NCBI RefSeq assembly: GCF_001428385.1
Contig: NZ_LMSK01000003.1
Location: forward strand, 386,986-450,985
DNA from: Rhodanobacter sp. Soil772
GTDB taxonomy: Bacteria; Pseudomonadota; Gammaproteobacteria; Xanthomonadales; Rhodanobacteraceae
Length of the DNA: 64,000 nucleotides
Direction of reading: 5' to 3'
In this document: positions 1 through 64,000 of the stretch, piece after piece
Layout: each line of letters opens with the position of its first letter
Position numbering within the stretch: the stretch's first letter is position 1
Position numbers and translations under genes: made by a program
The notes under the pieces: model-generated
Told to the model about the DNA's origin: nothing
The model's input: only the letters and a program-made list of their open reading frames with translations
Databases searched by the model: none

Positions 1-46
1 TTTGGGAGAGCGAAAGCGCAACGAGGATGACTAAGAAAGCACGCAT
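1..46 (-). CDS. Partial cassette ORF, start of a secreted or membrane protein
   Basis: Reading minus from an ATG at 46, just beyond the attC at 54-110, gives MRAFLVILVALSLSQ before the window ends. This is a short basic start followed by a hydrophobic run, as in a signal peptide or membrane anchor. It occupies the expected place for the next cassette gene. Only 15 codons are visible, so function is unknown. Confidence 0.5.
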   Translation of the reverse strand, partial: MRAFLVILVALSLSQ

Positions 47-53
47 ATGGAAG

Positions 54-110
54 ACCTAACGCTGGAGTTAAGCGGCGGCGAAGCCGTCCGCCTTGAACGA
101 GATGTTAGAC
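54..110 (-). repeat. attC site 1
   Basis: A 57-bp site starting ACCTAAC and ending GTTAGAC. Its inner stem AAGCGGCGGC/GCCGTCCGCCTT carries unpaired bases on one arm, as expected of a folded attC. The TAA in GTTAGAC (minus strand, 107-105) is the stop codon of the 166-aa cassette gene. Confidence 0.92.
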
Positions 111-605
111 CGTTGCTGCCAGATCATTGACGCGCTGCTCTGTGAATGTCCAGTGGTCGGGGATACTGTCAGTTGTGCCAGAAGCATGAGCCCGACTGGC
201 CCAGGCATGATGCTCGTAGAGAATTGTGTCGCCGCGACCCACGGCAGCTAACTTTAGCCATGCGCCAATCTCTTGCGGTGTGGCCAAGTACATACGTGGC
301 AAAGCGGACAGCGCCACGTCTTTGAATTGCACTAGGCAAAAAACAGTTTTGTTGAAGTGACGAGCAAGCCAAGTGTCCACAGCACCGTGATAGTTAGCGT
401 TGGATAGATAGGATTGAGTAAGCCCCCAAGCGCCATCTTTACTGCCCTTTACTGAAACCTTGAGCATCCGGCTCTTGTCTACCGCGACGAGGTCGTACTC
501 TGGTTGGTTAGCGCCGTATTGCACCGAAATGTCCCAGCCGCATCGAGCAAATTGTGCTGCCGCAAATGCCTCTGCTGCCGTTGCGACGTGCCAAGAATTT
601 TTCAT
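105..605 (-). CDS. Cassette protein with PD-(D/E)XK nuclease-like core
   Basis: This 166-aa protein carries a YDLVAVD segment followed by KVSVKGSK at about residues 37-55. That matches the D-x(n)-(E/V)xK strand pattern of PD-(D/E)XK folds such as group-I-intron-associated or DUF4365-type endonucleases. No signal peptide or membrane segment is seen. The start lies 7 bp from attC 2 and the stop is inside attC 1, so the gene fills its cassette. A nuclease role is inferred from the motif alone. It could be an orphan restriction-like or defence protein, as many integron cassettes are. Confidence 0.75.
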   Translation of the reverse strand: MKNSWHVATAAEAFAAAQFARCGWDISVQYGANQPEYDLVAVDKSRMLKVSVKGSKDGAWGLTQSYLSNANYHGAVDTWLARHFNKTVFCLVQFKDVALSALPRMYLATPQEIGAWLKLAAVGRGDTILYEHHAWASRAHASGTTDSIPDHWTFTEQRVNDLAATV

Positions 606-611
606 TTAACG

Positions 612-668
612 GCCTAACGCTGGAGTTAAGCGGCGGCGTAGCCGTCCGCCTTGAACGAAATGTTAGAA
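612..668 (-). repeat. attC site 2
   Basis: A 57-bp site, GCCTAAC to GTTAGAA, with the same interior as the other attCs (central GTA variant). It separates the PD-(D/E)XK cassette from the zinc-ribbon cassette. Confidence 0.92.
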
Positions 669-681
669 CGCACTGCCGACC

Positions 682-963
682 CTAGCACCACTTGCTAAGA
701 CCACAGTGAGGGCACTTGTTGGCAAGAGTGTTATACCGCAGGAGTCCAGGCTTGAAGAATTGCTTGTGACATCGTGGACATTGGAACGCGGCGCAGTACG
801 AACTTGCCAGAGCAAGCAACGCAAACCACGACCAAGCTACAAAGCCTTCGTAGCGTGCAAACCTTGGAAACGATGCGACGAAGAGTAGAACTATTCCTGC
901 TGCGAGCACACACCAAAAAAGCCTGTTTCGGAAGCGCAGAGCATTCCATTGAGCGGCATGCAT
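682..963 (-). CDS. Cassette membrane protein with C-terminal zinc ribbon
   Basis: This 93-aa protein has two hydrophobic segments (about residues 13-32 and 41-56). A C-terminal CPRCHKQFF...KCPHCGLSKW follows, with two CPxC knuckles typical of a zinc ribbon. I start at the ATG at 963, which has GGAAGAG upstream and lies 42 bp inside attC 3. The longer frame reaching 1284 would read through attC 3 and is not credible. The product is probably an inner-membrane protein with a small cytoplasmic metal-binding tail. No function is assigned. Confidence 0.75.
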   Translation of the reverse strand: MHAAQWNALRFRNRLFWCVLAAGIVLLFVASFPRFARYEGFVAWSWFALLALASSYCAAFQCPRCHKQFFKPGLLRYNTLANKCPHCGLSKWC

Positions 964-1004
964 GTCAGCTCTTCCCTTCAAGACCGCGCCCCGTTTGTTC
1001 TGCG

Positions 1005-1061
1005 TTCTAACGCTGGAGTTAAGCGGCGGCGTAGCCGTCCGCCTTGAACGAGTAGTTAGAG
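1005..1061 (-). repeat. attC site 3
   Basis: A 57-bp site, TTCTAAC to GTTAGAG. The TAA at 1058-1056 is the stop of the 150-aa cassette gene. Confidence 0.92.
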
Positions 1062-1508
1062 CCCATTGCCCGAGAGATAGGCCGGTGAGCGCAGCGCCGC
1101 TGAGTATTGCTCGCCTGATAGAAATGGCCAATAGGAAATGTCGCGACCGCGTGTGGCCCGATACGAATACATCCTGCCGGCGATGCCTAGTGTGAGTAAA
1201 TTGGCGATGGCGAGCAGAACGGCTGCAGGGCGTGAGAGAACCGGCCAACCGTATGAAAGCCCTGACTTGAGAAATAGGATGCAACGTGCAGCGACCTCGC
1301 GCACTTGCGGAGAAAGCCGATCGCGCCCTTTGAGGCGGTACTGACGCAAATCGCAGTACATGAGCCAGAAAGCCTTGCTATAGATTTCACGAATTGCGGG
1401 ATCGCTTGAGCGCGGAATGCGGTCGTCGAACTGATAGTTCGTGATGAGCCCCGCGACCAACGAGCGCGAGGCCTCCGCAAATTTTGATCGTGCCTGTACG
1501 TCAATCAT
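1056..1508 (-). CDS. Hypothetical cassette protein with C-terminal membrane segment
   Basis: This 150-aa protein has a charged, Arg-rich first two thirds and one clear hydrophobic stretch at about residues 93-110 (AAVLLAIANLLTLGIAG). No known family is recognised. The start is 4 bp from attC 4 and the stop falls inside the attC 3 core, a tight fit that supports it as the real cassette gene. Confidence 0.7.
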   Translation of the reverse strand: MIDVQARSKFAEASRSLVAGLITNYQFDDRIPRSSDPAIREIYSKAFWLMYCDLRQYRLKGRDRLSPQVREVAARCILFLKSGLSYGWPVLSRPAAVLLAIANLLTLGIAGRMYSYRATRGRDISYWPFLSGEQYSAALRSPAYLSGNGL

Positions 1509-1511
1509 GGG

Positions 1512-1568
1512 CTCTAACGCTGGAGTTAAGCGGCGGCGTAGCCGTCCGCCTTGAACGAACTGTTAGAC
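1512..1568 (-). repeat. attC site 4
   Basis: A 57-bp site, CTCTAAC to GTTAGAC. It supplies the TAA stop (1565-1563) of the 128-aa cassette gene. Confidence 0.92.
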
Positions 1569-1949
1569 CTGTGTGGTGCTAAGCGGAACCAAGCGGGCGA
1601 TGGGTGGCATGGCGGTTGGAGTGCTCTGGCCGTCGATTGACCACAAGTCTAGCCCAGCTAGCAAACCATCTTGCTCAAACACATAAGCACCAAATAAGTG
1701 CCCATGCTCATCGCGCCACTGGTAGTCCGACAGGGTGCGCATGGCGGGATGGCTCGGTCGTTTGCCGTTGACCGCGAAGTCGATGCTGGCGCAGCCGCAA
1801 CCACAAAGACTTGTAACGCGAGCCTGCTCAAGTTGCTCCAGGAACTTAGCGTTATCTGCGTCGCCATGCTCAAGCAGCCATTGAACGACCGAACGCTCCT
1901 CGGAGGTCAGCGGCCGATCTATCTCGATGTTCGATGATGTGTGGTTCAC
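1563..1949 (-). CDS. Hypothetical cassette protein with CGCGC motif
   Basis: This 128-aa soluble protein has a helical N-terminal half (SEERSVVQWLLEHGD). A cysteine-rich SLCGCGCASIDF segment follows at about residues 47-58, then a more beta-like C-terminus. The CxCxC cluster could bind metal, but no function can be given. The start sits 3 bp from attC 5 and the stop lies inside attC 4. Confidence 0.72.
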   Translation of the reverse strand: MNHTSSNIEIDRPLTSEERSVVQWLLEHGDADNAKFLEQLEQARVTSLCGCGCASIDFAVNGKRPSHPAMRTLSDYQWRDEHGHLFGAYVFEQDGLLAGLDLWSIDGQSTPTAMPPIARLVPLSTTQV

Positions 1950-1951
1950 AG

Positions 1952-2008
1952 GTCTAACGCTGGAGTTAAGCGGCGGCGAAGCCGTCCGCCTTGAACGAGT
2001 AGTTAGGC
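1952..2008 (-). repeat. attC site 5
   Basis: A 57-bp site, GTCTAAC to GTTAGGC. It supplies the TAA stop (2005-2003) of the 89-aa cassette gene. Confidence 0.92.
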
Positions 2009-2272
2009 ATCAGCAGTGAAGCCCAGCTTGCGGAAGTCCGAAGCGCACACCACCGCCTTGACATAGGCGTGCTGCACTTGAATCTCGAAATCGATGGTGT
2101 CTGCATCTCGGACGATCATGTGGAAGTACGGTCCATTCGGGTCCACTGACTTGCAGTAAATGTAGGGGCCGAAGACTTCGCCTTGACGGAGCCACAAGCG
2201 GAACGGCCCGGCCAGCTCAGCTGCACCCAAGTCCGTAAGCAGCACCGCAATGTTGCGCTTTGTATTCGACAT
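2003..2272 (-). CDS. Small hypothetical cassette protein
   Basis: This 89-aa soluble protein has no signal peptide or membrane segment. Its alternating hydrophobic pattern (IAVLLTDLG, GPYIYCKSV, TIDFEIQV, AYVKAVVCA) suggests a small beta-rich fold. The stop is embedded in attC 5. The start is preceded by AAGGAAAGGGCGC, a good ribosome site. I do not recognise the family. Confidence 0.7.
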   Translation of the reverse strand: MSNTKRNIAVLLTDLGAAELAGPFRLWLRQGEVFGPYIYCKSVDPNGPYFHMIVRDADTIDFEIQVQHAYVKAVVCASDFRKLGFTADA

Positions 2273-2288
2273 GCGCCCTTTCCTTGAA

Positions 2289-2345
2289 GCCTAACGCTGA
2301 AGTTGAGCGGCGGCAAAGCCGTCCGCCTCGAACGCCCTGTTAGGC
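2289..2345 (-). repeat. attC site 6 (most diverged)
   Basis: A 57-bp site, GCCTAAC to GTTAGGC. It differs from the other five in its flanking stem (GAAGTTGAG for GGAGTTAAG, CTCGAACGCC for CTTGAACGA) while keeping the same fold. Confidence 0.88.
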
Positions 2346-2358
2346 ACGTGCAGCACAA

Positions 2359-2730
2359 TTACGGCGTTTGTAGCTTTATGGCCGACTCTCTTTGCGTGAC
2401 GCCAAAGAAGTTGCCGGAATTTAGATACGTGACGTTGACCACGACACCGTCCTTGACGATGTAGGTGTACTCGATGACGCCACTGCCGCTCTTGGGCTCA
2501 ATGTTGTATGTGAGGTAGTCGGAACCAGCAACACTCAGTGATTTGTCTGGCGTACCAACGTACTGAACAATCTCGTCCACAGCCACCTTGTTGAGTGGAA
2601 ATTTCTTAAGGTAGGACGTTGCATGAGTGCCGAGCGTAGGACGGTAGACCCCGTTTGGACTTTTGTCTGAGGCGCTTGCTGCACCAACACCAATAAAAAG
2701 CAGCGCCAGGAACAAAACGAATTTCTTCAT
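2359..2730 (-). CDS. Secreted hypothetical cassette protein
   Basis: This 123-aa protein begins with a clear signal peptide (MKKFVLFLALLFIGVGAASA, cleavage after about residue 20). It probably ends up in the periplasm or outside. The mature part has a region like small outer-membrane-assembly lipoproteins (VDEIVQYVGTPDKSLSVAGSD, then YTYIVKDGVVVNVTY) in which a DNA-like 'GTPD' turn is followed by a beta hairpin. That likeness is only suggestive. The gene lies between attC 6 and the atypical site at 2752-2856. Confidence 0.72.
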   Translation of the reverse strand: MKKFVLFLALLFIGVGAASASDKSPNGVYRPTLGTHATSYLKKFPLNKVAVDEIVQYVGTPDKSLSVAGSDYLTYNIEPKSGSGVIEYTYIVKDGVVVNVTYLNSGNFFGVTQRESAIKLQTP

Positions 2731-2751
2731 GAGTGCATCCCCTTGTTTGAA

Positions 2752-2856
2752 GCCTAACGCTAAGTAGATTTCAAATTGCAGTCTAATCCGGCAGCCTATC
2801 CCGTGTCATTGGGGCTGCTTTTGCCGTTGTATGCTCCAAGAACCAAGGCGTTAGCC
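2752..2856 (-). repeat. Possible longer, degenerate attC closing the array
   Basis: GCCTAACGC at 2752-2760 faces GCGTTAGCC at 2848-2856, giving 105-bp palindromic ends of the kind seen in longer attC types. The interior shares nothing with the 57-bp sites, and the right core deviates from GTTRRRY at one base. Two imperfect copies of a CTAAyyC-x-GCAGCCTA motif lie at about 2782 and 2869. From here to the GH13 stop at 2911 no gene is seen. Confidence 0.4.
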
Positions 2857-2910
2857 TCCTGCGGGCCGTCTAACTCAGCAGCCTAATCCTGCAGTGTTTG
2901 GTTGGGCGAA

Positions 2911-4590
2911 TCAGCGCTCAGGATGCCCTCGCTCTTCCGTCAGCCGTGTCAGTTCCGCCACCAGGTCCGCGCGCTTTGCCACGGCATCCAGCAGATAGAC
3001 CTGCACGTCGTGCGCCGCGACGCTGGCGCGCAGGTGGCTGCCTTCGGCTACATCGATCGCGGCGCCGCCGAGCGCAGGCTTCCAGCGGCCGGCCTGCAGA
3101 TAGTCGCTGACGTCGAATGGCGCGGTGGCGTCACCCTTGTTGAGCAGCACCAGCGCGATCTGGTGGGTGTCGCCTTGCTGGTACACGCGGTAGAACGCGG
3201 CCTGGTTGCCGACGAAGTGCAGTGGCAGCATCAGGCCGCGTTGCAGGGCGGGGGTGTTTTCGCGCAGTTGGGCGGTGCGTTTGAGCTGGCGGTAGATCGG
3301 GCTTTTCGATGCCGCGTCGATGCGTTGCTGGCCGTAGTAGTTGCGGTTGCCCTGGTGTTCGGCCTTGCCGCGCTCGAAGCCGGTTTCGGAGCCGTAGTAG
3401 ATCGCCGGGATGCCGCGCGCGGTGAACAGCCAGTTGTTGGCGTCGATGAAACCGTTGTCGCTGGCGTCGAGGCGGGCCATGTCGTGGTTGTCGTAGAAGG
3501 TGACCAGCTCGTACGGGTTCTGGTACGGACCGTTGGTGAGGTACAGGCGGTCGAGCAGTTTCGCGTAGTCGCTGCCGGGGTGTTCGAACACGTCGGCGAT
3601 GCGCCCGCGCAGCGGGAAGTCGAGCAGGCTGATGCCGCCGTTCTGTGGCCAGGTGTACTGGCCGATGTTGTCGGGGCTGTAGTCGAACGCCTCGCCGAAC
3701 ATGAAGAAGCCGGGGTGTTTCGCGCGGATGCGCGCGGCGAACTGTTTCCAGAACACGGTGGGCATGTGGCTGATGGTGTCGATGCGGAACGCGTCGGCGC
3801 CCTGGTCGGCCCATTGCATGTACGCGCCCGTGAAGTAGTTCAGCACGGCGGGGTTCTGGTCGTCGTTGTTGGACAACTGCACCAGGTCGTCGTAGGCGTG
3901 GTAGAAGCGGTGCAGCGGGTTGCGCACGGGATCGAGCCGGTACGGCGGCAGGTTCTGCTGGTCGGCGATCAGCTTGCCGTGCTTGTCGTAGATCTGGCCG
4001 AACATCGGCTGCGTCTTCGGCATCGTGAAGGCGGGCGAGCCGTGATTGGCCACGATGTCGAGTACGGTCTTCAGGCCGTGCGCGCGCATCTTCGCGGTGA
4101 ACTGGGCGAAGTCGAGGCCCTTGCTGGGTAGGTGTTCGTCGAGCTTGTAGAAGTTGACGCCCCAGTAGCCGTGGAAGCCGGTCTTGCCGCGGTCGGTGAA
4201 CTTCGAGCCCCAGCTCACCGGGTCGCCGCCGGTGAACGCCTCGTTCGGATTGTCCACGATCGGGGTGATCCATACCGCACCGAAGCCCATGCCGCGGATG
4301 TAGCCGGCGTTGTCCAGCACACCCTTGAAGTCGCCGCCGAGGTAGCCGATGTTTGCGCTCTCGCCCTTCGGCGCGCCGGCCACCGGGATGTCGAAGGTGC
4401 GGTGGGCGCCGCCCTGGTTGCGCTGGTCGTTCGACGGATCGCCGTTGACGAAGCGGTCGGTCATCACGAAGTAGATAGCGTTCGACGCGAACGGCGCATC
4501 GGTGCCGACGAATTCGGGCGTGGTGGCCGCTTGCGCGCAACCGCAGGCCAGCGTCAGCGCGCCGGCCAGCAGGGTCATTTTTTTGATCAT
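2911..4590 (-). CDS. Secreted GH13 alpha-amylase-family enzyme
   Basis: This 559-aa glycoside hydrolase begins with a signal peptide (MIKKMTLLAGALTLACGCAQA). The GH13 catalytic set is intact: nucleophile D271 in FRID, acid/base E300 in MFGE, and D370 in FYDNHD, with the GADAFRI barrel strand. A beta-sheet C-terminal domain ends the protein. It should cut alpha-1,4-glucans in the periplasm or outside the cell. The start codon overlaps the transporter stop by 4 bp (ATGA), so it is the last gene of a three-gene operon with the SLC45 carrier and the six-hairpin glycosidase. Exact specificity (amylase or maltogenic/cyclodextrin-type) cannot be read from the sequence. Confidence 0.92.
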   Translation of the reverse strand: MIKKMTLLAGALTLACGCAQAATTPEFVGTDAPFASNAIYFVMTDRFVNGDPSNDQRNQGGAHRTFDIPVAGAPKGESANIGYLGGDFKGVLDNAGYIRGMGFGAVWITPIVDNPNEAFTGGDPVSWGSKFTDRGKTGFHGYWGVNFYKLDEHLPSKGLDFAQFTAKMRAHGLKTVLDIVANHGSPAFTMPKTQPMFGQIYDKHGKLIADQQNLPPYRLDPVRNPLHRFYHAYDDLVQLSNNDDQNPAVLNYFTGAYMQWADQGADAFRIDTISHMPTVFWKQFAARIRAKHPGFFMFGEAFDYSPDNIGQYTWPQNGGISLLDFPLRGRIADVFEHPGSDYAKLLDRLYLTNGPYQNPYELVTFYDNHDMARLDASDNGFIDANNWLFTARGIPAIYYGSETGFERGKAEHQGNRNYYGQQRIDAASKSPIYRQLKRTAQLRENTPALQRGLMLPLHFVGNQAAFYRVYQQGDTHQIALVLLNKGDATAPFDVSDYLQAGRWKPALGGAAIDVAEGSHLRASVAAHDVQVYLLDAVAKRADLVAELTRLTEERGHPER

Positions 4591-6104
4591 GTCGGGGTTC
4601 CGGTGGCGGTGGCTGCAGACGGCGCGTAGACCGGCTCGCGCACGCGCAGGGTGAACAGGCCGGCGACCAGCAGGCAGGCACCGCCCAGCGCCAGTGCCCA
4701 GATCGGCTGGTTGTGGAAGCACAGCCGCAGCAGCAGGCCGAGCACGCTGGCGGCGAGCAGCTGCGGGATCACGATGAAGAAATTGAAGATGCCCATGTAG
4801 ACGCCCATCTTCGCCGCCGGCAGGTTGTCCGACAGCAAGGCGTACGGCAGCGACAGGATCGAGGCCCAGGCGAAGCCCACGCCGACCATCGAGGCGAGCA
4901 GCCACTGCGGGTCGCGGATGACCAGGAACGACAGCAGGCCGGCGCCGCCCAGGCACAGGTTCAGCAGATGGCTGATGCGCAGGCCCCAACGGCGCACCAT
5001 CAGCGGGATCACCACCGCGGCCAGCGCGGCGAAACCGTTGTACGCGGCGAACAGCACGCCGACCCAGTTGGCGCCTTCGTTGTAGAGGGCCGAGCCGACG
5101 TCGGTGGTGCCGTAGATCGTCTGCGTCACGCCCGGCGTGCTGTAGATCCACATGGCAAACAGCGCGAACCACGAAAACAGCTGCACCCAGGCCAGCCGAC
5201 GCATTGCGGCGGGCATGTCGTAGAGATCGCCCATCACCTCGCGCAGCATGCCGCGGCTGCGGGTAAAGCCCAGCCAGACGAACAGCAGGCCGAACACGAG
5301 CAGGCCGCCAGCGAGCAGGTAGACCTCTTTCTCCAGCGCAAAATGCCCGATGGCGAACAGCACCGCGAGGCCGGCCACCAGCAGCGCCAGGCCGGGTCGC
5401 CAGGCTTGCGCCGCGTCCACCGCCGGCTTTTCCGCCACGTTGTCGGTGAACGATTGCAGCTGCGCGGGCGGGTATTCGCGCGTGCGCAGGATCGTCCACA
5501 GCACTGCACCCAGCAGCACCGCGCCGCCGGCGTAGAACGCGTACTTCACCGTGTCGGGGATGCTGCCGTCCGCGGCCACGTTGGCCACGCCGAACCGCGC
5601 CAGGATCCACGGCAGCGCCGAGGCCACCACCGCGCCGATGCCGATGAAGAAGCTCTGCATCGCGTAGCCGGTCGGCCGCTGCTGTGTGGGCAACTGGTCG
5701 CCGACGAAGGCGCGGAACGGCTCCATCGACACGTTGATCGACGCATCCAGGATCCACAGCAGGCCGGCGGCCATCCACAGCACCGGTGCGTTCGGCATCC
5801 ACAGCAGGGCCAGCGAGGCGAACACCGCGCCGATCAGGAAGTACGGCCGGCGCCGGCCCAGCCGGTTCCAGGTGCGGTCGGAGAAGTGGCCGATGATCGG
5901 CTGCACGATCAGCCCGGTCAGCGGCGCGGCGATCCACAGCGCCGGGATGTCGTTCACGTCGGCGCCCAGGGTCTGGAAGATCCGGCTGACGTTCGCGTTC
6001 TGCAACGCGAAGCCGAACTGCAGGCCGAGGAAGCCGAAGCACATGTTCCATATCTGCCAGAACGACAGCGCCGGTTTGTTGTTCAAGAGGGTGCCGTCCT
6101 TCAT
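4587..6104 (-). CDS. SLC45/GPH-type MFS sugar transporter (maltose/maltodextrin)
   Basis: This 505-aa inner-membrane carrier has about 12 hydrophobic segments. The signature loop GHFSDRTWNRLGRRRPYFLIG at about residues 72-92 is characteristic of the SLC45/sucrose-maltose MFS group that serves maltose in Caulobacter and xanthomonads. Its place between two glycosidases, with 4-bp overlaps on both sides, fits import of maltose or short maltodextrins. Sucrose is an alternative substrate for the family but is not supported by the enzymes around it. Confidence 0.9.
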   Translation of the reverse strand: MKDGTLLNNKPALSFWQIWNMCFGFLGLQFGFALQNANVSRIFQTLGADVNDIPALWIAAPLTGLIVQPIIGHFSDRTWNRLGRRRPYFLIGAVFASLALLWMPNAPVLWMAAGLLWILDASINVSMEPFRAFVGDQLPTQQRPTGYAMQSFFIGIGAVVASALPWILARFGVANVAADGSIPDTVKYAFYAGGAVLLGAVLWTILRTREYPPAQLQSFTDNVAEKPAVDAAQAWRPGLALLVAGLAVLFAIGHFALEKEVYLLAGGLLVFGLLFVWLGFTRSRGMLREVMGDLYDMPAAMRRLAWVQLFSWFALFAMWIYSTPGVTQTIYGTTDVGSALYNEGANWVGVLFAAYNGFAALAAVVIPLMVRRWGLRISHLLNLCLGGAGLLSFLVIRDPQWLLASMVGVGFAWASILSLPYALLSDNLPAAKMGVYMGIFNFFIVIPQLLAASVLGLLLRLCFHNQPIWALALGGACLLVAGLFTLRVREPVYAPSAATATGTPT

Positions 6105-8290
6105 GGGGTGGCGTGGCTGGTGGCGAGCGGGGCGATCAGCAGGGCGTGCACGTCGGCCTGGTTCAGGGCGCCATCGCTGCCGCCGCTGCCGCCGGTGTAG
6201 TGGGCGAAGTGGCCGAGGTAGCTCATGTTGAAACCCTCGTCGAGGGTGAACCGGCAGGTGGCGCCCGCCTTGGCGTCGAAGCGGCCCCAGGTGGACTGCT
6301 GCGTGCGCACGCTGTGCGGCATCACGATCGGCAGGCGCTGCTCGTCGCTGCCCGCGCAGCGGATCACCAGCATCTTCATCGCGGCGGTGATGCCGGTGTT
6401 GATCGGGCCGTGATCATTCGCGTAGTCGAGCGCGACGCGATAGTTGCCGCCGGCCGATGCGGTCCACGTGCGCGGCCAGTTTCCGACGACCTTCGCCACC
6501 TCGCCTACGCAGGTGGCGGGACTGTGCAGCGATTCCAGGCCGTGCGCATCCATGCGCGTGGCGCTGAGGCAAGCCAGGCCTGGTTGCCGCGCGAGATGGC
6601 CGTCACCGTCGACGCTGCCGTGAACCTGGCCGTTGAGGTAGAGCTGCACCTTGCCGTCGGTCGTGATCTTCCAGCCGTCGCCGTCGGCACGTAGCAGCGG
6701 TGCGGCAGGCGCGACGGGCGCGTACAGCGGTGCGTTGGTGCGCAGCGGCGCGTCCGGCACCTGCACGGCCTTGAGCGTTACCGTGGTGGCCGTGCCGCGT
6801 GTGCTGGTGCGATCGGCGACGAGCAGGTTGCCGGTGTATTTTTCCGGAAGCTGCAAGGTGATCCGGCGGTCGCGTAGGTCGAGCGTGATCGACCTGCGCT
6901 GGCCGAACAGCATCGGCACCAGCGCGGTGGGCAGCTTCGGCTCCACCCGGCCGTCTTCGCCGAGACCGAACACGCCTTCGGTGACCACCGCGAAATAAGC
7001 CGCCACCGACCACAGCTGCCGCGGCGAATTCACCACCGGGCCGCTGAGCTTGCCTTCGTCCACGTGCTGGCCCTGGGTGAGCAGCTCGTAGTTTTCCATG
7101 TTGGAACCGTACAGCGCGGCACCGCGCATCACCGACTCGATCTCGTGCGCGATGCGCGCAGGCTGCTCCGTCATGCGTGCGGCGCGCAACGCGTACGCGC
7201 TGACGAACGGCCAGATCGCGCGGTTGTGGTAGATCGGCTGATCGGAACGCTCGGGCCAGATCACCGGGCTGCCCGCGGGCCAGGTCGGATAGTTCGCCAG
7301 CGCCTGTCGTGCGCGTTCGCCGTCAGCCACGCCGCTGTCGATCGCCAGCGCGATGCCGAGCAGGTCGTAGCTGTCGTAAGGCGTGCCGTCGCCGCCGATG
7401 TAGCTCATGTACATGCCGCGGTCGGCGCGCCAGAAGTGCGCATTGATCGCTCTCTTCAGCGCCGCGGCCTGGCTACGGTAGCCGGCCGCCGCCTTCGTGT
7501 CGTGCCGCCCGTCGGCCCGCGTGGCGGCCAGCTGCAGCGCCTGGTAGTGCAGCACGTTGGTGGACAGCGCATAGGACTGCGCGATGAAGGTCACCTCGTC
7601 CGCGGTCCACGCGGGGTAGCTCTGCTCGCGCCAGTCGAGGAACGAGGTCTCGCCGCGGTACAGGCCGAACGTGGCGTCGAACGCATACTGGCGGTCCTGC
7701 GCCAGGGTGGCGCCGAGCGCCTTGTCGACGTCGCCGGCAAAGGCCTGGTCGCCGAGCAGGTGGCGCGCGCCGAGGAACCACACCACGCGGTCGGTGCTGA
7801 TCGGCCAGCTGCCGCCGGAGCCGGTGTCCTGCATCGCGTACAAGCCCTGCGGCGCGGACGGAACGCGCACGTCGGACAGCTTGAACTTCAGTCCGTTGCG
7901 CGAGCGCGCCGGGTCGAAACGCCACAGGCCCAGGTCGATCGCGTAGGACAGGTCGCGCGTCCATACGTACGGCCACTTCAGGCCGGTCACGAAACACTGG
8001 CAGGGAATCGGCTGGCCGTGGTCGAACGCGCCGTCGCGGATCGCGCTGACCGAATCCAGCGCCAGGTCGTCCTGCGCCATCGCGAACAGGCCGTCGAACA
8101 GCACGCTGGCGGTCTCGCTGCGCAACGGCTGCGCTGCGATCACGCGCTGGCCGTACGGCCACGCCAGCGTGTAGTGGTGCTGCGCGTCGCGGCTGATGGC
8201 GACGTGCACGCCATGCCAGTCCAGCCCGTCGTGCCAGGCCGGCGCCGCTGCGCTCGCTGCCAGCGCGGCAGCCAGGACGATGCTCAACAT
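6101..8290 (-). CDS. Secreted six-hairpin (alpha/alpha)6 glycosidase, family uncertain
   Basis: This 729-aa protein has a short signal peptide (MLSIVLAAALAASAAAPA). An (alpha/alpha)6-type catalytic region follows with WTRDLSYAIDLGLW at about residue 110 and repeated W- and D-rich helices (GGSWPISTDRVVWFLGA). A beta-rich C-terminal part ends it. The layout resembles GH15/GH63/debranching-type glycosidases, and the locus suggests action on alpha-glucan ends or branches. It is the first gene of the operon with the carrier and a GH13 enzyme. The only in-frame ATG (8290) lacks a good ribosome site. The strong site upstream serves an 18-codon frame that ends across this ATG (see 8284-8337). Confidence 0.78.
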   Translation of the reverse strand: MLSIVLAAALAASAAAPAWHDGLDWHGVHVAISRDAQHHYTLAWPYGQRVIAAQPLRSETASVLFDGLFAMAQDDLALDSVSAIRDGAFDHGQPIPCQCFVTGLKWPYVWTRDLSYAIDLGLWRFDPARSRNGLKFKLSDVRVPSAPQGLYAMQDTGSGGSWPISTDRVVWFLGARHLLGDQAFAGDVDKALGATLAQDRQYAFDATFGLYRGETSFLDWREQSYPAWTADEVTFIAQSYALSTNVLHYQALQLAATRADGRHDTKAAAGYRSQAAALKRAINAHFWRADRGMYMSYIGGDGTPYDSYDLLGIALAIDSGVADGERARQALANYPTWPAGSPVIWPERSDQPIYHNRAIWPFVSAYALRAARMTEQPARIAHEIESVMRGAALYGSNMENYELLTQGQHVDEGKLSGPVVNSPRQLWSVAAYFAVVTEGVFGLGEDGRVEPKLPTALVPMLFGQRRSITLDLRDRRITLQLPEKYTGNLLVADRTSTRGTATTVTLKAVQVPDAPLRTNAPLYAPVAPAAPLLRADGDGWKITTDGKVQLYLNGQVHGSVDGDGHLARQPGLACLSATRMDAHGLESLHSPATCVGEVAKVVGNWPRTWTASAGGNYRVALDYANDHGPINTGITAAMKMLVIRCAGSDEQRLPIVMPHSVRTQQSTWGRFDAKAGATCRFTLDEGFNMSYLGHFAHYTGGSGGSDGALNQADVHALLIAPLATSHATP

Positions 8291-8337
8291 GCGCGTGCCG
8301 CGCGTGGCCCGCGTTGGATGATGTGCTCGATCGACAT
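8284..8337 (-). other. Upstream mini-ORF or displaced true N-terminus of the six-hairpin glycosidase
   Basis: An AGGAGGGG ribosome site (8347-8340) sits 2-4 nt before an ATG at 8337. That ATG opens MSIEHIIQRGPRAARAC and stops at TGA 8286-8284, overlapping the glycosidase ATG at 8290. The peptide looks like the basic n-region of a signal peptide. Either a single-base indel separates it from the hydrophobic part, or it is a leader that couples translation. Confidence 0.45.
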
Positions 8338-8422
8338 GTCCCCTCCTGCAGCTGTGGTGTCACGTCAGGGTTTCGCCCTGCGGGCGCAGCATGCCTGTAC
8401 ATGCTGATTGGTGCGGACTACC

Positions 8423-8477
8423 GCATGGTAGATAGCGTCGCACTGCAGCAACCAGCCCATGCATACGTATTCATGGG
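8423..8477 (-). promoter_or_regulatory. Operator and -10-like element for the glycosidase-carrier-amylase operon
   Basis: On the minus strand TGAATACGTATGCA (8473-8460) is centred in a 22-bp near-perfect palindrome (8456-8477) with a central CG, as in LacI-family operators. After 29 nt comes TACCATGC (8430-8423), a -10-like box. The same arrangement precedes the TonB receptor. The remainder of 8291-8576 holds no gene. Confidence 0.7.
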
Positions 8478-8576
8478 CGGGTGGGCCGGCGCTGCAGTAT
8501 GCCTCTCGCCACACGAGGCCATGGCCGCGTGTGCGAGTTGCGGGGTGGACAGCGCCTTGCGCCGACTTGGGCGACC

Positions 8577-10133
8577 TCAGCGCAGCTCGACCACCACCAA
8601 CCCCTGCACCGGCACAGTAACCTCGAACTTGCCGTTGCTCACCTTCATCAATTCCGGCACGGCCAGCTTGCCGGCTTCGCGCAGCTGGGCGATCTGTTCG
8701 CGGCTGGGGGAGTCGGGGCGGCCCATGCGGTCGAACGCGGCGACGGCGTTGCCATGGGTTTCGTCCACGCGCCACACGGTGGCGTGGGCACCGGCGGGCA
8801 GGTGTCGCACGTCGATGCTGAAGTGCTTCGGCGTGCCGACGGGTTCGCCGGGCGTGTAACTGGCGGTGTTGCCGACGGGCGGAGCGTAGTTCCACAGCGC
8901 GATGACCACGCTGCCGTCGTCGCGGCGGGTGGCCAGGGCGGAGTCGGAATCCACCGCGAGGCGCTGGTCGCCCAGCTTGTGCAGCATCGCGAACGCGTTG
9001 AACGCGGGCTTGGGAATGCGGTTGGCGGCGATCAGGCCGAAGCCGCCGTAGAACGGATTGCGTACAATGCCCTGTTCCTCGAATACGTCGGAGAACGACC
9101 AGTAGCTCATCGCCTCGACCTTGCCGGCGCACAGACGAATGGTGTTGGCGAGCCACGGCCCCATGAACACGGTGTCGGTGACGTTGGGCAGGTTCGCGTA
9201 GCTGGCGTTGTACTCGCTGAAGATGAGCGGCATGTGCGGGTAGGGCGAGGCGGCGATTTCCTTGTGCACCTTGTCCACCGCACGGCAGACCATGTCGGCG
9301 CGCGGAATCTTCTCGCTGGTGCGGAACACGTTGTCGGCGGTGTCGTCGCCGTAGACATGCGTGCTGACGAAATCGACCGGCACGTTGTTCTTGTGCGTGT
9401 GTGCGAGGAAGTCGGTGGCCCACGCGGCCTGCGCGGTGGACGGGCCGCCCACGCGGATGCGCGGATTCACCGCCTTGAGCGCGCGCACGGTGTGGTCGTA
9501 CAGGGTGAAGTAGGTGGACTGCTGCGGCTTGCCGGCCCAGAAGCCGATGTTCGGCTCGTTCCACACCTCGAAGTACCAGCTGGCGACTTCGTCGATGCCG
9601 TAGCGCTCGACCAGGTGTTGCGCCAGCGCGCCGATCATCGCGTCCCATTCGGCGTAGTCCTTCGGCGGCGCGACGTTCGGGCGGTACCAGAACGCCTGCA
9701 GCGCGGCCGGGTCGGAAGTCAGCTCCGGCGGCATGAAGCCGAGTTCGACGAACGGCTTGAAGCCGTGCTCGAGCAGGCCGTCGTAGATCTGGTCGACGTA
9801 GGAGAAGTTGTAGGAAATCTTCCCCTGCGCGTCGCGCTGCACCAGGCCCACGTCGTGGTCGAGGATGCCGTGGAAGCGGATGTAGCCGACGCCGGTGGCC
9901 TGGTGCACGGCGTCCAGATCCTTGCGGTAGTCGTCGCGCAACGCGAGCGAGGCGCGACCGGAGCCGAGCATGTGTTCCCAGAAATGTGGGAAGGGCGTGC
10001 CCTGCGCGCTGGCGTCGATACGCAGGCGGGTGGTGGTCGCTGCGGGCGGCGCGGCGCTGGCCATACTGGTGAACAGCAGGGCGGCGGTGCAAACGGCCAG
10101 GGCCAGGTTTCGTAACCGTGCGGAAAAAGTCAT
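8577..10133 (-). CDS. Secreted GH39 glycoside hydrolase (beta-xylosidase-like)
   Basis: This 518-aa protein has a signal peptide ending near ASA. The clan GH-A/GH39 features are visible: acid/base Glu in WYFEVWNEPN and nucleophile Glu in LIFSEYNASY, followed by a beta-sandwich C-terminus. GH39 enzymes are mainly beta-xylosidases or alpha-L-iduronidases, so the gene is an odd member of an alpha-glucan locus. I chose the ATG at 10133 because a hydrophobic signal sequence follows it; an upstream ATG at 10181 would lie inside the operator palindrome. The gene appears to be its own transcription unit behind the 32-bp palindrome. Confidence 0.88.
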   Translation of the reverse strand: MTFSARLRNLALAVCTAALLFTSMASAAPPAATTTRLRIDASAQGTPFPHFWEHMLGSGRASLALRDDYRKDLDAVHQATGVGYIRFHGILDHDVGLVQRDAQGKISYNFSYVDQIYDGLLEHGFKPFVELGFMPPELTSDPAALQAFWYRPNVAPPKDYAEWDAMIGALAQHLVERYGIDEVASWYFEVWNEPNIGFWAGKPQQSTYFTLYDHTVRALKAVNPRIRVGGPSTAQAAWATDFLAHTHKNNVPVDFVSTHVYGDDTADNVFRTSEKIPRADMVCRAVDKVHKEIAASPYPHMPLIFSEYNASYANLPNVTDTVFMGPWLANTIRLCAGKVEAMSYWSFSDVFEEQGIVRNPFYGGFGLIAANRIPKPAFNAFAMLHKLGDQRLAVDSDSALATRRDDGSVVIALWNYAPPVGNTASYTPGEPVGTPKHFSIDVRHLPAGAHATVWRVDETHGNAVAAFDRMGRPDSPSREQIAQLREAGKLAVPELMKVSNGKFEVTVPVQGLVVVELR

Positions 10134-10181
10134 GGCGGGATCCTGTTCGACGGTCCGGAGCGGGCCGGGCGAGGCCTGCAA

Positions 10182-10213
10182 CCATCGGGATGTAAACGTT
10201 TACATCCCGATGG
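10182..10213. promoter_or_regulatory. Perfect 32-bp palindromic operator before the GH39 gene
   Basis: Two 16-base arms (CCATCGGGATGTAAAC and its exact reverse complement) meet with no spacer. The core TGTAAACGTTTACA has the central CG and symmetry of LacI/GalR-family operators. It lies 49-80 bp upstream of the GH39 start. As RNA it could also fold into a strong hairpin ending the upstream GH13 transcript, but it has no T-tract. Confidence 0.8.
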
Positions 10214-10285
10214 AGTTTCCTACACGTCGGGGACCCGAGTCCAGCCATCCGCCGCTGGATTCCGCAGGGTCGAACGCGAGCTCGC

Positions 10286-10313
10286 GGCGACGGGGCGAAT
10301 CCGCCCCGCCGCC
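10286..10313 (-). terminator. Strong GC hairpin after the GH13 gene, possible terminator
   Basis: Twelve-base arms GGCGACGGGGCG and CGCCCCGCCGCC (one mismatch) with a 4-nt loop lie 12 bp past the GH13 stop on the minus strand. There is no T-run, so it may stabilise the 3' end rather than terminate by itself. Confidence 0.35.
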
Positions 10314-10324
10314 ATGAAACCGGC

Positions 10325-12418
<2,094 letters not shown>

Positions 12419-12446
12419 TCAGGAAACCTGGAACAGCCGGCCGGCC

Positions 12447-14825
12447 CTACATGGCGATCGTGATGTGCGCGGCGCGCGCTGCGGCCACCCGTACCCAGGT
12501 GACGTCGCCGTAGCGGTCGTGGCCGCGGGCCCAGCCTTCGCCGCCGCTGTGCTGCAGGGCGTCGAGGTCGGCGAAGGCTTTCAGCTGGCCGACGCTGGCG
12601 GCCGCGGCTCCATGGACCTTCAGCAGGTAGAAGCGCAGCGCCGGCTTGAAGCTGCCGCTGACGGCGCCGAGTTCCAGCTGGATCGCGTGGGCGCGGCGCT
12701 GCGCCGACAGCGGCTGCAGAAAGTACGCGCCGTGCTCGTAGTCGTAGCTGCTGCCGTCGTCGTCGTAGTAGTCGAACGTGCTGCGCTGCGCGGCGGGGAA
12801 CACGTCGACGTCGAGCTGGGTCAGCGGCTGCTCGCCCACGTAATCCTCGGGCGGCCGGGTCGGGATGATCGCGCCGTCGCGGACGAACAGCGGGATGTCG
12901 CTCCACGTCTTGCTGTCGATCGCCAGGCGGATGCTGCGGCCACCTTCGTAGACCTTGCCGCTGAACCAGTCGGTCCAGCGCCCGGCGGGCAGGTAGATGT
13001 CCTTCGCGGTCTGGCCCTGTACCACCACCGGCGAGGCCAGCAGCCAGTCGCCGAACAGCCACGAGTCGACGTCGTTGCGCACGTTCGGATCATCCGGCCA
13101 GTCGAACAGCAGCGGGCGCACCAGGCCGACGCCGGTGGCGCGGCGCGTGTGCTCGTAGCTGTAGATGTAGGGAATCAGCGCGTAGCGCAGGCGGATCGCC
13201 GCGGTGGCGGCCTTCTCCGCGACCGGGCCGTACACCCACGGCTGGCGCTTCTGGCCGAGCTCGCCGTGCACGCGGAAGATCGGCGTGAATGCGCCGAACT
13301 GGATCCATCGCGTATAGTTCTCCGGCGTCGGCGTGCCGTCCTTGAAACCGCCGCCGTCCATGCCCCACTGCATCGCGCCCACGTTGATCGCGCTGAGCAT
13401 GCGCGCGCGCTGGCCCGCCATGCTGACGAAACCGGTGGGGATGTCGCCGGACCACAGGCCATAGGCGTAGCGCTGCGAGCCCAGCCAGAAGTTGCGGTTG
13501 ATCGACCACACGCGCTGGTTCGAGACGCCGCGCTGGCTGTCGTAAAGCGCGCGCTGCATGTTCATGAACTCGGTATCGCTGCCGGTGGTGTCCGCCTCGT
13601 CGTTCCACCAGCCCACGATGCCGTCGTCGTAGCCGTACTTGACCGCCAGCTTGCCGAACCAGGCGCGCGCGGCAGGTAAATCGAAGTCGATGTTCTTCAC
13701 CGGCTTGTGCGAGAAATAATCGTCGCTGACTTCTTCGCCAGGCACCCAGAAACCGTGCGCGCTGGCGTAGCGTCCTTCCACCGTGTCGACGTGGATGCGC
13801 GGCTTCATGATGCCGGTCAGCTTGATCCCGCGGGCATCCATCTGTTTCTTCAAGGCGCCGCTGGGGCCGTCGGGGAATTTGGTCGGGTTCCAGCGGAACT
13901 CGCCGTAGTCGTCCTCGCCCCACGCCTTCCAGTCGAAGTCCAGCGTGATGTTGTCGATCGGGATGTGCTTGGCGCGATAGGTGTCGACGATCTGCAGCAA
14001 CTCTTTCTGATCGATGCCCCACTGGCTGTTGGTGAAGCCCATCGCCCATTTCGGGAACAGTGGCGTGTGGCCGCTGAGCTGGGCCAGCGCGCCGAACAGC
14101 TGCGTCGGCGTGCCGAGCAGGATATAGACGTCCGTATCCTTGCGCGGGCTGGTTGTGCCGATCGTGCCGGGCTGCAGCGTGAACGTGGCGCCGTCGCTGT
14201 CCAGCAGCACGCCGTAGCCGGCGCTGCTCCACACGAACGGTGCGCCGGCATGGCCTTGCTCGCCGGCGCTGGCCACCTGCTCGCCGCTGCGCAGCATGCC
14301 GGCGGAAGCGTCTTCGGTGGCGTTGTAGCCGCCGATGCCGTACAGCGCGTCGTCGGCGGCGTGCTGCGCCTTCAGCTTGCCGTGGCGCAGGGCATCGACG
14401 TCGATGCGCAGCAGCGTGCGTTGCCGTGCGTCGTCGATGCGCAGCTGGCGATGCTGTCGATCCCAGTGGACCGAGGCAGCGGCGGAAGCGAGGCTCGCGC
14501 CGTCGGCGTTCTGTGTGCCGCGTACCTGCGCGAAGTGCGTCGGTGCGGCGGCGGGGTCGAGCACCAGTGCGGGCGTGCCGGCATGGCGGCCGGGTTCGAA
14601 ATGCACGCGCACGATGCCGGGCGCGATGAAGTGGACGTCCAGCCGGTCGGCACCGAAGTCGATCGTGATGGCGTGGTCGGCGAGTTGGGCCATGGGAGAT
14701 GCCTGTGCAGTCTGCGCGGGGACGGCCGCAGCGATGCCGCCTGCCGGAGCCAGGGCGAGGCCAAGCCACAGCCAGGCGGCCAGGGCCGGGCCGGGTTTTG
14801 CGGTGCGGGTGGGGGGGATGGTCAT
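12447..14825 (-). CDS. Secreted GH31 alpha-glucosidase
   Basis: This 792-aa protein has an N-terminal signal/anchor (AAWLWLGLALAPAGGIAAA). An N-terminal beta-sandwich, a (beta/alpha)8 barrel and C-terminal beta domains follow, as usual in GH31. The nucleophile is probably D409 in GWWNDEAD, and the acid/base Asp lies in WSGDI. The family releases glucose or acts on alpha-1,6 and alpha-1,4 bonds; here maltodextrin ends are the likely substrate. It is 25 bp from the next GH13 gene upstream and is probably co-transcribed with it. Confidence 0.92.
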   Translation of the reverse strand: MTIPPTRTAKPGPALAAWLWLGLALAPAGGIAAAVPAQTAQASPMAQLADHAITIDFGADRLDVHFIAPGIVRVHFEPGRHAGTPALVLDPAAAPTHFAQVRGTQNADGASLASAAASVHWDRQHRQLRIDDARQRTLLRIDVDALRHGKLKAQHAADDALYGIGGYNATEDASAGMLRSGEQVASAGEQGHAGAPFVWSSAGYGVLLDSDGATFTLQPGTIGTTSPRKDTDVYILLGTPTQLFGALAQLSGHTPLFPKWAMGFTNSQWGIDQKELLQIVDTYRAKHIPIDNITLDFDWKAWGEDDYGEFRWNPTKFPDGPSGALKKQMDARGIKLTGIMKPRIHVDTVEGRYASAHGFWVPGEEVSDDYFSHKPVKNIDFDLPAARAWFGKLAVKYGYDDGIVGWWNDEADTTGSDTEFMNMQRALYDSQRGVSNQRVWSINRNFWLGSQRYAYGLWSGDIPTGFVSMAGQRARMLSAINVGAMQWGMDGGGFKDGTPTPENYTRWIQFGAFTPIFRVHGELGQKRQPWVYGPVAEKAATAAIRLRYALIPYIYSYEHTRRATGVGLVRPLLFDWPDDPNVRNDVDSWLFGDWLLASPVVVQGQTAKDIYLPAGRWTDWFSGKVYEGGRSIRLAIDSKTWSDIPLFVRDGAIIPTRPPEDYVGEQPLTQLDVDVFPAAQRSTFDYYDDDGSSYDYEHGAYFLQPLSAQRRAHAIQLELGAVSGSFKPALRFYLLKVHGAAAASVGQLKAFADLDALQHSGGEGWARGHDRYGDVTWVRVAAARAAHITIAM

Positions 14826-14850
14826 GGCGGGCTCCTCGCGGGTCGCGGGT

Positions 14851-16398
14851 TCAGTCCAGGATGGCGCTGGCGTAGGGCGGCAGTGTCAGCCGGCCGCGCC
14901 GCAGCGCGGTGCCGGCACGACTATGCCGCAGCACGTGGCGGAAACGGGTGTCACCCAGCGGCACCTGCTGCGGCTGGCCGGACAGGTTGTGCAGCACCAG
15001 CACGCGGCTGCCGGCGTCGTCGAGCTGCCACGCGGCGATGTGCGGATTGGCCAGCGGGGGTGCGGTGAGCGTGCCGTCGCGCAGCGCGCCGATCTCACGG
15101 CGCCAGCCGATGAGCATGGCGTAGTAGTGCAGCAGCGAATCGCCGGCCTGCTGCTCGGCCTCCACCGAAACGTCGGGGCCGTCGCCGGCACTGAACGTTT
15201 TCCAGCGCGTCTCGCCTGCGCCGCGCGGATCGCGGTGCCAGCGCATCGGCTCGCGCAGGTCCGGGTCGGGCTTCTTCCCGCGCATGCCCAGCTCCTCGCC
15301 GTAGTAGACGAACGGCTGGCCGGGCAGGGTGAGCAGCATCGCGGCGGCCATGCGCATGTGCTGCGCGTTGCCGCCGAGCTGGCTCATCACGCGCTCCTGG
15401 TCATGGTTGGACAGGAACGGCGCGTCCACGCCGGATTTGCCGGTGACCTTGCGGTAGACGGCATCGGTGTGTGCCAGCAGTGCGCCGAGATTGCCGGCGC
15501 GTTCGCTACGCGCGCTGTCGATCAGCTGCGTCGCCAGCGGAAAGTCGAACACCGCGTCGAGCGGCTTGAAGTACGGCGCCAGCTCGTCGGCGGAGTCGCG
15601 GGTCACCTCTCCGACGACGTAGGCGCCGGGCGCGACCGCATCCAGACCCCGGCGGAATTCGGCCCACCAGGCGAGGTTCTTCTGCAGCGTGAGCGGATTG
15701 TCGGCATCCGCCTTGAAGTCGTAGTAGATGTGCTGGGCGGCGTCGAGGCGGAAGCCGTCGACGCCTTTCCTCAACCAGTACTGGCCGAGCTTGACCATTT
15801 CCTTGCGCACCGCCGGCGTGTCGTAGTCGAGGTCCGGCATGTTGCTGGAGAAGTCGCCCAGGTAGTGTGCCGTGCCGAGCGCGTGCCAGGCCTGCGAGCC
15901 GGCGGCGTCCGCGGCGTGCAGGTCGGTGTGCGGGCCGGCCCAGCTGTACCAGTCGTGATGTGGATCGGCGGGGTCGCGCGCGGCCTCGAACCAGGGATGC
16001 CGGTCGCTGGTGTGGTTGATCACCAGGTCGATGATCACCTTGATGCCGCGCTGGTGCGCCTCGCGTAGCAGGCGCTGGAAATCGGCCATCGTGCCGTACT
16101 GCGGGTTGATCGCGTAGTAGTCGGTGACGTCGTAGCCGTGGTAGCCGGGCGAGGGATTGATCGGCATCAGCCAGATGCCGCTGACGCCGAGCGACTTGAG
16201 GTAGTCGAGCTTCGCGGTGACGCCGTTCAAGTCGCCGGTGCCGTCACCGTCGGTGTCGTACCAGCTGCGCACGAAGATCTCGTACCAGACGCCGGAGGGT
16301 GCCGCTGCGACAGGAGCGACGGGCGCGGCCGCGCCCGTCGCGGAACTGCCCAGCGCGAGCAGGGCGACGAGCAGGGATGCAGCGATGCAGCGGATCAT
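14851..16398 (-). CDS. Secreted GH13 alpha-glucan hydrolase
   Basis: This 515-aa protein starts at ATG 16398, with GGAGG six bases upstream, and has a signal peptide ([25 protein letters not shown]). The GH13 motifs are intact: D219 in GFRLDAA, E264 in VVGEV and D333 in LSNHD. Barrel regions [16 protein letters not shown] and DLVINHTS follow the oligo-1,6-glucosidase/alpha-glucosidase pattern. The export signal suggests a periplasmic alpha-glucosidase or amylase. The next gene upstream, the halogenase, ends 35 bp away. Confidence 0.92.
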
Positions 16399-16433
16399 GG
16401 CTGGCCTCCGGCTACGGTGGAACGCCGCAGCGC

Positions 16434-17951
16434 TCATGCGGCAAGGCCACCGGCCGCACGCGCCACGAATTCATGGTGCGGCGGTAGCGTGTTCTTTGCG
16501 CGGCCGACCAAGGTGCGGATGTCGGCGAGGAAACCGTCCAGCTGCTCCGTGGTCAGCGCGTCGGCCAGCGGGTGGTGGCGCTGCGGCTCGATGCGTTGGC
16601 CCAGCAGTACCTGCAGCCAACCGGTTTCGGTGAACAGCTCGTCGGCCTCGCGGAAGATCATGCCGGTGCGGCGGAACAGTTCGATGCGGCGCGCCAGCGC
16701 CGGCGGGATTTCCATCGCGCCGCACTGCTGCCAGAACGGCGTGTCGGTGCGCTCGGTGGCCTTGTAGTGCAGGATCAGCAAATCGCGCACGCGCTCGTAC
16801 TCGAAGCGGGTCTGGCGGTTGTACTCGTCCACCAGCTGTTGCTCGCAGTGGCGGTCGGGGAACATCGCCAGCAGGCGACTGATGCCGGACTGCACCAGGT
16901 GGATGCTGGTCGATTCCAGCGGCTCCATGAAGCCGGCGGCCAGGCCCAGCGCGAGGCAGTTGCGGCTCCACGCCAGTCGACGCATGCCGGTGACGAAGCG
17001 CAGCGGGCGCGGATCGCCCAGCGCTTCGGTTTCCAGGTTCGCCAGCAGTTGGGCGGCGGCTTCGTCGTCGCTGATGAAGCGGCTGCAGTACACATGGCCG
17101 TTGCCTACGCGGTGGCGCAGCGGGATGCGCCACTGCCAGCCGGCCGTGCGTGCGCTGGCCTGGGTGTACGGGCGCATCGGGCCGCCCGGGGCGCTGGCCA
17201 CCGCCAGTGCGCGGTCGCAGGGCAGCCAGTGCTGCCAGTTTTCGTAGCCGGTGTTCAGCGTGCCTTCGATCAGCAGGCCGCGGAAGCCGGAGCAGTCGAT
17301 GAAGAAGTCGCCCTCGACGATCTCGCCGTTGTCCAGCTGCAGCGATTCGATGAAGCCGTCCTCGGCGTGCAGGCGCACGTCGACCACCTTGCCTTCGGTG
17401 CGCTGTACCGCGCCCGGCGCGATGTGTTCGCGCAGATACTGCGCGTAGCGCGAGGCGTCGAAATGATAGGCGTAGCGGATGCCGCCGAGCGGACTGTCCG
17501 GCACGGCTTCCAGCGGCGCGAAGCGGTTCTCGGCGGCGGCCGCGGCGTTGAGCGAGTACGCCCACAGGTCCGGCGTATCCGCGCGGCTGCGCTCCTGCAC
17601 GGCGCGCAGCCAGTAGTGGTGGAACGGCGTCAGTCCCAGCGGCAGGCCGAGGTCGCCGAAGGCGTGCAGGTAGGAGTCGCCGAGGCGGCCGAAGCCGTTG
17701 AGCTGCACGCCCAGTTTGTAGGTGCCGTGGGCGAAGCGCAGCATGTCGTCCTCGTCGATGCCGAGGAAGCGGTTGATGTGGCGGATCTGCGGGATGGTGG
17801 CCTCGCCCACGCCGACGGTGCCGATCTCGGCCGATTCGACCAGGCGTATGGCAACACCCGCTCCGAGCGCCTTCGCGAGCAGCGCCGCCGCCATCCAGCC
17901 GGCGGTGCCGCCGCCGACGATCACGATGCGGCGGATGCGGGGATCGTTCAT
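16434..17951 (-). CDS. Flavin-dependent tryptophan-halogenase-family protein
   Basis: This 505-aa enzyme carries every hallmark of flavin-dependent halogenases: the GGGTAGW FAD motif at residues 13-19, catalytic K79, the WxWxIP motif at 272-277 (WQWRIP) and E346 in the GFMEPLES segment. K79, W272/W274 and E346 have the same numbers as in PrnA. It should form hypohalous acid from FADH2, O2 and halide and direct it to an aromatic ring. No biosynthetic cluster or flavin reductase is nearby. Instead the gene follows a TonB receptor, a pairing common in Caulobacter and xanthomonads where the substrate is unknown. Confidence 0.9.
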
Positions 17952-18016
17952 GTCATGACTCCTCGGCGTCCTGTCTTCGCTGCCGCGCCGCCGTCGCTGC
18001 GGGTGCGCGGATCATG

Positions 18017-18051
18017 AAAAAAAAGCCCCGCCGGAAAACACACAGCGGGGC
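18017..18051 (-). terminator. Rho-independent terminator after the TonB receptor gene
   Basis: On the minus strand GCCCCGC (18051-18045), a 13-nt loop and GCGGGGC (18031-18025) are followed by eight T residues (18024-18017). It lies 28 bp past the receptor stop. It would end or dampen transcription before the halogenase gene, so receptor and downstream enzymes can be made in different amounts. Confidence 0.88.
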
Positions 18052-18078
18052 ACCCTGGGGAGGTAATGTCGATACGAC

Positions 18079-20973
18079 TTACTGGAACTTGTACGAGACG
18101 CCGATATCGTAGCGGCGGCCGTAACGCTCCCACGTCAGCACCTGGCGCGGGTCGTCGTTCTGGTAGGTGATGAAGGTCTTGTTGGACAGGTTGGAGCCCT
18201 GCACGATGAAGGTCAGGCCCTTCAGGCTGCCGCTGTCGATGCTGTAGCTGACCTGGGCATCGTAGGTGCTGCCGCCCTGGATGGTCTGCTCGATGCGGGA
18301 CGCGCTGATGCCCGACACCTCGCCCAGGAAGCTCGAACGGTAGCTGTCGCTGATGCGGGCCTCGAAGCCGCTGTGCTGGTAGTACAGCGTGGCGTTGGCG
18401 ACCCACTTCGACAGGCCCGGCACGGTGATCGGCGTGCTGTTGCCGGCGAACACCAGCGAGCTATTGGTGCGGTTGCCGGTGAGGATCGTGCCGAAGCCGT
18501 CGAGTGCCGGCGTGACCAGGTTGAACGGCAGGTTCAAGGTCACCTGGCCGCCCTTCACGTAGCCGTGGCCGTCGTTGGTCGGACCGGAGACGATGCCCAG
18601 CGGCGTGCCCAGCTGGGCCTGCTGCGTCGGCGTCAGGCCGAACGGCAGGAACGAGCTGAAGTCGTACAGGAAGGCTGCGTTCGGATTGATGTAATCCTTC
18701 AGCTTGAGGTAGTAGCCCGACAGCGCGATGTAGCCACCGCCGCCGCTGCGGCAAATGTCCGAATTCTTCGCATCGCTGGCGTTGCACTCGTAGCCGTTGC
18801 CGCCGGAGAAGTAGTGCTCGTAGCTGACGTTGTAGTTGTCGGCCATGGTCGGCTTGAGCTTGGCGTTGCCGCCCGAGGCGCTGAAGTACGCCTGGCTCGG
18901 ATCGGTGTTCTGCAGATGGGTGAAGTTACCGCTCACCCCCAGGCTGGCGTTCATCTGATCCATGCGCGGGCGGGCCAAAGTACGTGCGGCGCTGACGCGC
19001 AGGTCGTCGTTGTCGCCGAACCCGAAGATCAGGTTGGCGCTGGGCAGGACCTTGGTATAGCTGGTGCTGCCGACCACCGGGATCAGCGTGATCGCGTTGC
19101 CGGTGATCGCGCTGCCCGGCGCCACGCGTTCGCCGGTCGAACGCTGCGAGGTGTGCTGTGCCTGCACGCCGACGTTGCCGCGCAGGCTGACACCGCCGAG
19201 GTAGGTGTCGAGGTTGAACTGCAGGTACGGGGTCAGTGTCTTTTCGCGCACGTTCCAGTTCGGCGGCATCGCCAGCGACGAGCCGAAGGTAGGCACCTGC
19301 TGCAAGGTGCCGTTGTCGATCAGGTCGAACGGGTTGTAGCAGAGCTGGTTGGCGATGCCCATCCACGACAGCGGGGAGCACGACGTACCGCTGAACGGCG
19401 CGGTGGTGACCGCGTTACCGCCGCTGATGGTGCCACCGCCCAAAGTGAGGAAGCTCTGGTCGATGTGGTAGCTCTTGTCGCGGGTGCTGTGCGCCACGCC
19501 GAACTCCATGCTGGAGAACGGACCGCTGGAGAAGCTGCGCTCGGCGCTCAGGCGCAGGTTGGCCAGGTAGTCCACGGTGTGCGGCGCATTGATGAAGCCG
19601 GCCTGCACCACGTCGTTGCCGCCGCCCCAGCCCTGCGGATCGGTCAGCACGACGCCGTTGGTGTAGTCCAGCGACGGGGTGAGGTAGAGCAGCCCGTTGC
19701 TGCGCTCGACGAAGCCGAGGGTGTCGGTGGCGCCGTTGGCCGGAGTGAAGCCGGTGCCGGAGTAGCTTTCGAGGTTGATGTCGCGGCGGGTGGCGCGCGA
19801 GTAGTTCGCGTCGAGGTCGGCCGTCCAGTCCTCGTTGATGGTGAACTTGTTGTCCCAGTTGAAGTTGTAGACCCGGGCGCTGGTGCTGTTGTAGTCGTTG
19901 CGGATCACCGGCTTGACGCTGCCGTAGGTGCCGTTGGTGATCATGCCGTTCTGCACGGTGCCGCCCGGCTGCAGTTGCGCGGAGCCCCAGAACAGCGGGA
20001 ACTCCATGCCCTTGGCCTGCTGCACTTCCTTGAAGTTGTCGTAGGTGAGGTCGACGACGCCGTTGTACCAGTCGTTCGGCTGCCACTGCACGGTGGCCAG
20101 CACGCCGCGCCGCTTCATCGTGTCGGAGATGCCGTAGTTCTTCGCGCCGCCGACCACGGCGTTGCCGTTGGCGTCGGTCGGATAACCCCATGGCGCCTGG
20201 TGCTGGATCTGCGCGGGGTTGGATTCCATGTCCACGCCCAGGGTGACGCCGAGGGTGTGGTCGGCGAACTGGTGCACCCACACGCCGTTGACATTGTAGC
20301 CCTTGTCGCTGACGCCGGGGCCACTCGCCAGCTGGGACATGTCGTTCCAGATGTAGTGGGCATTCAGCGCCGCCTCGGGGCCGCTCTTTTCCAGCGGGCG
20401 GATGGTGTGCATGTCGACGGTGCCGGTGAGGCCCTGGCCGATCAGGTTGGCCTGCGGGGTCAGGTGCACCACCACGTTGTCGAACCAGCTCGACGGGTAC
20501 TGGTCGAACTGCACGTCGCGGTTGTTCGAGGTCGAAACCTGCTGGCCGCCGTTGACCAGCGCGGTGGAGAAATCCGGGCCGAGGCCGTGGATGGTCAGCA
20601 CCTGCGGGCGACCGCTGACGGTCTGCACGGCGAGGCCGGGCAGGCGGCCGAGGGTATCGGCGATGCTCACGCCGGGCAGCTTGCCGACCTGTTCGGCCGA
20701 TACCGCCTCGACGATGCTGCTGGCATTGCGCTTGAGCGCGGTGGAGTTCTCGATGCTGCTGACGAAGCCGTTCACCTCGACGGCTTCCAGCTTCTTCGTC
20801 TTGTGCTTGCCGTCGGTGTCTTTGCTGTTCTTGTCGGTCGACGACGGCTGGGCCTGGTCTTGCGTGTCCTGCTGCTGACTGGCCGAGGGTGCGGTCCCGG
20901 CATAAGCCGTGGCGCAGACGCCAAGGCACACCGATGCAATCGCCATCGCCAGCACGTTATGTTTCAGAACCAT
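18079..20973 (-). CDS. TonB-dependent outer-membrane receptor (maltodextrin uptake)
   Basis: This 964-aa outer-membrane protein starts at ATG 20973 behind a GGGAGGGGA ribosome site. It has a signal peptide ending AYAG, then a low-complexity Q/D/K-rich linker. The plug domain follows (about residues 65-190: LEAVEVNGF, GKLPGVSIADTLGRLPGL, ALVNGGQQ). A large 22-strand-type barrel ends in YDIGVSYKFQ. It resembles the Caulobacter/Xanthomonas oligosaccharide receptors of the MalA type. Its own operator-promoter (21091-21141) and terminator make it a separately controlled unit that heads the locus. Confidence 0.92.
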   Translation of the reverse strand: MVLKHNVLAMAIASVCLGVCATAYAGTAPSASQQQDTQDQAQPSSTDKNSKDTDGKHKTKKLEAVEVNGFVSSIENSTALKRNASSIVEAVSAEQVGKLPGVSIADTLGRLPGLAVQTVSGRPQVLTIHGLGPDFSTALVNGGQQVSTSNNRDVQFDQYPSSWFDNVVVHLTPQANLIGQGLTGTVDMHTIRPLEKSGPEAALNAHYIWNDMSQLASGPGVSDKGYNVNGVWVHQFADHTLGVTLGVDMESNPAQIQHQAPWGYPTDANGNAVVGGAKNYGISDTMKRRGVLATVQWQPNDWYNGVVDLTYDNFKEVQQAKGMEFPLFWGSAQLQPGGTVQNGMITNGTYGSVKPVIRNDYNSTSARVYNFNWDNKFTINEDWTADLDANYSRATRRDINLESYSGTGFTPANGATDTLGFVERSNGLLYLTPSLDYTNGVVLTDPQGWGGGNDVVQAGFINAPHTVDYLANLRLSAERSFSSGPFSSMEFGVAHSTRDKSYHIDQSFLTLGGGTISGGNAVTTAPFSGTSCSPLSWMGIANQLCYNPFDLIDNGTLQQVPTFGSSLAMPPNWNVREKTLTPYLQFNLDTYLGGVSLRGNVGVQAQHTSQRSTGERVAPGSAITGNAITLIPVVGSTSYTKVLPSANLIFGFGDNDDLRVSAARTLARPRMDQMNASLGVSGNFTHLQNTDPSQAYFSASGGNAKLKPTMADNYNVSYEHYFSGGNGYECNASDAKNSDICRSGGGGYIALSGYYLKLKDYINPNAAFLYDFSSFLPFGLTPTQQAQLGTPLGIVSGPTNDGHGYVKGGQVTLNLPFNLVTPALDGFGTILTGNRTNSSLVFAGNSTPITVPGLSKWVANATLYYQHSGFEARISDSYRSSFLGEVSGISASRIEQTIQGGSTYDAQVSYSIDSGSLKGLTFIVQGSNLSNKTFITYQNDDPRQVLTWERYGRRYDIGVSYKFQ

Positions 20974-21090
20974 GTACTCCCCTCCCACAAAAGGTGTGTC
21001 GCCGTCGATCTCGGTTGTTGGACTCCCCCCGCGCTTTCGTCGGCGACGACCGTCGGCAGGTGCGCCGTCGAGATTTTCGGCGGCGTGTTT

Positions 21091-21141
21091 GCATGGTAGG
21101 CCGGCATTTCCGCAGCGAAGCATTTTCTGCATACGTATTCA
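21091..21141 (-). promoter_or_regulatory. Operator and -10-like element for the TonB receptor gene
   Basis: Minus-strand TGAATACGTATGCA (21141-21128) is followed after exactly 29 nt by TACCATGC (21098-21091). This matches the layout at 8423-8477. It lies in the 434-bp divergent interval 20974-21407, which holds no gene. Confidence 0.7.
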
Positions 21142-21297
21142 TGGTGGGCGCCCCGGCGCGCTTATCGCAGTGCAGCATCGCGTGTCCGGGAGGCGGGTAC
21201 CAGCGGCGCGAGCCGCGGTGCGACTCGGCATTGGCGCGTGACGCATGAACCACCGCCGGCACACCGCGCACGCGGCATGCCGCGACTGCAGCACGAA

Positions 21298-21347
21298 TGA
21301 ATACGTATGCACATCCGTGCTGGTCGCAACGAAGCTGCGGCTAAGCT
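21298..21347 (+). promoter_or_regulatory. Operator and -10-like element for the GH13_23-type gene
   Basis: Plus-strand TGAATACGTATGCA (21298-21311) is followed after 30 nt by TAAGCT (21342-21347). Orientation towards the gene and spacing match the other two copies. The gene starts 61 bp further on. Confidence 0.65.
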
Positions 21348-21407
21348 GATCGGCATTCAACGACGGGCGTCGAATGTGCCCGCCTCATGCTGCGGGGACA
21401 TGTTCAA

Positions 21408-23030
21408 ATGAGTGATGCACCCTGGTGGCGCGGAGCCGTCACCTACCAGATCTATCCGCGCAGCTTCCTGGATACCGATGGCGATGGCGTGGGCGATCTG
21501 CCGGGCATCATCGAGCGGCTCGACTACGTGGCCAGCCTCGGTGTGGACGCGATCTGGATCGCGCCGTTCTTCCGCTCGCCGATGGCGGACTTCGGCTACG
21601 ACATCGCCGACTATCGCGACGTCGATCCGCTGTTCGGCACGCTGGCCGACTTCGACGCGCTGCTGGCGAAGGCGCATCGCCTCGGCCTGAAGGTGATGAT
21701 CGACCAGGTGCTCAGCCATACCTCGATCGAGCATGCGTGGTTCAGGGAAAGCCGCGAGAACCGCGACAATCCGAAGGCCGACTGGTACGTGTGGGCCGAC
21801 GCGCGCGAGGACGGCAGCGCGCCGAACAACTGGCTGTCGCTGTTCGGCGGCTCGGCCTGGCAGTGGGAGCCGCGCCGCGGCCAGTACTACCTGCACAACT
21901 TCCTCGCCTCGCAGCCGGACCTGAATTTCCATCATCCCGACGTGCGCGCGGCCATTCTCGACAGCGTGCGCTTCTGGCTGGACAAGGGCGTGGACGGCTT
22001 CCGCCTGGACGCGATCAACTTCTGCTTCCACGACCGCGAGCTGCGCGACAACCCGCCCAAGCCGAAGGAGAAGCGCGTGGGCCGCGGCTTCAGCCCGGAC
22101 AACCCGTACGCGTTCCAGTACCACTACTACAACAACACGCGGCCGGAGAACCTGGCTTTCCTCGGCGAGCTGCGCGCGCTGATGGACGGCTACCCCGACG
22201 TGGCCACGCTGGGCGAAATTTCCTCGGAGGATTCGCTGGCGACGATGGCCGAGTACACCCGCCCCGGCCGGCTGCACATGGGTTACAGCTTCGAGCTGCT
22301 CACCGACGACTTCAGCGCCGCGCACATCCGCGGCACGGTGCAGGCGCTGGAAGCGCAGATGACCGACGGCTGGCCGTGCTGGGCGATCTCCAACCACGAC
22401 GTCGAGCGCGTGCTGACGCGCTGGGGCAGGGATCGGCCCTCGCCGCAACTGGCCAACCTGCTCACCGCGATGGTCTGTTCGCTGCGTGGTTCGGTGTGCG
22501 TCTATCAGGGCGAGGAACTGGGCCTGACCGAGGCCAAACTGCCGTACGAATCGCTGCAGGATCCCTACGGCATCGCGTTCTGGCCGCAGTTCAAGGGCCG
22601 CGACGGTTGCCGCACGCCGATGCCGTGGAACGAGGCCGACGCGCATGCCGGCTTCAGCCGCGGCATGCCGTGGCTGCCGGTGCCGCAGGAACACCGCGCG
22701 CTGGCGGTGAGCCGGCAGGATGCCGATCCGCATTCGGTGCTGAACGGTTTTCGCAACTTCATGCATTGGCGCAAATCGCAGCCTGCGCTGCGCTGGGGCG
22801 AGATTGCCTTCATCGACACCGTCGATCCGGTGCTGGCGTTCACCCGCCGTCTGGACGGCCAAACGATACTGGTCGTGTTCAACCTGGCCGACGCCGAAGT
22901 CGAGATCCGCCTGCCTGCCGCATTCGGCAGTGCGCATCCGCTGGAGGGGCACGGCCTGCTTTCCGGCCATTTTCACGGCAACCAGCTGCAGTTGCCTGGC
23001 TATGGCGCCTGCTTCGCCAGCGTGGCGTGA
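21408..23030 (+). CDS. Cytoplasmic GH13_23-type alpha-glucosidase
   Basis: This 540-aa protein lacks a signal peptide and so should act in the cytoplasm. I chose ATG 21408 (GGGGA upstream), giving MSDAPWWRGAVTYQIYPRSF, the standard family start. Catalytic residues are D201 (GFRLDA), E270 (ATLGE) and D331 (ISNHD). The pattern fits xanthomonad XgtA-like alpha-glucosidases, which hydrolyse maltose or transfer its glucose. It is divergent from the TonB receptor with its own copy of the shared operator, and would process sugar brought in by the SLC45 carrier. Confidence 0.92.
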   Translation: MSDAPWWRGAVTYQIYPRSFLDTDGDGVGDLPGIIERLDYVASLGVDAIWIAPFFRSPMADFGYDIADYRDVDPLFGTLADFDALLAKAHRLGLKVMIDQVLSHTSIEHAWFRESRENRDNPKADWYVWADAREDGSAPNNWLSLFGGSAWQWEPRRGQYYLHNFLASQPDLNFHHPDVRAAILDSVRFWLDKGVDGFRLDAINFCFHDRELRDNPPKPKEKRVGRGFSPDNPYAFQYHYYNNTRPENLAFLGELRALMDGYPDVATLGEISSEDSLATMAEYTRPGRLHMGYSFELLTDDFSAAHIRGTVQALEAQMTDGWPCWAISNHDVERVLTRWGRDRPSPQLANLLTAMVCSLRGSVCVYQGEELGLTEAKLPYESLQDPYGIAFWPQFKGRDGCRTPMPWNEADAHAGFSRGMPWLPVPQEHRALAVSRQDADPHSVLNGFRNFMHWRKSQPALRWGEIAFIDTVDPVLAFTRRLDGQTILVVFNLADAEVEIRLPAAFGSAHPLEGHGLLSGHFHGNQLQLPGYGACFASVA

Positions 23031-23065
23031 GACTCGCCATTGCCGCGCGAACACAAGGAACCGGC

Positions 23066-24094
23066 GTGACGCGGTGTCGGCGCCTGCCGTGTCTTGTGGC
23101 AGCGCTGCTGCTGGCTGCGTCGGCCGGAACGACGATGGCTGCGAATCCATCGGCGCTGCCGCAGGCAAGCGCCCTCTCTCCCGGCAACGCTAGGGGGGAG
23201 AGTCGGAATGAGGGGGTGCTCCACCTTCTGCTCGATGCGCCGGCGTTCGCGCCGGAAAAAATCAAGCTCACCATCTACCTGCCGCCCGGTTACAGCCGGA
23301 CCGCCCGCCGCTATCCGGTGCTGTACGCGAACGACGGCCAGGACATGGAGGCTGTCGGCCTGCAGTCGACCCTGGCGCAGCTGTATCGGGACAAGGCGAT
23401 CCAGCCGGTGATCGTGGTGGCGATCAGGATGCTCGCCGATCGCGCCAGCGGCTACGGCCTGTCCGACCGCGCCGCGGCACGCAGCTTGGTCGGCGGTTCG
23501 CCGATCGGTCCGATCGGCACGCGCGCGCAGGATTATTCCGCCTGGGTCGCGACGGCGCTGGTGCCGTATGTGGACGCGCACTACCGCACGCGCCAGTCCG
23601 CGCGCGGGCGCACGATGCTGGGCTGGTCGCTCGGTGCATTGAACGCGTTCAATCTCGGCTGGCAGTATCCGGAAGTGTTCGGCCAGGTCGGCGCGTTCTC
23701 GCCCTCGTTCTGGCTCGCTGCGGATCGCGGCAGCACCACGGTGGTGCAGCACACGCGGCTGGCGCAGGCGATGGTCGATCGCGGTCGCAAGCGCGCAGGC
23801 TTGCGCATGTGGTTTGCGGTGGGTACGGCGGAGGAAACCAAGGATCGCGACGGCGACGGCATCAACGATACCGTCGACGACACGCAGGACCTGCTGCAAG
23901 GCTATCGCGGCGCCGACGGCTTTCGCCTGCGCGGGCTGAAGCAGCTTGGCTATACGGTCAACATGGATGTCGCGAAGCATCCGTCGCGTCATGCCGACGC
24001 CACGCTGTTCCTGCTGCCCGGTGGCGTGCACAACCAGGCGTCATGGAAACGGATGCTGCCGGTGTTTCTGCGCTGGGCCTACGGCCGGCACTGA
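23066..24094 (+). CDS. Secreted esterase of the putative-esterase (enterochelin esterase-like) family
   Basis: This 342-aa alpha/beta hydrolase starts at GTG 23066, with AAGGAA before it, 35 bp after the alpha-glucosidase. It has a signal peptide ending TMAA. Visible features are the N-terminal IKLTIYLPPGYS strand, the nucleophile elbow GWSLGA (Ser) and a late HNQASW histidine region. Such proteins (PF00756) cleave esters on sugars or siderophores, so deacylation of a modified glucan is possible but unproven. The odd segment SPGNARGESRNEG near residue 45 comes from a hairpin repeat inside the gene. Confidence 0.82.
   Translation: MTRCRRLPCLVAALLLAASAGTTMAANPSALPQASALSPGNARGESRNEGVLHLLLDAPAFAPEKIKLTIYLPPGYSRTARRYPVLYANDGQDMEAVGLQSTLAQLYRDKAIQPVIVVAIRMLADRASGYGLSDRAAARSLVGGSPIGPIGTRAQDYSAWVATALVPYVDAHYRTRQSARGRTMLGWSLGALNAFNLGWQYPEVFGQVGAFSPSFWLAADRGSTTVVQHTRLAQAMVDRGRKRAGLRMWFAVGTAEETKDRDGDGINDTVDDTQDLLQGYRGADGFRLRGLKQLGYTVNMDVAKHPSRHADATLFLLPGGVHNQASWKRMLPVFLRWAYGRH
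23176..23202. repeat. Hairpin repeat inside the esterase gene
   Basis: CTCTCCC (23176-23182) faces GGGAGAG (23196-23202), followed by a GAATGAGGGGG tail. This looks like the intergenic CTCTCCC/GGGAGAG repeats common in related genomes, but it lies in frame just after the signal peptide. Confidence 0.5.
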
Positions 24095-24106
24095 CTGGCC
24101 ACCGTT

Positions 24107-24136
24107 GCTCCTCCCCCTGCACGCAGGGGGAGGAGC
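24107..24136. terminator. Symmetric hairpin between convergent genes
   Basis: Fourteen-base perfect arms (GCTCCTCCCCCTGC and its complement) with a 2-nt loop lie between the esterase stop (24094) and the peptidase stop (24155). It could act as a two-way terminator, although it has no T-run. Confidence 0.55.
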
Positions 24137-24154
24137 ATGGCAAGAGCCTCGAAC

Positions 24155-25807
24155 TTATTTCCGCTCGGCGGCGCTGGTGTCGCGGGTGCCGCGGAATTCG
24201 GAATCCTTGCCCCAGTTCGGCCACTGGTCGGAATTCGCCAGGTCGTGGCCGACGGCGTAGAGCAGTTGCAGGTCGCGCGCCATGCCGGTGAACGACCAGT
24301 TGGCCTGCCATTCGTCGTCGGGCTGGTGATAGCGTTTGGCGGTGTAGTCGTCTTCCGCCGCCTTGCCGGCTGCGAGGCCGCCGTCGATCCAGTCGTTGCC
24401 GGAGCCGAACGAGATCGCCGGTACGCCGCGCTTGGCGAACGAGAAGTGATCGGAGCGGAAGAAGTGGCCGGCCTCCGGCTTGGGGTCCGCCGAATAAACC
24501 ATGCCGTAGTTCTTCGCGTCGGCGATCAGGTCGTCGAGCAAGTCCAGCTTCGCGCTGCCGGAGATGGTGAAGTTGCGCGCCGGGCCGTGCGGGTCGAGCG
24601 CGTCCATGTTGAGCACGCCCACGGTGGTGGCCAGCGGGTACAGCGGATTGGCGGCGTAGTACTCGGAGCCGAGCAGGCCCTTCTCTTCGGCGGTGACGTT
24701 GAGGAACACCACCGAACGCTCGGGTTTCGGCCCTTGCGCGAAGGCACGGCCCACTTCGATCAGTGCCGCGGTGCCGGTGGCGTTGTCGACCGCGCCGTTG
24801 TAGATGCGGTCGCCGTTGGCGTCGGGTGCGCCGACGCCGAGATGATCCCAGTGCGCGCTGTAGATCACGGTTTCGTCCGGGTGCTTGCTGCCCTCGATGC
24901 GGCCGACGATGTTGTGCGAGGTGATCACGCCGGAGTCGACCTTGAAGTTCGCCGACAGGCTCTCGCCCTTCAGCACTACCGGTTTGAAGTCGCGCGTCTG
25001 CGCCTGCTGCTTCAGCGCGTTGAAATCCAGCCCGGCGTGCTTGAACATCTGCACCGCCAGGTCGCGCTGGATCCAGCCTTCCAGTTGCGGGTGCACCGCC
25101 GCCGGGTTGTCGCGCACGATGTCGAACATGGTGTTGGTGTTGGAGTTCTTCACCGTGGCCCAGCCGTACGAAGCCGGCGCGGTTTCGTGGATCACCAGCA
25201 TGCCCAGCGCGCCCCGGCGCGCGGCTTCCTCGTACTTGTAGGTCCAGCGGCCGTAGTAGGTCATCGCCTTGCCGCCGAAGTCGCCCTTGCCGGTTTCGAA
25301 ATCCGGATCGTTGATCAGCACCACGGCGATCTTGCCGTGCAGGTCGATACCCTTGAAGTCGTCCCAGTTGCGCTCGGGCGCGGTCACGCCATAGCCCACG
25401 AACACCAGCGGGGCGTTCGCGATCGCCACGCTGGTGGAGCCGTCCATCGGCGCGCGCACGGCGATCTGCTCGCCCTGGGTCAGCGCTTCATGCTTGTCGC
25501 CCAGGCTCAGTTTCAGCGCGGGCGTGCCGACGATCTGGCTGCGCCGCAGCGGCACCGCCTGGGTCCAGCTGCGCTTGCCGTCCTTGAGGTCGCCGCCGGG
25601 TTGCAGCCCGGCGGCTTTCATCTGCGCCACCACGTAGTCGATGGTCTTCGCCTCGGCCGGCGTGGCCGGGCCGCGGCCCTCGAAGGCATCGGAGGACAGC
25701 ATCTTCACTTCGGCGGACAGCCGCTCGGTGCTGAAGGTCGGTGTGTCGGCGGCCTGCGCGACCGAACACGCGGCCATGATCAGTGCGGAAAGGAGCAATC
25801 GCTTCAC
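24155..25807 (-). CDS. Secreted M28-family metallopeptidase with PA domain
   Basis: This 550-aa protein is read from GTG 25807 (AGGTGA five bases upstream). It opens with a signal peptide (VKRLLLSALIMAACSVAQAA); no ATG lies near. A protease-associated insert (about residues 130-270) sits in the enzyme. The dizinc ligands of M28 follow: H in SAHWDHLG, D in AVDNATG, the EE pair in TAEEKGLLGSEY, D in NMDAL and H in RYHQPDDE. It should be an aminopeptidase or carboxypeptidase acting in the periplasm. It converges on the esterase gene. Confidence 0.88.
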   Translation of the reverse strand: MKRLLLSALIMAACSVAQAADTPTFSTERLSAEVKMLSSDAFEGRGPATPAEAKTIDYVVAQMKAAGLQPGGDLKDGKRSWTQAVPLRRSQIVGTPALKLSLGDKHEALTQGEQIAVRAPMDGSTSVAIANAPLVFVGYGVTAPERNWDDFKGIDLHGKIAVVLINDPDFETGKGDFGGKAMTYYGRWTYKYEEAARRGALGMLVIHETAPASYGWATVKNSNTNTMFDIVRDNPAAVHPQLEGWIQRDLAVQMFKHAGLDFNALKQQAQTRDFKPVVLKGESLSANFKVDSGVITSHNIVGRIEGSKHPDETVIYSAHWDHLGVGAPDANGDRIYNGAVDNATGTAALIEVGRAFAQGPKPERSVVFLNVTAEEKGLLGSEYYAANPLYPLATTVGVLNMDALDPHGPARNFTISGSAKLDLLDDLIADAKNYGMVYSADPKPEAGHFFRSDHFSFAKRGVPAISFGSGNDWIDGGLAAGKAAEDDYTAKRYHQPDDEWQANWSFTGMARDLQLLYAVGHDLANSDQWPNWGKDSEFRGTRDTSAAERK

Positions 25808-26414
25808 GGGCGTCACCTGTAGAGGGAAGGAACCCGTCGATAGTAGTGAGGCGAGGTGCGTCGGTCCATCCGGGCGGCGTGCCATTGGGTCCGAGGCATG
25901 TCGAGCGACAAGGCTTGCTATACGTCCGGCCGGCTTGGCGCGGCTTATGGGTTGATAGCTCGGACATCGCCAAGGGCACTTCAAATGCACCGCTTTTTGC
26001 CGTCACCCCTGCGAAAGCAGGGACCCAGTGCGTCAGGCTTCGCTGGATGGCCAGCTTCGCTGTTGCAGGGCTCCTCCTGCTTTGCAGCGGTGGCGAATTT
26101 GAGGAAGGGGTGTTCGAGGTGTCTTAAGGGTCGACTAAGGGAATACCGCTACTGTACGAAGGCAGCGTGCGCATGTCTGGCGGCGAAGAGCTCCATCCGG
26201 CGCCGCGTCATGGCGTTTCCTTTTGGCCGTCCATATGACACCGGTTACGGATGGTGCTGCGGTGCTGCGTAATGAGACGCGATCATTGCGAGGGGCGTGG
26301 GTTCATGAGAATTGCGTTAGTCCGGAGCGTGAGTGATGCCTGTCGATTTCGGGAAGGGTCCAGGAAAGGTGGGCTGTCGTAACTTGCGGGAATCTTCCTG
26401 GTACCGATCACTCG
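25808..26414. other. 607-bp intergenic region with a degenerate REP-like repeat
   Basis: No convincing gene is seen. Bases 26001-26030 (GTCACCCCTGCGAAAGCAGG and on) are a diverged relative of the GTCATTCCCGCGAAAGCGGG element found as a pair in the flagellar operon. The promoters for the divergent M28 and GT9 genes must lie here, but no clear boxes stand out. Confidence 0.5.
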
Positions 26415-27581
26415 ATGAATAACGTTGCCGAACTGCCACAAGGCGAGCAGCCATCCATCCATGCCAGGGTGCGGCGCGGCGATGCGCTGCGGCATCGCGC
26501 CATCACCCTGCTTTTTGGTCGCCTGTTTTCCGCCGTGGGCAGGCAGCTGTGCGAGCCTGGCCAGTTGCCGACGCGCGGCATCCATCGCGTATTGATCTGC
26601 CGGCCCAATCATCGACTCGGCAATGCAGTGCTGATCAGCCCTCTGCTGGCCGAGGTCGAGGCGCTCTATCCCGGGGCCGAGATCGATCTGGTCAGTGGTG
26701 GCGAGGCAGCGCGGATGCTGTTCACCAACCGCTTTCAGGTGCGTCAGGTCTTCTGCCTGCCGCGAAAGATCGCCAGGCACGTGTGGCAGACGATCGTGCT
26801 GCTGCGGCAACTGCGGCGCAGCTCCTACGACCTGGCGATCGATGCGTGCCATGGGTCGCAGTCCGGTCGCCTGTTGCTGGGCGTCGTCAAGGCTCGCTTC
26901 AAGCTCGGCTTTCCGGATGCCCGGGCGAATGCCGGTTCGCTGTGGCACAGCCTGTCTTGGCCGGATCATCTGGCGCATCGCAGCGTGTTTCTGCTGCGTA
27001 CGGCGTACGCGGGGAAGGTGGACCGGCCGTGCGAGACGCTCAATTTGCGCCTGTCCGAGGGCGAGCGGCAGCAGGCGGGCAAGGCGCTGGCCGCCGTTCT
27101 CGGTGGAACGCAGCCAGCATCCGGACGCCCGGTTGTCGGCATATTCGCCAATGCCACGGGTGCCAAGCGTTACGGCGAGACATGGTGGACGGAATTTGTC
27201 GATGCACTGCTGGCCTCGCAGCCGAACCTGCTGATCGTGGACGTGGTGGCGGAACACGGTCAGGCACAGCTTGGCGGAGATTTTCCTTCTTACTACACGC
27301 GCGACTTGCGCCGCCTGGCCTCGATGATCGCGAACATGGACGGCTTCATCAGCGCGGACTGTGGTGTGATGCATCTGGCCGTTGCCAGCGGCACCCCGAC
27401 TGTCGGCCTGTTCTCGGTGACCAGTTCGTCGAAATATCGCCCGTATGGGCGCAGCAACACGGCCATCGATACCGGCGGCATGAGCGCGGCCCAGGTGGCC
27501 GGCATGGTTTCGGCGTGGCTTGCCCTGACCTTGCCGGCCGAGCGGCAATCCACGCTGCCGCTGATGGCATGCAGCTTGTAG
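26415..27581 (+). CDS. GT9-family (heptosyltransferase-like) glycosyltransferase
   Basis: This 388-aa protein follows the GT9 layout. The N-terminal domain contains VLICRPNHRLGNAVLISPLL (about residues 59-78) and the C-terminal nucleotide-sugar domain contains GIFANATGAKRY and ISADCGVMHLAVASGTPTVGLF. These enzymes add heptose or related sugars to lipopolysaccharide core at the inner membrane. The usual D/E near the N-terminal catalytic loop is replaced by RLGN. The gene stands alone, which is unusual for core-LPS genes, so substrate is open. Confidence 0.82.
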   Translation: MNNVAELPQGEQPSIHARVRRGDALRHRAITLLFGRLFSAVGRQLCEPGQLPTRGIHRVLICRPNHRLGNAVLISPLLAEVEALYPGAEIDLVSGGEAARMLFTNRFQVRQVFCLPRKIARHVWQTIVLLRQLRRSSYDLAIDACHGSQSGRLLLGVVKARFKLGFPDARANAGSLWHSLSWPDHLAHRSVFLLRTAYAGKVDRPCETLNLRLSEGERQQAGKALAAVLGGTQPASGRPVVGIFANATGAKRYGETWWTEFVDALLASQPNLLIVDVVAEHGQAQLGGDFPSYYTRDLRRLASMIANMDGFISADCGVMHLAVASGTPTVGLFSVTSSSKYRPYGRSNTAIDTGGMSAAQVAGMVSAWLALTLPAERQSTLPLMACSL

Positions 27582-27592
27582 GGCGCGGCTGA

Positions 27593-27639
27593 TACATGGG
27601 GAAGCGGCACGCGGGATGCGTGCTCCGCCCGCCCATGTA
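27593..27639. terminator. Hairpin between convergent GT9 and PepSY genes
   Basis: TACATGGG (27593-27600) pairs with CCCATGTA (27632-27639), with further inner pairing (GCACGC/GCGTGC). It fills the 78-bp gap between two converging genes and could stop both transcripts. Confidence 0.5.
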
Positions 27640-27659
27640 CCGGCGTTCACTTGCCAGAC

Positions 27660-28094
27660 TCAGTAAGTACCGACCACCTTGCCGCTGGTGGCGTCGATCT
27701 TCAGCTTGACGTGGTTGCCGGCGGGATTGTCGGCCTTGGCCTTCCACATGCCGTTCTCGAACTCCACGTCGCGCACGTGCGTATAGCCCTGGGTTTCCAG
27801 CGACGCGCGCACGTCCTGCTTGCTCAGCTGCGACACCTGCTCGTCCGGGTACACCTGACCGGTTCTCGCGTCGATGCGCAGATCCACCCGGTCGCCGTTC
27901 GCGCTCTTCGCCTCGGCGTACCACATGCCGTCCTTGAACTTCAGGTCGTGCACCTTGGTATAGCCTTGCGCGGTGAGTTGGCCCTGCACTTGCGGTTCGG
28001 TCATGGCTTGCTGCGCCGTCGCGGCGCCGGAGACTCCCAGCGCCAGCGTCCCCAGCGCCAGGGTGAAAGTCAGTGAAGCGAGCTTGTTCGTCAT
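27660..28094 (-). CDS. Periplasmic protein with two PepSY domains
   Basis: This 144-aa protein starts at ATG 28094 (GAGGTG upstream) and has a signal peptide ending ATAQ. Two tandem repeats of about 55 residues follow. Each runs through a helix (VQGQLTAQGYT / VRASLETQGYT), a strand pair (LKFKDGMWYAEAK / VEFENGMWKAKAD) and D(A)xTGxV, which is the PepSY pattern. Such proteins are thought to modulate peptidases or bind ions in the periplasm. No operon partner is apparent. Confidence 0.8.
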   Translation of the reverse strand: MTNKLASLTFTLALGTLALGVSGAATAQQAMTEPQVQGQLTAQGYTKVHDLKFKDGMWYAEAKSANGDRVDLRIDARTGQVYPDEQVSQLSKQDVRASLETQGYTHVRDVEFENGMWKAKADNPAGNHVKLKIDATSGKVVGTY

Positions 28095-28294
28095 AGGGGA
28101 GCACCTCGTTGCCTGTGGAAGGCCCGAGTCTTGAGCAGGCCAATTCAACCTGCGGTGAACACGGACCGTCGCCGCCGGCTGCCGTTCAGGCATGTGACTT
28201 TTGCGTCAACGATTTCCGGCTTGGACGTCCTCGACCGTGCCGGGTTTTCTCCAGTTGGTTATAGTTCGGACTGGTTCGGAGGCGTGGGGTTTCG

Positions 28295-28831
28295 ATGAGC
28301 GATCGTGGTCAGGCACCGTTCCGCTCCGGCGAACGATCTTCGGGACCGCAGGGCACCCGGCTTTTTTCCACCGAGGCATTGCGGCAGTACATCAGCGATG
28401 CCGCGGACGGGGCGGATGGCCGGATCAGCGCGCATGAACCGGTGCTGGAAGGCAGCAGCCCCGGCATCGAGGGGCGCCGCTTCACCCTTCGCCCGGGCCG
28501 GCAGGCCATCGGCCGCCGGGGCGACAACGAGATCGTCGTCGACGACCTCAGCGTATCCGGCAACCATGCCTGGATCACCAACCAGCAAGGTCGCTGCGTC
28601 ATCGTGAACACGCTGTCCACCAACGGCACGTTCGTGAACGACCGGCGCATCCACGAGGCGGCCCTGCGTCACGGCGATCACATCCGGCTGGGGCAGGCGG
28701 AGTTCGTGTTCCTGACCCGTGAGCCCGGCCTGCCGAAACCCGCATTCCGGCGCTGGATCGGCGCAATCTTGCTGCTTGCCGTGCTCGGCGCTCTGGGCGT
28801 GCTGGCATGGCGGTTCCTCGGGTCGCCGTGA
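28295..28831 (+). CDS. FHA-domain protein with C-terminal membrane anchor
   Basis: This 178-aa protein has a forkhead-associated domain at about residues 50-140. The phosphothreonine-binding pattern is clear: IGRRGDNEIVVDDLSVSGNHAWI, then NTLSTNGTFVND. One hydrophobic helix at about 156-173 tethers it to the inner membrane with the FHA domain in the cytoplasm. It overlaps the kinase gene downstream by 25 bp, so it is very likely that kinase's substrate or docking partner. Confidence 0.88.
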   Translation: MSDRGQAPFRSGERSSGPQGTRLFSTEALRQYISDAADGADGRISAHEPVLEGSSPGIEGRRFTLRPGRQAIGRRGDNEIVVDDLSVSGNHAWITNQQGRCVIVNTLSTNGTFVNDRRIHEAALRHGDHIRLGQAEFVFLTREPGLPKPAFRRWIGAILLLAVLGALGVLAWRFLGSP

Positions 28832-30540
28832 GCGAGAGCCCCATCCCGCAGCAGGTCGGCCGCTATCGCATCGAGGGCATCCTCGGCGAAGGCGCGATGG
28901 CTGTCGTCTACGCCGGTTTCGATCCGGGCATCGAGCGCAAGGTGGCGATCAAGTGCCTGCACCGGGAGGTTGCCGCCGATCCCGCCTATCGGCGCCGGTT
29001 CCGGATCGAGGCGCGCGCGGCCGGCCACCTGACCCATCCGCACATCGTCACGATCTTCGACGTCGGCGAGACCGACGATGGCCGCTCGTACATCGCGATG
29101 GAGCGCCTTTCGGGCGAGACACTCGCCAGCGCGGTCGCCCGCGAGGGGTTTCCGTCGCTGCCGGTGATCATCGACCTGGTGGGGCAGCTCGCTGCCGCGC
29201 TCGACTATGCGCATGCCCGTGGCGTCCTCCACCATGACGTCAAGCCCGAGAACATCATGCTGACCGATGGCTGGGGCTACGCCAAGATCAGCGACTTCGG
29301 CATCGCCGAACGCCGCGGCTCGCCGCGTGACGCCGACGGGCTGCCCGCGGAAATCGGCGGCACGCCGGCCTACATGGCACTGGAGCGCCTGCGTGGCGAA
29401 CGGGCCGACGCGCGCAGCGACCTGTTCTCGCTGGGCGTGGTGCTGTACTGGCTGGTCACCGGCAAGCTGCCGTGGCCGGACATCGGCAACGTGCAACAAC
29501 TGGTCAGGAAGCGCCTGCGCTCGCCGCGCCCGCCGATCCGGCCGCGCGATCCGGCGACGCCGTCGATTTTGATCAGCATCGTGCGCACCTTGCTGGCGCC
29601 CACGGCGGAGTCGCGCTACCAGCGCGGCGCGGAGGTCATCGACGACCTGCGCCTGGCGGCGCGCGAGTACGAGCGCGCGCGCGAAAATCCGTTGGCGACC
29701 CGCATCATTTCATTGCGCCTGCGCTGGGCCAGCAGCCTGGGCGCCATCCTGAGCCTGGTGCTGATGCTGGGGCTGGCGGCGATCTACGCCAAGCAGAGCG
29801 CCGCGGTGAGCGGGGTGGCGCTGGATTTCGGCAGCTCGATGGGCCGCATGATCGCCAGCGAATCGGCCGAGAACCTGCTGCTCGACGATCACGCCGCCAC
29901 CCGCGCCCTGGTCACGGACGTCTCGCGCAACCAGCAGATCCACTACCTGGCGATCGCCGATCGCGCAGGCGACGTCATCGCCAGCACGCAGCAAGAGGAA
30001 GTCGGCCGCAAGCTGCCCGCTCCACAGGGAATGGAATACCTGCCGCGATCGGGCGATATCCAGAGCTATCTCAGCCGCACCGCAGGCGACCCGGCGCAGG
30101 GCGGGATGCTGCTGTTCGACGTGCCCATCCATTACCAGGCGAAGGTGGTGGGTGACCTGCGCCTGGGGATCAGCAATGCGGCCTTGCGCGCGGCGCAACG
30201 GACCACGCTGTGGGTGATCGCCATCGTGCTGGTGCTGACCCTGGCGGCCGTCGTCGGTGCGGCCTATTGGCTGTTCCGCCGGCCGCTCAATACGCTGAAC
30301 CTGCTTGGCGATGCGCTGCTGCGGGTGGCGCGTGGCGACTTTCGCCATCGGATCCGGTTGACCCGCCGCGATGAATTGGGTCGGCTGTTCGCCACCTTCA
30401 ACCTGATGAACGGCGCGCTGCAGGCCCGGCAACACCGGTCCGGGGAGCCGTCCGCGCCGGCAAGCGCCGGTGTGGACGTGACGCGGCCGACGCGGATCAT
30501 GTCGGTGACGGCCGATGAAGGTGGTGGCGGCGAGGCCTGA
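28807..30540 (+). CDS. Ser/Thr protein kinase fused to a periplasmic sensor and HAMP domain
   Basis: This 577-aa protein opens with a Hanks-type kinase (about residues 18-280): glycine loop GEGAMAVVYAG, lysine in VAIK, catalytic HHDVKPEN (HHD in place of HRD) and DFG. It continues with TM1 (about 306-326), an extracytoplasmic sensor segment of about 140 residues, TM2 (about 466-490) and a HAMP-like stretch to about 545. A C-terminal HAMP is standard in histidine kinases and chemoreceptors but unusual in this kinase class. An alternative GTG start at 28828 would overlap the FHA stop by 4 bp. Confidence 0.88.
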   Translation: MAVPRVAVSESPIPQQVGRYRIEGILGEGAMAVVYAGFDPGIERKVAIKCLHREVAADPAYRRRFRIEARAAGHLTHPHIVTIFDVGETDDGRSYIAMERLSGETLASAVAREGFPSLPVIIDLVGQLAAALDYAHARGVLHHDVKPENIMLTDGWGYAKISDFGIAERRGSPRDADGLPAEIGGTPAYMALERLRGERADARSDLFSLGVVLYWLVTGKLPWPDIGNVQQLVRKRLRSPRPPIRPRDPATPSILISIVRTLLAPTAESRYQRGAEVIDDLRLAAREYERARENPLATRIISLRLRWASSLGAILSLVLMLGLAAIYAKQSAAVSGVALDFGSSMGRMIASESAENLLLDDHAATRALVTDVSRNQQIHYLAIADRAGDVIASTQQEEVGRKLPAPQGMEYLPRSGDIQSYLSRTAGDPAQGGMLLFDVPIHYQAKVVGDLRLGISNAALRAAQRTTLWVIAIVLVLTLAAVVGAAYWLFRRPLNTLNLLGDALLRVARGDFRHRIRLTRRDELGRLFATFNLMNGALQARQHRSGEPSAPASAGVDVTRPTRIMSVTADEGGGGEA

Positions 30541-30548
30541 GCCGCAGG

Positions 30549-31475
30549 TCAGTACTGCTTCAGCCGCTGCTTGAGTTCGAGTGCCCGGGTACGGTAGACG
30601 ATGGCCGGCTCGTAGTCCGGCGCGATCGTCAGCACCCGATCCCACAGCGCGATGGCCTGGTCCAGTTGCTGGTCGCGGTACAGCACGATCGCGCGCTCGT
30701 GGTACGAGTCCAGCAGCTGCGTTCGCAGCGCCGTCGCCCCAGCTCCGGCCGGCTTCAATTGCGGGTCGATGGCCAGCGCCTGATCAAGGCGGGCGAGCGC
30801 CTGATCCTTGTGCCCCTGGCCGAGCAGGGACACGCTTTCGCTCTGCAGCCGGCGCGCTTCTGCCGCCGGCGATTCGGTGCCGCGCACGATCGCCGTCGGC
30901 ATCGTGGTGGCGGCCGGCATCGCGCCCGCAGCCGCGGTGTCGGTTGCGGCAGACAGCGGCATGTGCAGCGTCTCGCCGGCGCGCAGCATCGAGGGATTGG
31001 TCGAGCCGTTGTAACGGGCCAGGATCAGGAACCGGCTCGGGTCGCCAAGATAGCGGCCGGCCAGGGTGCTGTAGGAGTCGCCCGGCTGCACGACGTGCGC
31101 GCGCCAGCGTTCGCCCAGCGCCTGGCGGGGATCGGCGGTGAGCTGGCGCAGCATGGCCTGCGCCGCGCGGTCGCCCGGGTGCTGTTTCAGGTACTGCCGC
31201 AACGCTGTCTCGCCCTCGGCGTAGTGGCCAAGCTGAAGCTGGTTGCGGATGATCGCAGCCAGCGAAGGCTGCCGGGACGTTCCCGCCGACGACGCAGGCG
31301 ATGCCGTCGACGACTGCGACGGAGTGACCACCACCGTGGAATGCCCACCGCGCAACGGAGCGCAGCCGCCCACGCCCAGCGTAGCCAGGGCCACGGCAAC
31401 CAACACCGCCCGAATTCGCGGTTGCCGGTCGCTGGCGCCAGGCGGCAGTGCGTGGATGTCGATTTGCATGTTCAT
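30549..31475 (-). CDS. LysM and TPR lipoprotein
   Basis: This 308-aa protein has a membrane-targeting stretch ending in a lipobox (LGVGGC) after a 27-residue N-terminal extension. A Ser/Thr-rich linker, a helical repeat (LGHYAEGETALRQYLKQHPGDRAA), a LysM domain (AHVVQPGDSYSTLAGRYLG...LHMPL, about 128-172) and C-terminal TPR helices follow. It probably binds peptidoglycan and assembles partners at the outer membrane. It converges on the kinase gene with 8 bp between stops. A role in sensing cell-wall state together with the kinase is possible but unproven. Confidence 0.8.
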   Translation of the reverse strand: MNMQIDIHALPPGASDRQPRIRAVLVAVALATLGVGGCAPLRGGHSTVVVTPSQSSTASPASSAGTSRQPSLAAIIRNQLQLGHYAEGETALRQYLKQHPGDRAAQAMLRQLTADPRQALGERWRAHVVQPGDSYSTLAGRYLGDPSRFLILARYNGSTNPSMLRAGETLHMPLSAATDTAAAGAMPAATTMPTAIVRGTESPAAEARRLQSESVSLLGQGHKDQALARLDQALAIDPQLKPAGAGATALRTQLLDSYHERAIVLYRDQQLDQAIALWDRVLTIAPDYEPAIVYRTRALELKQRLKQY

Positions 31476-31603
31476 CGTCCGGCAGTCCCCTGTTGCAGCA
31501 TCCGTCCCGGAAGGGTGGAGCGCACCGTCGGCAGCGCAGTATAGCTTCGGTCAGCGGGACTGCTGCGGGGTGGCCGCACAGTTTGAGACACGGAGCGGCG
31601 CAC

Positions 31604-31882
31604 CTACGACTTGCGCGTGCGCCGGGGCTTCGCCTGCGCCGCCACGATCAGCTGCTGCAGGTAGGCAATGCCTTCCTCCTCGGGGAAGAACGCCACCACG
31701 TCCGCCACGCTCAGCTCGTGCCGCTTGCGCAGTGCGAGGAACTCCTCCCGCGCCATCGCCAGCCGCTGCGCCGCCGCGGCCTTCTTGCCGAGTGGCTTGG
31801 CCGGCAGCTGCTTTTCAACCTTGCGTTCGAGCTTGGCGAGCTCTTCCTGGAACTGGCGGAAGTCGTATTTCTGGGTGGGCAT
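31604..31882 (-). CDS. Small basic coiled-coil protein, function unknown
   Basis: This 92-aa protein has an amphipathic helix-rich N-terminal half (FRQFQEELAKLERKVEKQL), then REEFLALRKRHELSVADVVAFFPEEEG. It ends in a basic tail (KPRRTRKS). The shape recalls small nucleoid-associated proteins, but the H-NS DNA-binding signature is absent and I do not recognise the family. It stands alone behind its own leader. Confidence 0.6.
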   Translation of the reverse strand: MPTQKYDFRQFQEELAKLERKVEKQLPAKPLGKKAAAAQRLAMAREEFLALRKRHELSVADVVAFFPEEEGIAYLQQLIVAAQAKPRRTRKS

Positions 31883-32135
31883 GAAGTTAGGGACACTATC
31901 GATGGGTGCCCCGATTTTCGCACGTCGGCGCGCTGTGGCGCAGACGCAGCGCGTTCGGCGCCGGCGATGCCTGCGCGCCGGCAGCGGTACCTTCGTGTGG
32001 TGCCGGTGTCAGCCCGCCCGGATTCGGACCAGGACGAAACGCCGGACAGCGCGTGCGGTTGATCGGGATCGGGCAGCGGCGATGACAGATCGCGGCAAGG
32101 TGCTGCACTCGCCGCGGAACCGACGGCTCAGGCCG

Positions 32136-32447
32136 TCACCGGTTGCCTGTCGCGACGAGGCAACGGCGCGGGGCGTTGCCCTGCGAATCGCGTGCAGCGC
32201 TGTAGGCTTGCGAAAAAAGTGTGGCGAATCGTTCACCCGAACCCGTCGGGCGTCGCTGCGGGGATGCCGGGGCCTTCTGCACGACGCTGAGACGGAACGG
32301 CGCTATGGTCGCGGCAAGTGGTGCTTCGGCCGCGCTGACGGCGTAGCTTGCCAATGTCTTGCGGCATCTTGCGTATCGCTGCCGCAGCCGGTCGGCTAAC
32401 AGCCGCTGTGTACTGCCCGCGATGTCCTGCTTGAGATCTTCATCCAT
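32136..32447 (-). CDS. Small sigma54-preceded ORF, function unknown
   Basis: A 103-aa ORF (MDEDLKQDIAGSTQRLL and on) is helical and R/A-rich, with no membrane segment or known domain. The ATG at 32447 has GAGAAG five bases upstream. A good sigma54 promoter (32495-32509) lies 48 bp further up, giving a leader of about 36 nt. The promoter is the main reason for taking it as a gene. Codon pattern alone would not be enough. Confidence 0.42.
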   Translation of the reverse strand: MDEDLKQDIAGSTQRLLADRLRQRYARCRKTLASYAVSAAEAPLAATIAPFRLSVVQKAPASPQRRPTGSGERFATLFSQAYSAARDSQGNAPRRCLVATGNR

Positions 32448-32494
32448 GGCGGCTTCTCGAAAGAGAACCCAAAGTGGTTCGATGCATGGCAAAG

Positions 32495-32509
32495 CAGCAT
32501 CCGTGCCAA
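32495..32509 (-). promoter_or_regulatory. Sigma54-type promoter
   Basis: On the minus strand TGGCACGGATGCTGC has GG and GC exactly 10 nt apart and differs from TGGCAC-N5-TTGC at one base. It points towards the small ORF at 32136-32447. Apart from this, I see nothing in 31883-32135 or 32510-32909. Confidence 0.55.
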
Positions 32510-32909
32510 TGCCTGCAATTGTGATCATCATCACGCAATATCGCGAGTTGAGCATGGTAGCGATGCGCACTGCGCCTCGGTGCGGAACGGCCCGGGATGG
32601 TGGGTCTGGGGGCGCAGACCCCGGATTTTGGCAGGCCCGATTTTCCCGTGGCGAGCCGGTGCAGGCGTTGCCTGGATCTGCGCAGCGGAACACCATCCGC
32701 CCCTGCCGATGGATGATCGACGATACAAAAGTTGTCGACGAGTGACCCAAAACGGTCAGGTGCCACGGCCGTAACCTGCGGACTGCCGTTCGTGGCGAGT
32801 GGCTTGCCGGTCGGTCCGGCTGCATGCTGCAGGCTCGCCCATTCGTACCACCGGAAGCGGCGGCGAGAGCACGAAAGCAGACGCTCGTGCGGCCCCGCGC
32901 CAAGAAGCT

Positions 32910-33806
32910 CTAACTTTCTCTCGCGTAGCGACTGGGAGGCTGGCCCACGTGCCGGTTGAACGCGGCGCTGAAAGTGCTTGCCGAACTGTAGCCGACGCGT
33001 TCGGCAACTTCGGTGAGCCCGATGTCGTGGCGTCGAAGCAGATCCTTTGCGACCACCATGCGCCAAGCAAGCAGGTATTCCATCGGCGGCAGCCCCACGG
33101 TGCGCGTGAAGCGCTTGAAGAACGCCGAACGCGAGAGCGCGGCTTTTTTCGCCAGTTGGGCCATCGTCCAGGATCGCGCAACCTGTCCGTGCATCTGCTT
33201 CATTGCTGGTGCGAGTCGGGCATCGGCCAAGCCGCGCAGTAACCCCGGAGGCGCATCCTCGCCCGAAGTCGTCCGCAGCGCTTCGATCAGCAGAACCTCC
33301 ACAAGGCGCCCGAGCACGAGGTCCCGGCCTGGTCTGAGTCCACTCGATTCCTCCCCGACAAGTCGTACCAGCACCGTGAGCCTCTCGACGCCGCGCACAT
33401 GCACCACCGCAGGCAGCAGAGACACCAGCACACCCGCATCGGGCGAATCGAAGACGAAATAGCCGCCGAGCAGTCGGACATCCGGTTTTCCGCCGCGTGT
33501 GCCGTGACGAACTTCGCCTGTTGGTGCGGGCGTCACCTTCGGATCGATTCGCTCGGGCGTCACCGGCTCGAACCCGGACATGGTGAAGCCCGGCGTCGCC
33601 GGCAGGAGCACGAAGTCGCCTGCTTCAAGTGTGAGCGTGGGGTGGCCGTCGACGGCGAGCAGGCAACTCCCCTCGATAACGGCACAGAAGCTCGGTTGAC
33701 CGAAGTTCGAGTAACGGACACCCCAACGGCCAGCGCCGCTGATGGTCTTCGAAAACACCGTGCGGGGCTGAAGCAGGGCGATGATTTCCGAGAGGGGATC
33801 ATTCAT
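32910..33806 (-). CDS. AraC-family regulator with cupin sensor domain
   Basis: This 298-aa protein has an N-terminal cupin-type ligand domain (about residues 10-180; SFCAVIEGSCLLAVDG...LEAGDFVLLP). Two C-terminal helix-turn-helix motifs follow: MAQLAKKAALSRSAFFKRF and LTEVAERVGYSSASTFSAAF, ending in the family's GQPPSRYAR. I chose ATG 33806, since MNDPLSEIIALLQPR is the usual start of the group; an in-frame ATG at 33842 is less likely. It is divergent from an SDR gene, which it probably controls. Confidence 0.9.
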   Translation of the reverse strand: MNDPLSEIIALLQPRTVFSKTISGAGRWGVRYSNFGQPSFCAVIEGSCLLAVDGHPTLTLEAGDFVLLPATPGFTMSGFEPVTPERIDPKVTPAPTGEVRHGTRGGKPDVRLLGGYFVFDSPDAGVLVSLLPAVVHVRGVERLTVLVRLVGEESSGLRPGRDLVLGRLVEVLLIEALRTTSGEDAPPGLLRGLADARLAPAMKQMHGQVARSWTMAQLAKKAALSRSAFFKRFTRTVGLPPMEYLLAWRMVVAKDLLRRHDIGLTEVAERVGYSSASTFSAAFNRHVGQPPSRYARES

Positions 33807-33810
33807 GGTT

Positions 33811-33854
33811 GGACGCTCACGAGTGAAATTCGGACGCTTCATGGTAGAGCGTCC
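33811..33854. promoter_or_regulatory. Inverted repeats in the AraC/SDR divergent interval
   Basis: GGACGCTC (33811-33818) faces GAGCGTCC (33847-33854). A third half-copy GGACGCTT lies at 33832-33839. Such repeats between an AraC-type gene and its divergent neighbour are candidate binding sites for that regulator. Confidence 0.5.
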
Positions 33855-33904
33855 AGTGCGTCGCCGCTATCGTGACCATCACACCAAACCCAAGGAAACC
33901 AACG

Positions 33905-34648
33905 ATGAAAACGGTCCTCATTACAGGCTGTTCTTCCGGCTACGGGCTCGAGATCGCCCGCTATTTCCACGCGCAGGGTTGGCAGGTAGTCGCCACCATG
34001 CGAACGCCGCGCGAAGATGCTCTGCCCCGCTCGGACCGACTCCGTGTTCTGGCGCTCGACGTCACGCAACCCGAGAGCATCGCGGCTGCGATCGCGGCGT
34101 GCGGGCCCATTGATGTTCTCGTCAACAACGCAGGCATCGGGGTCGTCGGGGCCTTCGAGGCCACGTCGATGTCCACGGTGCGCGAGGTGTTCGAGACCAA
34201 CACCTTTGGCGTCATGGCGATGACGCAGGCGGTATTGCCGCAATTCCGTGCGCGGAAATCGGGCGTGGTGGTAAACGTGACATCGAGCGCAACTCTGGCG
34301 CGGATGCCGCTGGCGGCTGCTTACACCGCGAGCAAGGCGGCAATCGAGGGGTTCACCGGTTCTCTGGCGTTCGAACTCGAATACTTCAACATTCACGCCA
34401 AACTGGTTGAGCCCGGTTACGGCCCGACGACACGTTTCACGAGCAATGGCGGAGCGCGAATGGAAGGTCTGATTCCGGAAGCCTACGCCCCCTTCGCGGC
34501 CCCCATCTTTGCTGCGTTCGGGCAGCCGACGGTACTAACGAAAGAGTCCGATGTGGCCGAAGCGGTATGGTGTGCCGCGAACGATGTGTCGGGACAACTA
34601 CGGTTTCCCGCCGGCGCTGACGCGGTGGCGCTGGCTCAGTCAAGATAA
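33905..34648 (+). CDS. Short-chain dehydrogenase/reductase
   Basis: This 247-aa classical SDR starts at ATG 33905, with AAGGAAA upstream. It shows the Rossmann TGCSSGYGLEIA motif (about residues 7-18), NNAG at about 79-82, the catalytic serine in NVTSSA and YTASK for the Tyr-Lys pair. It likely oxidises or reduces a small alcohol/carbonyl with NAD(P)(H) in the cytoplasm. Control by the divergent AraC regulator is inferred from position. Substrate unknown. Confidence 0.88.
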   Translation: MKTVLITGCSSGYGLEIARYFHAQGWQVVATMRTPREDALPRSDRLRVLALDVTQPESIAAAIAACGPIDVLVNNAGIGVVGAFEATSMSTVREVFETNTFGVMAMTQAVLPQFRARKSGVVVNVTSSATLARMPLAAAYTASKAAIEGFTGSLAFELEYFNIHAKLVEPGYGPTTRFTSNGGARMEGLIPEAYAPFAAPIFAAFGQPTVLTKESDVAEAVWCAANDVSGQLRFPAGADAVALAQSR

Positions 34649-35014
34649 GCGACGGGGCGGTGCCGGGCACCGGTGTCGTCGTCCCTGCCTCGGCATATGG
34701 CAGTCTGTTCTCAGTGCAGTCGCGTGGAGCATCCCTGACAGCCCGTGCGCTGGCTCTGCGCGCACTGACGGGTGTGATGGTCTGGCGAAGGAACAGCAGC
34801 GCTACGCAACGACGCGATCGGCTTGGCACAAGGGCTGCTTGGGCACCTGCCTGCACTTGGCGGCACAGAAACGCACGGTTTACCGTTTACCAAACGTTAC
34901 CCAAAGATTTTTCGTGATCGTTTCCATCGATCGTTCGTCGAGCAAGGGATGAAAAATCTGGGGCAATGGAGTGGTTTCCACATGACGCTGCCGGTTGGTT
35001 CCGGCACCCGCCTT
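34649..35014. other. Intergenic region at the island's left edge
   Basis: No intact gene. It holds the relic at 34737-34817. It also holds an AT-richer stretch (34880-34960) with ACCGTTTACCAAACGTTACC and TTCGTCGAGCAAGGGAT, both of which have imperfect counterparts next to tRNA-Phe (38202 and 38104). Confidence 0.5.
34737..34817 (+). pseudogene. Relic of the 3' part of a lipoprotein like the one at 36090
   Basis: Translation contains DGCDGLAKEQQRYATTR, against DGCDRLAKERQRYATTR in the intact gene (36849-36929). The DNA match is about 80 percent over 81 bp. Upstream and downstream sequence is unrelated and there is no start, so this is a remnant copy 2.1 kb away. Confidence 0.7.
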
Positions 35015-35836
35015 CTATTTGAGCTTGCTCGCGAAATACCGGCATAGGGAACCGCTGATGCCAACCAACAATTCCGCTTCTTCTATAGATGGCGATTTGC
35101 CCTCTTGCAGATGCCGTCCGAAATTTGAACTCCATCCCCAAGCTTTCTCGACCACGATATCCAGTGGTGCAGGAAAAAGGTCGCGGCGTCGGGAAACAAT
35201 CGTTCCCAGCGTGTCTTTTGACTCGCCAACGTCGCGCGCCACACACTCCAATGCAGCCATCGCATGTTGGATGGCTCCTGTTACATCGGGTTCTGGGCGA
35301 CGCGACAAGTCACGGATGGCTTCGTGGAGTTCGTATGCAGATGTGTGCCGATTGACCGCGTTAAGTTGCTTGGCAGCATCTTGCAAGGTGTCCTCAAAGA
35401 CTTCCGTACCTCGATACTCGATGATTCCGTTACTGAGCTGCCACCCCAGGCCTGAAAAACGAAAGTAACGATTGAGCTCGCCTTCAAACAGAGCGTGTCC
35501 GTGTAGACCACTGACATCCCCAAGAAAAGCGCCTATGTTCGGGTGAGTCACTAGGTATCTATAGATGATTTCGATGATGTCGTAGGCATGAAACCAATCG
35601 CAATCTCGCAAATAGCCGCGAACTTCCTCATCAATATTTGGCGTCTCGCTCCAGTTATTGGCGTCGGGTGCGAGGAAAAGAGCGTCGCACACGAGCCGCC
35701 GCAAGTCGCTGGGTTTCAAACCTGACCGATAGGCCAAGCCGATGAGCGTCGCGCGCAGAGCTTCGGGCGCCTCGTGTCTTGCGGTGATTTCAGCATCGGG
35801 CGGATACAGTCCGTTGCGTTCCGAGAAGCGTGACAT
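35015..35836 (-). CDS. AbiJ/HEPN-like abortive-infection protein candidate
   Basis: This 273-aa soluble protein starts MSRFSERNGLYPP, matching the beginning of AbiJ N-terminal-domain-4 proteins. Its C-terminal part (about residues 185-273) fits the Abi-C/HEPN helical pattern: AIQHAMAALECVARDVG, then TLGTIVSRR, then a GRHLQEG segment in the position of the Rx4-6H RNase motif, then EEAELLVGISGSLCRYF. The family acts as phage-triggered RNA-cutting toxins. The gene is more A+T-rich than its neighbours and lies in a small island by tRNA-Phe, which suggests transfer. An inverted repeat overlaps its leader. Confidence 0.72.
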   Translation of the reverse strand: MSRFSERNGLYPPDAEITARHEAPEALRATLIGLAYRSGLKPSDLRRLVCDALFLAPDANNWSETPNIDEEVRGYLRDCDWFHAYDIIEIIYRYLVTHPNIGAFLGDVSGLHGHALFEGELNRYFRFSGLGWQLSNGIIEYRGTEVFEDTLQDAAKQLNAVNRHTSAYELHEAIRDLSRRPEPDVTGAIQHAMAALECVARDVGESKDTLGTIVSRRRDLFPAPLDIVVEKAWGWSSNFGRHLQEGKSPSIEEAELLVGISGSLCRYFASKLK

Positions 35837-35839
35837 AGC

Positions 35840-35863
35840 GATGCCAAAAAGTAAGTTGGCATC
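35840..35863 (-). promoter_or_regulatory. Perfect inverted repeat directly before the AbiJ-like start
   Basis: GATGCCAA and TTGGCATC arms are separated by 8 nt and end 4 nt before the ATG at 35836. No other ribosome site is evident, so this is a possible operator for self-repression or an RNA hairpin limiting translation. The rest of 35837-36089 shows no gene. Confidence 0.5.
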
Positions 35864-36089
35864 ATGCTACGCCATCCGCACTCGCTGATTCATTCGAAAA
35901 GGCTCTTCTCATTAGATTTAGGCTGGGGGCTCCTGGCTAGCTGGCGGTTACGATCTAGCATGGTTGCTGCGTATCATGCGGTGATAGACCAGTGGCATAA
36001 GCCTCACAAACTTAAAGGTCCGATTTCGCCGATGACGCCACATCGGATGAGGCGGGACGCCACTGACGTCCGAGTAAGGAGGGGATGAA

Positions 36090-37013
36090 ATGATGAAGAG
36101 CACAATGCGATGGATGGGCGTTCTCGCTCTGTTGAGTATGGCCGGATGTTCGTCGCAGAACCTGTCGGGCACGTATATGGCACGCGATGACCACGGCGCT
36201 GCGTTGCTCCAACTCACCGAGAGCCAAAGTCAGCAGGTGATGGGGAGCATGGTTCTCATCCAGGTCAAGCCCAATGGCCAGGCGGAGCGCACGGACATCA
36301 GCATCACGGGTGGGACCGTGGATGCGAACGGGCACTCGCTGGTGCTCACAATGAAAGCCAACGAATTGTTGAGTCTGGCGCGCAACGTCAGTGGCCAGGT
36401 TTCAGACGCGGGGATCGACTTGGCGATGCCCGGAGGCAATGCACATTTCTCGCCCGCTAAGTCCCAAGAGTTCGACGCAACGATAAACGCGTTGGTTGAG
36501 GTCGGGAAACAGCGGCGGCAACTCCAGGACCGGGCCAAGCAGATAGCCGAGGACGTCAAGCGCGTTTCGGAACTCACGCAGGCATTGAGCGCATACAACA
36601 CTCGTATCCTATCAAGCACGCAAGGCCCCGAAATCGCGCGGCACCAGGAAGAACAACTGGTGGAGGCTGCCCGGAAAGACCATGGTCTCATGCAGGATCT
36701 GGAGGCCAAGCACCAAGATTACCCTGCAGGCCAGGTGCGCTTTCGTATCGGGCAGCTTGCCTTCCAGATGGGGCAGATCAAGTTTCAAGTCGACCAGGTG
36801 CTTCAACAGGGGAGTGAACACTTATCTGAGTTTGATAAGGGGCTCGCCAACAGCCCGTGTTCTGCCTCTGCCAGCATCGACGGATGTGATCGCCTGGCGA
36901 AGGAACGGCAACGCTACGCAACGACGCGAGCCAAGGTGGAAAGCAACCTCGCGCAACTGTCGAACGACATCCAGAAGAACGAAGCGGCGATTGACGCCAT
37001 CAACAAGCAATAG
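36090..37013 (+). CDS. Coiled-coil lipoprotein, function unknown
   Basis: This 307-aa protein has a lipobox (LSMAGC, Cys at residue 21). A beta-rich N-terminal section (about 25-125) follows, then a long charged helical region (about 130-300) likely to form coiled coils, with a CSASASIDGC pair that could be a disulphide. AAGGAGG at 36076-36082 serves the ATG at 36090. A two-codon ATG-AAA-TGA reading lies just before it. A broken relative of its 3' end is at 34737. The membrane site is inferred; no function is known. Confidence 0.75.
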   Translation: MMKSTMRWMGVLALLSMAGCSSQNLSGTYMARDDHGAALLQLTESQSQQVMGSMVLIQVKPNGQAERTDISITGGTVDANGHSLVLTMKANELLSLARNVSGQVSDAGIDLAMPGGNAHFSPAKSQEFDATINALVEVGKQRRQLQDRAKQIAEDVKRVSELTQALSAYNTRILSSTQGPEIARHQEEQLVEAARKDHGLMQDLEAKHQDYPAGQVRFRIGQLAFQMGQIKFQVDQVLQQGSEHLSEFDKGLANSPCSASASIDGCDRLAKERQRYATTRAKVESNLAQLSNDIQKNEAAIDAINKQ

Positions 37014-37107
37014 GCGTCAATCGGGTCACCAAGGACATGGGGCGCCAACATGGTTGTTCATTCAATGCTGTTGCTGACTTTACTGATTTGGCCCTGGCCC
37101 TGATGCC

Positions 37108-38031
37108 ATGACTCTGGACCAAATGCCCGTCATAACCGCTGTGCAGGAGCGCGACATCGATCTCTTGCTCCTGGAACAGCTGCACGCCAGCCCAGCATTC
37201 GTTGCTTGGTGGTGTGAACAGTTGGAACTGGACGGCGCCACGTTCGACGGTGTTTGGCACAGTGTCCACAACGCAGACGGCGAAACCGACGTCTTGCTCC
37301 GCGTGAAGGTGGGGAGTGAGCGGGTTGGTGTGCTGATCGAGAACAAGGTCGCTGCGTCGGAACAGCACGAGCAGGACCTGCGCTATCACCGCCGAGGGGC
37401 ACAAGGGATCGCGGACGGGTGGTTCGATCGCTATGTCACCTGCATGTGCGCACCGCAGACTTATCTCGACGGCTTGGCTGAGCACTCGCAATACGTGGGT
37501 CGGATTGCCTACGAGCGGATCGCTGATTGGTTTTCACAACAGAATGATGCCCATTCGGCCTGGCGCAAGCGAGTCATAGATGAGGCTGTGAAGCAAGGCC
37601 GGCGCGGTTACACGAAAGTGGTTAACGATGTGGTGACCGCTTTTCATCGAGATTATTTCGCGTACCTATGCCGCACCCAACCCAACCTGCGGATGAACCC
37701 GCCCGGCGAACGAGGCGGGCAGGGCCACTGGATCATCCTTTGGGTGGAAGGGTGGCCGGCGCGTATCCGGCTGAACCACAAGATGAAGCGTGGCTCCATC
37801 GGCGGTTCCGTTGAGCTGGGTCTTTTCGGGTTCAGCCAGGCAGACATCGTGCAGCGGGTGGGGCAGCTTCCACCGGACGTCGTGCCGATCACCACGGGGC
37901 AATATGGGTCGCTGGCCATTCGGGTGCCCCCACTGGATTATAAGACGCCTTTAGCGCCGCAGATCGCAGCATTAGATGAAGCCTTTGCCACCATGCAGCG
38001 GCTTGGCGTATATGCCAAGTTTTTCACCTGA
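37108..38031 (+). CDS. PD-(D/E)XK nuclease-superfamily protein
   Basis: This 307-aa protein shows the core of the PDDEXK_4-type family: NADGETDVLLRV, then VGVLIENKVAASEQHEQDLRYH at about residues 50-95. The conserved Asp and E-x-K lie on neighbouring strands and a trailing Q-helix follows. Such proteins occur often in accessory and defence islands, but their DNA target is seldom known. It follows the lipoprotein by 94 bp and ends near the tRNA-Phe boundary. I see no methyltransferase partner. Confidence 0.78.
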   Translation: MTLDQMPVITAVQERDIDLLLLEQLHASPAFVAWWCEQLELDGATFDGVWHSVHNADGETDVLLRVKVGSERVGVLIENKVAASEQHEQDLRYHRRGAQGIADGWFDRYVTCMCAPQTYLDGLAEHSQYVGRIAYERIADWFSQQNDAHSAWRKRVIDEAVKQGRRGYTKVVNDVVTAFHRDYFAYLCRTQPNLRMNPPGERGGQGHWIILWVEGWPARIRLNHKMKRGSIGGSVELGLFGFSQADIVQRVGQLPPDVVPITTGQYGSLAIRVPPLDYKTPLAPQIAALDEAFATMQRLGVYAKFFT

Positions 38032-38091
38032 TGAAATGGCCGTCTAAATGCGCTGTCGGCATGTTCGAGCACAGGTTTGCAGAGCGTCAAT

Positions 38092-38173
38092 ATTCGTCGA
38101 GCATTCGTCGAACAGGGGATTATTACGCCCAGCAGGGGCTAATTCGTCGAGCGGGGAAAAAATTTCGTCGATC
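38092..38173. repeat. Four short direct repeats beside tRNA-Phe
   Basis: ATTCGTCGAGC or a close variant occurs at 38092, 38103, 38142 and 38163 (spacing 11, 39, 21). One further copy lies at 34933 on the other side of the island. They resemble binding-site repeats or the remains of an attachment region. No ORF accounts for them convincingly. Confidence 0.5.
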
Positions 38174-38223
38174 ACTTTTAAGTCCCCAGTCAGCTGTTTT
38201 GACCGTAACCCAAACGTAACCCA

Positions 38224-38264
38224 CAAAAGAAAAGGCCCACTTTCCGAAAATTCGAGAAGTGGGC
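38224..38264 (-). terminator. Rho-independent terminator of tRNA-Phe
   Basis: On the minus strand GCCCACTT (38264-38257) pairs with AAGTGGGC (38242-38235), followed by the T-rich CTTTTCTTTT (38233-38224). It lies 28 bp past the CCA end of the tRNA. Confidence 0.85.
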
Positions 38265-38291
38265 TAAATCTTTGTTTTATCGCCATAAAAA

Positions 38292-38367
38292 TGGTGGCCG
38301 GGGACGGAATCGAACCGCCGACACGGGGATTTTCAATCCCCTGCTCTACCAACTGAGCTACCCGGCC
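38292..38367 (-). tRNA. tRNA-Phe (GAA), CCA encoded
   Basis: The 76-nt gene reads GGCCGGGTAGCTCAGTTGG at its 5' end. The anticodon arm GGGGA-TTGAAAA-TCCCC gives anticodon GAA. The T-arm GGCGG-TTCGATT-CCGTC and acceptor end CCCGGCC-A are present, with CCA encoded at 38294-38292. Accessory DNA lies directly beyond its 3' end, the usual side for island integration. Confidence 0.97.
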
Positions 38368-38449
38368 GGGAACCTGGCGATCAGGGACGACCGCGAGGGT
38401 TGTCGATGATGCGTGGAGCCGCGCATTAGACCGAATGCGCGGCGTTTCG

Positions 38450-38728
38450 TCAAGACTCGTGGTCGGGCGGAGTGAAGCCGGCGGCCTGGGCGAAGTCGCC
38501 GCCGAACAGGAATTTCTCCATCTGTTCGCCGAGGTATTTGCGCGACTTCGGGTCGAGCGGATTGAGCCGGTATTCGTTGATCAGCGTGGTCTGGTGGGCC
38601 AGCCACTGTTGCCATGCGGGCTTGGATATCTCGGCGTAGATGCGCTGGCCGAGCGGGCCGGGCCAGGGGGCGAAGTCGAGGCCTTCGGCGTCGATGCCGA
38701 GCTTGGCGCAGTGGATGGTACGGCTCAT
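38450..38728 (-). CDS. yggX: Probable Fe(2+)-trafficking protein YggX
   Basis: This 92-aa protein starts at ATG 38728 with [30 protein letters not shown], the conserved YggX opening with its single early cysteine. [18 protein letters not shown] is also a family signature. It is a small cytoplasmic protein linked to iron-sulfur protection. It lies 53 bp past mutY on the same strand, the usual arrangement, and MutY itself carries an Fe-S cluster. Confidence 0.95.
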
Positions 38729-38781
38729 GGTTCGAATCCTGGTGGGGGCACCGTAGTGGTGAGTGCAGCTTGCGGATCGGC

Positions 38782-39843
38782 TCAGGCGTTGTCGTTGATC
38801 TGCAGCAAGAGGCTGCGCACCGGTGCGGGCAGGCCGAGTGCGTCGAGTTCGACGGCGCTGCACCAGCGCAATTGCGGATTATCGGCGATGCCGCGCTGTG
38901 CTGTCGCGCGATCGAACAGCAGCGGCTCGATGTCGAGCCGGTAATGGCTGAACACGTGGGTGAATGAGGCGAGCGCCTGCGCGTCGTCGATCTGCGCGTG
39001 CTGCTGCGCGATGCGCCAGGCGCCGTCCGGGTCGCTCGCTTCGGGCAGGCTCCACAGGCCGGACCACACGCCTTGCGGACCGCGTCGTTCCAGCAGCACG
39101 CGGCCGTGGCGGTCGCGCAGGATCAGCATCACGGTGGCGCGGGTGGGAATGGATTTGGGCGGCTTGCGGCTGGGCAGTTGCGTGGTGAGGTCGTCGCGAT
39201 GGGCGATGCAGTCGGCGGCCAGCGGACAGTCCGCGCAACGTGGGCGCGAGCGCGTGCATAGCGTCGCACCGAGATCCATGATCGCCTGGGTGTAGTCGGC
39301 GACGCGGACCTCCGGCGTGTGCGCTTCGGCGTGTTGCCACAGTTGCTTCTCCACCGCGCTTTCGCCGGGATGGCCGTGGATACCGTGGTAGCGGGTCAGC
39401 ACGCGCTTGACGTTGCCGTCGAGGATGGCGAAGCGCAGGCCGTGCGCCTGCGCCAGGATCGCACCAGCGGTGGAGCGGCCGATGCCGGGCAGCGCGATCA
39501 ACGCGGCGAAGTCGCGCGGCAGTTCGCCGCCGTGCCGTTCGACGCAGAGCTGCGCGGTGCGATGCAGGAAGCGCGCGCGGCGGTAATAGCCGAGCCCGGA
39601 CCACAGCGCCAGCACGGTGTCCTCGTCGGCGGCGGCAAGGTCGCGCAGGGTGGGCAGCGCGTTGACGAAGCGCTCGAAGTAGCCGACCACGGTGGCAACC
39701 TGGGTCTGCTGCAGCATCACCTCGGACAGCCACACGCGATAGGCGTCGCGCCGGCCATCATCGAGCGCGTGTTGCCACGGCAGGTCCTTGCGGCCGTGCC
39801 GGTCGAACCAGCGCAGCAGGCGGGTGGCCAGGGGCGCGCTCAT
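38782..39843 (-). CDS. mutY: A/G-specific adenine DNA glycosylase MutY
   Basis: This 353-aa base-excision repair enzyme removes adenine opposite 8-oxoguanine. It shows the helix-hairpin-helix [13 protein letters not shown], the catalytic-region Glu in [13 protein letters not shown] and the Fe-S cysteine pattern C-x6-C-x2-C-x5-C ([17 protein letters not shown]). A C-terminal NUDIX-like 8-oxoG recognition domain ([17 protein letters not shown]) follows. Its start overlaps the AsmA-like stop by 4 bp, so translation is coupled. Confidence 0.96.
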
Positions 39844-40907
39844 GGTTGCTTGCTGGCGGCGGGTTTCGCCGGTGCGGCTGCCGTGCCGGCCGGTGCGGGC
39901 ACGGCGTCGCCGGCGCGGATGGTGAGACCTTCGATGCTGATGCCGCCGGCTTCGAGCTTGGCGATTTCCGCGTGGCCGCTGCCCGGCGGCACGCTCAGTT
40001 GCGGCCCTTGCGGATCGCCCAGCTGGCTCCACCAGTGGGCCAGCGCCAGCGGCGGCAGGCGCAGGTCGGCGTGGTTGGCGGGGCCGTCGAGTTTCAGCGC
40101 GAGCAGCAGCGGGTTGCTCTGGTCGGCGGGGGTCAGCAGCAGCGAGATGTCGTATTGGCCGGCGCTGGCCTGGTCGAGCTTGCCGGCAAGGCTGGCGGCG
40201 GCATCGGCGGCGCCGTGCCAGCGCGCATTGCCGGTGAGCGCGAGCGTCATCGCGCTGCCTTGCGACAGGTGCAGGGTGATGTTGTTCAACTGCAGCGCGT
40301 TGCCTTCGATGCGCGGCGTGGCGGACAGCCGCAGTTGCAGCGGCGTGCCCGCGGCGGTGACGGCGGACAGGCCGAGCGGGAATGGCCGGCCGGAAATCAG
40401 GCTGCCGGCTTCGAGCGAGACGTTGCCGAGCAGCACCTCGTTGCCGCGCACCACGCTGCCGTGGCTGATGCTGACGCCGGTGTCGATGCGCGGGATGTTC
40501 GGCGGCGCGTCCTCGGGTTGCGCGGGCAGGGCGGCGAGCCATTCCTGCAGCGCGTCGAGGTCGACCCGGGGCGATTCGATCTGCAGTTGCGAGATCACCG
40601 TGGGGCCGCCAAGCACGGTATGCCATGGCAAGACCAGCTGCCCGTGCGCGGCCAGCAGGATCGGCGCACCGGCGCCTTCGGCATTGAGTGTGATGCCATC
40701 CAGGTCCAGCGCCGGCCGCGGGAACAGGGTCGGGCTGGCCGGGCTGGCCAGGTTCAGTTCGAGCCCGGCGGTGCGCGCCTGGGTCTGCAGCATGCGGGTG
40801 AAGCGCTCCGGCTGCAGCAGCAGGTAGACGGCGACCACCGCCGCGAGCACCACTGCCAGCACGAAGCCGCCAAGTGCCAGCAGGATCAGCCGCAGTCGGC
40901 GCGACAT
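39840..40907 (-). CDS. AsmA-like inner-membrane-anchored protein
   Basis: This 355-aa protein has an N-terminal transmembrane anchor (LILLALGGFVLAVVLAAVVAVYLLL, about residues 7-31). A long periplasmic beta-repeat region typical of AsmA/TamB-like lipid-transport proteins follows (LDLDGITLNAEGAG, LQIESPRVDLDAL). The C-terminus is an Ala/Pro/Lys-rich tail. It is shorter than full AsmA. It sits between ftsY and mutY, all on the minus strand. Confidence 0.82.
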   Translation of the reverse strand: MSRRLRLILLALGGFVLAVVLAAVVAVYLLLQPERFTRMLQTQARTAGLELNLASPASPTLFPRPALDLDGITLNAEGAGAPILLAAHGQLVLPWHTVLGGPTVISQLQIESPRVDLDALQEWLAALPAQPEDAPPNIPRIDTGVSISHGSVVRGNEVLLGNVSLEAGSLISGRPFPLGLSAVTAAGTPLQLRLSATPRIEGNALQLNNITLHLSQGSAMTLALTGNARWHGAADAAASLAGKLDQASAGQYDISLLLTPADQSNPLLLALKLDGPANHADLRLPPLALAHWWSQLGDPQGPQLSVPPGSGHAEIAKLEAGGISIEGLTIRAGDAVPAPAGTAAAPAKPAASKQP

Positions 40908-40930
40908 GCGTTCAACCTCGCCTGCGTGGT

Positions 40931-42070
40931 TCAGTCATGGCCTTGCGCCTCGCCGCCGAGGCTGGCCGGCAGCAGGCCGTCGACGAAGGCCGCCGCCTCG
41001 AACGCCCGCAGGTCGGTGGCGGTTTCGCCCAGGCCGACGAAACGGATCGGCAGGCCGAACTCGCGCGCCAGCGCAAACACCACGCCGCCCTTGGCGGTGC
41101 CGTCGAGCTTGGTCACGACCAGGCCGGTGACGCCGACGATTTGGCGGAACTGGCGCACCTGGTTGATCGCGTTCTGGCCGGTGGTGCCGTCGATCACCAT
41201 CAGCACCTCGTGCGGCGCGTCGGCGTCGAGCTTCTTCAGCACGCGGGCGATCTTGCCCAGTTCGTCCATCAGGCCGCCCTGGGTATGCAACCGGCCGGCG
41301 GTGTCGGCGATCAGCACGTCGGTGCCGCGCGAGCGCGCCGCCTGCAGCGCGTCGAAGATCACGCTGGCGGAGTCGGCGTCCTGGCCTTGCGAGATCACCG
41401 GCACCTGGTTGCGTTCGCCCCAGGTCTTCAGCTGCTCGACCGCGGCGGCGCGGAAGGTATCGCCGGCGGCCAGCATCACCGCGCGCCTTTCGTCGCGCCA
41501 GCGGCGGGCCAGCTTGCCGATGGTGGTGGTCTTGCCGGCGCCGTTGATGCCCACCACCAGCACCACGAACGGCTGCTTGCCGCGCACGTCGAGCGGCTGC
41601 TCGACCGGCTTCAACAGCGCGATCAACTCCTGACGCAGGGCGGCCAGCAAGGCGGGGGCGTCGGCGAACTCGCGCTTGTGCATGCGCTTGCGCAGACCCT
41701 CGACCAGCTCGGTGCTGGCCTCGACGCCGACGTCGGCGGTGATCAGGGTGGTTTCCAGTTCGTCGAGCAGGTCGTCGTCGAGCTTGGGGTTGCGCACGAA
41801 CAGCGAGCCGAGGCTGCGCGCGAATACATTGCCGGACAACCGTTCGCGCCAGCCGCGTATGGTCGGCGCCGGTTCTTCGGCGACGGGTTTGCTGACCGGC
41901 GCCACGAAGCGCTCGGTTTCGGGCTGGGTTTCGGCGGGCGCGGGAATTTCCGCCAGTGCTTCGTGCAGCGTCGGGTCGCCGCTTTCCGGCACGCTGGCGT
42001 CGGCAGGTGCCTTGGCGTCGGCTTGCTGCGCTTCCTTGCCGGCAGGTTTTTTCTTCCAGAATTTGAGCAT
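40931..42070 (-). CDS. ftsY: Signal-recognition-particle receptor FtsY
   Basis: This 379-aa GTPase docks SRP-ribosome complexes to the inner membrane. It has an acidic Ala/Pro/Glu-rich A domain (about residues 10-75), then the N domain and the G domain with GINGAGKTTT, DTAGRLHTQ and TKLDGTAKGG. It ends in the usual GLGE...DLRAFEAAAFVDGL. It is divergent from rsmD, a conserved gammaproteobacterial layout. Confidence 0.97.
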   Translation of the reverse strand: MLKFWKKKPAGKEAQQADAKAPADASVPESGDPTLHEALAEIPAPAETQPETERFVAPVSKPVAEEPAPTIRGWRERLSGNVFARSLGSLFVRNPKLDDDLLDELETTLITADVGVEASTELVEGLRKRMHKREFADAPALLAALRQELIALLKPVEQPLDVRGKQPFVVLVVGINGAGKTTTIGKLARRWRDERRAVMLAAGDTFRAAAVEQLKTWGERNQVPVISQGQDADSASVIFDALQAARSRGTDVLIADTAGRLHTQGGLMDELGKIARVLKKLDADAPHEVLMVIDGTTGQNAINQVRQFRQIVGVTGLVVTKLDGTAKGGVVFALAREFGLPIRFVGLGETATDLRAFEAAAFVDGLLPASLGGEAQGHD

Positions 42071-42159
42071 TGCGGCCGTGATTCAAAGACAATGGGCGGC
42101 ATGCTAACACTCCAATCTGTACTGGCCGCTGAGGGTCCGGTCGCTGGGGCCGCGGCCGC

Positions 42160-43817
<1,658 letters not shown>

Positions 43818-43858
43818 GCGCGGTCGCCGCGCCGGCGGCGCCGGCGCAGCTCCGCAGC

Positions 43859-43886
43859 AGCGCCCTCGGCCTTGCACGAGGGCGCT
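43859..43886 (+). terminator. Hairpin downstream of the coaD-lipoprotein unit
   Basis: Ten-base perfect arms AGCGCCCTCG and CGAGGGCGCT with an 8-nt loop lie 42 bp past the lipoprotein stop. There is no T-run, so it is only a candidate terminator. Confidence 0.4.
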
Positions 43887-43957
43887 GGATGCTTGGTCGC
43901 TGCGAGGTCGCCAGCGCACCGGCACGCTCTCCCCAGGCGTCGCACCCCAGCATGTAG

Positions 43958-45963
<2,006 letters not shown>

Positions 45964-45972
45964 GGTCAGACC

Positions 45973-46125
45973 ATGGAACTGTTCTCGCTACTCGGCAATT
46001 CGCAGCAACTGGATGGCGGCGCCATGTTTGCTCGGCCCATCCATGGGCCTCGCCCTGCGCTGCGCGCAGGGCCGCCTGCGGCGTCCGGATTCGTTCCAGA
46101 CGAATCCGTGGCAACGGGATACTGA
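45973..46125 (+). pseudogene. Truncated 5' duplicate of the metallo-beta-lactamase-fold gene
   Basis: The first 58 bp (45973-46030) match 46133-46190 at 54 of 58 positions, covering the first 19 codons of the intact gene. Reading then leaves the homologous frame, enters a hairpin element and stops at 46123 after 50 codons. It keeps its own ribosome site (AAGG before the ATG). Confidence 0.8.
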
Positions 46126-46132
46126 TTTCGTC
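46031..46132. repeat. 102-bp hairpin-rich element between duplicated ends
   Basis: Three palindromes lie in a row: GGCCCAT/ATGGGCC (46034-46049), GCCCTGCGC/GCGCAGGGC (46052-46072) and GGATTCGT/ACGAATCC (46087-46107). The element is flanked by the 58-bp duplication and resembles small non-coding mobile repeats (REP/MITE-like). Confidence 0.6.
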
Positions 46133-47005
46133 ATGAAACTATTCTCGCTACTCGGCAACTCGCAGCAACTCGATGGCGGCGCCATGTTTGGCAATGCTCC
46201 GAAGGCGCTGTGGTCGCGCTGGATCGCGCCGGATGCGGAGAACCGGATTCCGCTGGCCTGCCGTTGCCTGCTGGTGAAGGATCTGGACGGCCGCAACGTG
46301 CTGTTCGAGACCGGCATCGGCGCGTTCTTCGAGCCGGCGTTGCGTGAGCGCTATGGCGTGGTCGAGTCGCGGCATGTGCTGCTGGACTCGCTGGCCGAGG
46401 TCGGGCTCACTCACGAAGACATCGACGTGGTGGTGCTGTCGCACCTGCACTTCGATCACGCCGGCGGCCTGCTGGCGGCGTGGGAGGAAGGCCAGCCGCT
46501 GCGGCTGCTGTTTCCGAATGCGCGCTTCGTGGTGGGCGCGGAGCATTGGCGTCGTGCGCTGAAGCCGCATCCGCGCGACCGTGCCTCGTTCGTGCCGGAA
46601 CTGCAGCCGTTGCTGGAAGCCAGCGGCCGGCTGGAACTGGTCGACGGCGAATATTCGCGGACGCTGGGCGAGTCGGTGCGCTTGTTCTTTTCGGACGGCC
46701 ATACGCCGGGCCTGATGCTGGCCGAAGTCGGCGGCGTGGTGTTCTGCGCCGACCTGATCCCGGGCCGCTTCTGGGTGCACCTGCCGATCACCATGGGCTA
46801 CGACCGCTGGCCGGAGAAGCTGATCGACGAGAAGCGCGTGTTCCTGGAAGACAAGCTGGCGCGCGACGTGCGGTTGTTCTTCACGCACGACCACGCTTGC
46901 GCGCTGGCGCGGGTGACGCGCGACGAGCGTGGCCGTTTTGGCAGCACCGACGAGCAGCGCACGCTGCAAGGTGTTCCGCCGTATCACCAGGCTGGAGCGG
47001 CTTGA
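46133..47005 (+). CDS. Metallo-beta-lactamase-fold hydrolase
   Basis: This 290-aa cytoplasmic protein has the HLHFDHAGG zinc motif (about residues 103-111), HTPGLML and a final FFTHDHACA histidine pair. These complete the HxHxDH...H...D...H set of lactonase- and quorum-quenching-type MBL enzymes. Start is ATG 46133; the duplicate start at 45973 is out of continuity. Its stop overlaps the next start by 1 bp. Substrate unknown. Confidence 0.85.
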
Positions 47006-48039
47006 TGGACTTGCGCCAGGGAATATCCATGCGTGGGCTGGGGTTGAACGTCATCGGCGCCCTGCTGGTACTGGCCGGGATCGGCCTGGTGGCGATGACC
47101 GCCCGCAGCCTGCTGAACTACCGCGCGGTGGCCAGCCTGCATGGTGGCGAGGTGATCGATCTTGGGGCGAATGCGCAGCCGGGGGCCGGGCAGCACGGCT
47201 CCATGGTGCGCGTGGTCGGCACGCCGGCCGTGGTGGAGGCGCCGCACGATCCGGATTTCAACCTGCGCGCGAATACCCCGGTGCTGGTGCGTCACGTGGA
47301 GATGTTCCAGTGGCGCGAGGTGCGTGTCGGCAGCAACGTGCATTACGAACTGGACTGGGTCGACCACCTGCTCGATGCCAATCACTTCGAGGACCCGAAG
47401 GGGCACGCGAATCCGGTCGGTTTCCCGGTCAGCGGCAAGCAGTTCGATGCCGGCCTGGTGCAGATCGACGGGTTCAAGCTGGGGCCCGTGCTGCTGCACG
47501 CGATACCGGGTACGCAGCGGATCACGCCGGATCCCGGCTCCTTGCCGGAAAACCTCGCGGCGAGTTTCAGCCGTTACCAGGATTACCTGGTGACCAGCGC
47601 ACGGCCGGGCGATCCGCGGCTGGGCGACGTGCGGGTGAGCTGGAACGAAGTGCCCCTGCAGGTGCTGACCGTCGTCGGGCGCATCGACGGCGACCGGCTG
47701 GTGGCGGCCACCGACGCCGCCGACGGCAAGGGTTACGTCGTGCAGGTCGGCGACGTGCCGGTACTGGACATCTTTCCGGATTTGCCGGTTCCACCCGAGT
47801 TCGTGTTGAGCTGGCGGATTCTGGCCGTGCTGCTGGCCTCGCTGGGCGCGTTCCTGCTGCTCTCGGCCCAGCGCGACCGGCGCGATCCGCAGCTGGCCCT
47901 TGGGCTGGGCGCGCTGGCCGTGGGCATCGTGGCCAGCGTGTTGTGGCTTGGCGACGATGCGCGGACCATGTACGGCTGGCTGGCGTTGACGGTATTCGGC
48001 CTCTTGCTTACCGGATGGCGGCTGCGCCGCGCACGCTAG
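47005..48039 (+). CDS. TMEM43-family membrane protein
   Basis: This 344-aa protein has one N-terminal transmembrane segment (about residues 14-33) and three C-terminal ones (about 264-285, 292-310, 319-337). A large non-cytoplasmic domain lies between them (VLVRHVEMFQWREV, PDPGSLPENLAASF). This matches the TMEM43/LUMA-like family found in bacteria. Role unknown. It is translationally coupled to the MBL gene (TGATG). Confidence 0.78.
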   Translation: MDLRQGISMRGLGLNVIGALLVLAGIGLVAMTARSLLNYRAVASLHGGEVIDLGANAQPGAGQHGSMVRVVGTPAVVEAPHDPDFNLRANTPVLVRHVEMFQWREVRVGSNVHYELDWVDHLLDANHFEDPKGHANPVGFPVSGKQFDAGLVQIDGFKLGPVLLHAIPGTQRITPDPGSLPENLAASFSRYQDYLVTSARPGDPRLGDVRVSWNEVPLQVLTVVGRIDGDRLVAATDAADGKGYVVQVGDVPVLDIFPDLPVPPEFVLSWRILAVLLASLGAFLLLSAQRDRRDPQLALGLGALAVGIVASVLWLGDDARTMYGWLALTVFGLLLTGWRLRRAR

Positions 48040-48072
48040 CGTGCGACCGGCAACCCGGCTCCGCGCTTGCCT

Positions 48073-49356
48073 TTACGCCGTAGCCGGCTTTCCACTGGCG
48101 GAGGCGAAGACCTGATCGGCCCACTGCGTGGCCCCCAGGTAGATCGTGGCCATTCGCTGGATGCGCTGCGGCATGGCGTGTTCGCTGGTCAGCTCGCCGG
48201 CTTCCCAGGCGAGGATCTGTTTCAGCAATGGCGCAAACGGGCCGCCGCGGCCGGTCAGCGCGTCGCTGATTTCAGGTACCAGCCGCAGATGGGTCAGCAG
48301 GAATTCCATCGGTGCGCACATCAAGGTGTCGAGCAACGAGAACAGGCCCACGGTGAAGGCCATCTCCGGATGGCCGTTGGGCATGCCGCTGGCCAGCTTC
48401 TCGCACATGTGGGCACGGATCAGTGCGGCGCGCAGGAGCTCCGGTGGGCGATCGTCCATGCCGCACATGGACATGGTGTCGATCCAGTTGCGCATGCGCG
48501 TGACGCCGAAGAAGATCGCGGCCTGCTGCACCGACTTCAGTTGCCGCGGCAGCGCGAAGTAGGCCGAGTTGACGCAGCTGAGCAGCTTGTAGCTGAGCAC
48601 CGCGTCGTCGCGGATGATGTTGCCCAGTTCCACCGGCCCGGGATTGCTTTCCTGCAGCACGCGCATCAGGCGCAGCATGCTCAACCGGTTGGCGGTAAGC
48701 ACGGGCACCGCGACCGGTTGCGGGATCAGCAGGTAGCGTCCCTGGATCGCCTCAAGCGGCAATTCCATGCAGCGTTCGTAGGTCGGGTGGTCGTTGACCT
48801 GGCCGGCAATCACCTGGATCCCGCGCAGGCGCAGGTGCTCGGCATGCTCTTTCAGCCGCTCCGGCGTCAGGCGGCTGGCATCCAGACGGACCAGCTGCAC
48901 CATCTGCAGCAGCATTTCGAGCGGCAGGCTGCTTTCCAGGTCGGCGCCGGTCGCGTCGAGCATGAATTGGCAGCCACGCTGCGCCATCTGCTGCAGACGC
49001 TTCATCAGCGGCGCGTCGGTGGCCACGTGCGGCTGCAGCACCACGCCGAGCCGCGGCTGGTGCAGCAACACGTCGGAATCTTCCGGCAACAATTCGGCCG
49101 GCATGTTCAGGAACGCGCGATTGCCACGCACCAGCCGGGTCAGCGCGCCGTCAGTGATGGTCGACAGCACGCATTGCAACAGGGTCTGTTCGTCACCGGG
49201 TTCGCGATGGAACACGATCTCGTAGGCGAACAGCTGGCGTTCGCGGTCGAGCATCGGTACGCGCAATACCGGCAGCGGGGCCGACGTCGGCATGCCATCG
49301 TGACTTGGTGCGCCGGTGGAGGGAGCGGCAGCGGTGGAGGCGTTGAGGTTGCTCAT
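48073..49356 (-). CDS. Degenerate-EAL plus HDOD signalling protein
   Basis: This 427-aa protein follows the YuxH-type layout. The N-terminal EAL-like domain (about residues 25-215; RVPMLDRERQLFAYEIVF) lacks the E-x-L catalytic motif and most metal ligands, so it is probably not a c-di-GMP phosphodiesterase. The C-terminal HDOD domain (about 220-410; LKSVQQAAIFFGVTRMRNWI) is intact. Such proteins often regulate motility, and it lies next to flgN on the same strand. Confidence 0.85.
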   Translation of the reverse strand: MSNLNASTAAAPSTGAPSHDGMPTSAPLPVLRVPMLDRERQLFAYEIVFHREPGDEQTLLQCVLSTITDGALTRLVRGNRAFLNMPAELLPEDSDVLLHQPRLGVVLQPHVATDAPLMKRLQQMAQRGCQFMLDATGADLESSLPLEMLLQMVQLVRLDASRLTPERLKEHAEHLRLRGIQVIAGQVNDHPTYERCMELPLEAIQGRYLLIPQPVAVPVLTANRLSMLRLMRVLQESNPGPVELGNIIRDDAVLSYKLLSCVNSAYFALPRQLKSVQQAAIFFGVTRMRNWIDTMSMCGMDDRPPELLRAALIRAHMCEKLASGMPNGHPEMAFTVGLFSLLDTLMCAPMEFLLTHLRLVPEISDALTGRGGPFAPLLKQILAWEAGELTSEHAMPQRIQRMATIYLGATQWADQVFASASGKPATA

Positions 49357-49464
49357 GATCAGTCATCGCGGTTAACGCGAAGGCATGCCAGGGGGCGGCT
49401 GCTTCGCGGTCAGTGGGAAGATCATCTGCGCGGGCAGGTGGCCGTGCCGTCTCTCATTTCGATG

Positions 49465-49911
49465 TCATACCGCAGCCAGAACTTGCGAGCGCAAGCTGGC
49501 ATGCAACTCGCCGGAGCGGCCGTACAGTTCGCTTTCGCCGGTGTGTCCCGTCAACACCGCCAGCGCCCGGCGCGTCTGGCTCAGCCGCTGGCTGACCACG
49601 CTGCCGTTGCGCTGGTTGAGCAGGTGGCAATACTGCAGCCTCTGCACGACCTTGCTCCAGGTCGACGTCGACGCCGCCGCTACGGCCGGTTGTTCGCATG
49701 CCAGCTGCTGGCGTTCGGCGTCGAGTTGTTCCAGTTGCAGCATGAGGGCCTGCTTGCGCGTGCCGGCCTGATCCAGTGCGTCGCTGTCGCGCGCGTCCAG
49801 TGCCGCACGTTCGGCTTCAAGCACCTGGGCGAGCTGGTCGACCGCTTGCTGCATGTCGCCCAGTACGGCGGCGAGCGCATCGTTCAGTTCGTGCTGCAGT
49901 GGCCGGCTCAT
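49465..49911 (-). CDS. flgN: Flagellar export chaperone FlgN
   Basis: This 148-aa helical protein has long heptad-like stretches (QAVDQLAQVLEAERAALDARDSDAL), the FlgN domain pattern. It chaperones FlgK and FlgL to the export gate. It overlaps flgM by 4 bp, the standard flgMN pair. Confidence 0.85.
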   Translation of the reverse strand: MSRPLQHELNDALAAVLGDMQQAVDQLAQVLEAERAALDARDSDALDQAGTRKQALMLQLEQLDAERQQLACEQPAVAAASTSTWSKVVQRLQYCHLLNQRNGSVVSQRLSQTRRALAVLTGHTGESELYGRSGELHASLRSQVLAAV

Positions 49912-50231
49912 GCCTTGCCTGTACCACCGAGCTGCTGTTCCAGTGCGAGCATGCGATCGGCGATGCGGCCGGCATCGACCTTGTAACTGCCGTCGGCCAC
50001 TGCCTGGCGCAGTTGCTCCACCCGCTGCGAGTCGATCGCGGAAGTGTCGCCGGTGCGGGCGGCTTCCTGCAGCGCAAGGGCCGAGTCGGTCAGCTTGAGC
50101 TGGTCGTCGGCCTTGGGCGCGGTGGCGGCGGAATCCGCCGGATTGGCAGCCGTCGTGGCCGGGCCGTTGCCCGAACTGCCGGTGGCCTGCGTGAATTTCG
50201 GCAAGCCGTTGTTGGGAATCGTTGTATTCAT
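49908..50231 (-). CDS. flgM: Anti-sigma28 factor FlgM
   Basis: This 107-aa protein has a disordered Thr/Ala/Asn-rich N-terminus and the conserved C-terminal sigma28-binding helices (SQRVEQLRQAVADGSYKVDAGRIADRML). The start at ATG 50231 has GAGAACGGA upstream. It blocks FliA until hook completion, when it is exported. A sigma28 promoter (50269-50295) lies directly upstream, giving the usual feedback. Confidence 0.92.
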   Translation of the reverse strand: MNTTIPNNGLPKFTQATGSSGNGPATTAANPADSAATAPKADDQLKLTDSALALQEAARTGDTSAIDSQRVEQLRQAVADGSYKVDAGRIADRMLALEQQLGGTGKA

Positions 50232-50268
50232 GGGTCCGTTCTCGCTGGGGTGTGGCCCTGTAACTGTC

Positions 50269-50295
50269 AGATCGGCCGGTTTCGCGGAAACTTTA
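50269..50295 (-). promoter_or_regulatory. Sigma28 (FliA) promoter for flgM-flgN
   Basis: On the minus strand TAAAGTTT (50295-50288), an 11-nt spacer and GCCGATCT (50276-50269) match TAAAGTTT-N11-GCCGATAA at 14 of 16 positions. It lies between the flgA stop and the flgM start. Confidence 0.85.
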
Positions 50296-50334
50296 GCGGC
50301 GATTGGCGAAAGTAGCGGCGTCAGGTTTGCGGGT

Positions 50335-51066
50335 TCATGGCAGCGCGACCACCATGCCGGGGGCGCTGACCATCGCGTCGACCACCTTGCCCGAGCTTTC
50401 ATTGCGCACCCGCAGCCGGGCACCGTTGTCGCCGCTACCCATCGCCACGCCGGCCGCGCGCACTTCGATGCCGTCGAGCCTGGCCACCATTTCCACGCGG
50501 TCGCCGGCGCGCACCATGCGCCGGCCGCCCAGGGCGCCGGGCGAAAGCACGCTGCCGCTGGCCAGCGAGCGGGTCAGCGTGCGGCCGGCCACCTGGGCGA
50601 GATTCTCTATGTAGCCGTAGCCGAGCCGGGTGACGTCCTGCTCTTCGGCGCGCACATCCGCGGCGCTCAAGCCGTCGCCACGCTGCAGCGGCCGGCTGGC
50701 CACCAGCACGCTGCGGAACAGCTGCAGCTTCAGCGGCACCCGCACGGTCCAGCCGCCGGCTTGTGGGCACTGCACCCGTACCGTCATGCGGGGAGATGCC
50801 GCCACGTACTGGGGAACTGCGGCACGCAGCGGCTCACGACAGGCGACCAGATGCAGGCGCAGGTCGAGCGGCGCGGAGCTGACCACGACGCGACTGCCTG
50901 GCAGCGCGTAGTGGTCGCGCACGGCCTGTTCGGCCACGGCACGCACGTCATCGAGCGATTGCGTCGCGGCCGATGCGCCGTCGGCGTGGGCGCTTCCGGG
51001 CCATGGCGCGCCGAGCCACAGCATGGCGGTCAGCAAGCCGGCGGCGATGCTGCGGCGTTCCTTCAT
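50335..51066 (-). CDS. flgA: Flagella basal-body P-ring assembly protein FlgA
   Basis: This 243-aa periplasmic chaperone has a signal peptide ending AHAD and the SAF-type C-terminal domain ([65 protein letters not shown]). It helps FlgI form the P ring. Its start overlaps the chemoreceptor stop by 4 bp, so both are expressed from the sigma54 promoter at 52442-52456. Confidence 0.92.
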
Positions 51067-52367
51067 GCGTCCGCCAACAGGGCGCCGAGTTGCCCCAGCA
51101 GGGCCTCGCGCCCGGACTCCATCTGCTGCGACAACGCGGTGGCCTGTTCGAGTTGGCCATCGCACAGCAGCGTGACGAAGCGGCTGCCCTGTTCGCACAA
51201 TCGGGCGCCGCTGTCGTTCAGGCCTGCGCTGGCGGGGTGGCCCTGGTACAGGGCGCCCAGCCGGTCGATGCTGCGGTTGATCGTGTGGGTATCGAACCAG
51301 CGCCGGTCCAGCGCGCCCGGTTCCAGCAGCGCCAGTTCCATCGCCTGGCGCAGGTTCACTGCCGCCTCGCGCAGGGTCAGGCTGAGGCTGGCCGGGTCGC
51401 TGCCGCTTTCGCCTTCCAGCCAGTCCAGCCCCAGCCGGTGCGCCAGCAAGGCGGCGCGGTGCAGCGAGTCGGACTGGCGGCGCGCCTCGTTGCCGCGGCG
51501 CTGCAGGGCGCCGAGCGCGGCCTGGGCCGCGGTGGCGCGTGCATGTTGCACGTCGTGGTTCTGCTGCAGCTTGTGGATGCGTCCGCTCGCCGCGCGCAGG
51601 ACTTCGCCGCCCTCGCGCAGGGTGACGCCGGACTGGCCGACCCCGGTCTGCGCGCGTTCGAGCTGTTGCAGGCCGTGTTGCACATCGCCGTCCAGTTGCA
51701 GCGAAAAGTCGCCGATCGAACCGGTGACCGTCTCGATTTCAGTGGTGGTGAGCGTGGTTTTTTCCGCCAGCTGCTTGACCTCGTCGGCCACCACGGCAAA
51801 GCCGCGGCCCGCTTCGCCGGCACGCGCGGCCTCGATCGCCGCGTTCAACGCCACCAGGTTGGTCTGGTGCGCGATCTCCTGCACCACGCCGGTCAGCTTG
51901 CGGATCTGCGCGACCTGCTCGGCCAGCTTGCTCTGGTTGCGGTTCATCGCCGACAGCGCGCTGCGCAGCAGCCGCAACTGGCCGTCGAGCTCGCTGACGC
52001 TGTGTTCGCCGGCCTGTCCGGCCTGGCTGGCCTGGTCCAGGTCGGTGCCGATCTGCTGCAGCGCCGTCGAGATACCGGCGCTGCCATCCGTCAAACGATC
52101 GACGCTGCCGCGGCCTTCGCCGGCGGCCTTCTCCAGCGCCGCCTGCTCGCGCGACAGCTGCTGTACCGCACCGAGCACCAGGCTCTGCTGTTCCACGGTC
52201 TGCAGTGCCACGGAGGCGGGCGGGCGGCTGGCGACACGGGCAAGCAGCGGCGCCAGCGCCCGCGCCGTGCGCGGGTACCTGCGCCGCAGCGCGGCGACCT
52301 GGGCATCGTCGCCTGCGGCAGCGGCCTCCACCAGGGCAATGAGGTGCTGGTTCCAGATCAAGCTCAT
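51063..52367 (-). CDS. Soluble methyl-accepting chemotaxis protein
   Basis: This 434-aa protein carries the chemoreceptor hairpin tip ([29 protein letters not shown], about residues 158-186) and flanking coiled coils but no transmembrane segment, so it is cytoplasmic. A short helical N-terminal part and a C-terminal helical region ([17 protein letters not shown], probable sensor) replace the usual periplasmic domain. It heads the operon with flgA. CheV is divergent. Confidence 0.9.
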
Positions 52368-52441
52368 GGGGCGGACATCACCTTGTGTATGGCGCGGGAG
52401 TGCAACCGCTGCATCGACAGAAACCTTCGGAACTTGAGAAA

Positions 52442-52456
52442 GCAAGTCGCATGCCA
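52442..52456 (-). promoter_or_regulatory. Sigma54 promoter for the chemoreceptor-flgA operon
   Basis: On the minus strand TGGCATGCGACTTGC has GG-N10-GC spacing and matches TGGCAC-N5-TTGC at nine of ten positions. It lies 75 bp upstream of the start codon. Confidence 0.85.
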
Positions 52457-52553
52457 TCGAGACTGCACGGCAATGGCCGCTCAAGCTTGCCGGATCGCGG
52501 CCGATAGCCATCGCGTACAGCCGCCACGGCGGCAACGCACTCGAGGAGTCCGC

Positions 52554-53486
52554 ATGGGCGGCACGTTGCTGGAAAAAGTGGAGCAGCACACCCGGCTGGC
52601 CGGGCACAACCGCGTGGCGATGCTGCTGTTCCGGCTGGGCGACGAGCAGCTGTTCGGCATCAACGTGTTCAAGGTGCGCGAGGTTCTGCGCCGCCCGCCG
52701 CTGGAACGCATGCCGGGCGTGCATGCCTTGTTGGCCGGCAGCTGCGACTATCGCGGGCAGACCATTCCGGTGATCGATCTGGCCGCCGCACTGGGCTACG
52801 CGCCGCTGCGCGATGTGGAGTCGGCACACCTGATGGTGACCGAGTTCAGCCGCTCGGTGCAGGGCTTCCTGGTGGCGGACCTGCAGCGCATGGTGCAGTG
52901 CGCAGGTGAAACGCTGGTGGCGCCGCCCAGCAACCTGGGCTTCGGCGCGCGGGTCAATGCGGTGACCCGGATCGACGGCGCGCTGATGGCGGTCGTCGAC
53001 GTGGAGCATGTGCTGGCCAGCATCGACGCGGCGCCGGCCGAGCTGTCCGTGCAGATGCAGCGCGTGGCCGGCGCCCGTTCGCTGGCTCCGCGACGGGTGA
53101 TGCTGGTCGACGATTCGCTGATTGTCCGTCGTCGGCTGGTGAACCTGTTCAAGCAGATGAATATCGAATGCGTGGTGGCGACGGATGGCCGCGAGGCGCT
53201 CGACCGCCTGCTGGAACTTGCCGCGGCCGATCCGGTCGACGGAGTCAGGCTGGTGGTGTCGGACATCGAGATGCCGCGACTGGACGGCTATGCGCTGACC
53301 CGCGCGATCCGCGAGGCGCCAAGCCTGCGCCAGCTCAAGGTGGTGCTGCACAGTTCGCTCAGCGGCATCTTCAACGAGGCGATGGTGAAGGAGGTCAAGG
53401 CCGACGGCTTCGTCGCCAAGTTCCAGCCGGATCTGCTGGCGCAAGCGGTGCTGGAACTGTTGCCCGAGCCGGCGCCGGCGGACTGA
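52554..53486 (+). CDS. cheV: Chemotaxis coupling protein CheV
   Basis: This 310-aa protein has an N-terminal CheW-like domain (about residues 15-160; [34 protein letters not shown]) and a C-terminal receiver domain (about 178-305). The receiver has phospho-acceptor Asp in [13 protein letters not shown] and the MLVDDS acidic pocket. It couples receptors to CheA and adjusts with phosphorylation. The start is ATG 52554 behind GAGGAG. Its location directly before flgB is typical. Confidence 0.95.
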
Positions 53487-53601
53487 CGTTCCGGCGGCCC
53501 GCTCCGCCCGGCGTCAACAATCCGTCTTTCGCCGCCGCCGCTGCGGTGGCGGCACCGTTGGTCGCTGCGCCAACCCAGCAGCCGCAAGGGTTTCCACCCG
53601 C

Positions 53602-53616
53602 TGGCATGCAATTTGC
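53602..53616 (+). promoter_or_regulatory. Sigma54 promoter for the flgB operon
   Basis: TGGCATGCAATTTGC has GG at 53603 and GC at 53615, exactly 10 nt apart, and differs from consensus at one position. It is 39 bp before the flgB start and probably drives flgBCDEFGHIJKL. Confidence 0.92.
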
Positions 53617-53654
53617 CTCCAGCTCCGTGCGGCAACTGCACGCGGAGCGAAGCG

Positions 53655-54056
53655 ATGTCCCTGACCCCTGACAACCTTTTCGGCATTCATACCCGGGCAC
53701 TGGACCTGTGGCAGCGCCGTACCGAAGTGCTGGCCAACAACCTCGCCAACGCCGACACGCCGGGCTATCTGGCCCGCGACGTCGATTTCCGCAAGGTGTT
53801 GGCGGACGCGGGCGGGGGTTCGGACAAGCTGCCGTTGCAGACGACCGCGCCCGGCCAGATCGGCGCCGCCGGACAGACGGCGGAAGGGCTGGCGTACCGC
53901 GTGCCGACCCAGCCGAGCATGGACGGCAATACCGTCGATGCGCAGGCCGAACAGGCCGCCTTCGCCGCCAATGGCGTGCACTACCAGGCCAGTCTGTCCT
54001 TCATCACCGCACAGATCCGCATGCTGCGCACCGCCATCAACGGAGGCCAGGGCTGA
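53655..54056 (+). CDS. flgB: Flagellar proximal rod protein FlgB
   Basis: This 133-aa rod protein has the N-terminal flagellar-rod motif (RRTEVLANNLANADTPGYLARDVDF) and a C-terminal helix. I start at ATG 53655, after the sigma54 promoter. It is the first gene of the rod-hook operon; its stop overlaps the flgC start by 1 bp. Confidence 0.95.
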   Translation: MSLTPDNLFGIHTRALDLWQRRTEVLANNLANADTPGYLARDVDFRKVLADAGGGSDKLPLQTTAPGQIGAAGQTAEGLAYRVPTQPSMDGNTVDAQAEQAAFAANGVHYQASLSFITAQIRMLRTAINGGQG

Positions 54057-54472
54057 TGTCGCTCTTCTCGATTTTCAACGTGGCCGGTTCCGGCATGGCG
54101 GCGCAGTCGCTGCGCCTGAACACGGTGGCCAGCAACCTCGCCAATGCCGACAGCGTGGCGACCACGCCGGAAGCGGCCTACCGCGCGCGCGAACCCCTGT
54201 TCGCCGCCGTGAAGAGCCGGCTGGACGGCGGCGATGCGCCGGGCGAAGGCGTGCAGGTGCTCGGCGTCACCGAGAGCCAGGCGGCGATCCCGAGCCGCTA
54301 CGAACCCGGCAACCCGCTGGCCGACGCCGACGGCTATGTCTACAGCAGCAACGTCAATCCGGTGGACGAGCTGGTCAACATGATCTCCGCCTCGCGTTCG
54401 TACCAGAACAACGTCGAGGTGATGAATTCGACGCGCCAGCTGATGCAGAAGACGCTGGATCTCGGCAAGTGA
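54056..54472 (+). CDS. flgC: Flagellar proximal rod protein FlgC
   Basis: This 138-aa rod protein carries the N-terminal rod motif (LRLNTVASNLANADSVATT) and the C-terminal domain (PVDELVNMISASRSYQNNVEVMNSTRQLMQKTL) shared by rod/hook proteins. The family's usual length is 135-140. It is coupled to flgB. Confidence 0.95.
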   Translation: MSLFSIFNVAGSGMAAQSLRLNTVASNLANADSVATTPEAAYRAREPLFAAVKSRLDGGDAPGEGVQVLGVTESQAAIPSRYEPGNPLADADGYVYSSNVNPVDELVNMISASRSYQNNVEVMNSTRQLMQKTLDLGK

Positions 54473-54527
54473 GGCACGCACAAGTGAGGTGCATGCGAAT
54501 GAAACCCCGGCAGATGAGGAGCGCGGC

Positions 54528-55175
54528 ATGAGCGACATGGGTATCGCAGGCATCGGTTCGAGTGCTGCCAAGGCAGCCAGTGCGGGCAAGGACAAGACCC
54601 TGAGCCAGGCCGACTTCCTGAGCCTGCTGACGCAGCAGATGCGCAACCAGGATCCGACCAAGCCGATGGATTCGTCGCAGATGCTCAGTCAGTTGGCGCA
54701 GATCAGTCAGGTCTCGGCCACGCAGTCGCTGCAGACCTCGTTCGACAGCCTGAGCCAATCGTTGCAGGGCAATCAGCTGCTGCAGGCCAGCGGCATGGTC
54801 GGACGCAACGTCACCGTGCCCTCGGCGGCGGGCCAGCTGCAGGCCGGTGGTCTGGACGGCGCGGTCAACGTGCCCGCCGACGGCGGCACGGTGCTGGTGC
54901 AGGTCACCGACGCCGACGGCAACGTGCTGCGCACGCTGGACCTGGGCACGCCCACGTCGGGACTGGTGGCCTTCCATTGGGATGGCAAGGGCGACGACGG
55001 CACAGCGCTGCCGACGGGAACCTACGGACTGAAGGCGCAGGCGGGCACCACCGCCGTGGCCACCTATGTCAGCGGCAAGGTCAACGGCGTGGGCATGACC
55101 GGCAGCGATGGCACCTATCTGGATGTGGACGGTTTTGGCGGGGCCCTGCTGAGCCAGGTCGCACAAATCAACTGA
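54528..55175 (+). CDS. flgD: Flagellar hook-assembly scaffold FlgD
   Basis: This 215-aa protein caps the growing hook. It has the conserved N-terminus (LSQADFLSLLTQQMRNQDPTKPMDSSQMLSQLAQIS, about residues 24-58) and a C-terminal FlgD Ig/tudor part (FHWDGKGDDGTALPTGTYGLKA). The ATG at 54528, with GAGGAG before it, is preferred to the frame's ATG at 54489. Confidence 0.94.
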   Translation: MSDMGIAGIGSSAAKAASAGKDKTLSQADFLSLLTQQMRNQDPTKPMDSSQMLSQLAQISQVSATQSLQTSFDSLSQSLQGNQLLQASGMVGRNVTVPSAAGQLQAGGLDGAVNVPADGGTVLVQVTDADGNVLRTLDLGTPTSGLVAFHWDGKGDDGTALPTGTYGLKAQAGTTAVATYVSGKVNGVGMTGSDGTYLDVDGFGGALLSQVAQIN

Positions 55176-55211
55176 CGGCCCCACGGGGCTTCACATAGAG
55201 GAATTACTCCG

Positions 55212-56435
55212 ATGCCTTTCAACATTGCATTGAGCGGTCTCAACGCGGCCTCGAAGGATCTCGAGGTCACCGCCAACAACATCGCCAACACCGCCACCAC
55301 CGGCTTCAAGGGCGCGCGCGCCCAGTTCGCCGAACTGTTCAGCGCCGCCGGTCCCAACCTCAGCTCCAGCCAGACCGGCAGCGGCGTGCGACTGACCAAC
55401 GTGGCGCAGCAATTCACCGCCGGCAGTGTCGAGACGACCAACAACAGCCTGGATTTCGCCATCAGCGGCGATGGCTTTTTCACCTTGCACGACGGCAAGG
55501 GCTATTCCTATACGCGCGCCGGTGCTTTCCAGAAGGATCAGGCCGGCTTCGTGACGAACGCCAACGGCCAGCGGCTGCAGGTGTTCCCGGCGCTGTCCAA
55601 CGGCACGTTCGACAACAGCACGCTGACCGACCTGCAGCTGCTCACCTCGCAAAACGCAGCCAAGGCGACCAGCGCCGTGCAGATGTCGCTGAACCTGCCC
55701 TCCGATGCCGTGGCACCCGCCACGCCGTTCGACCCGCTCAACGATCCGACCAGCTACAACCAGGCCACGCCGTTCACTGCCTACGATTCGCTCGGCGCCA
55801 CCCACAGCGGCACCGTGTATTTCGTCAAGGATCCGGCCGCCAACGTGTGGAACGCGAACCTGTACGTCGACGGGGTCTCGACTGGCCCATCGCAGTCAGT
55901 CACGTTCAACAGCAGCGGCGCGCTGGTTGCGCCCGCCAACGGCAAGCTGGCCTTTCCGGCCGTGACGGTCAGCCCGGGCTCCAACCCCATGCAGCTGACT
56001 CTGGACATGAGCAAGGCAACCCAGTTCGGCAACACCTACGCCGCCAGTGCGATCAATACGGACGGCTATCCGACCGGCATCCTTTCCAGCATCGACGTGT
56101 CGCGCGAGGGCGTGGTGCAGGCGAAGTATTCCAATGGCCAGACCACCTCGCTGGGCCAGCTGGCGATGGCGCAGTTTTCCAACGAGCAGGGCCTGCGCCA
56201 GCTGGACAACACCAACTGGGCCGCTTCCTTCGATTCCGGCACGCCGGTCATGGGCGCCGCCGGCAACGGCACTTACGGCAGCGTGCAGGCCGGTGCACTG
56301 GAGGCCTCCAACACCGCGGACCTTACCGCGCAGCTGGTCAACATGATCAAGGCGCAGCGCAACTATCAGGCCAATGCGCAGGTGATCTCCACCGACAACC
56401 AACTGACCCAGACCATCATCAACATCCGCAACTAA
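55212..56435 (+). CDS. flgE: Flagellar hook protein FlgE
   Basis: This 407-aa protein has the rod-type N-terminus (SGLNAASKDLEVTANNIANTATTGFKGAR) and the FlgE central domain (PFTAYDSLGATHSGTVYFVK). The C-terminus is ANTADLTAQLVNMIKAQRNYQANAQVISTDNQL. Its polymer forms the hook. A 100-bp inverted repeat follows it before flgF. Confidence 0.95.
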   Translation: MPFNIALSGLNAASKDLEVTANNIANTATTGFKGARAQFAELFSAAGPNLSSSQTGSGVRLTNVAQQFTAGSVETTNNSLDFAISGDGFFTLHDGKGYSYTRAGAFQKDQAGFVTNANGQRLQVFPALSNGTFDNSTLTDLQLLTSQNAAKATSAVQMSLNLPSDAVAPATPFDPLNDPTSYNQATPFTAYDSLGATHSGTVYFVKDPAANVWNANLYVDGVSTGPSQSVTFNSSGALVAPANGKLAFPAVTVSPGSNPMQLTLDMSKATQFGNTYAASAINTDGYPTGILSSIDVSREGVVQAKYSNGQTTSLGQLAMAQFSNEQGLRQLDNTNWAASFDSGTPVMGAAGNGTYGSVQAGALEASNTADLTAQLVNMIKAQRNYQANAQVISTDNQLTQTIINIRN

Positions 56436-56460
56436 AGACAAAACGCTACCCGCTCCATCC

Positions 56461-56560
56461 CCTTCCAGAGGCGTCATTCCCGCGAAAGCGGGAATCCATT
56501 TCGCTCTGGAACGCAAGGTCAAGATGGATTCCCGCTTTTGCGGGAATGACGTCTGGAAGG
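56461..56560. repeat. REPIN-like inverted pair between flgE and flgF
   Basis: Two GTCATTCCCGCGAAAGCGGG-type hairpins lie head to head (56472-56501 and 56521-56553). Outer arms CCTTCCAGA (56461-56469) and TCTGGAAGG (56552-56560) extend the symmetry. The 156-bp gap here is the longest between rod-hook genes. Confidence 0.85.
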
Positions 56561-56591
56561 GTGGCAGTCCGCTGAAGAATCGAGGCTTTCC

Positions 56592-57332
56592 ATGGATCGT
56601 TCGCTTTACGTAGCCATGACCGGCGCCACGCAGATGATGCGCGAGCAGTCGGAGGTGGCGCACAACCTGGCCAACGCCGACACGGTCGGTTTCAAGGCAC
56701 AGCTGTCGGCCTTCCAGCCGCTGGCGGTGCAGGGCCCGGGCATGCCCACACGGATCAACGGCGTGGCGCAGGGCCTGGGCGTGGACATGCGCGAGGGCGG
56801 CCAGATCGAGACCGGCCGCCAGCTGGACGTGGCCGTGCAGGGAGCGGGCTGGATCGCGGTGCAGGGTGCCGACGGCAGCGAAGGCTATACCCGTGCCGGC
56901 GAGTTGCGGCTGACTCCGGATGGCCTGCTCACCGACGCCCGCGGCAACCTGGTGCTTGGCGACGGCGGTCCGATCAGCGTGCCGCAGAGCGCGCAGATGA
57001 ACATCGGCGCCGACGGCACCGTGTCGGTGGTGCCGATGGGGCAGGGCCCGGAGACCATTGCCGCGGTCGGCCGCATCAAGCTGGTCAACCCGGCGTCCGA
57101 CCAGCTCGCGCTGGGCAGCGATGGGCTGATGCACCTGAGCGGCGGCGGCACGGTGGACACGGACCCGGCGGTCACCCTGAAGTCCGGCGTGCTCGAGTCC
57201 AGCAACGTCAACCCGTCGCAGACGCTGGTGCAGATGATCCAGCTCTCGCGCCAGTACGAATTGCAGATACGGGCCATCCACAGTGCCGACGAAAACGCGC
57301 AGTCGGCTTCGCGCCTGCTGCAGATGACCTGA
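56592..57332 (+). CDS. flgF: Flagellar proximal rod protein FlgF
   Basis: This 246-aa rod protein shows [27 protein letters not shown] at its start and [29 protein letters not shown] near its end, both conserved. Its distance from flgE is widened by the REPIN-like element, so its level may depend on read-through. Confidence 0.95.
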
Positions 57333-57382
57333 CCGCACGAATTTCACAAAGACATCCAGACGTCCAGACGGAGTCCATCGAC

Positions 57383-58168
57383 ATGTTTTCATCCCTGTGG
57401 GTAGCCAAGACCGGCCTCGATGCGCAGCAGACGCGCATGGACGTGATCTCGAACAACCTCGCCAACGCCAACACCACCGGCTACAAGAGCGCGCGTGCCT
57501 CGTTCCAGGACCTGGTCTACCAGAACCTGCGCCAGCCGGGCGGTCAGACCACCGAGCAGACCCAGGCGCCGGCCGGCCTGATGCTGGGTACCGGCGTGCG
57601 CGTGGTCGGCAGCGAGAAGCTGTTCACCCAGGGCAACATCGAGCAGACCGGCAACTCGCTGGACGTGGCCGTGCAGGGTCGCGGCTTCCTGCAGGTGACG
57701 ATGCCCGATGGCAGCATCGCCTATACCCGCGACGGCTCGCTGCACATGGACCAGAACGGCCAGATCGTCACCGCCAACGGTTACGCGGTGGACCCTGCGG
57801 TGAGCATTCCGGCGAATGCGCAAAGCATCACCATCGGCAGCGACGGCACCATCAGCGTGAGCGTGCCGGGTCAGGCCGCGACGCAGCAGATCGGCACCGT
57901 GCAGCTGGCCGACTTCATCAACCCCGCCGGCCTGCAGCCGAACGGCGACAACCTTTATCTGGAAACCGCCTCCAGCGGTTCGCCGCAGATCGGCCAGCCG
58001 GGCCTCAACGGCCTGGGCACGCTGGCGCAGGGCGCGCTGGAAAGCTCCAACGTCAACGTGGTGGAGCAGATGGTCAACATGATCGAAACCCAGCGCACCT
58101 ACGAGATGAATTCCAAGGCGGTGTCCGCCGCCGACTCGATGCTGCAGTTCCTCACCAACAAGACCTGA
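57383..58168 (+). CDS. flgG: Flagellar distal rod protein FlgG
   Basis: This 261-aa protein begins [41 protein letters not shown], the FlgG signature. It ends with [39 protein letters not shown]. It forms the distal rod. The length matches the family (about 260). A 50-bp gap separates it from flgF. Confidence 0.96.
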
Positions 58169-58179
58169 GGCATGTCGTG

Positions 58180-58860
58180 ATGTTCGATCGTCGTTATCCC
58201 CTCGTACTGTGCGCGCTGGCCCTGCTGGCCGGTTGTGCCAGCGGCCCGCGCGCGCACGACGATGCCGAATGGGCGCCGACGCCGCCGCCCGCGCAGCAGA
58301 TCGCGCCGGCGCAGGCCGATGGCTCGATCTATCACGACCAGCAGAACATGGAGCTGTTCGCCGACCCGCGCGCGCACCGCGTCGGCGACATCCTCACCGT
58401 GGCGCTGGTGGAGAGCACCCAGGCCAGCAAGAAGGCCACCACCAGCACCAGCAAGACCGACAAGGCCAACATCGCCTCGCCCACCGTGCTCGGCCAGAAC
58501 CTGTCGATCGGCGGCAAGGTGGCGAACATCGGACTGGACGGCGAGCGCAGCTTCGACGGCGCCGGCTCCAGCACACAGAGCAACCAGCTCACCGGGCAGA
58601 TCACCGTCACCGTGGCGCAGCGCCTCACCAACGGCAACCTGCTGGTACGCGGCGAAAAGTGGCTGACCATCAACCAGGGCCAGGAGCTGGTGCGCATCTC
58701 CGGCATCGTGCGTCCGCAGGACATCGGCCAGGACAACGTGGTGCCGTCCACCCGCGTCGCCGACGCACGGATCAGCTACACCGGCCGCGGCACCCTGGCC
58801 GACGCGAACACGCGCGGCTGGCTGTCGCGCTTCTTCAATTCCAAGTGGATGCCGTTCTGA
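58180..58860 (+). CDS. flgH: Flagellar L-ring protein FlgH
   Basis: This 226-aa lipoprotein has a lipobox (LALLAGC) and forms the outer-membrane L ring. Conserved features include [55 protein letters not shown] and the terminal FFNSKWMPF. The stop overlaps the flgI start by 1 bp. Confidence 0.95.
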
Positions 58861-59993
58861 TGAGCATGCCCCGATTTCTGCAGCGGCGCGCGGCTGGCGT
58901 ACTCGCCGGGCTTGCCGTGGCCCTGTGTGCGCTGAGCGGCCCTGTACGTGCGGACAAGATACGCGACCTCGTGCAGGTGGCCGGCGTGCGCAGCAACCAG
59001 CTGATCGGCTATGGACTGGTGGTGGGTCTGGACGGCTCGGGCGACCAGACCACGCAGGCGCCGTTCACCACGCAGAGCCTGGAGAACATGCTGCAGCAGT
59101 TCGGCATCACGGTGCCAGCCAACGCGCGGCCGCAGCTGAAGAACGCCGCGGCGGTGATGGTGACGGCGGATCTGCCGCCGTTCGCCAAGCCGGGCCAGAC
59201 CATCGACGTCACCGTCGCCTCGATCGGCAACGCCAAGAGCATCCGCGGCGGCCAGTTGCTGATGGCGCCGTTGCGCGGCGCCGACGGCAACGTCTACGCG
59301 GTGGCGCAGGGCAGCGTGGTGGTCGGCGGCATCAGTGCCCAGGGCAAGAGCGGTTCCAGCGTGCAGGTGAACATTTCCGCCAGCGGGCGCATTCCCAACG
59401 GCGCCTCGGTGGAGCGCGTGGTGGCCTCGTCGTTTGCCGGCGGCGGCGACCTGATGCTGAACCTCAACACCGCCGACTTCACCACGGCCACGCGCATCGC
59501 CACGGCGATCAACCAGGCCTACGGCGCCGGTACCGCGCAGCCGCTCGACGGCGGCTCGGTGTCCGTGCGCGGACCGCAGGATCCGGCGCAGAAAGTGGCG
59601 TGGCTGGGTGCGATCCAGAACCTCGACGTGCAGCCGGGCGATGCCCCGGCGCGGATCGTGGTGAACTCGCGTACCGGCACCGTGGTGATCGGTTCGGACG
59701 TCCGGGTTACGGCAGCCGCGGTGGCGCATGGCGCGATCCAGGTCACCATCGGCGAGCAGGCGCAGGTCAGCCAGCCGGCGCCGTTCAGCCAGGGGCAGAC
59801 CGCAGTCGTGCCGAGCAGCAGCGTGCAGGTCAGCGAAGAGGGCGCGCACATGTTCAAGTTCGGCCCGGGCGTGAGCCTGGACACCATCGTGCGCGCGGTG
59901 AACCAGGTCGGCGCCACGCCGAGCGACCTGATCTCGATCCTGCAGGCACTGAAGCAGGCTGGCGCGCTGCATGCGGACCTCGTGGTGATCTGA
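58860..59993 (+). CDS. flgI: Flagellar P-ring protein FlgI
   Basis: This 377-aa protein has a signal peptide ending VRAD, followed by [51 protein letters not shown] and C-terminal [20 protein letters not shown] are also conserved. It builds the periplasmic P ring with help from FlgA, encoded on the other strand nearby. Confidence 0.96.
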
Positions 59994-60009
59994 CCTGAGT
60001 GACGGGACC

Positions 60010-61092
60010 ATGACGTCGATCAACAGCACATCGCCTGCGCTCGATACCTGGACCGAACTGTCCGGGTTCCAGCAGTTGCGTGCGCAGGCGCGCAGCGACG
60101 GCGGCAAGAGCGCGCTGCCGGCCGTGGCCAAGCAGTTCGAGGCGATCTTCACCCAGATGATGCTGAAGTCGATGCGCGACGCCAATGCCAGCATGGGCAG
60201 CGACATCGCCGGCAGCGAGCAGGTCAATTCGTATCGCGACATGTTCGACCAGCAGCTGTCGTTGAGCCTGGCGAACGGCCACAACGGCCTCGGCATCGCG
60301 AAGATGCTGGTGCGCCAGCTTGGTGGCAAGCCGGACGCCGCCGCGACCGCGGCCGATGCCAGCCATGGCCTGCCGCTGCCCGGCGCCGGCGTGCTCAACG
60401 CGAATGTGCGCGCGCTGCTGCAACTGGGCGCCAGCGATGCTGCGCTCGACGGCGCCGGCGATGCGGCCGACAGCGCCGGCATCATGGTCACGCCATCGAC
60501 GGCCGACGCCGGCTCGGCGTGGCGCCAGGCGCTCGACCGCATGGCGCAAGGCGCGCTGGATGTAGCCGGCACCGCGGCGAAGCTGCTGCCGGGCGGCGAC
60601 CCGGTGGGCTTCGTTCGCGCGCTAGCGCCGCATGCCGAGCTGGCCGCGAAAAAACTTGGCGTATCGGTGCGCGCGCTGCTGGCGCAGGCGGCGCTGGAAA
60701 CCGGCTGGGGCAAGCACCTGCCCAGCCATGGCGACGGCAGCAGCAGCAACAACCTGTTCGGCATCAAGGCCGGCAGCAGCTGGGACGGCGACAAGGTCAG
60801 CGTGCCCACGCTGGAGTACGAGAACGGCGTGGCGGTGCGCCGGCGCGACCAATTCCGTGCCTACGACTCGCCGTCCGAATCGTTCGCCGATTACGCGAGC
60901 CTGCTGGCCGACAGCCCGCGCTACGCGCAGGCGCTGGGCCAGGGCGAGAACGTTGCCGGCTTTGCGCGGGCACTGGTAAACGGCGGCTACGCCACCGACC
61001 CGTCGTACGTCGCCAAGATCACCGCAATCGCCAACAGCCCGCAGATGCGCGAGGCGCTGGCGACACTCCGACTGTCGGGCGAACTCAAGTGA
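60010..61092 (+). CDS. flgJ: Flagellar rod-cap peptidoglycan hydrolase FlgJ
   Basis: This 360-aa protein has the N-terminal rod-capping domain (about residues 35-110; LPAVAKQFEAIFTQMMLKSMRDA). A linker leads to a C-terminal glucosaminidase domain (about 200-350; GVSVRALLAQAALETGWGKHLP with catalytic Glu, and NLFGIKAG). It opens the cell wall for rod passage. Confidence 0.95.
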   Translation: MTSINSTSPALDTWTELSGFQQLRAQARSDGGKSALPAVAKQFEAIFTQMMLKSMRDANASMGSDIAGSEQVNSYRDMFDQQLSLSLANGHNGLGIAKMLVRQLGGKPDAAATAADASHGLPLPGAGVLNANVRALLQLGASDAALDGAGDAADSAGIMVTPSTADAGSAWRQALDRMAQGALDVAGTAAKLLPGGDPVGFVRALAPHAELAAKKLGVSVRALLAQAALETGWGKHLPSHGDGSSSNNLFGIKAGSSWDGDKVSVPTLEYENGVAVRRRDQFRAYDSPSESFADYASLLADSPRYAQALGQGENVAGFARALVNGGYATDPSYVAKITAIANSPQMREALATLRLSGELK

Positions 61093-61164
61093 ATGCCCGC
61101 CCGGCCGTTACCGTTGTCACGTGCCGTGCCGTTCCGGCGGTGCTCCAGGCGTTGAGGATGTTCC

Positions 61165-63039
61165 ATGGCTGACATGCTTTCGACCGGCGTGTCCGGGCTG
61201 CTTGCCGCGCAGATCGGGCTCAGTACGGTAAGCCACAACGTGGCCAACGCGAACACCGACGGCTACAGCCGCCAGCTGGTGTCGTTCGGCGCCCGGCTGC
61301 CCGAAGGACAGGCCAATTACTACGTCGGCACGGGCGTCAATACCGTGGCGGTGCAGCGTGCGTACAGCCAGTTCCTGAACAGCTCGCTGTGGTCGGCCAG
61401 CTCCGGACAAGGGCGCGCCAGCGCCATGGCCAGCCTCACCGGCCAGCTCAACAACCAGCTTTCCGGCAGCAGCAACCTGCAGACTTCGCTGGACAGTTTC
61501 TTCGGTGCCGTGCAGGACATGGCCAACGCGCCGTCGGATGCGGCTTCGCGCCAGGTGCTGCTGGCCCGGGCCGGCGGACTCGCCAGCACGTTCCGGGCGC
61601 TGTCCGGCCAGTTCAACCAGCTTTCCGGCCAGGTGCAGCAGCAGATCGGCGACACCGTCGATTCGATCAACAGCGACAGCCAGTCGATCGCCAAATTGAA
61701 CGGGTTGATCCGATCCTCGCAGGCCACCGACGGCACGCCGCCGGCCGACCTGCTCGACCAGCGCGATGCGCTGGTGAAGAAGCTGGCCGGCCAGGTCGGC
61801 ATCAGTGTGGTGCCGCAGAACGACAACACCATCAGCGTGTTCGTGGGCAACGGCCAGGCGCTGGTCACCGGCACCGAGGCACATGCGCTGGGCACCGCGC
61901 CCAACATGTACGACGCCACCCGCCGGGAGGTGGTGGGTGCGGCCTCGGGCAACGTGCTCAGCGGTCGCCTCGGCGGCGGCACCCTGGGTGCGTTGCTGGA
62001 TTTCCGCAGCAACGTGCTCGATCCGGCGCAGAATCAGCTGGGCCGCACCGCGCAGGCACTGGCCAGCGCGTTCAATGCGCAGCATGCGCAGGGCGCGGAC
62101 CTGCAGGGCAAGATCGGCGGCACGTTCTTCGATGTTGCCGGCCCGACCGTGCAGGCGGCCAGCACCAACAGTGGCAGCGGCACGCTGGACGCAAGCATCG
62201 GCGACATCGGTGCGCTGACCGGCAAGGACTATGTGCTGAGCTACGACGGCAGCAACTGGAGCGTGCGCGACACCAACGGCAGCAGCGTCGCGCTCAGCGG
62301 CAGCGGCACCAGCGCCGATCCGTTCACCGCCGCCGGGCTGAGCCTGGTGGTGGGCGGCAGCGCCAGTGCCGGCGACAGTTTCCGCGTGCAGCCCAGCCGC
62401 AACGCCGCCGCGAGTTTTTCGGTGGCGATCGACGACCCCGACAAGATCGCCGCCGCCGCGCCGCTCACCGCCGCCGCTACGGCCGGCAACACCGGCACGG
62501 CGGCGCCCAGCGTCAGCATCAGCGACGGCAGCGACGCCAACCTGTTCGCCAGCAGCTCCGTCGTGTTCGCCACGGCCACCAGCTACAGCATCGACGGCGG
62601 CCCGGCGCAGGTCTTTACCCCGGGCCAGCCGATCGTCCACAACGGCTGGAGCATGCAACTCAGCGGCGCGCCGCAGGCCGGCGACAGCTTCGGCGTGCAG
62701 GCCAACAGCAATGCGCAGGGCGACAACAGCAACGCGCTGATGCTGGGCAAGGTCGCCAACCTCGGCGTGCTCGATGGCGGCGTCACCAGCGCGGGCCGCG
62801 CCTATGGCCAGCTGGTCAGCCAGGTCGGCAGCGCCGGCGCGCTGGCCGGCGACGACTTGACCACGCAAACCGCGGTGTACCACCAGGCGATGAGTTCGCA
62901 GCAAAGCGTCTCCGGCGTGAACCTGGACGAGGAGGCCGCCAACCTGTTGCGTTACCAGCAGGCGTACCAGGCTTCCGCGCAGGTCATCAGCACCGCCAAC
63001 AACATCTTCGGCGCGCTGCTCAGCGCCGTGCAGGGGTAA
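61165..63039 (+). CDS. flgK: Flagellar hook-filament junction protein FlgK
   Basis: This 624-aa protein has the conserved N-terminus (MLSTGVSGLLAAQIGLSTVSHNVANANTDGYSRQLVSF) and C-terminus (VSGVNLDEEAANLLRYQQAYQASAQVISTANNIF). A long, repeat-like Ala/Ser/Gly-rich middle makes it longer than many homologues. It joins hook and filament and is escorted by FlgN. Confidence 0.95.
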   Translation: MADMLSTGVSGLLAAQIGLSTVSHNVANANTDGYSRQLVSFGARLPEGQANYYVGTGVNTVAVQRAYSQFLNSSLWSASSGQGRASAMASLTGQLNNQLSGSSNLQTSLDSFFGAVQDMANAPSDAASRQVLLARAGGLASTFRALSGQFNQLSGQVQQQIGDTVDSINSDSQSIAKLNGLIRSSQATDGTPPADLLDQRDALVKKLAGQVGISVVPQNDNTISVFVGNGQALVTGTEAHALGTAPNMYDATRREVVGAASGNVLSGRLGGGTLGALLDFRSNVLDPAQNQLGRTAQALASAFNAQHAQGADLQGKIGGTFFDVAGPTVQAASTNSGSGTLDASIGDIGALTGKDYVLSYDGSNWSVRDTNGSSVALSGSGTSADPFTAAGLSLVVGGSASAGDSFRVQPSRNAAASFSVAIDDPDKIAAAAPLTAAATAGNTGTAAPSVSISDGSDANLFASSSVVFATATSYSIDGGPAQVFTPGQPIVHNGWSMQLSGAPQAGDSFGVQANSNAQGDNSNALMLGKVANLGVLDGGVTSAGRAYGQLVSQVGSAGALAGDDLTTQTAVYHQAMSSQQSVSGVNLDEEAANLLRYQQAYQASAQVISTANNIFGALLSAVQG

Positions 63040-63042
63040 GCC

Positions 63043-64000
63043 ATGCGAGTCTCCACCAGCTGGATGCAGCAGCAGTCCGTCGGCAGCATGATGGACCGGC
63101 AGAGCGACCTGTCCGACCTCAACATCCAGTTGAGCACCGGCAAGCGCATCAACCAGCCGTCCGACGATCCGGTGGGCGCGGCGCGTGCGCTGGATTTATC
63201 GCATCTGACCGCGGACGTCGCGCAATACCAGCGCAACATCACCACGGCCAACGCGCGGCTGGGACTGGAAGACCAGACCCTGTCCAACGTCACCAACGTG
63301 CTGGGCCGCGTGCGCACGCTGCTGCTGCAAGCGGCCAACGGCACGCAGACCGACGAGACCCGCGGCGACATTGCCGCCGAGATGGTGCAGTTGCGCCAGC
63401 AGTTGCTCGGCCAGGCCAACAGCAAGGATGGCCAGGGCGACTACCTGTTCGCCGGCAACCGCACTGGCACCGCACCGTTCGCTTCGCAGAACGGCGTGAC
63501 CTACCTGGGCGATGACGGCCAGCGCATGGTCGCCGCCGGCCCGGGCCTGCAGGTGGCCACCGGCGATCCGGGCAGTGCGGTGTTCGCCGACATTCCCACC
63601 GGCAACGGCAGGTTCGCGATCAGCGCCGGTGCGGCCAATACGGGCAGCGCGGTAGCCGGCGCCAGCAGCGTCAGCAACCCCAACGCGAATCCTTCGGCAT
63701 GGGATGGCGGCGACTACAGCATCGTGTTCACCGCTGCCGATGCGTATGAAGTGCGCGACGGCAGCGGCACGGTGCTGGACAGCGGCAGCTACGACGCAAC
63801 CAGCGGCGGCAGCATCGTCTTCCGTGGCGCGCAGGTGGCGTTCGGCGGCACGCCCAACGCAGGCGACACGTTCTCGTTGGGCGCCTCCGCCAAACAGGAT
63901 GTGTTCACCACGCTGGACAACATCATCAACACGCTACGCCAGCCCAACGGCGGCGGTGCTGACATGCAGAACGGCATCAACACGCAGTTCGCGAATCTCG
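63043..64000 (+). CDS. flgL: Flagellar hook-filament junction protein FlgL (partial)
   Basis: The gene starts at ATG 63043, 4 bp after flgK, and runs off the window after 319 codons. MRVSTSWMQQQSVGSMMDRQ, the STGKRINQPSDDPVGAARAL segment and LGQANSKDGQGDYLFAGN identify FlgL. It forms the junction ring with FlgK before the filament. Confidence 0.94.
   Translation, partial: MRVSTSWMQQQSVGSMMDRQSDLSDLNIQLSTGKRINQPSDDPVGAARALDLSHLTADVAQYQRNITTANARLGLEDQTLSNVTNVLGRVRTLLLQAANGTQTDETRGDIAAEMVQLRQQLLGQANSKDGQGDYLFAGNRTGTAPFASQNGVTYLGDDGQRMVAAGPGLQVATGDPGSAVFADIPTGNGRFAISAGAANTGSAVAGASSVSNPNANPSAWDGGDYSIVFTAADAYEVRDGSGTVLDSGSYDATSGGSIVFRGAQVAFGGTPNAGDTFSLGASAKQDVFTTLDNIINTLRQPNGGGADMQNGINTQFANL

Follow-up and report, generated by a model that had tools for sequence, protein, structure and literature searches.

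The window, a stretch of 64,000 nucleotides from Rhodanobacter sp. Soil772, carries what appears to be an intact halogenase of the BrvH/Xcc4156 type, co-regulated within a LacI-controlled alpha-glucan uptake regulon and directed at an indole/tryptophan-type target, a reading that we consider rather probable. The enzyme type is already known; what would be new is the tie of such a halogenase to an alpha-glucan regulon by an operator. The features on which we draw are as follows.

2911..4590, minus strand: GH13 protein (start approximate)
4587..6104, minus strand: MFS sugar transporter-like protein
6101..8290, minus strand: glycoside hydrolase-like protein (Pfam matches all subthreshold)
8460..8473, no strand: operator-like palindrome TGCATACGTATTCA, ahead of the hydrolase-like gene at 6101-8290 (minus strand)
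8577..10181, minus strand: GH39 family protein
10325..12394, minus strand: GH13 neopullulanase/maltogenic-amylase-like protein
12447..14825, minus strand: GH31 alpha-glucosidase-type hydrolase
14851..16437, minus strand: GH13 alpha-amylase family protein with SusG_C domain, start overlapping the halogenase stop by 4 bp
16434..17951, minus strand: flavin-dependent halogenase, BrvH/Xcc4156-like, 505 amino acids, with K79, W272QWRIP277, and E346 intact
18017..18051, minus strand: terminator-like hairpin and U8 in the receptor-halogenase gap, conserved in relatives
18079..20973, minus strand: TonB-dependent receptor (TIGR01782), reading frame open to 21132, likely start at 20973
21128..21141, no strand: operator-like palindrome TGCATACGTATTCA, 155 bp ahead of the likely receptor start
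21298..21311, no strand: operator-like palindrome TGAATACGTATGCA, between the divergent receptor and GH13 genes
21387..23030, plus strand: divergent GH13 protein, sharing its operator region with the receptor

A sequence-only reading of this region had placed the halogenase in a carbohydrate locus, and the GH13, GH31, neopullulanase-like GH13, GH39, and MFS genes bear this out. No biosynthetic gene was recognized among the operon genes scanned. The receptor harbors Plug and TonB beta-barrel domains and matches NCBIfam TIGR01782 with 454 bits (cut-off, 310); a search against solved structures gave no match. The methionine at 20973, where the earlier reading had also ended the region, is followed by a stretch that by eye resembles a signal peptide. 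Having found a TIGR01782 receptor together with alpha-glucan hydrolases and a LacI-type operator, we infer from locus and operator that the receptor is of the maltodextrin type.

The halogenase itself matches PF04820 (Trp_halogenase) with 614 bits against a cut-off of 21. The residues on which the sequence-only reading had relied are all in place: the FAD motif GGGTAGW (residues 13 to 19, following the GxGxxG pattern), K79, WQWRIP at 272 to 277, and E346. Both K79 and E346 were unchanged in 162 of 162 aligned relatives (108 of 108 in a smaller set), as were the two tryptophans of the WxW motif in the same 162 sequences. Inner-pocket residues P54, K79, Y94, H96, F98, E346, F440, and W445 were identical in 160 to 162 of these rows, unlike the pocket rim, which is variable. 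Furthermore, dN/dS of the halogenase ranged from 0.14 to 0.27 in five comparisons and was lower than that of the receptor in all five, indicating that the gene is under purifying selection. No signal sequence was seen by eye, and the protein is thus probably cytoplasmic.

Among solved chains, the best matches were 9luq (560 bits), Xcc4156 (6y1w, 486 bits), and BrvH (6frl, 477 bits); no paper accompanying PDB entries 9luq, 9lu2, and 9ltb was found. Loop 2 aligns without gaps to Xcc4156, and loop 1 does so to BrvH. Identity as a tryptophan halogenase (PrnA, RebH, or PyrH) was rejected, since these enzymes scored at most 276 bits and their long tryptophan-covering loop is missing. The PrnA likeness proposed earlier therefore stands for the catalytic residues and their numbering and falls for the sequence and the loop lengths, which match BrvH and Xcc4156. 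By this comparison the enzyme is of the BrvH/Xcc4156 type, apart from the tryptophan halogenases, and its short loops predict an open substrate site, a call made from the alignment with loop limits taken from excerpts of the literature. According to the available portions of the two papers, BrvH and Xcc4156 brominate indole derivatives in vitro, and what BrvH and the Xcc halogenases act on in nature was not known at publication (PMC5945002, PMC7336383), so that the earlier statement that such halogenases have no known substrate holds for the nearest characterized enzymes. In the same portions, the BrvH authors doubt that indole is the natural substrate because BrvH has low specific activity on it (PMC5945002), and Xcc4156 had no activity on free tryptophan (PMC7336383). 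Halide and substrate preferences of the window halogenase would be transferred by analogy from these relatives, at 477 to 486 bits.

What appears to link the halogenase to sugar is the palindrome TGMATACGTATKCA, a 10-mer of which occurs in 54 of 59 divergent receptor promoter regions (51 of 56 without second copies). The 3.57-Mb genome contains four sites at one mismatch or fewer and none of the reversed pattern; they lie at alpha-glucan genes and, for the fourth, upstream of a sugar porter gene and the LacI gene that comes after it. Across 2.78 Mb of loci we counted 141 sites, versus 0 to 1 for each of 12 shuffled palindromes. At two mismatches or fewer, the site was present in 58 of 83 loci combining halogenase, receptor, and GH13/GH31/GH97 hydrolases and in 5 of 46 halogenase loci without these hydrolases; many of the 25 alpha-glucan halogenase loci that lack it are from Alpha- and Betaproteobacteria. 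Eighteen near full-length LacI relatives (58 to 79%) were found in the sampled loci, 13 of them in operator-bearing and 5 in operator-free ones. A common palindromic operator and a matching LacI gene, as seen here at the sequence level, are the marks of a LacI-controlled alpha-glucan regulon. Additionally, 12 halogenase genes of relatives carry the operator at most 400 bp upstream, and it also precedes halogenases located elsewhere than behind a receptor (L054, L067, L068, L071, L082, and L163). With the operator directly upstream of these 12 genes, the halogenase seems to belong to the regulon rather than to be a passenger, and comparative sequence supports its regulation by sugar. Eight GH144-type loci were also searched for a second operator, and four to five of them contained AAACGTTT-like words.

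The earlier reading also held that a terminator separates the expression of receptor and halogenase. The hairpin is real: it folds into a stem of 10 pairs that has a single bulge and runs into eight U's (z, -2.97), that is, the G+C-rich stem and U-run of an intrinsic terminator. A simple terminator scan did not list it, and terminator-like sites were no more frequent than in shuffles (8 versus 9.0). Of 54 intergenic regions from orthologous loci, a looser scan for a stem and T-run picked out 39, or 36 of 51 once three second copies were set aside; some of the 15 left unscored have imperfect or U-less stems. Minimum free energies of the intergenic regions were weak against single-base shuffles (median z, -1.6; 29 of 51 under -1.5), and the terminator claim is based on the stem and T-run scan, not on these z-scores. 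However, the hairpin is also kept where a GH13 gene and no halogenase follows the receptor (L089, L091, and L092), and no promoter was found, by eye or by scan, in the 65 nt between the T-run and the halogenase start codon; a sigma-70 scan of positions 10000 to 26000 gave 0 sites against 1.5 expected and is uninformative in so G+C-rich a genome. Taken with the 4-bp overlap with the next amylase gene and the operators of halogenases that follow no receptor, this argues against separate expression and points to joint control of receptor and halogenase.

Of 40 such halogenases sampled across the phylum, 37 had a TonB receptor in the same locus, at loci for several glycans. This is the adjacency survey that the sequence-only reading had called for, and it supports the claim made there that halogenase-receptor pairs recur, which they do widely. 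For Caulobacter, named in that claim, the analysis covered PF04820 matches, which are present in Caulobacter vibrioides. Among the matches listed, no paper describing the pairing was found in openly licensed PMC: PMC8269204 does not mention TonB, and PMC11337851, in the part available, treats phage and Colwellia halogenase transcripts. The word TonB does not occur in the main text of the BrvH paper (PMC5945002), so that receptor pairing and sugar control are not treated there under that name, and neither TonB nor gene cluster occurs in the Xcc4156 paper (PMC7336383). Halogenase lineages cluster by locus type, and sister loci harbor SapC, Cupin_8, and DUF6445 companion genes. Four loci that are otherwise alike (L088, L089, L091, and L092) cleanly lack the halogenase, indicating that the locus does not need it, and in L095 the halogenase is the only gene of a relative's operon that is foreign. 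The tree of the halogenase conflicts with that of the receptor (p-AU, 1.5e-7); the correlation of their pairwise distances (r = 0.34) lies inside the 0.28 to 0.67 range of ten gene pairs and is uninformative alone.

We propose the following mechanism. PF01613, which we take to be the family of PrnF-type reductases, has no match in the whole genome, which extends the earlier remark that the window holds no flavin reductase; FADH2 would be supplied by a non-dedicated reductase. As in the family at large, FADH2, O2, and a halide, probably bromide where it is present, would yield hypohalous acid, which would pass to K79/E346 and halogenate an indole-type ring in the open pocket. A LacI-type repressor encoded 7 to 8 kb outside the window may act through the TGMATACGTATKCA operators, as comparative sequence suggests, so that production of the halogenase would coincide with that of the receptor and amylases. 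The hairpin behind the receptor gene probably keeps the receptor strongly expressed and the genes downstream less so. The most likely target would be an indole or tryptophan group carried by a molecule bigger than free tryptophan and in use at several loci for glycan uptake. A bolder version, in which Proteobacteria run a sugar-induced halogenation whose LacI-controlled enzyme marks indole or tryptophan on a protein or peptide uptake partner, is quite doubtful; it would fit the companion genes, the grouping of lineages according to locus type, and a pocket that is invariant inside and varies at its rim. To our knowledge, post-translational halogenation has not been described in bacteria except in peptide antibiotics.

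Other explanations were weighed against co-regulated halogenation. The enzyme might produce a small secreted halogenated indole or phenol during growth on glycans, for instance against competitors. The in vitro bromination of indole derivatives would suit this, and induction by sugar would make release coincide with feeding, but the lack of a recognized biosynthetic gene in the scanned operon and the doubts of the BrvH authors about indole make it unlikely. Loss of halogenase function in vivo, with a role as another FAD-dependent oxidase or monooxygenase, is a distinctly poor prospect: the clade has no known product and the genome no PF01613 reductase, yet the catalytic lysine and glutamate and both WxW tryptophans persist in every aligned relative, and both BrvH and Xcc4156 carry out bromination in vitro.

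We find it very unlikely that the halogenase modifies an aromatic residue of the neighboring TonB receptor or its precursor and thereby tunes uptake. The frequent co-location with receptors for several glycans would favor such a target, as would the pocket, which the BrvH and Xcc4156 authors, in the excerpts available, liken to that of MibH, an enzyme halogenating tryptophan within a peptide (PMC5945002, PMC7336383). However, halogenase-positive loci conserve 329 columns of the receptor alignment to 90% or more; of these, a single threonine column was kept in three or fewer of six halogenase-negative rows, and no aromatic column was lost in this way (47 positive rows were compared with the six, of which L090 is only a contig end). 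Moreover, halogenase-adjacent receptors belong to different families (TIGR01782 versus PF25183), the trees disagree, and only the halogenase is foreign in L095. Neither the loci without halogenase nor tree congruence gave support to the receptor as substrate, and it was rejected. Least probable of all is a neutral passenger riding behind receptor genes; its clean absence from four orthologous loci and its exchange between loci would agree with this, whereas purifying selection, the invariance of K79 and E346, and the operators ahead of halogenases that follow no receptor speak against it.

Under co-regulated halogenation, the operator names the inducer to add, the repressor to delete, and the naturally halogenase-free relatives to compare. 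Sugar control would indicate when to look for the target, turning an open question into a mass spectrometry experiment. A halogenase annotation by itself is then no sign of a natural-product cluster.

Compared with known enzymes, the window halogenase shares its short substrate loops with BrvH of Brevundimonas sp. BAL3, in which K83 and E349 correspond to K79 and E346. BrvH differs in being metagenome derived; according to the available portion of its description it has an adjoining second halogenase gene, as do many loci sampled here. Xcc4156 of Xanthomonas campestris belongs to the same family and, in the text available, has an open site; loop 1 of the window halogenase is six residues longer. 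PrnA, RebH, and PyrH have the catalytic residues in common, with K79 and E346 numbered alike in PrnA as far as our excerpts go. MibH, as treated in the excerpted BrvH and Xcc4156 comparisons, combines PF04820-type chemistry on tryptophan with an open site but has a lantibiotic peptide as its substrate. Chain 5uao, presumably MibH, the peptide tryptophan halogenase, scored only 190 bits. TonB receptors within carbohydrate loci are known from Caulobacter (MalA) and Xanthomonas (CUT loci), which, like the present locus, combine the receptor with alpha-glucan hydrolases and a LacI regulator. What the present locus would add to these systems is a halogenase as a member of the regulon, with its own operator in some relatives.

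The halogenase gene lies directly behind a TonB receptor gene and is followed by a series of carbohydrate genes, arranged as follows.

16434-17951, minus strand: halogenase, 505 amino acids, Pfam PF04820 (Trp_halogenase) match of 614 bits
18079-20973, minus strand: TonB receptor with profile matches to TIGR01782, upstream of the halogenase
Downstream of the halogenase: GH13, GH31, neopullulanase-like GH13, GH39, hydrolase-like, MFS and another GH13 gene
Divergent from the receptor: a further GH13 gene

The halogenase stop and the start of the first GH13 gene overlap by 4 bp; even if that gene starts at its following in-frame ATG, some 40 bp later, the two genes are closely spaced. The named relatives that share this gene order belong to Rhodanobacter and other Rhodanobacteraceae. 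The GH39 gene (8577-10181), from a family known for beta-linked sugars, sits within this alpha-glucan operon.

The sequence-only reading had described a complete halogenase, and the motifs it named are indeed present in the 505-amino-acid ORF: GGGTAGW (residues 13 to 19), K79, WQWRIP (272 to 277), and E346. K79 and E346 are found in all 108 halogenases from 80 loci (rows below 150 bits or 380 amino acids excluded) and in all 162 of a wider set (rows below 600 bits or 400 amino acids excluded). Of the 108, ten have A and one has G at the last position of WxWxIP. The inner pocket (P54, K79, Y94, H96, F98, E346, F440, and W445) is identical in 160 to 162 of the 162 rows and W114 in 156; much of the rim (100 to 109, 428 to 437, and 441 to 443) differs from locus type to locus type. 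The positions that would contact the ring were inferred from comparison with BrvH and RebH. Halogenase dN/dS was 0.14 to 0.27 against five relatives, in all five cases lower than that of the receptor. The best solved chain was 9luq (560 bits), labelled "Tryptophan halogenase," for which we found no describing publication; Xcc4156 (486 bits) and BrvH (477 bits) scored above the tryptophan halogenases (at most 276). The gene encodes a genuine halogenase of an established type and is under selection; its BrvH/Xcc4156-like class is nearly certain. The host genome holds two relatives at E values of 1e-20 or better, its remaining PF04820 matches being weak pieces of one other ORF. Near an equivalent locus, a more distant halogenase (L014:17798-19315; 35% identity) carries WIWDIG in place of WxWxIP. 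In three further loci (L116:7567-8937, L115:4655-6070, and L143:4689-6035), proteins of 450 to 470 amino acids with PF04820 matches of only 46 to 91 bits adjoin full halogenases and represent a divergent third type.

A palindrome, TGMATACGTATKCA, lies between the receptor and the divergent GH13 gene, and a 10-mer from it occurs in 54 of 59 such divergent regions (51 of 56 without second copies). The window contains three sites at up to three mismatches versus 0.44 expected. In the whole genome, four sites have at most one mismatch (window 21128, 21298, and 8460, and G000:C3:376988), and the reversed-pattern control gave none even at two. About 70 bp downstream of the fourth site begins a sugar porter gene, and behind that gene lies one for a LacI protein, our candidate regulator. 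The loci compared encode 18 nearly complete proteins related to this LacI (58 to 79% identity), 13 of them in operator-bearing loci, and the LacI at the genome's other halogenase locus has different nearest relatives. Across 172 partly overlapping or duplicate sequences (2.78 Mb), 141 sites were found at up to one mismatch, compared to 0 or 1 for each of 12 shuffled palindromes. At up to two mismatches, the site was present in 58 of 83 loci combining halogenase, receptor, and GH13, GH31, or GH97, versus 5 of the 46 halogenase loci in which such hydrolases are lacking. The 25 site-free alpha-glucan loci, many from Alpha- and Betaproteobacteria (e.g., L039, L043, L045, and L057), show that not every such locus carries this operator. 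In twelve cases, a site (up to two mismatches) lies no more than 400 bp upstream of a halogenase gene, and most of these genes share it with a divergent hydrolase gene; the twelve are those of L054, L067, L068, L071, L082, and L163, plus the second, convergent halogenases in L027, L033, L035, L049, L053, and L072. We regard these sites as the best evidence that the halogenase functions within the alpha-glucan response, and the window halogenase likely belongs to the sugar regulon. Second halogenases convergent with the first, 45 to 55% identical to the window protein, were seen in nine loci (L027, L031, L033, L040, L042, L048, L049, L057, and L073), and in four of these loci (L027, L031, L033, and L049) the operator precedes the second gene.

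The receptor is present at 50% identity or more in 52 of 147 family genomes. By hand count, an adjoining halogenase, on the same strand and no more than 1.6 kb away, is present in 45 and absent in five (G137, G117, G015, G095, and G023), and two (G100 and G063) are cut by contig ends. In four of the five (loci L088, L089, L091, and L092), a GH13 gene directly follows the receptor and the operators are kept; in G023, receptor and halogenase lie apart (L093 and L094). Halogenase presence requires five changes on the receptor tree, or four, as read from the drawn tree, when L090, a contig end, is left out of the negatives; this tree cannot separate loss from gain. In the phylum sample, 61 of 398 genomes had a halogenase match at 1e-50, scoring being limited to three matches in each genome. 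The pairing with TonB receptors, for which a survey had been proposed from sequence alone, held in 37 of 40 phylum loci (exceptions L136, L139, and L143), receptors being detected within the same 13.5 kb with HMMs built here and the loci, several from the same genomes, being picked in steps from listed matches with identities of roughly 45% upward. GH13, GH31, or GH97 was found in 14 of the 40. Among 20 hand-picked halogenases of greater distance, eight had a receptor, two of these in stretches that also contain a nearer halogenase.

Partners vary. The genome's own second halogenase locus (L085) has a PF10091 hydrolase, which we take to be GH144, together with GH1, ABC genes, and a different receptor family; others have GH2 mannosidase and GH92 (L065), GH30 (L081), or GH3 (L084). 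SapC, Cupin_8, and DUF6445 are further partners, possibly of the same function. Genes for SapC (PF07277), Cupin_8 (PF13621), and DUF6445 (PF20043) sit next to the receptor and halogenase genes or separate the two in L128 (4160-8211), L135 (7505-9426), L130, L138, and L142, all loci without a recognised amylase. Locus types are clustered on the tree of 162 halogenases (38 changes versus 72 in shuffles, none of 200 as low), a result helped by near-copies and based on rough labels. A contig labelled Edaphobacter (L041, an Acidobacteriota MAG) shows the receptor-halogenase-GH13 order (receptor 56%, halogenase 64% identity) and is either misbinned or transferred. We found no paper on the pairing in the openly licensed library searched. 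Known TonB-receptor carbohydrate loci include that of MalA in Caulobacter and the CUT loci of Xanthomonas.

The receptor itself was considered as the halogenase target. None of the receptor's aromatic alignment columns follows the presence of the halogenase. The receptor group of the window with L100, L095, and L026 (97*), picked after discordant identities were noticed, does not hold for the halogenase, where it was rejected with p-AU 1.5e-7. Identity to the window in L095 is 82 to 85% for the receptor and the two hydrolase genes behind it but only 66% for the halogenase, a gene-sized exchange. The halogenase moves independently of the receptor, and this, with the lack of any aromatic column that follows it, counts against a receptor target.

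A terminator had been proposed to separate expression of the two genes. The gap does hold a G+C-rich stem of 10 pairs with one bulge and U8 (folding z, -2.97), and of 54 orthologous regions 39 show a stem with T-run (36 of 51 once second copies are removed), its letters differing yet staying complementary; three alphaproteobacterial loci (L039, L040, and L042) are among the 39. In the unscored regions, a strongly folding stem lacking a T-run is seen in L018, L028, and L107 and an imperfect stem with one in L021, while L020 and L030 have little structure. The 39 also include L089, L091, and L092, where a GH13 gene comes directly after the receptor, indicating a property of the receptor 3' end that does not single out the halogenase; its effect would probably be more receptor than enzyme.

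Regarding electron supply, PF01613 flavin reductase had no match in the host genome (99.98% complete), while 13 of 14 control genomes matched; 19 of 40 genus members have it and 21, including the host, do not. The host has three PF00970 matches, and a longer ferredoxin-type protein scores 163 bits for similarity to NAD(P)H-flavin reductase, short of the 230-bit cut-off. We therefore assume that a general reductase serves the enzyme.

Given a candidate inducer, relatives free of the gene, and a candidate regulator, the in vivo target is directly testable. BrvH (PMC5945002) and Xcc4156 (PMC7336383) both have an open substrate site, accept indoles and not free tryptophan, and favour bromide; their authors describe the native substrates as unidentified and propose larger ones, perhaps peptides. 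The window halogenase aligns gap-free with BrvH in the first substrate loop and with Xcc4156 in the second.
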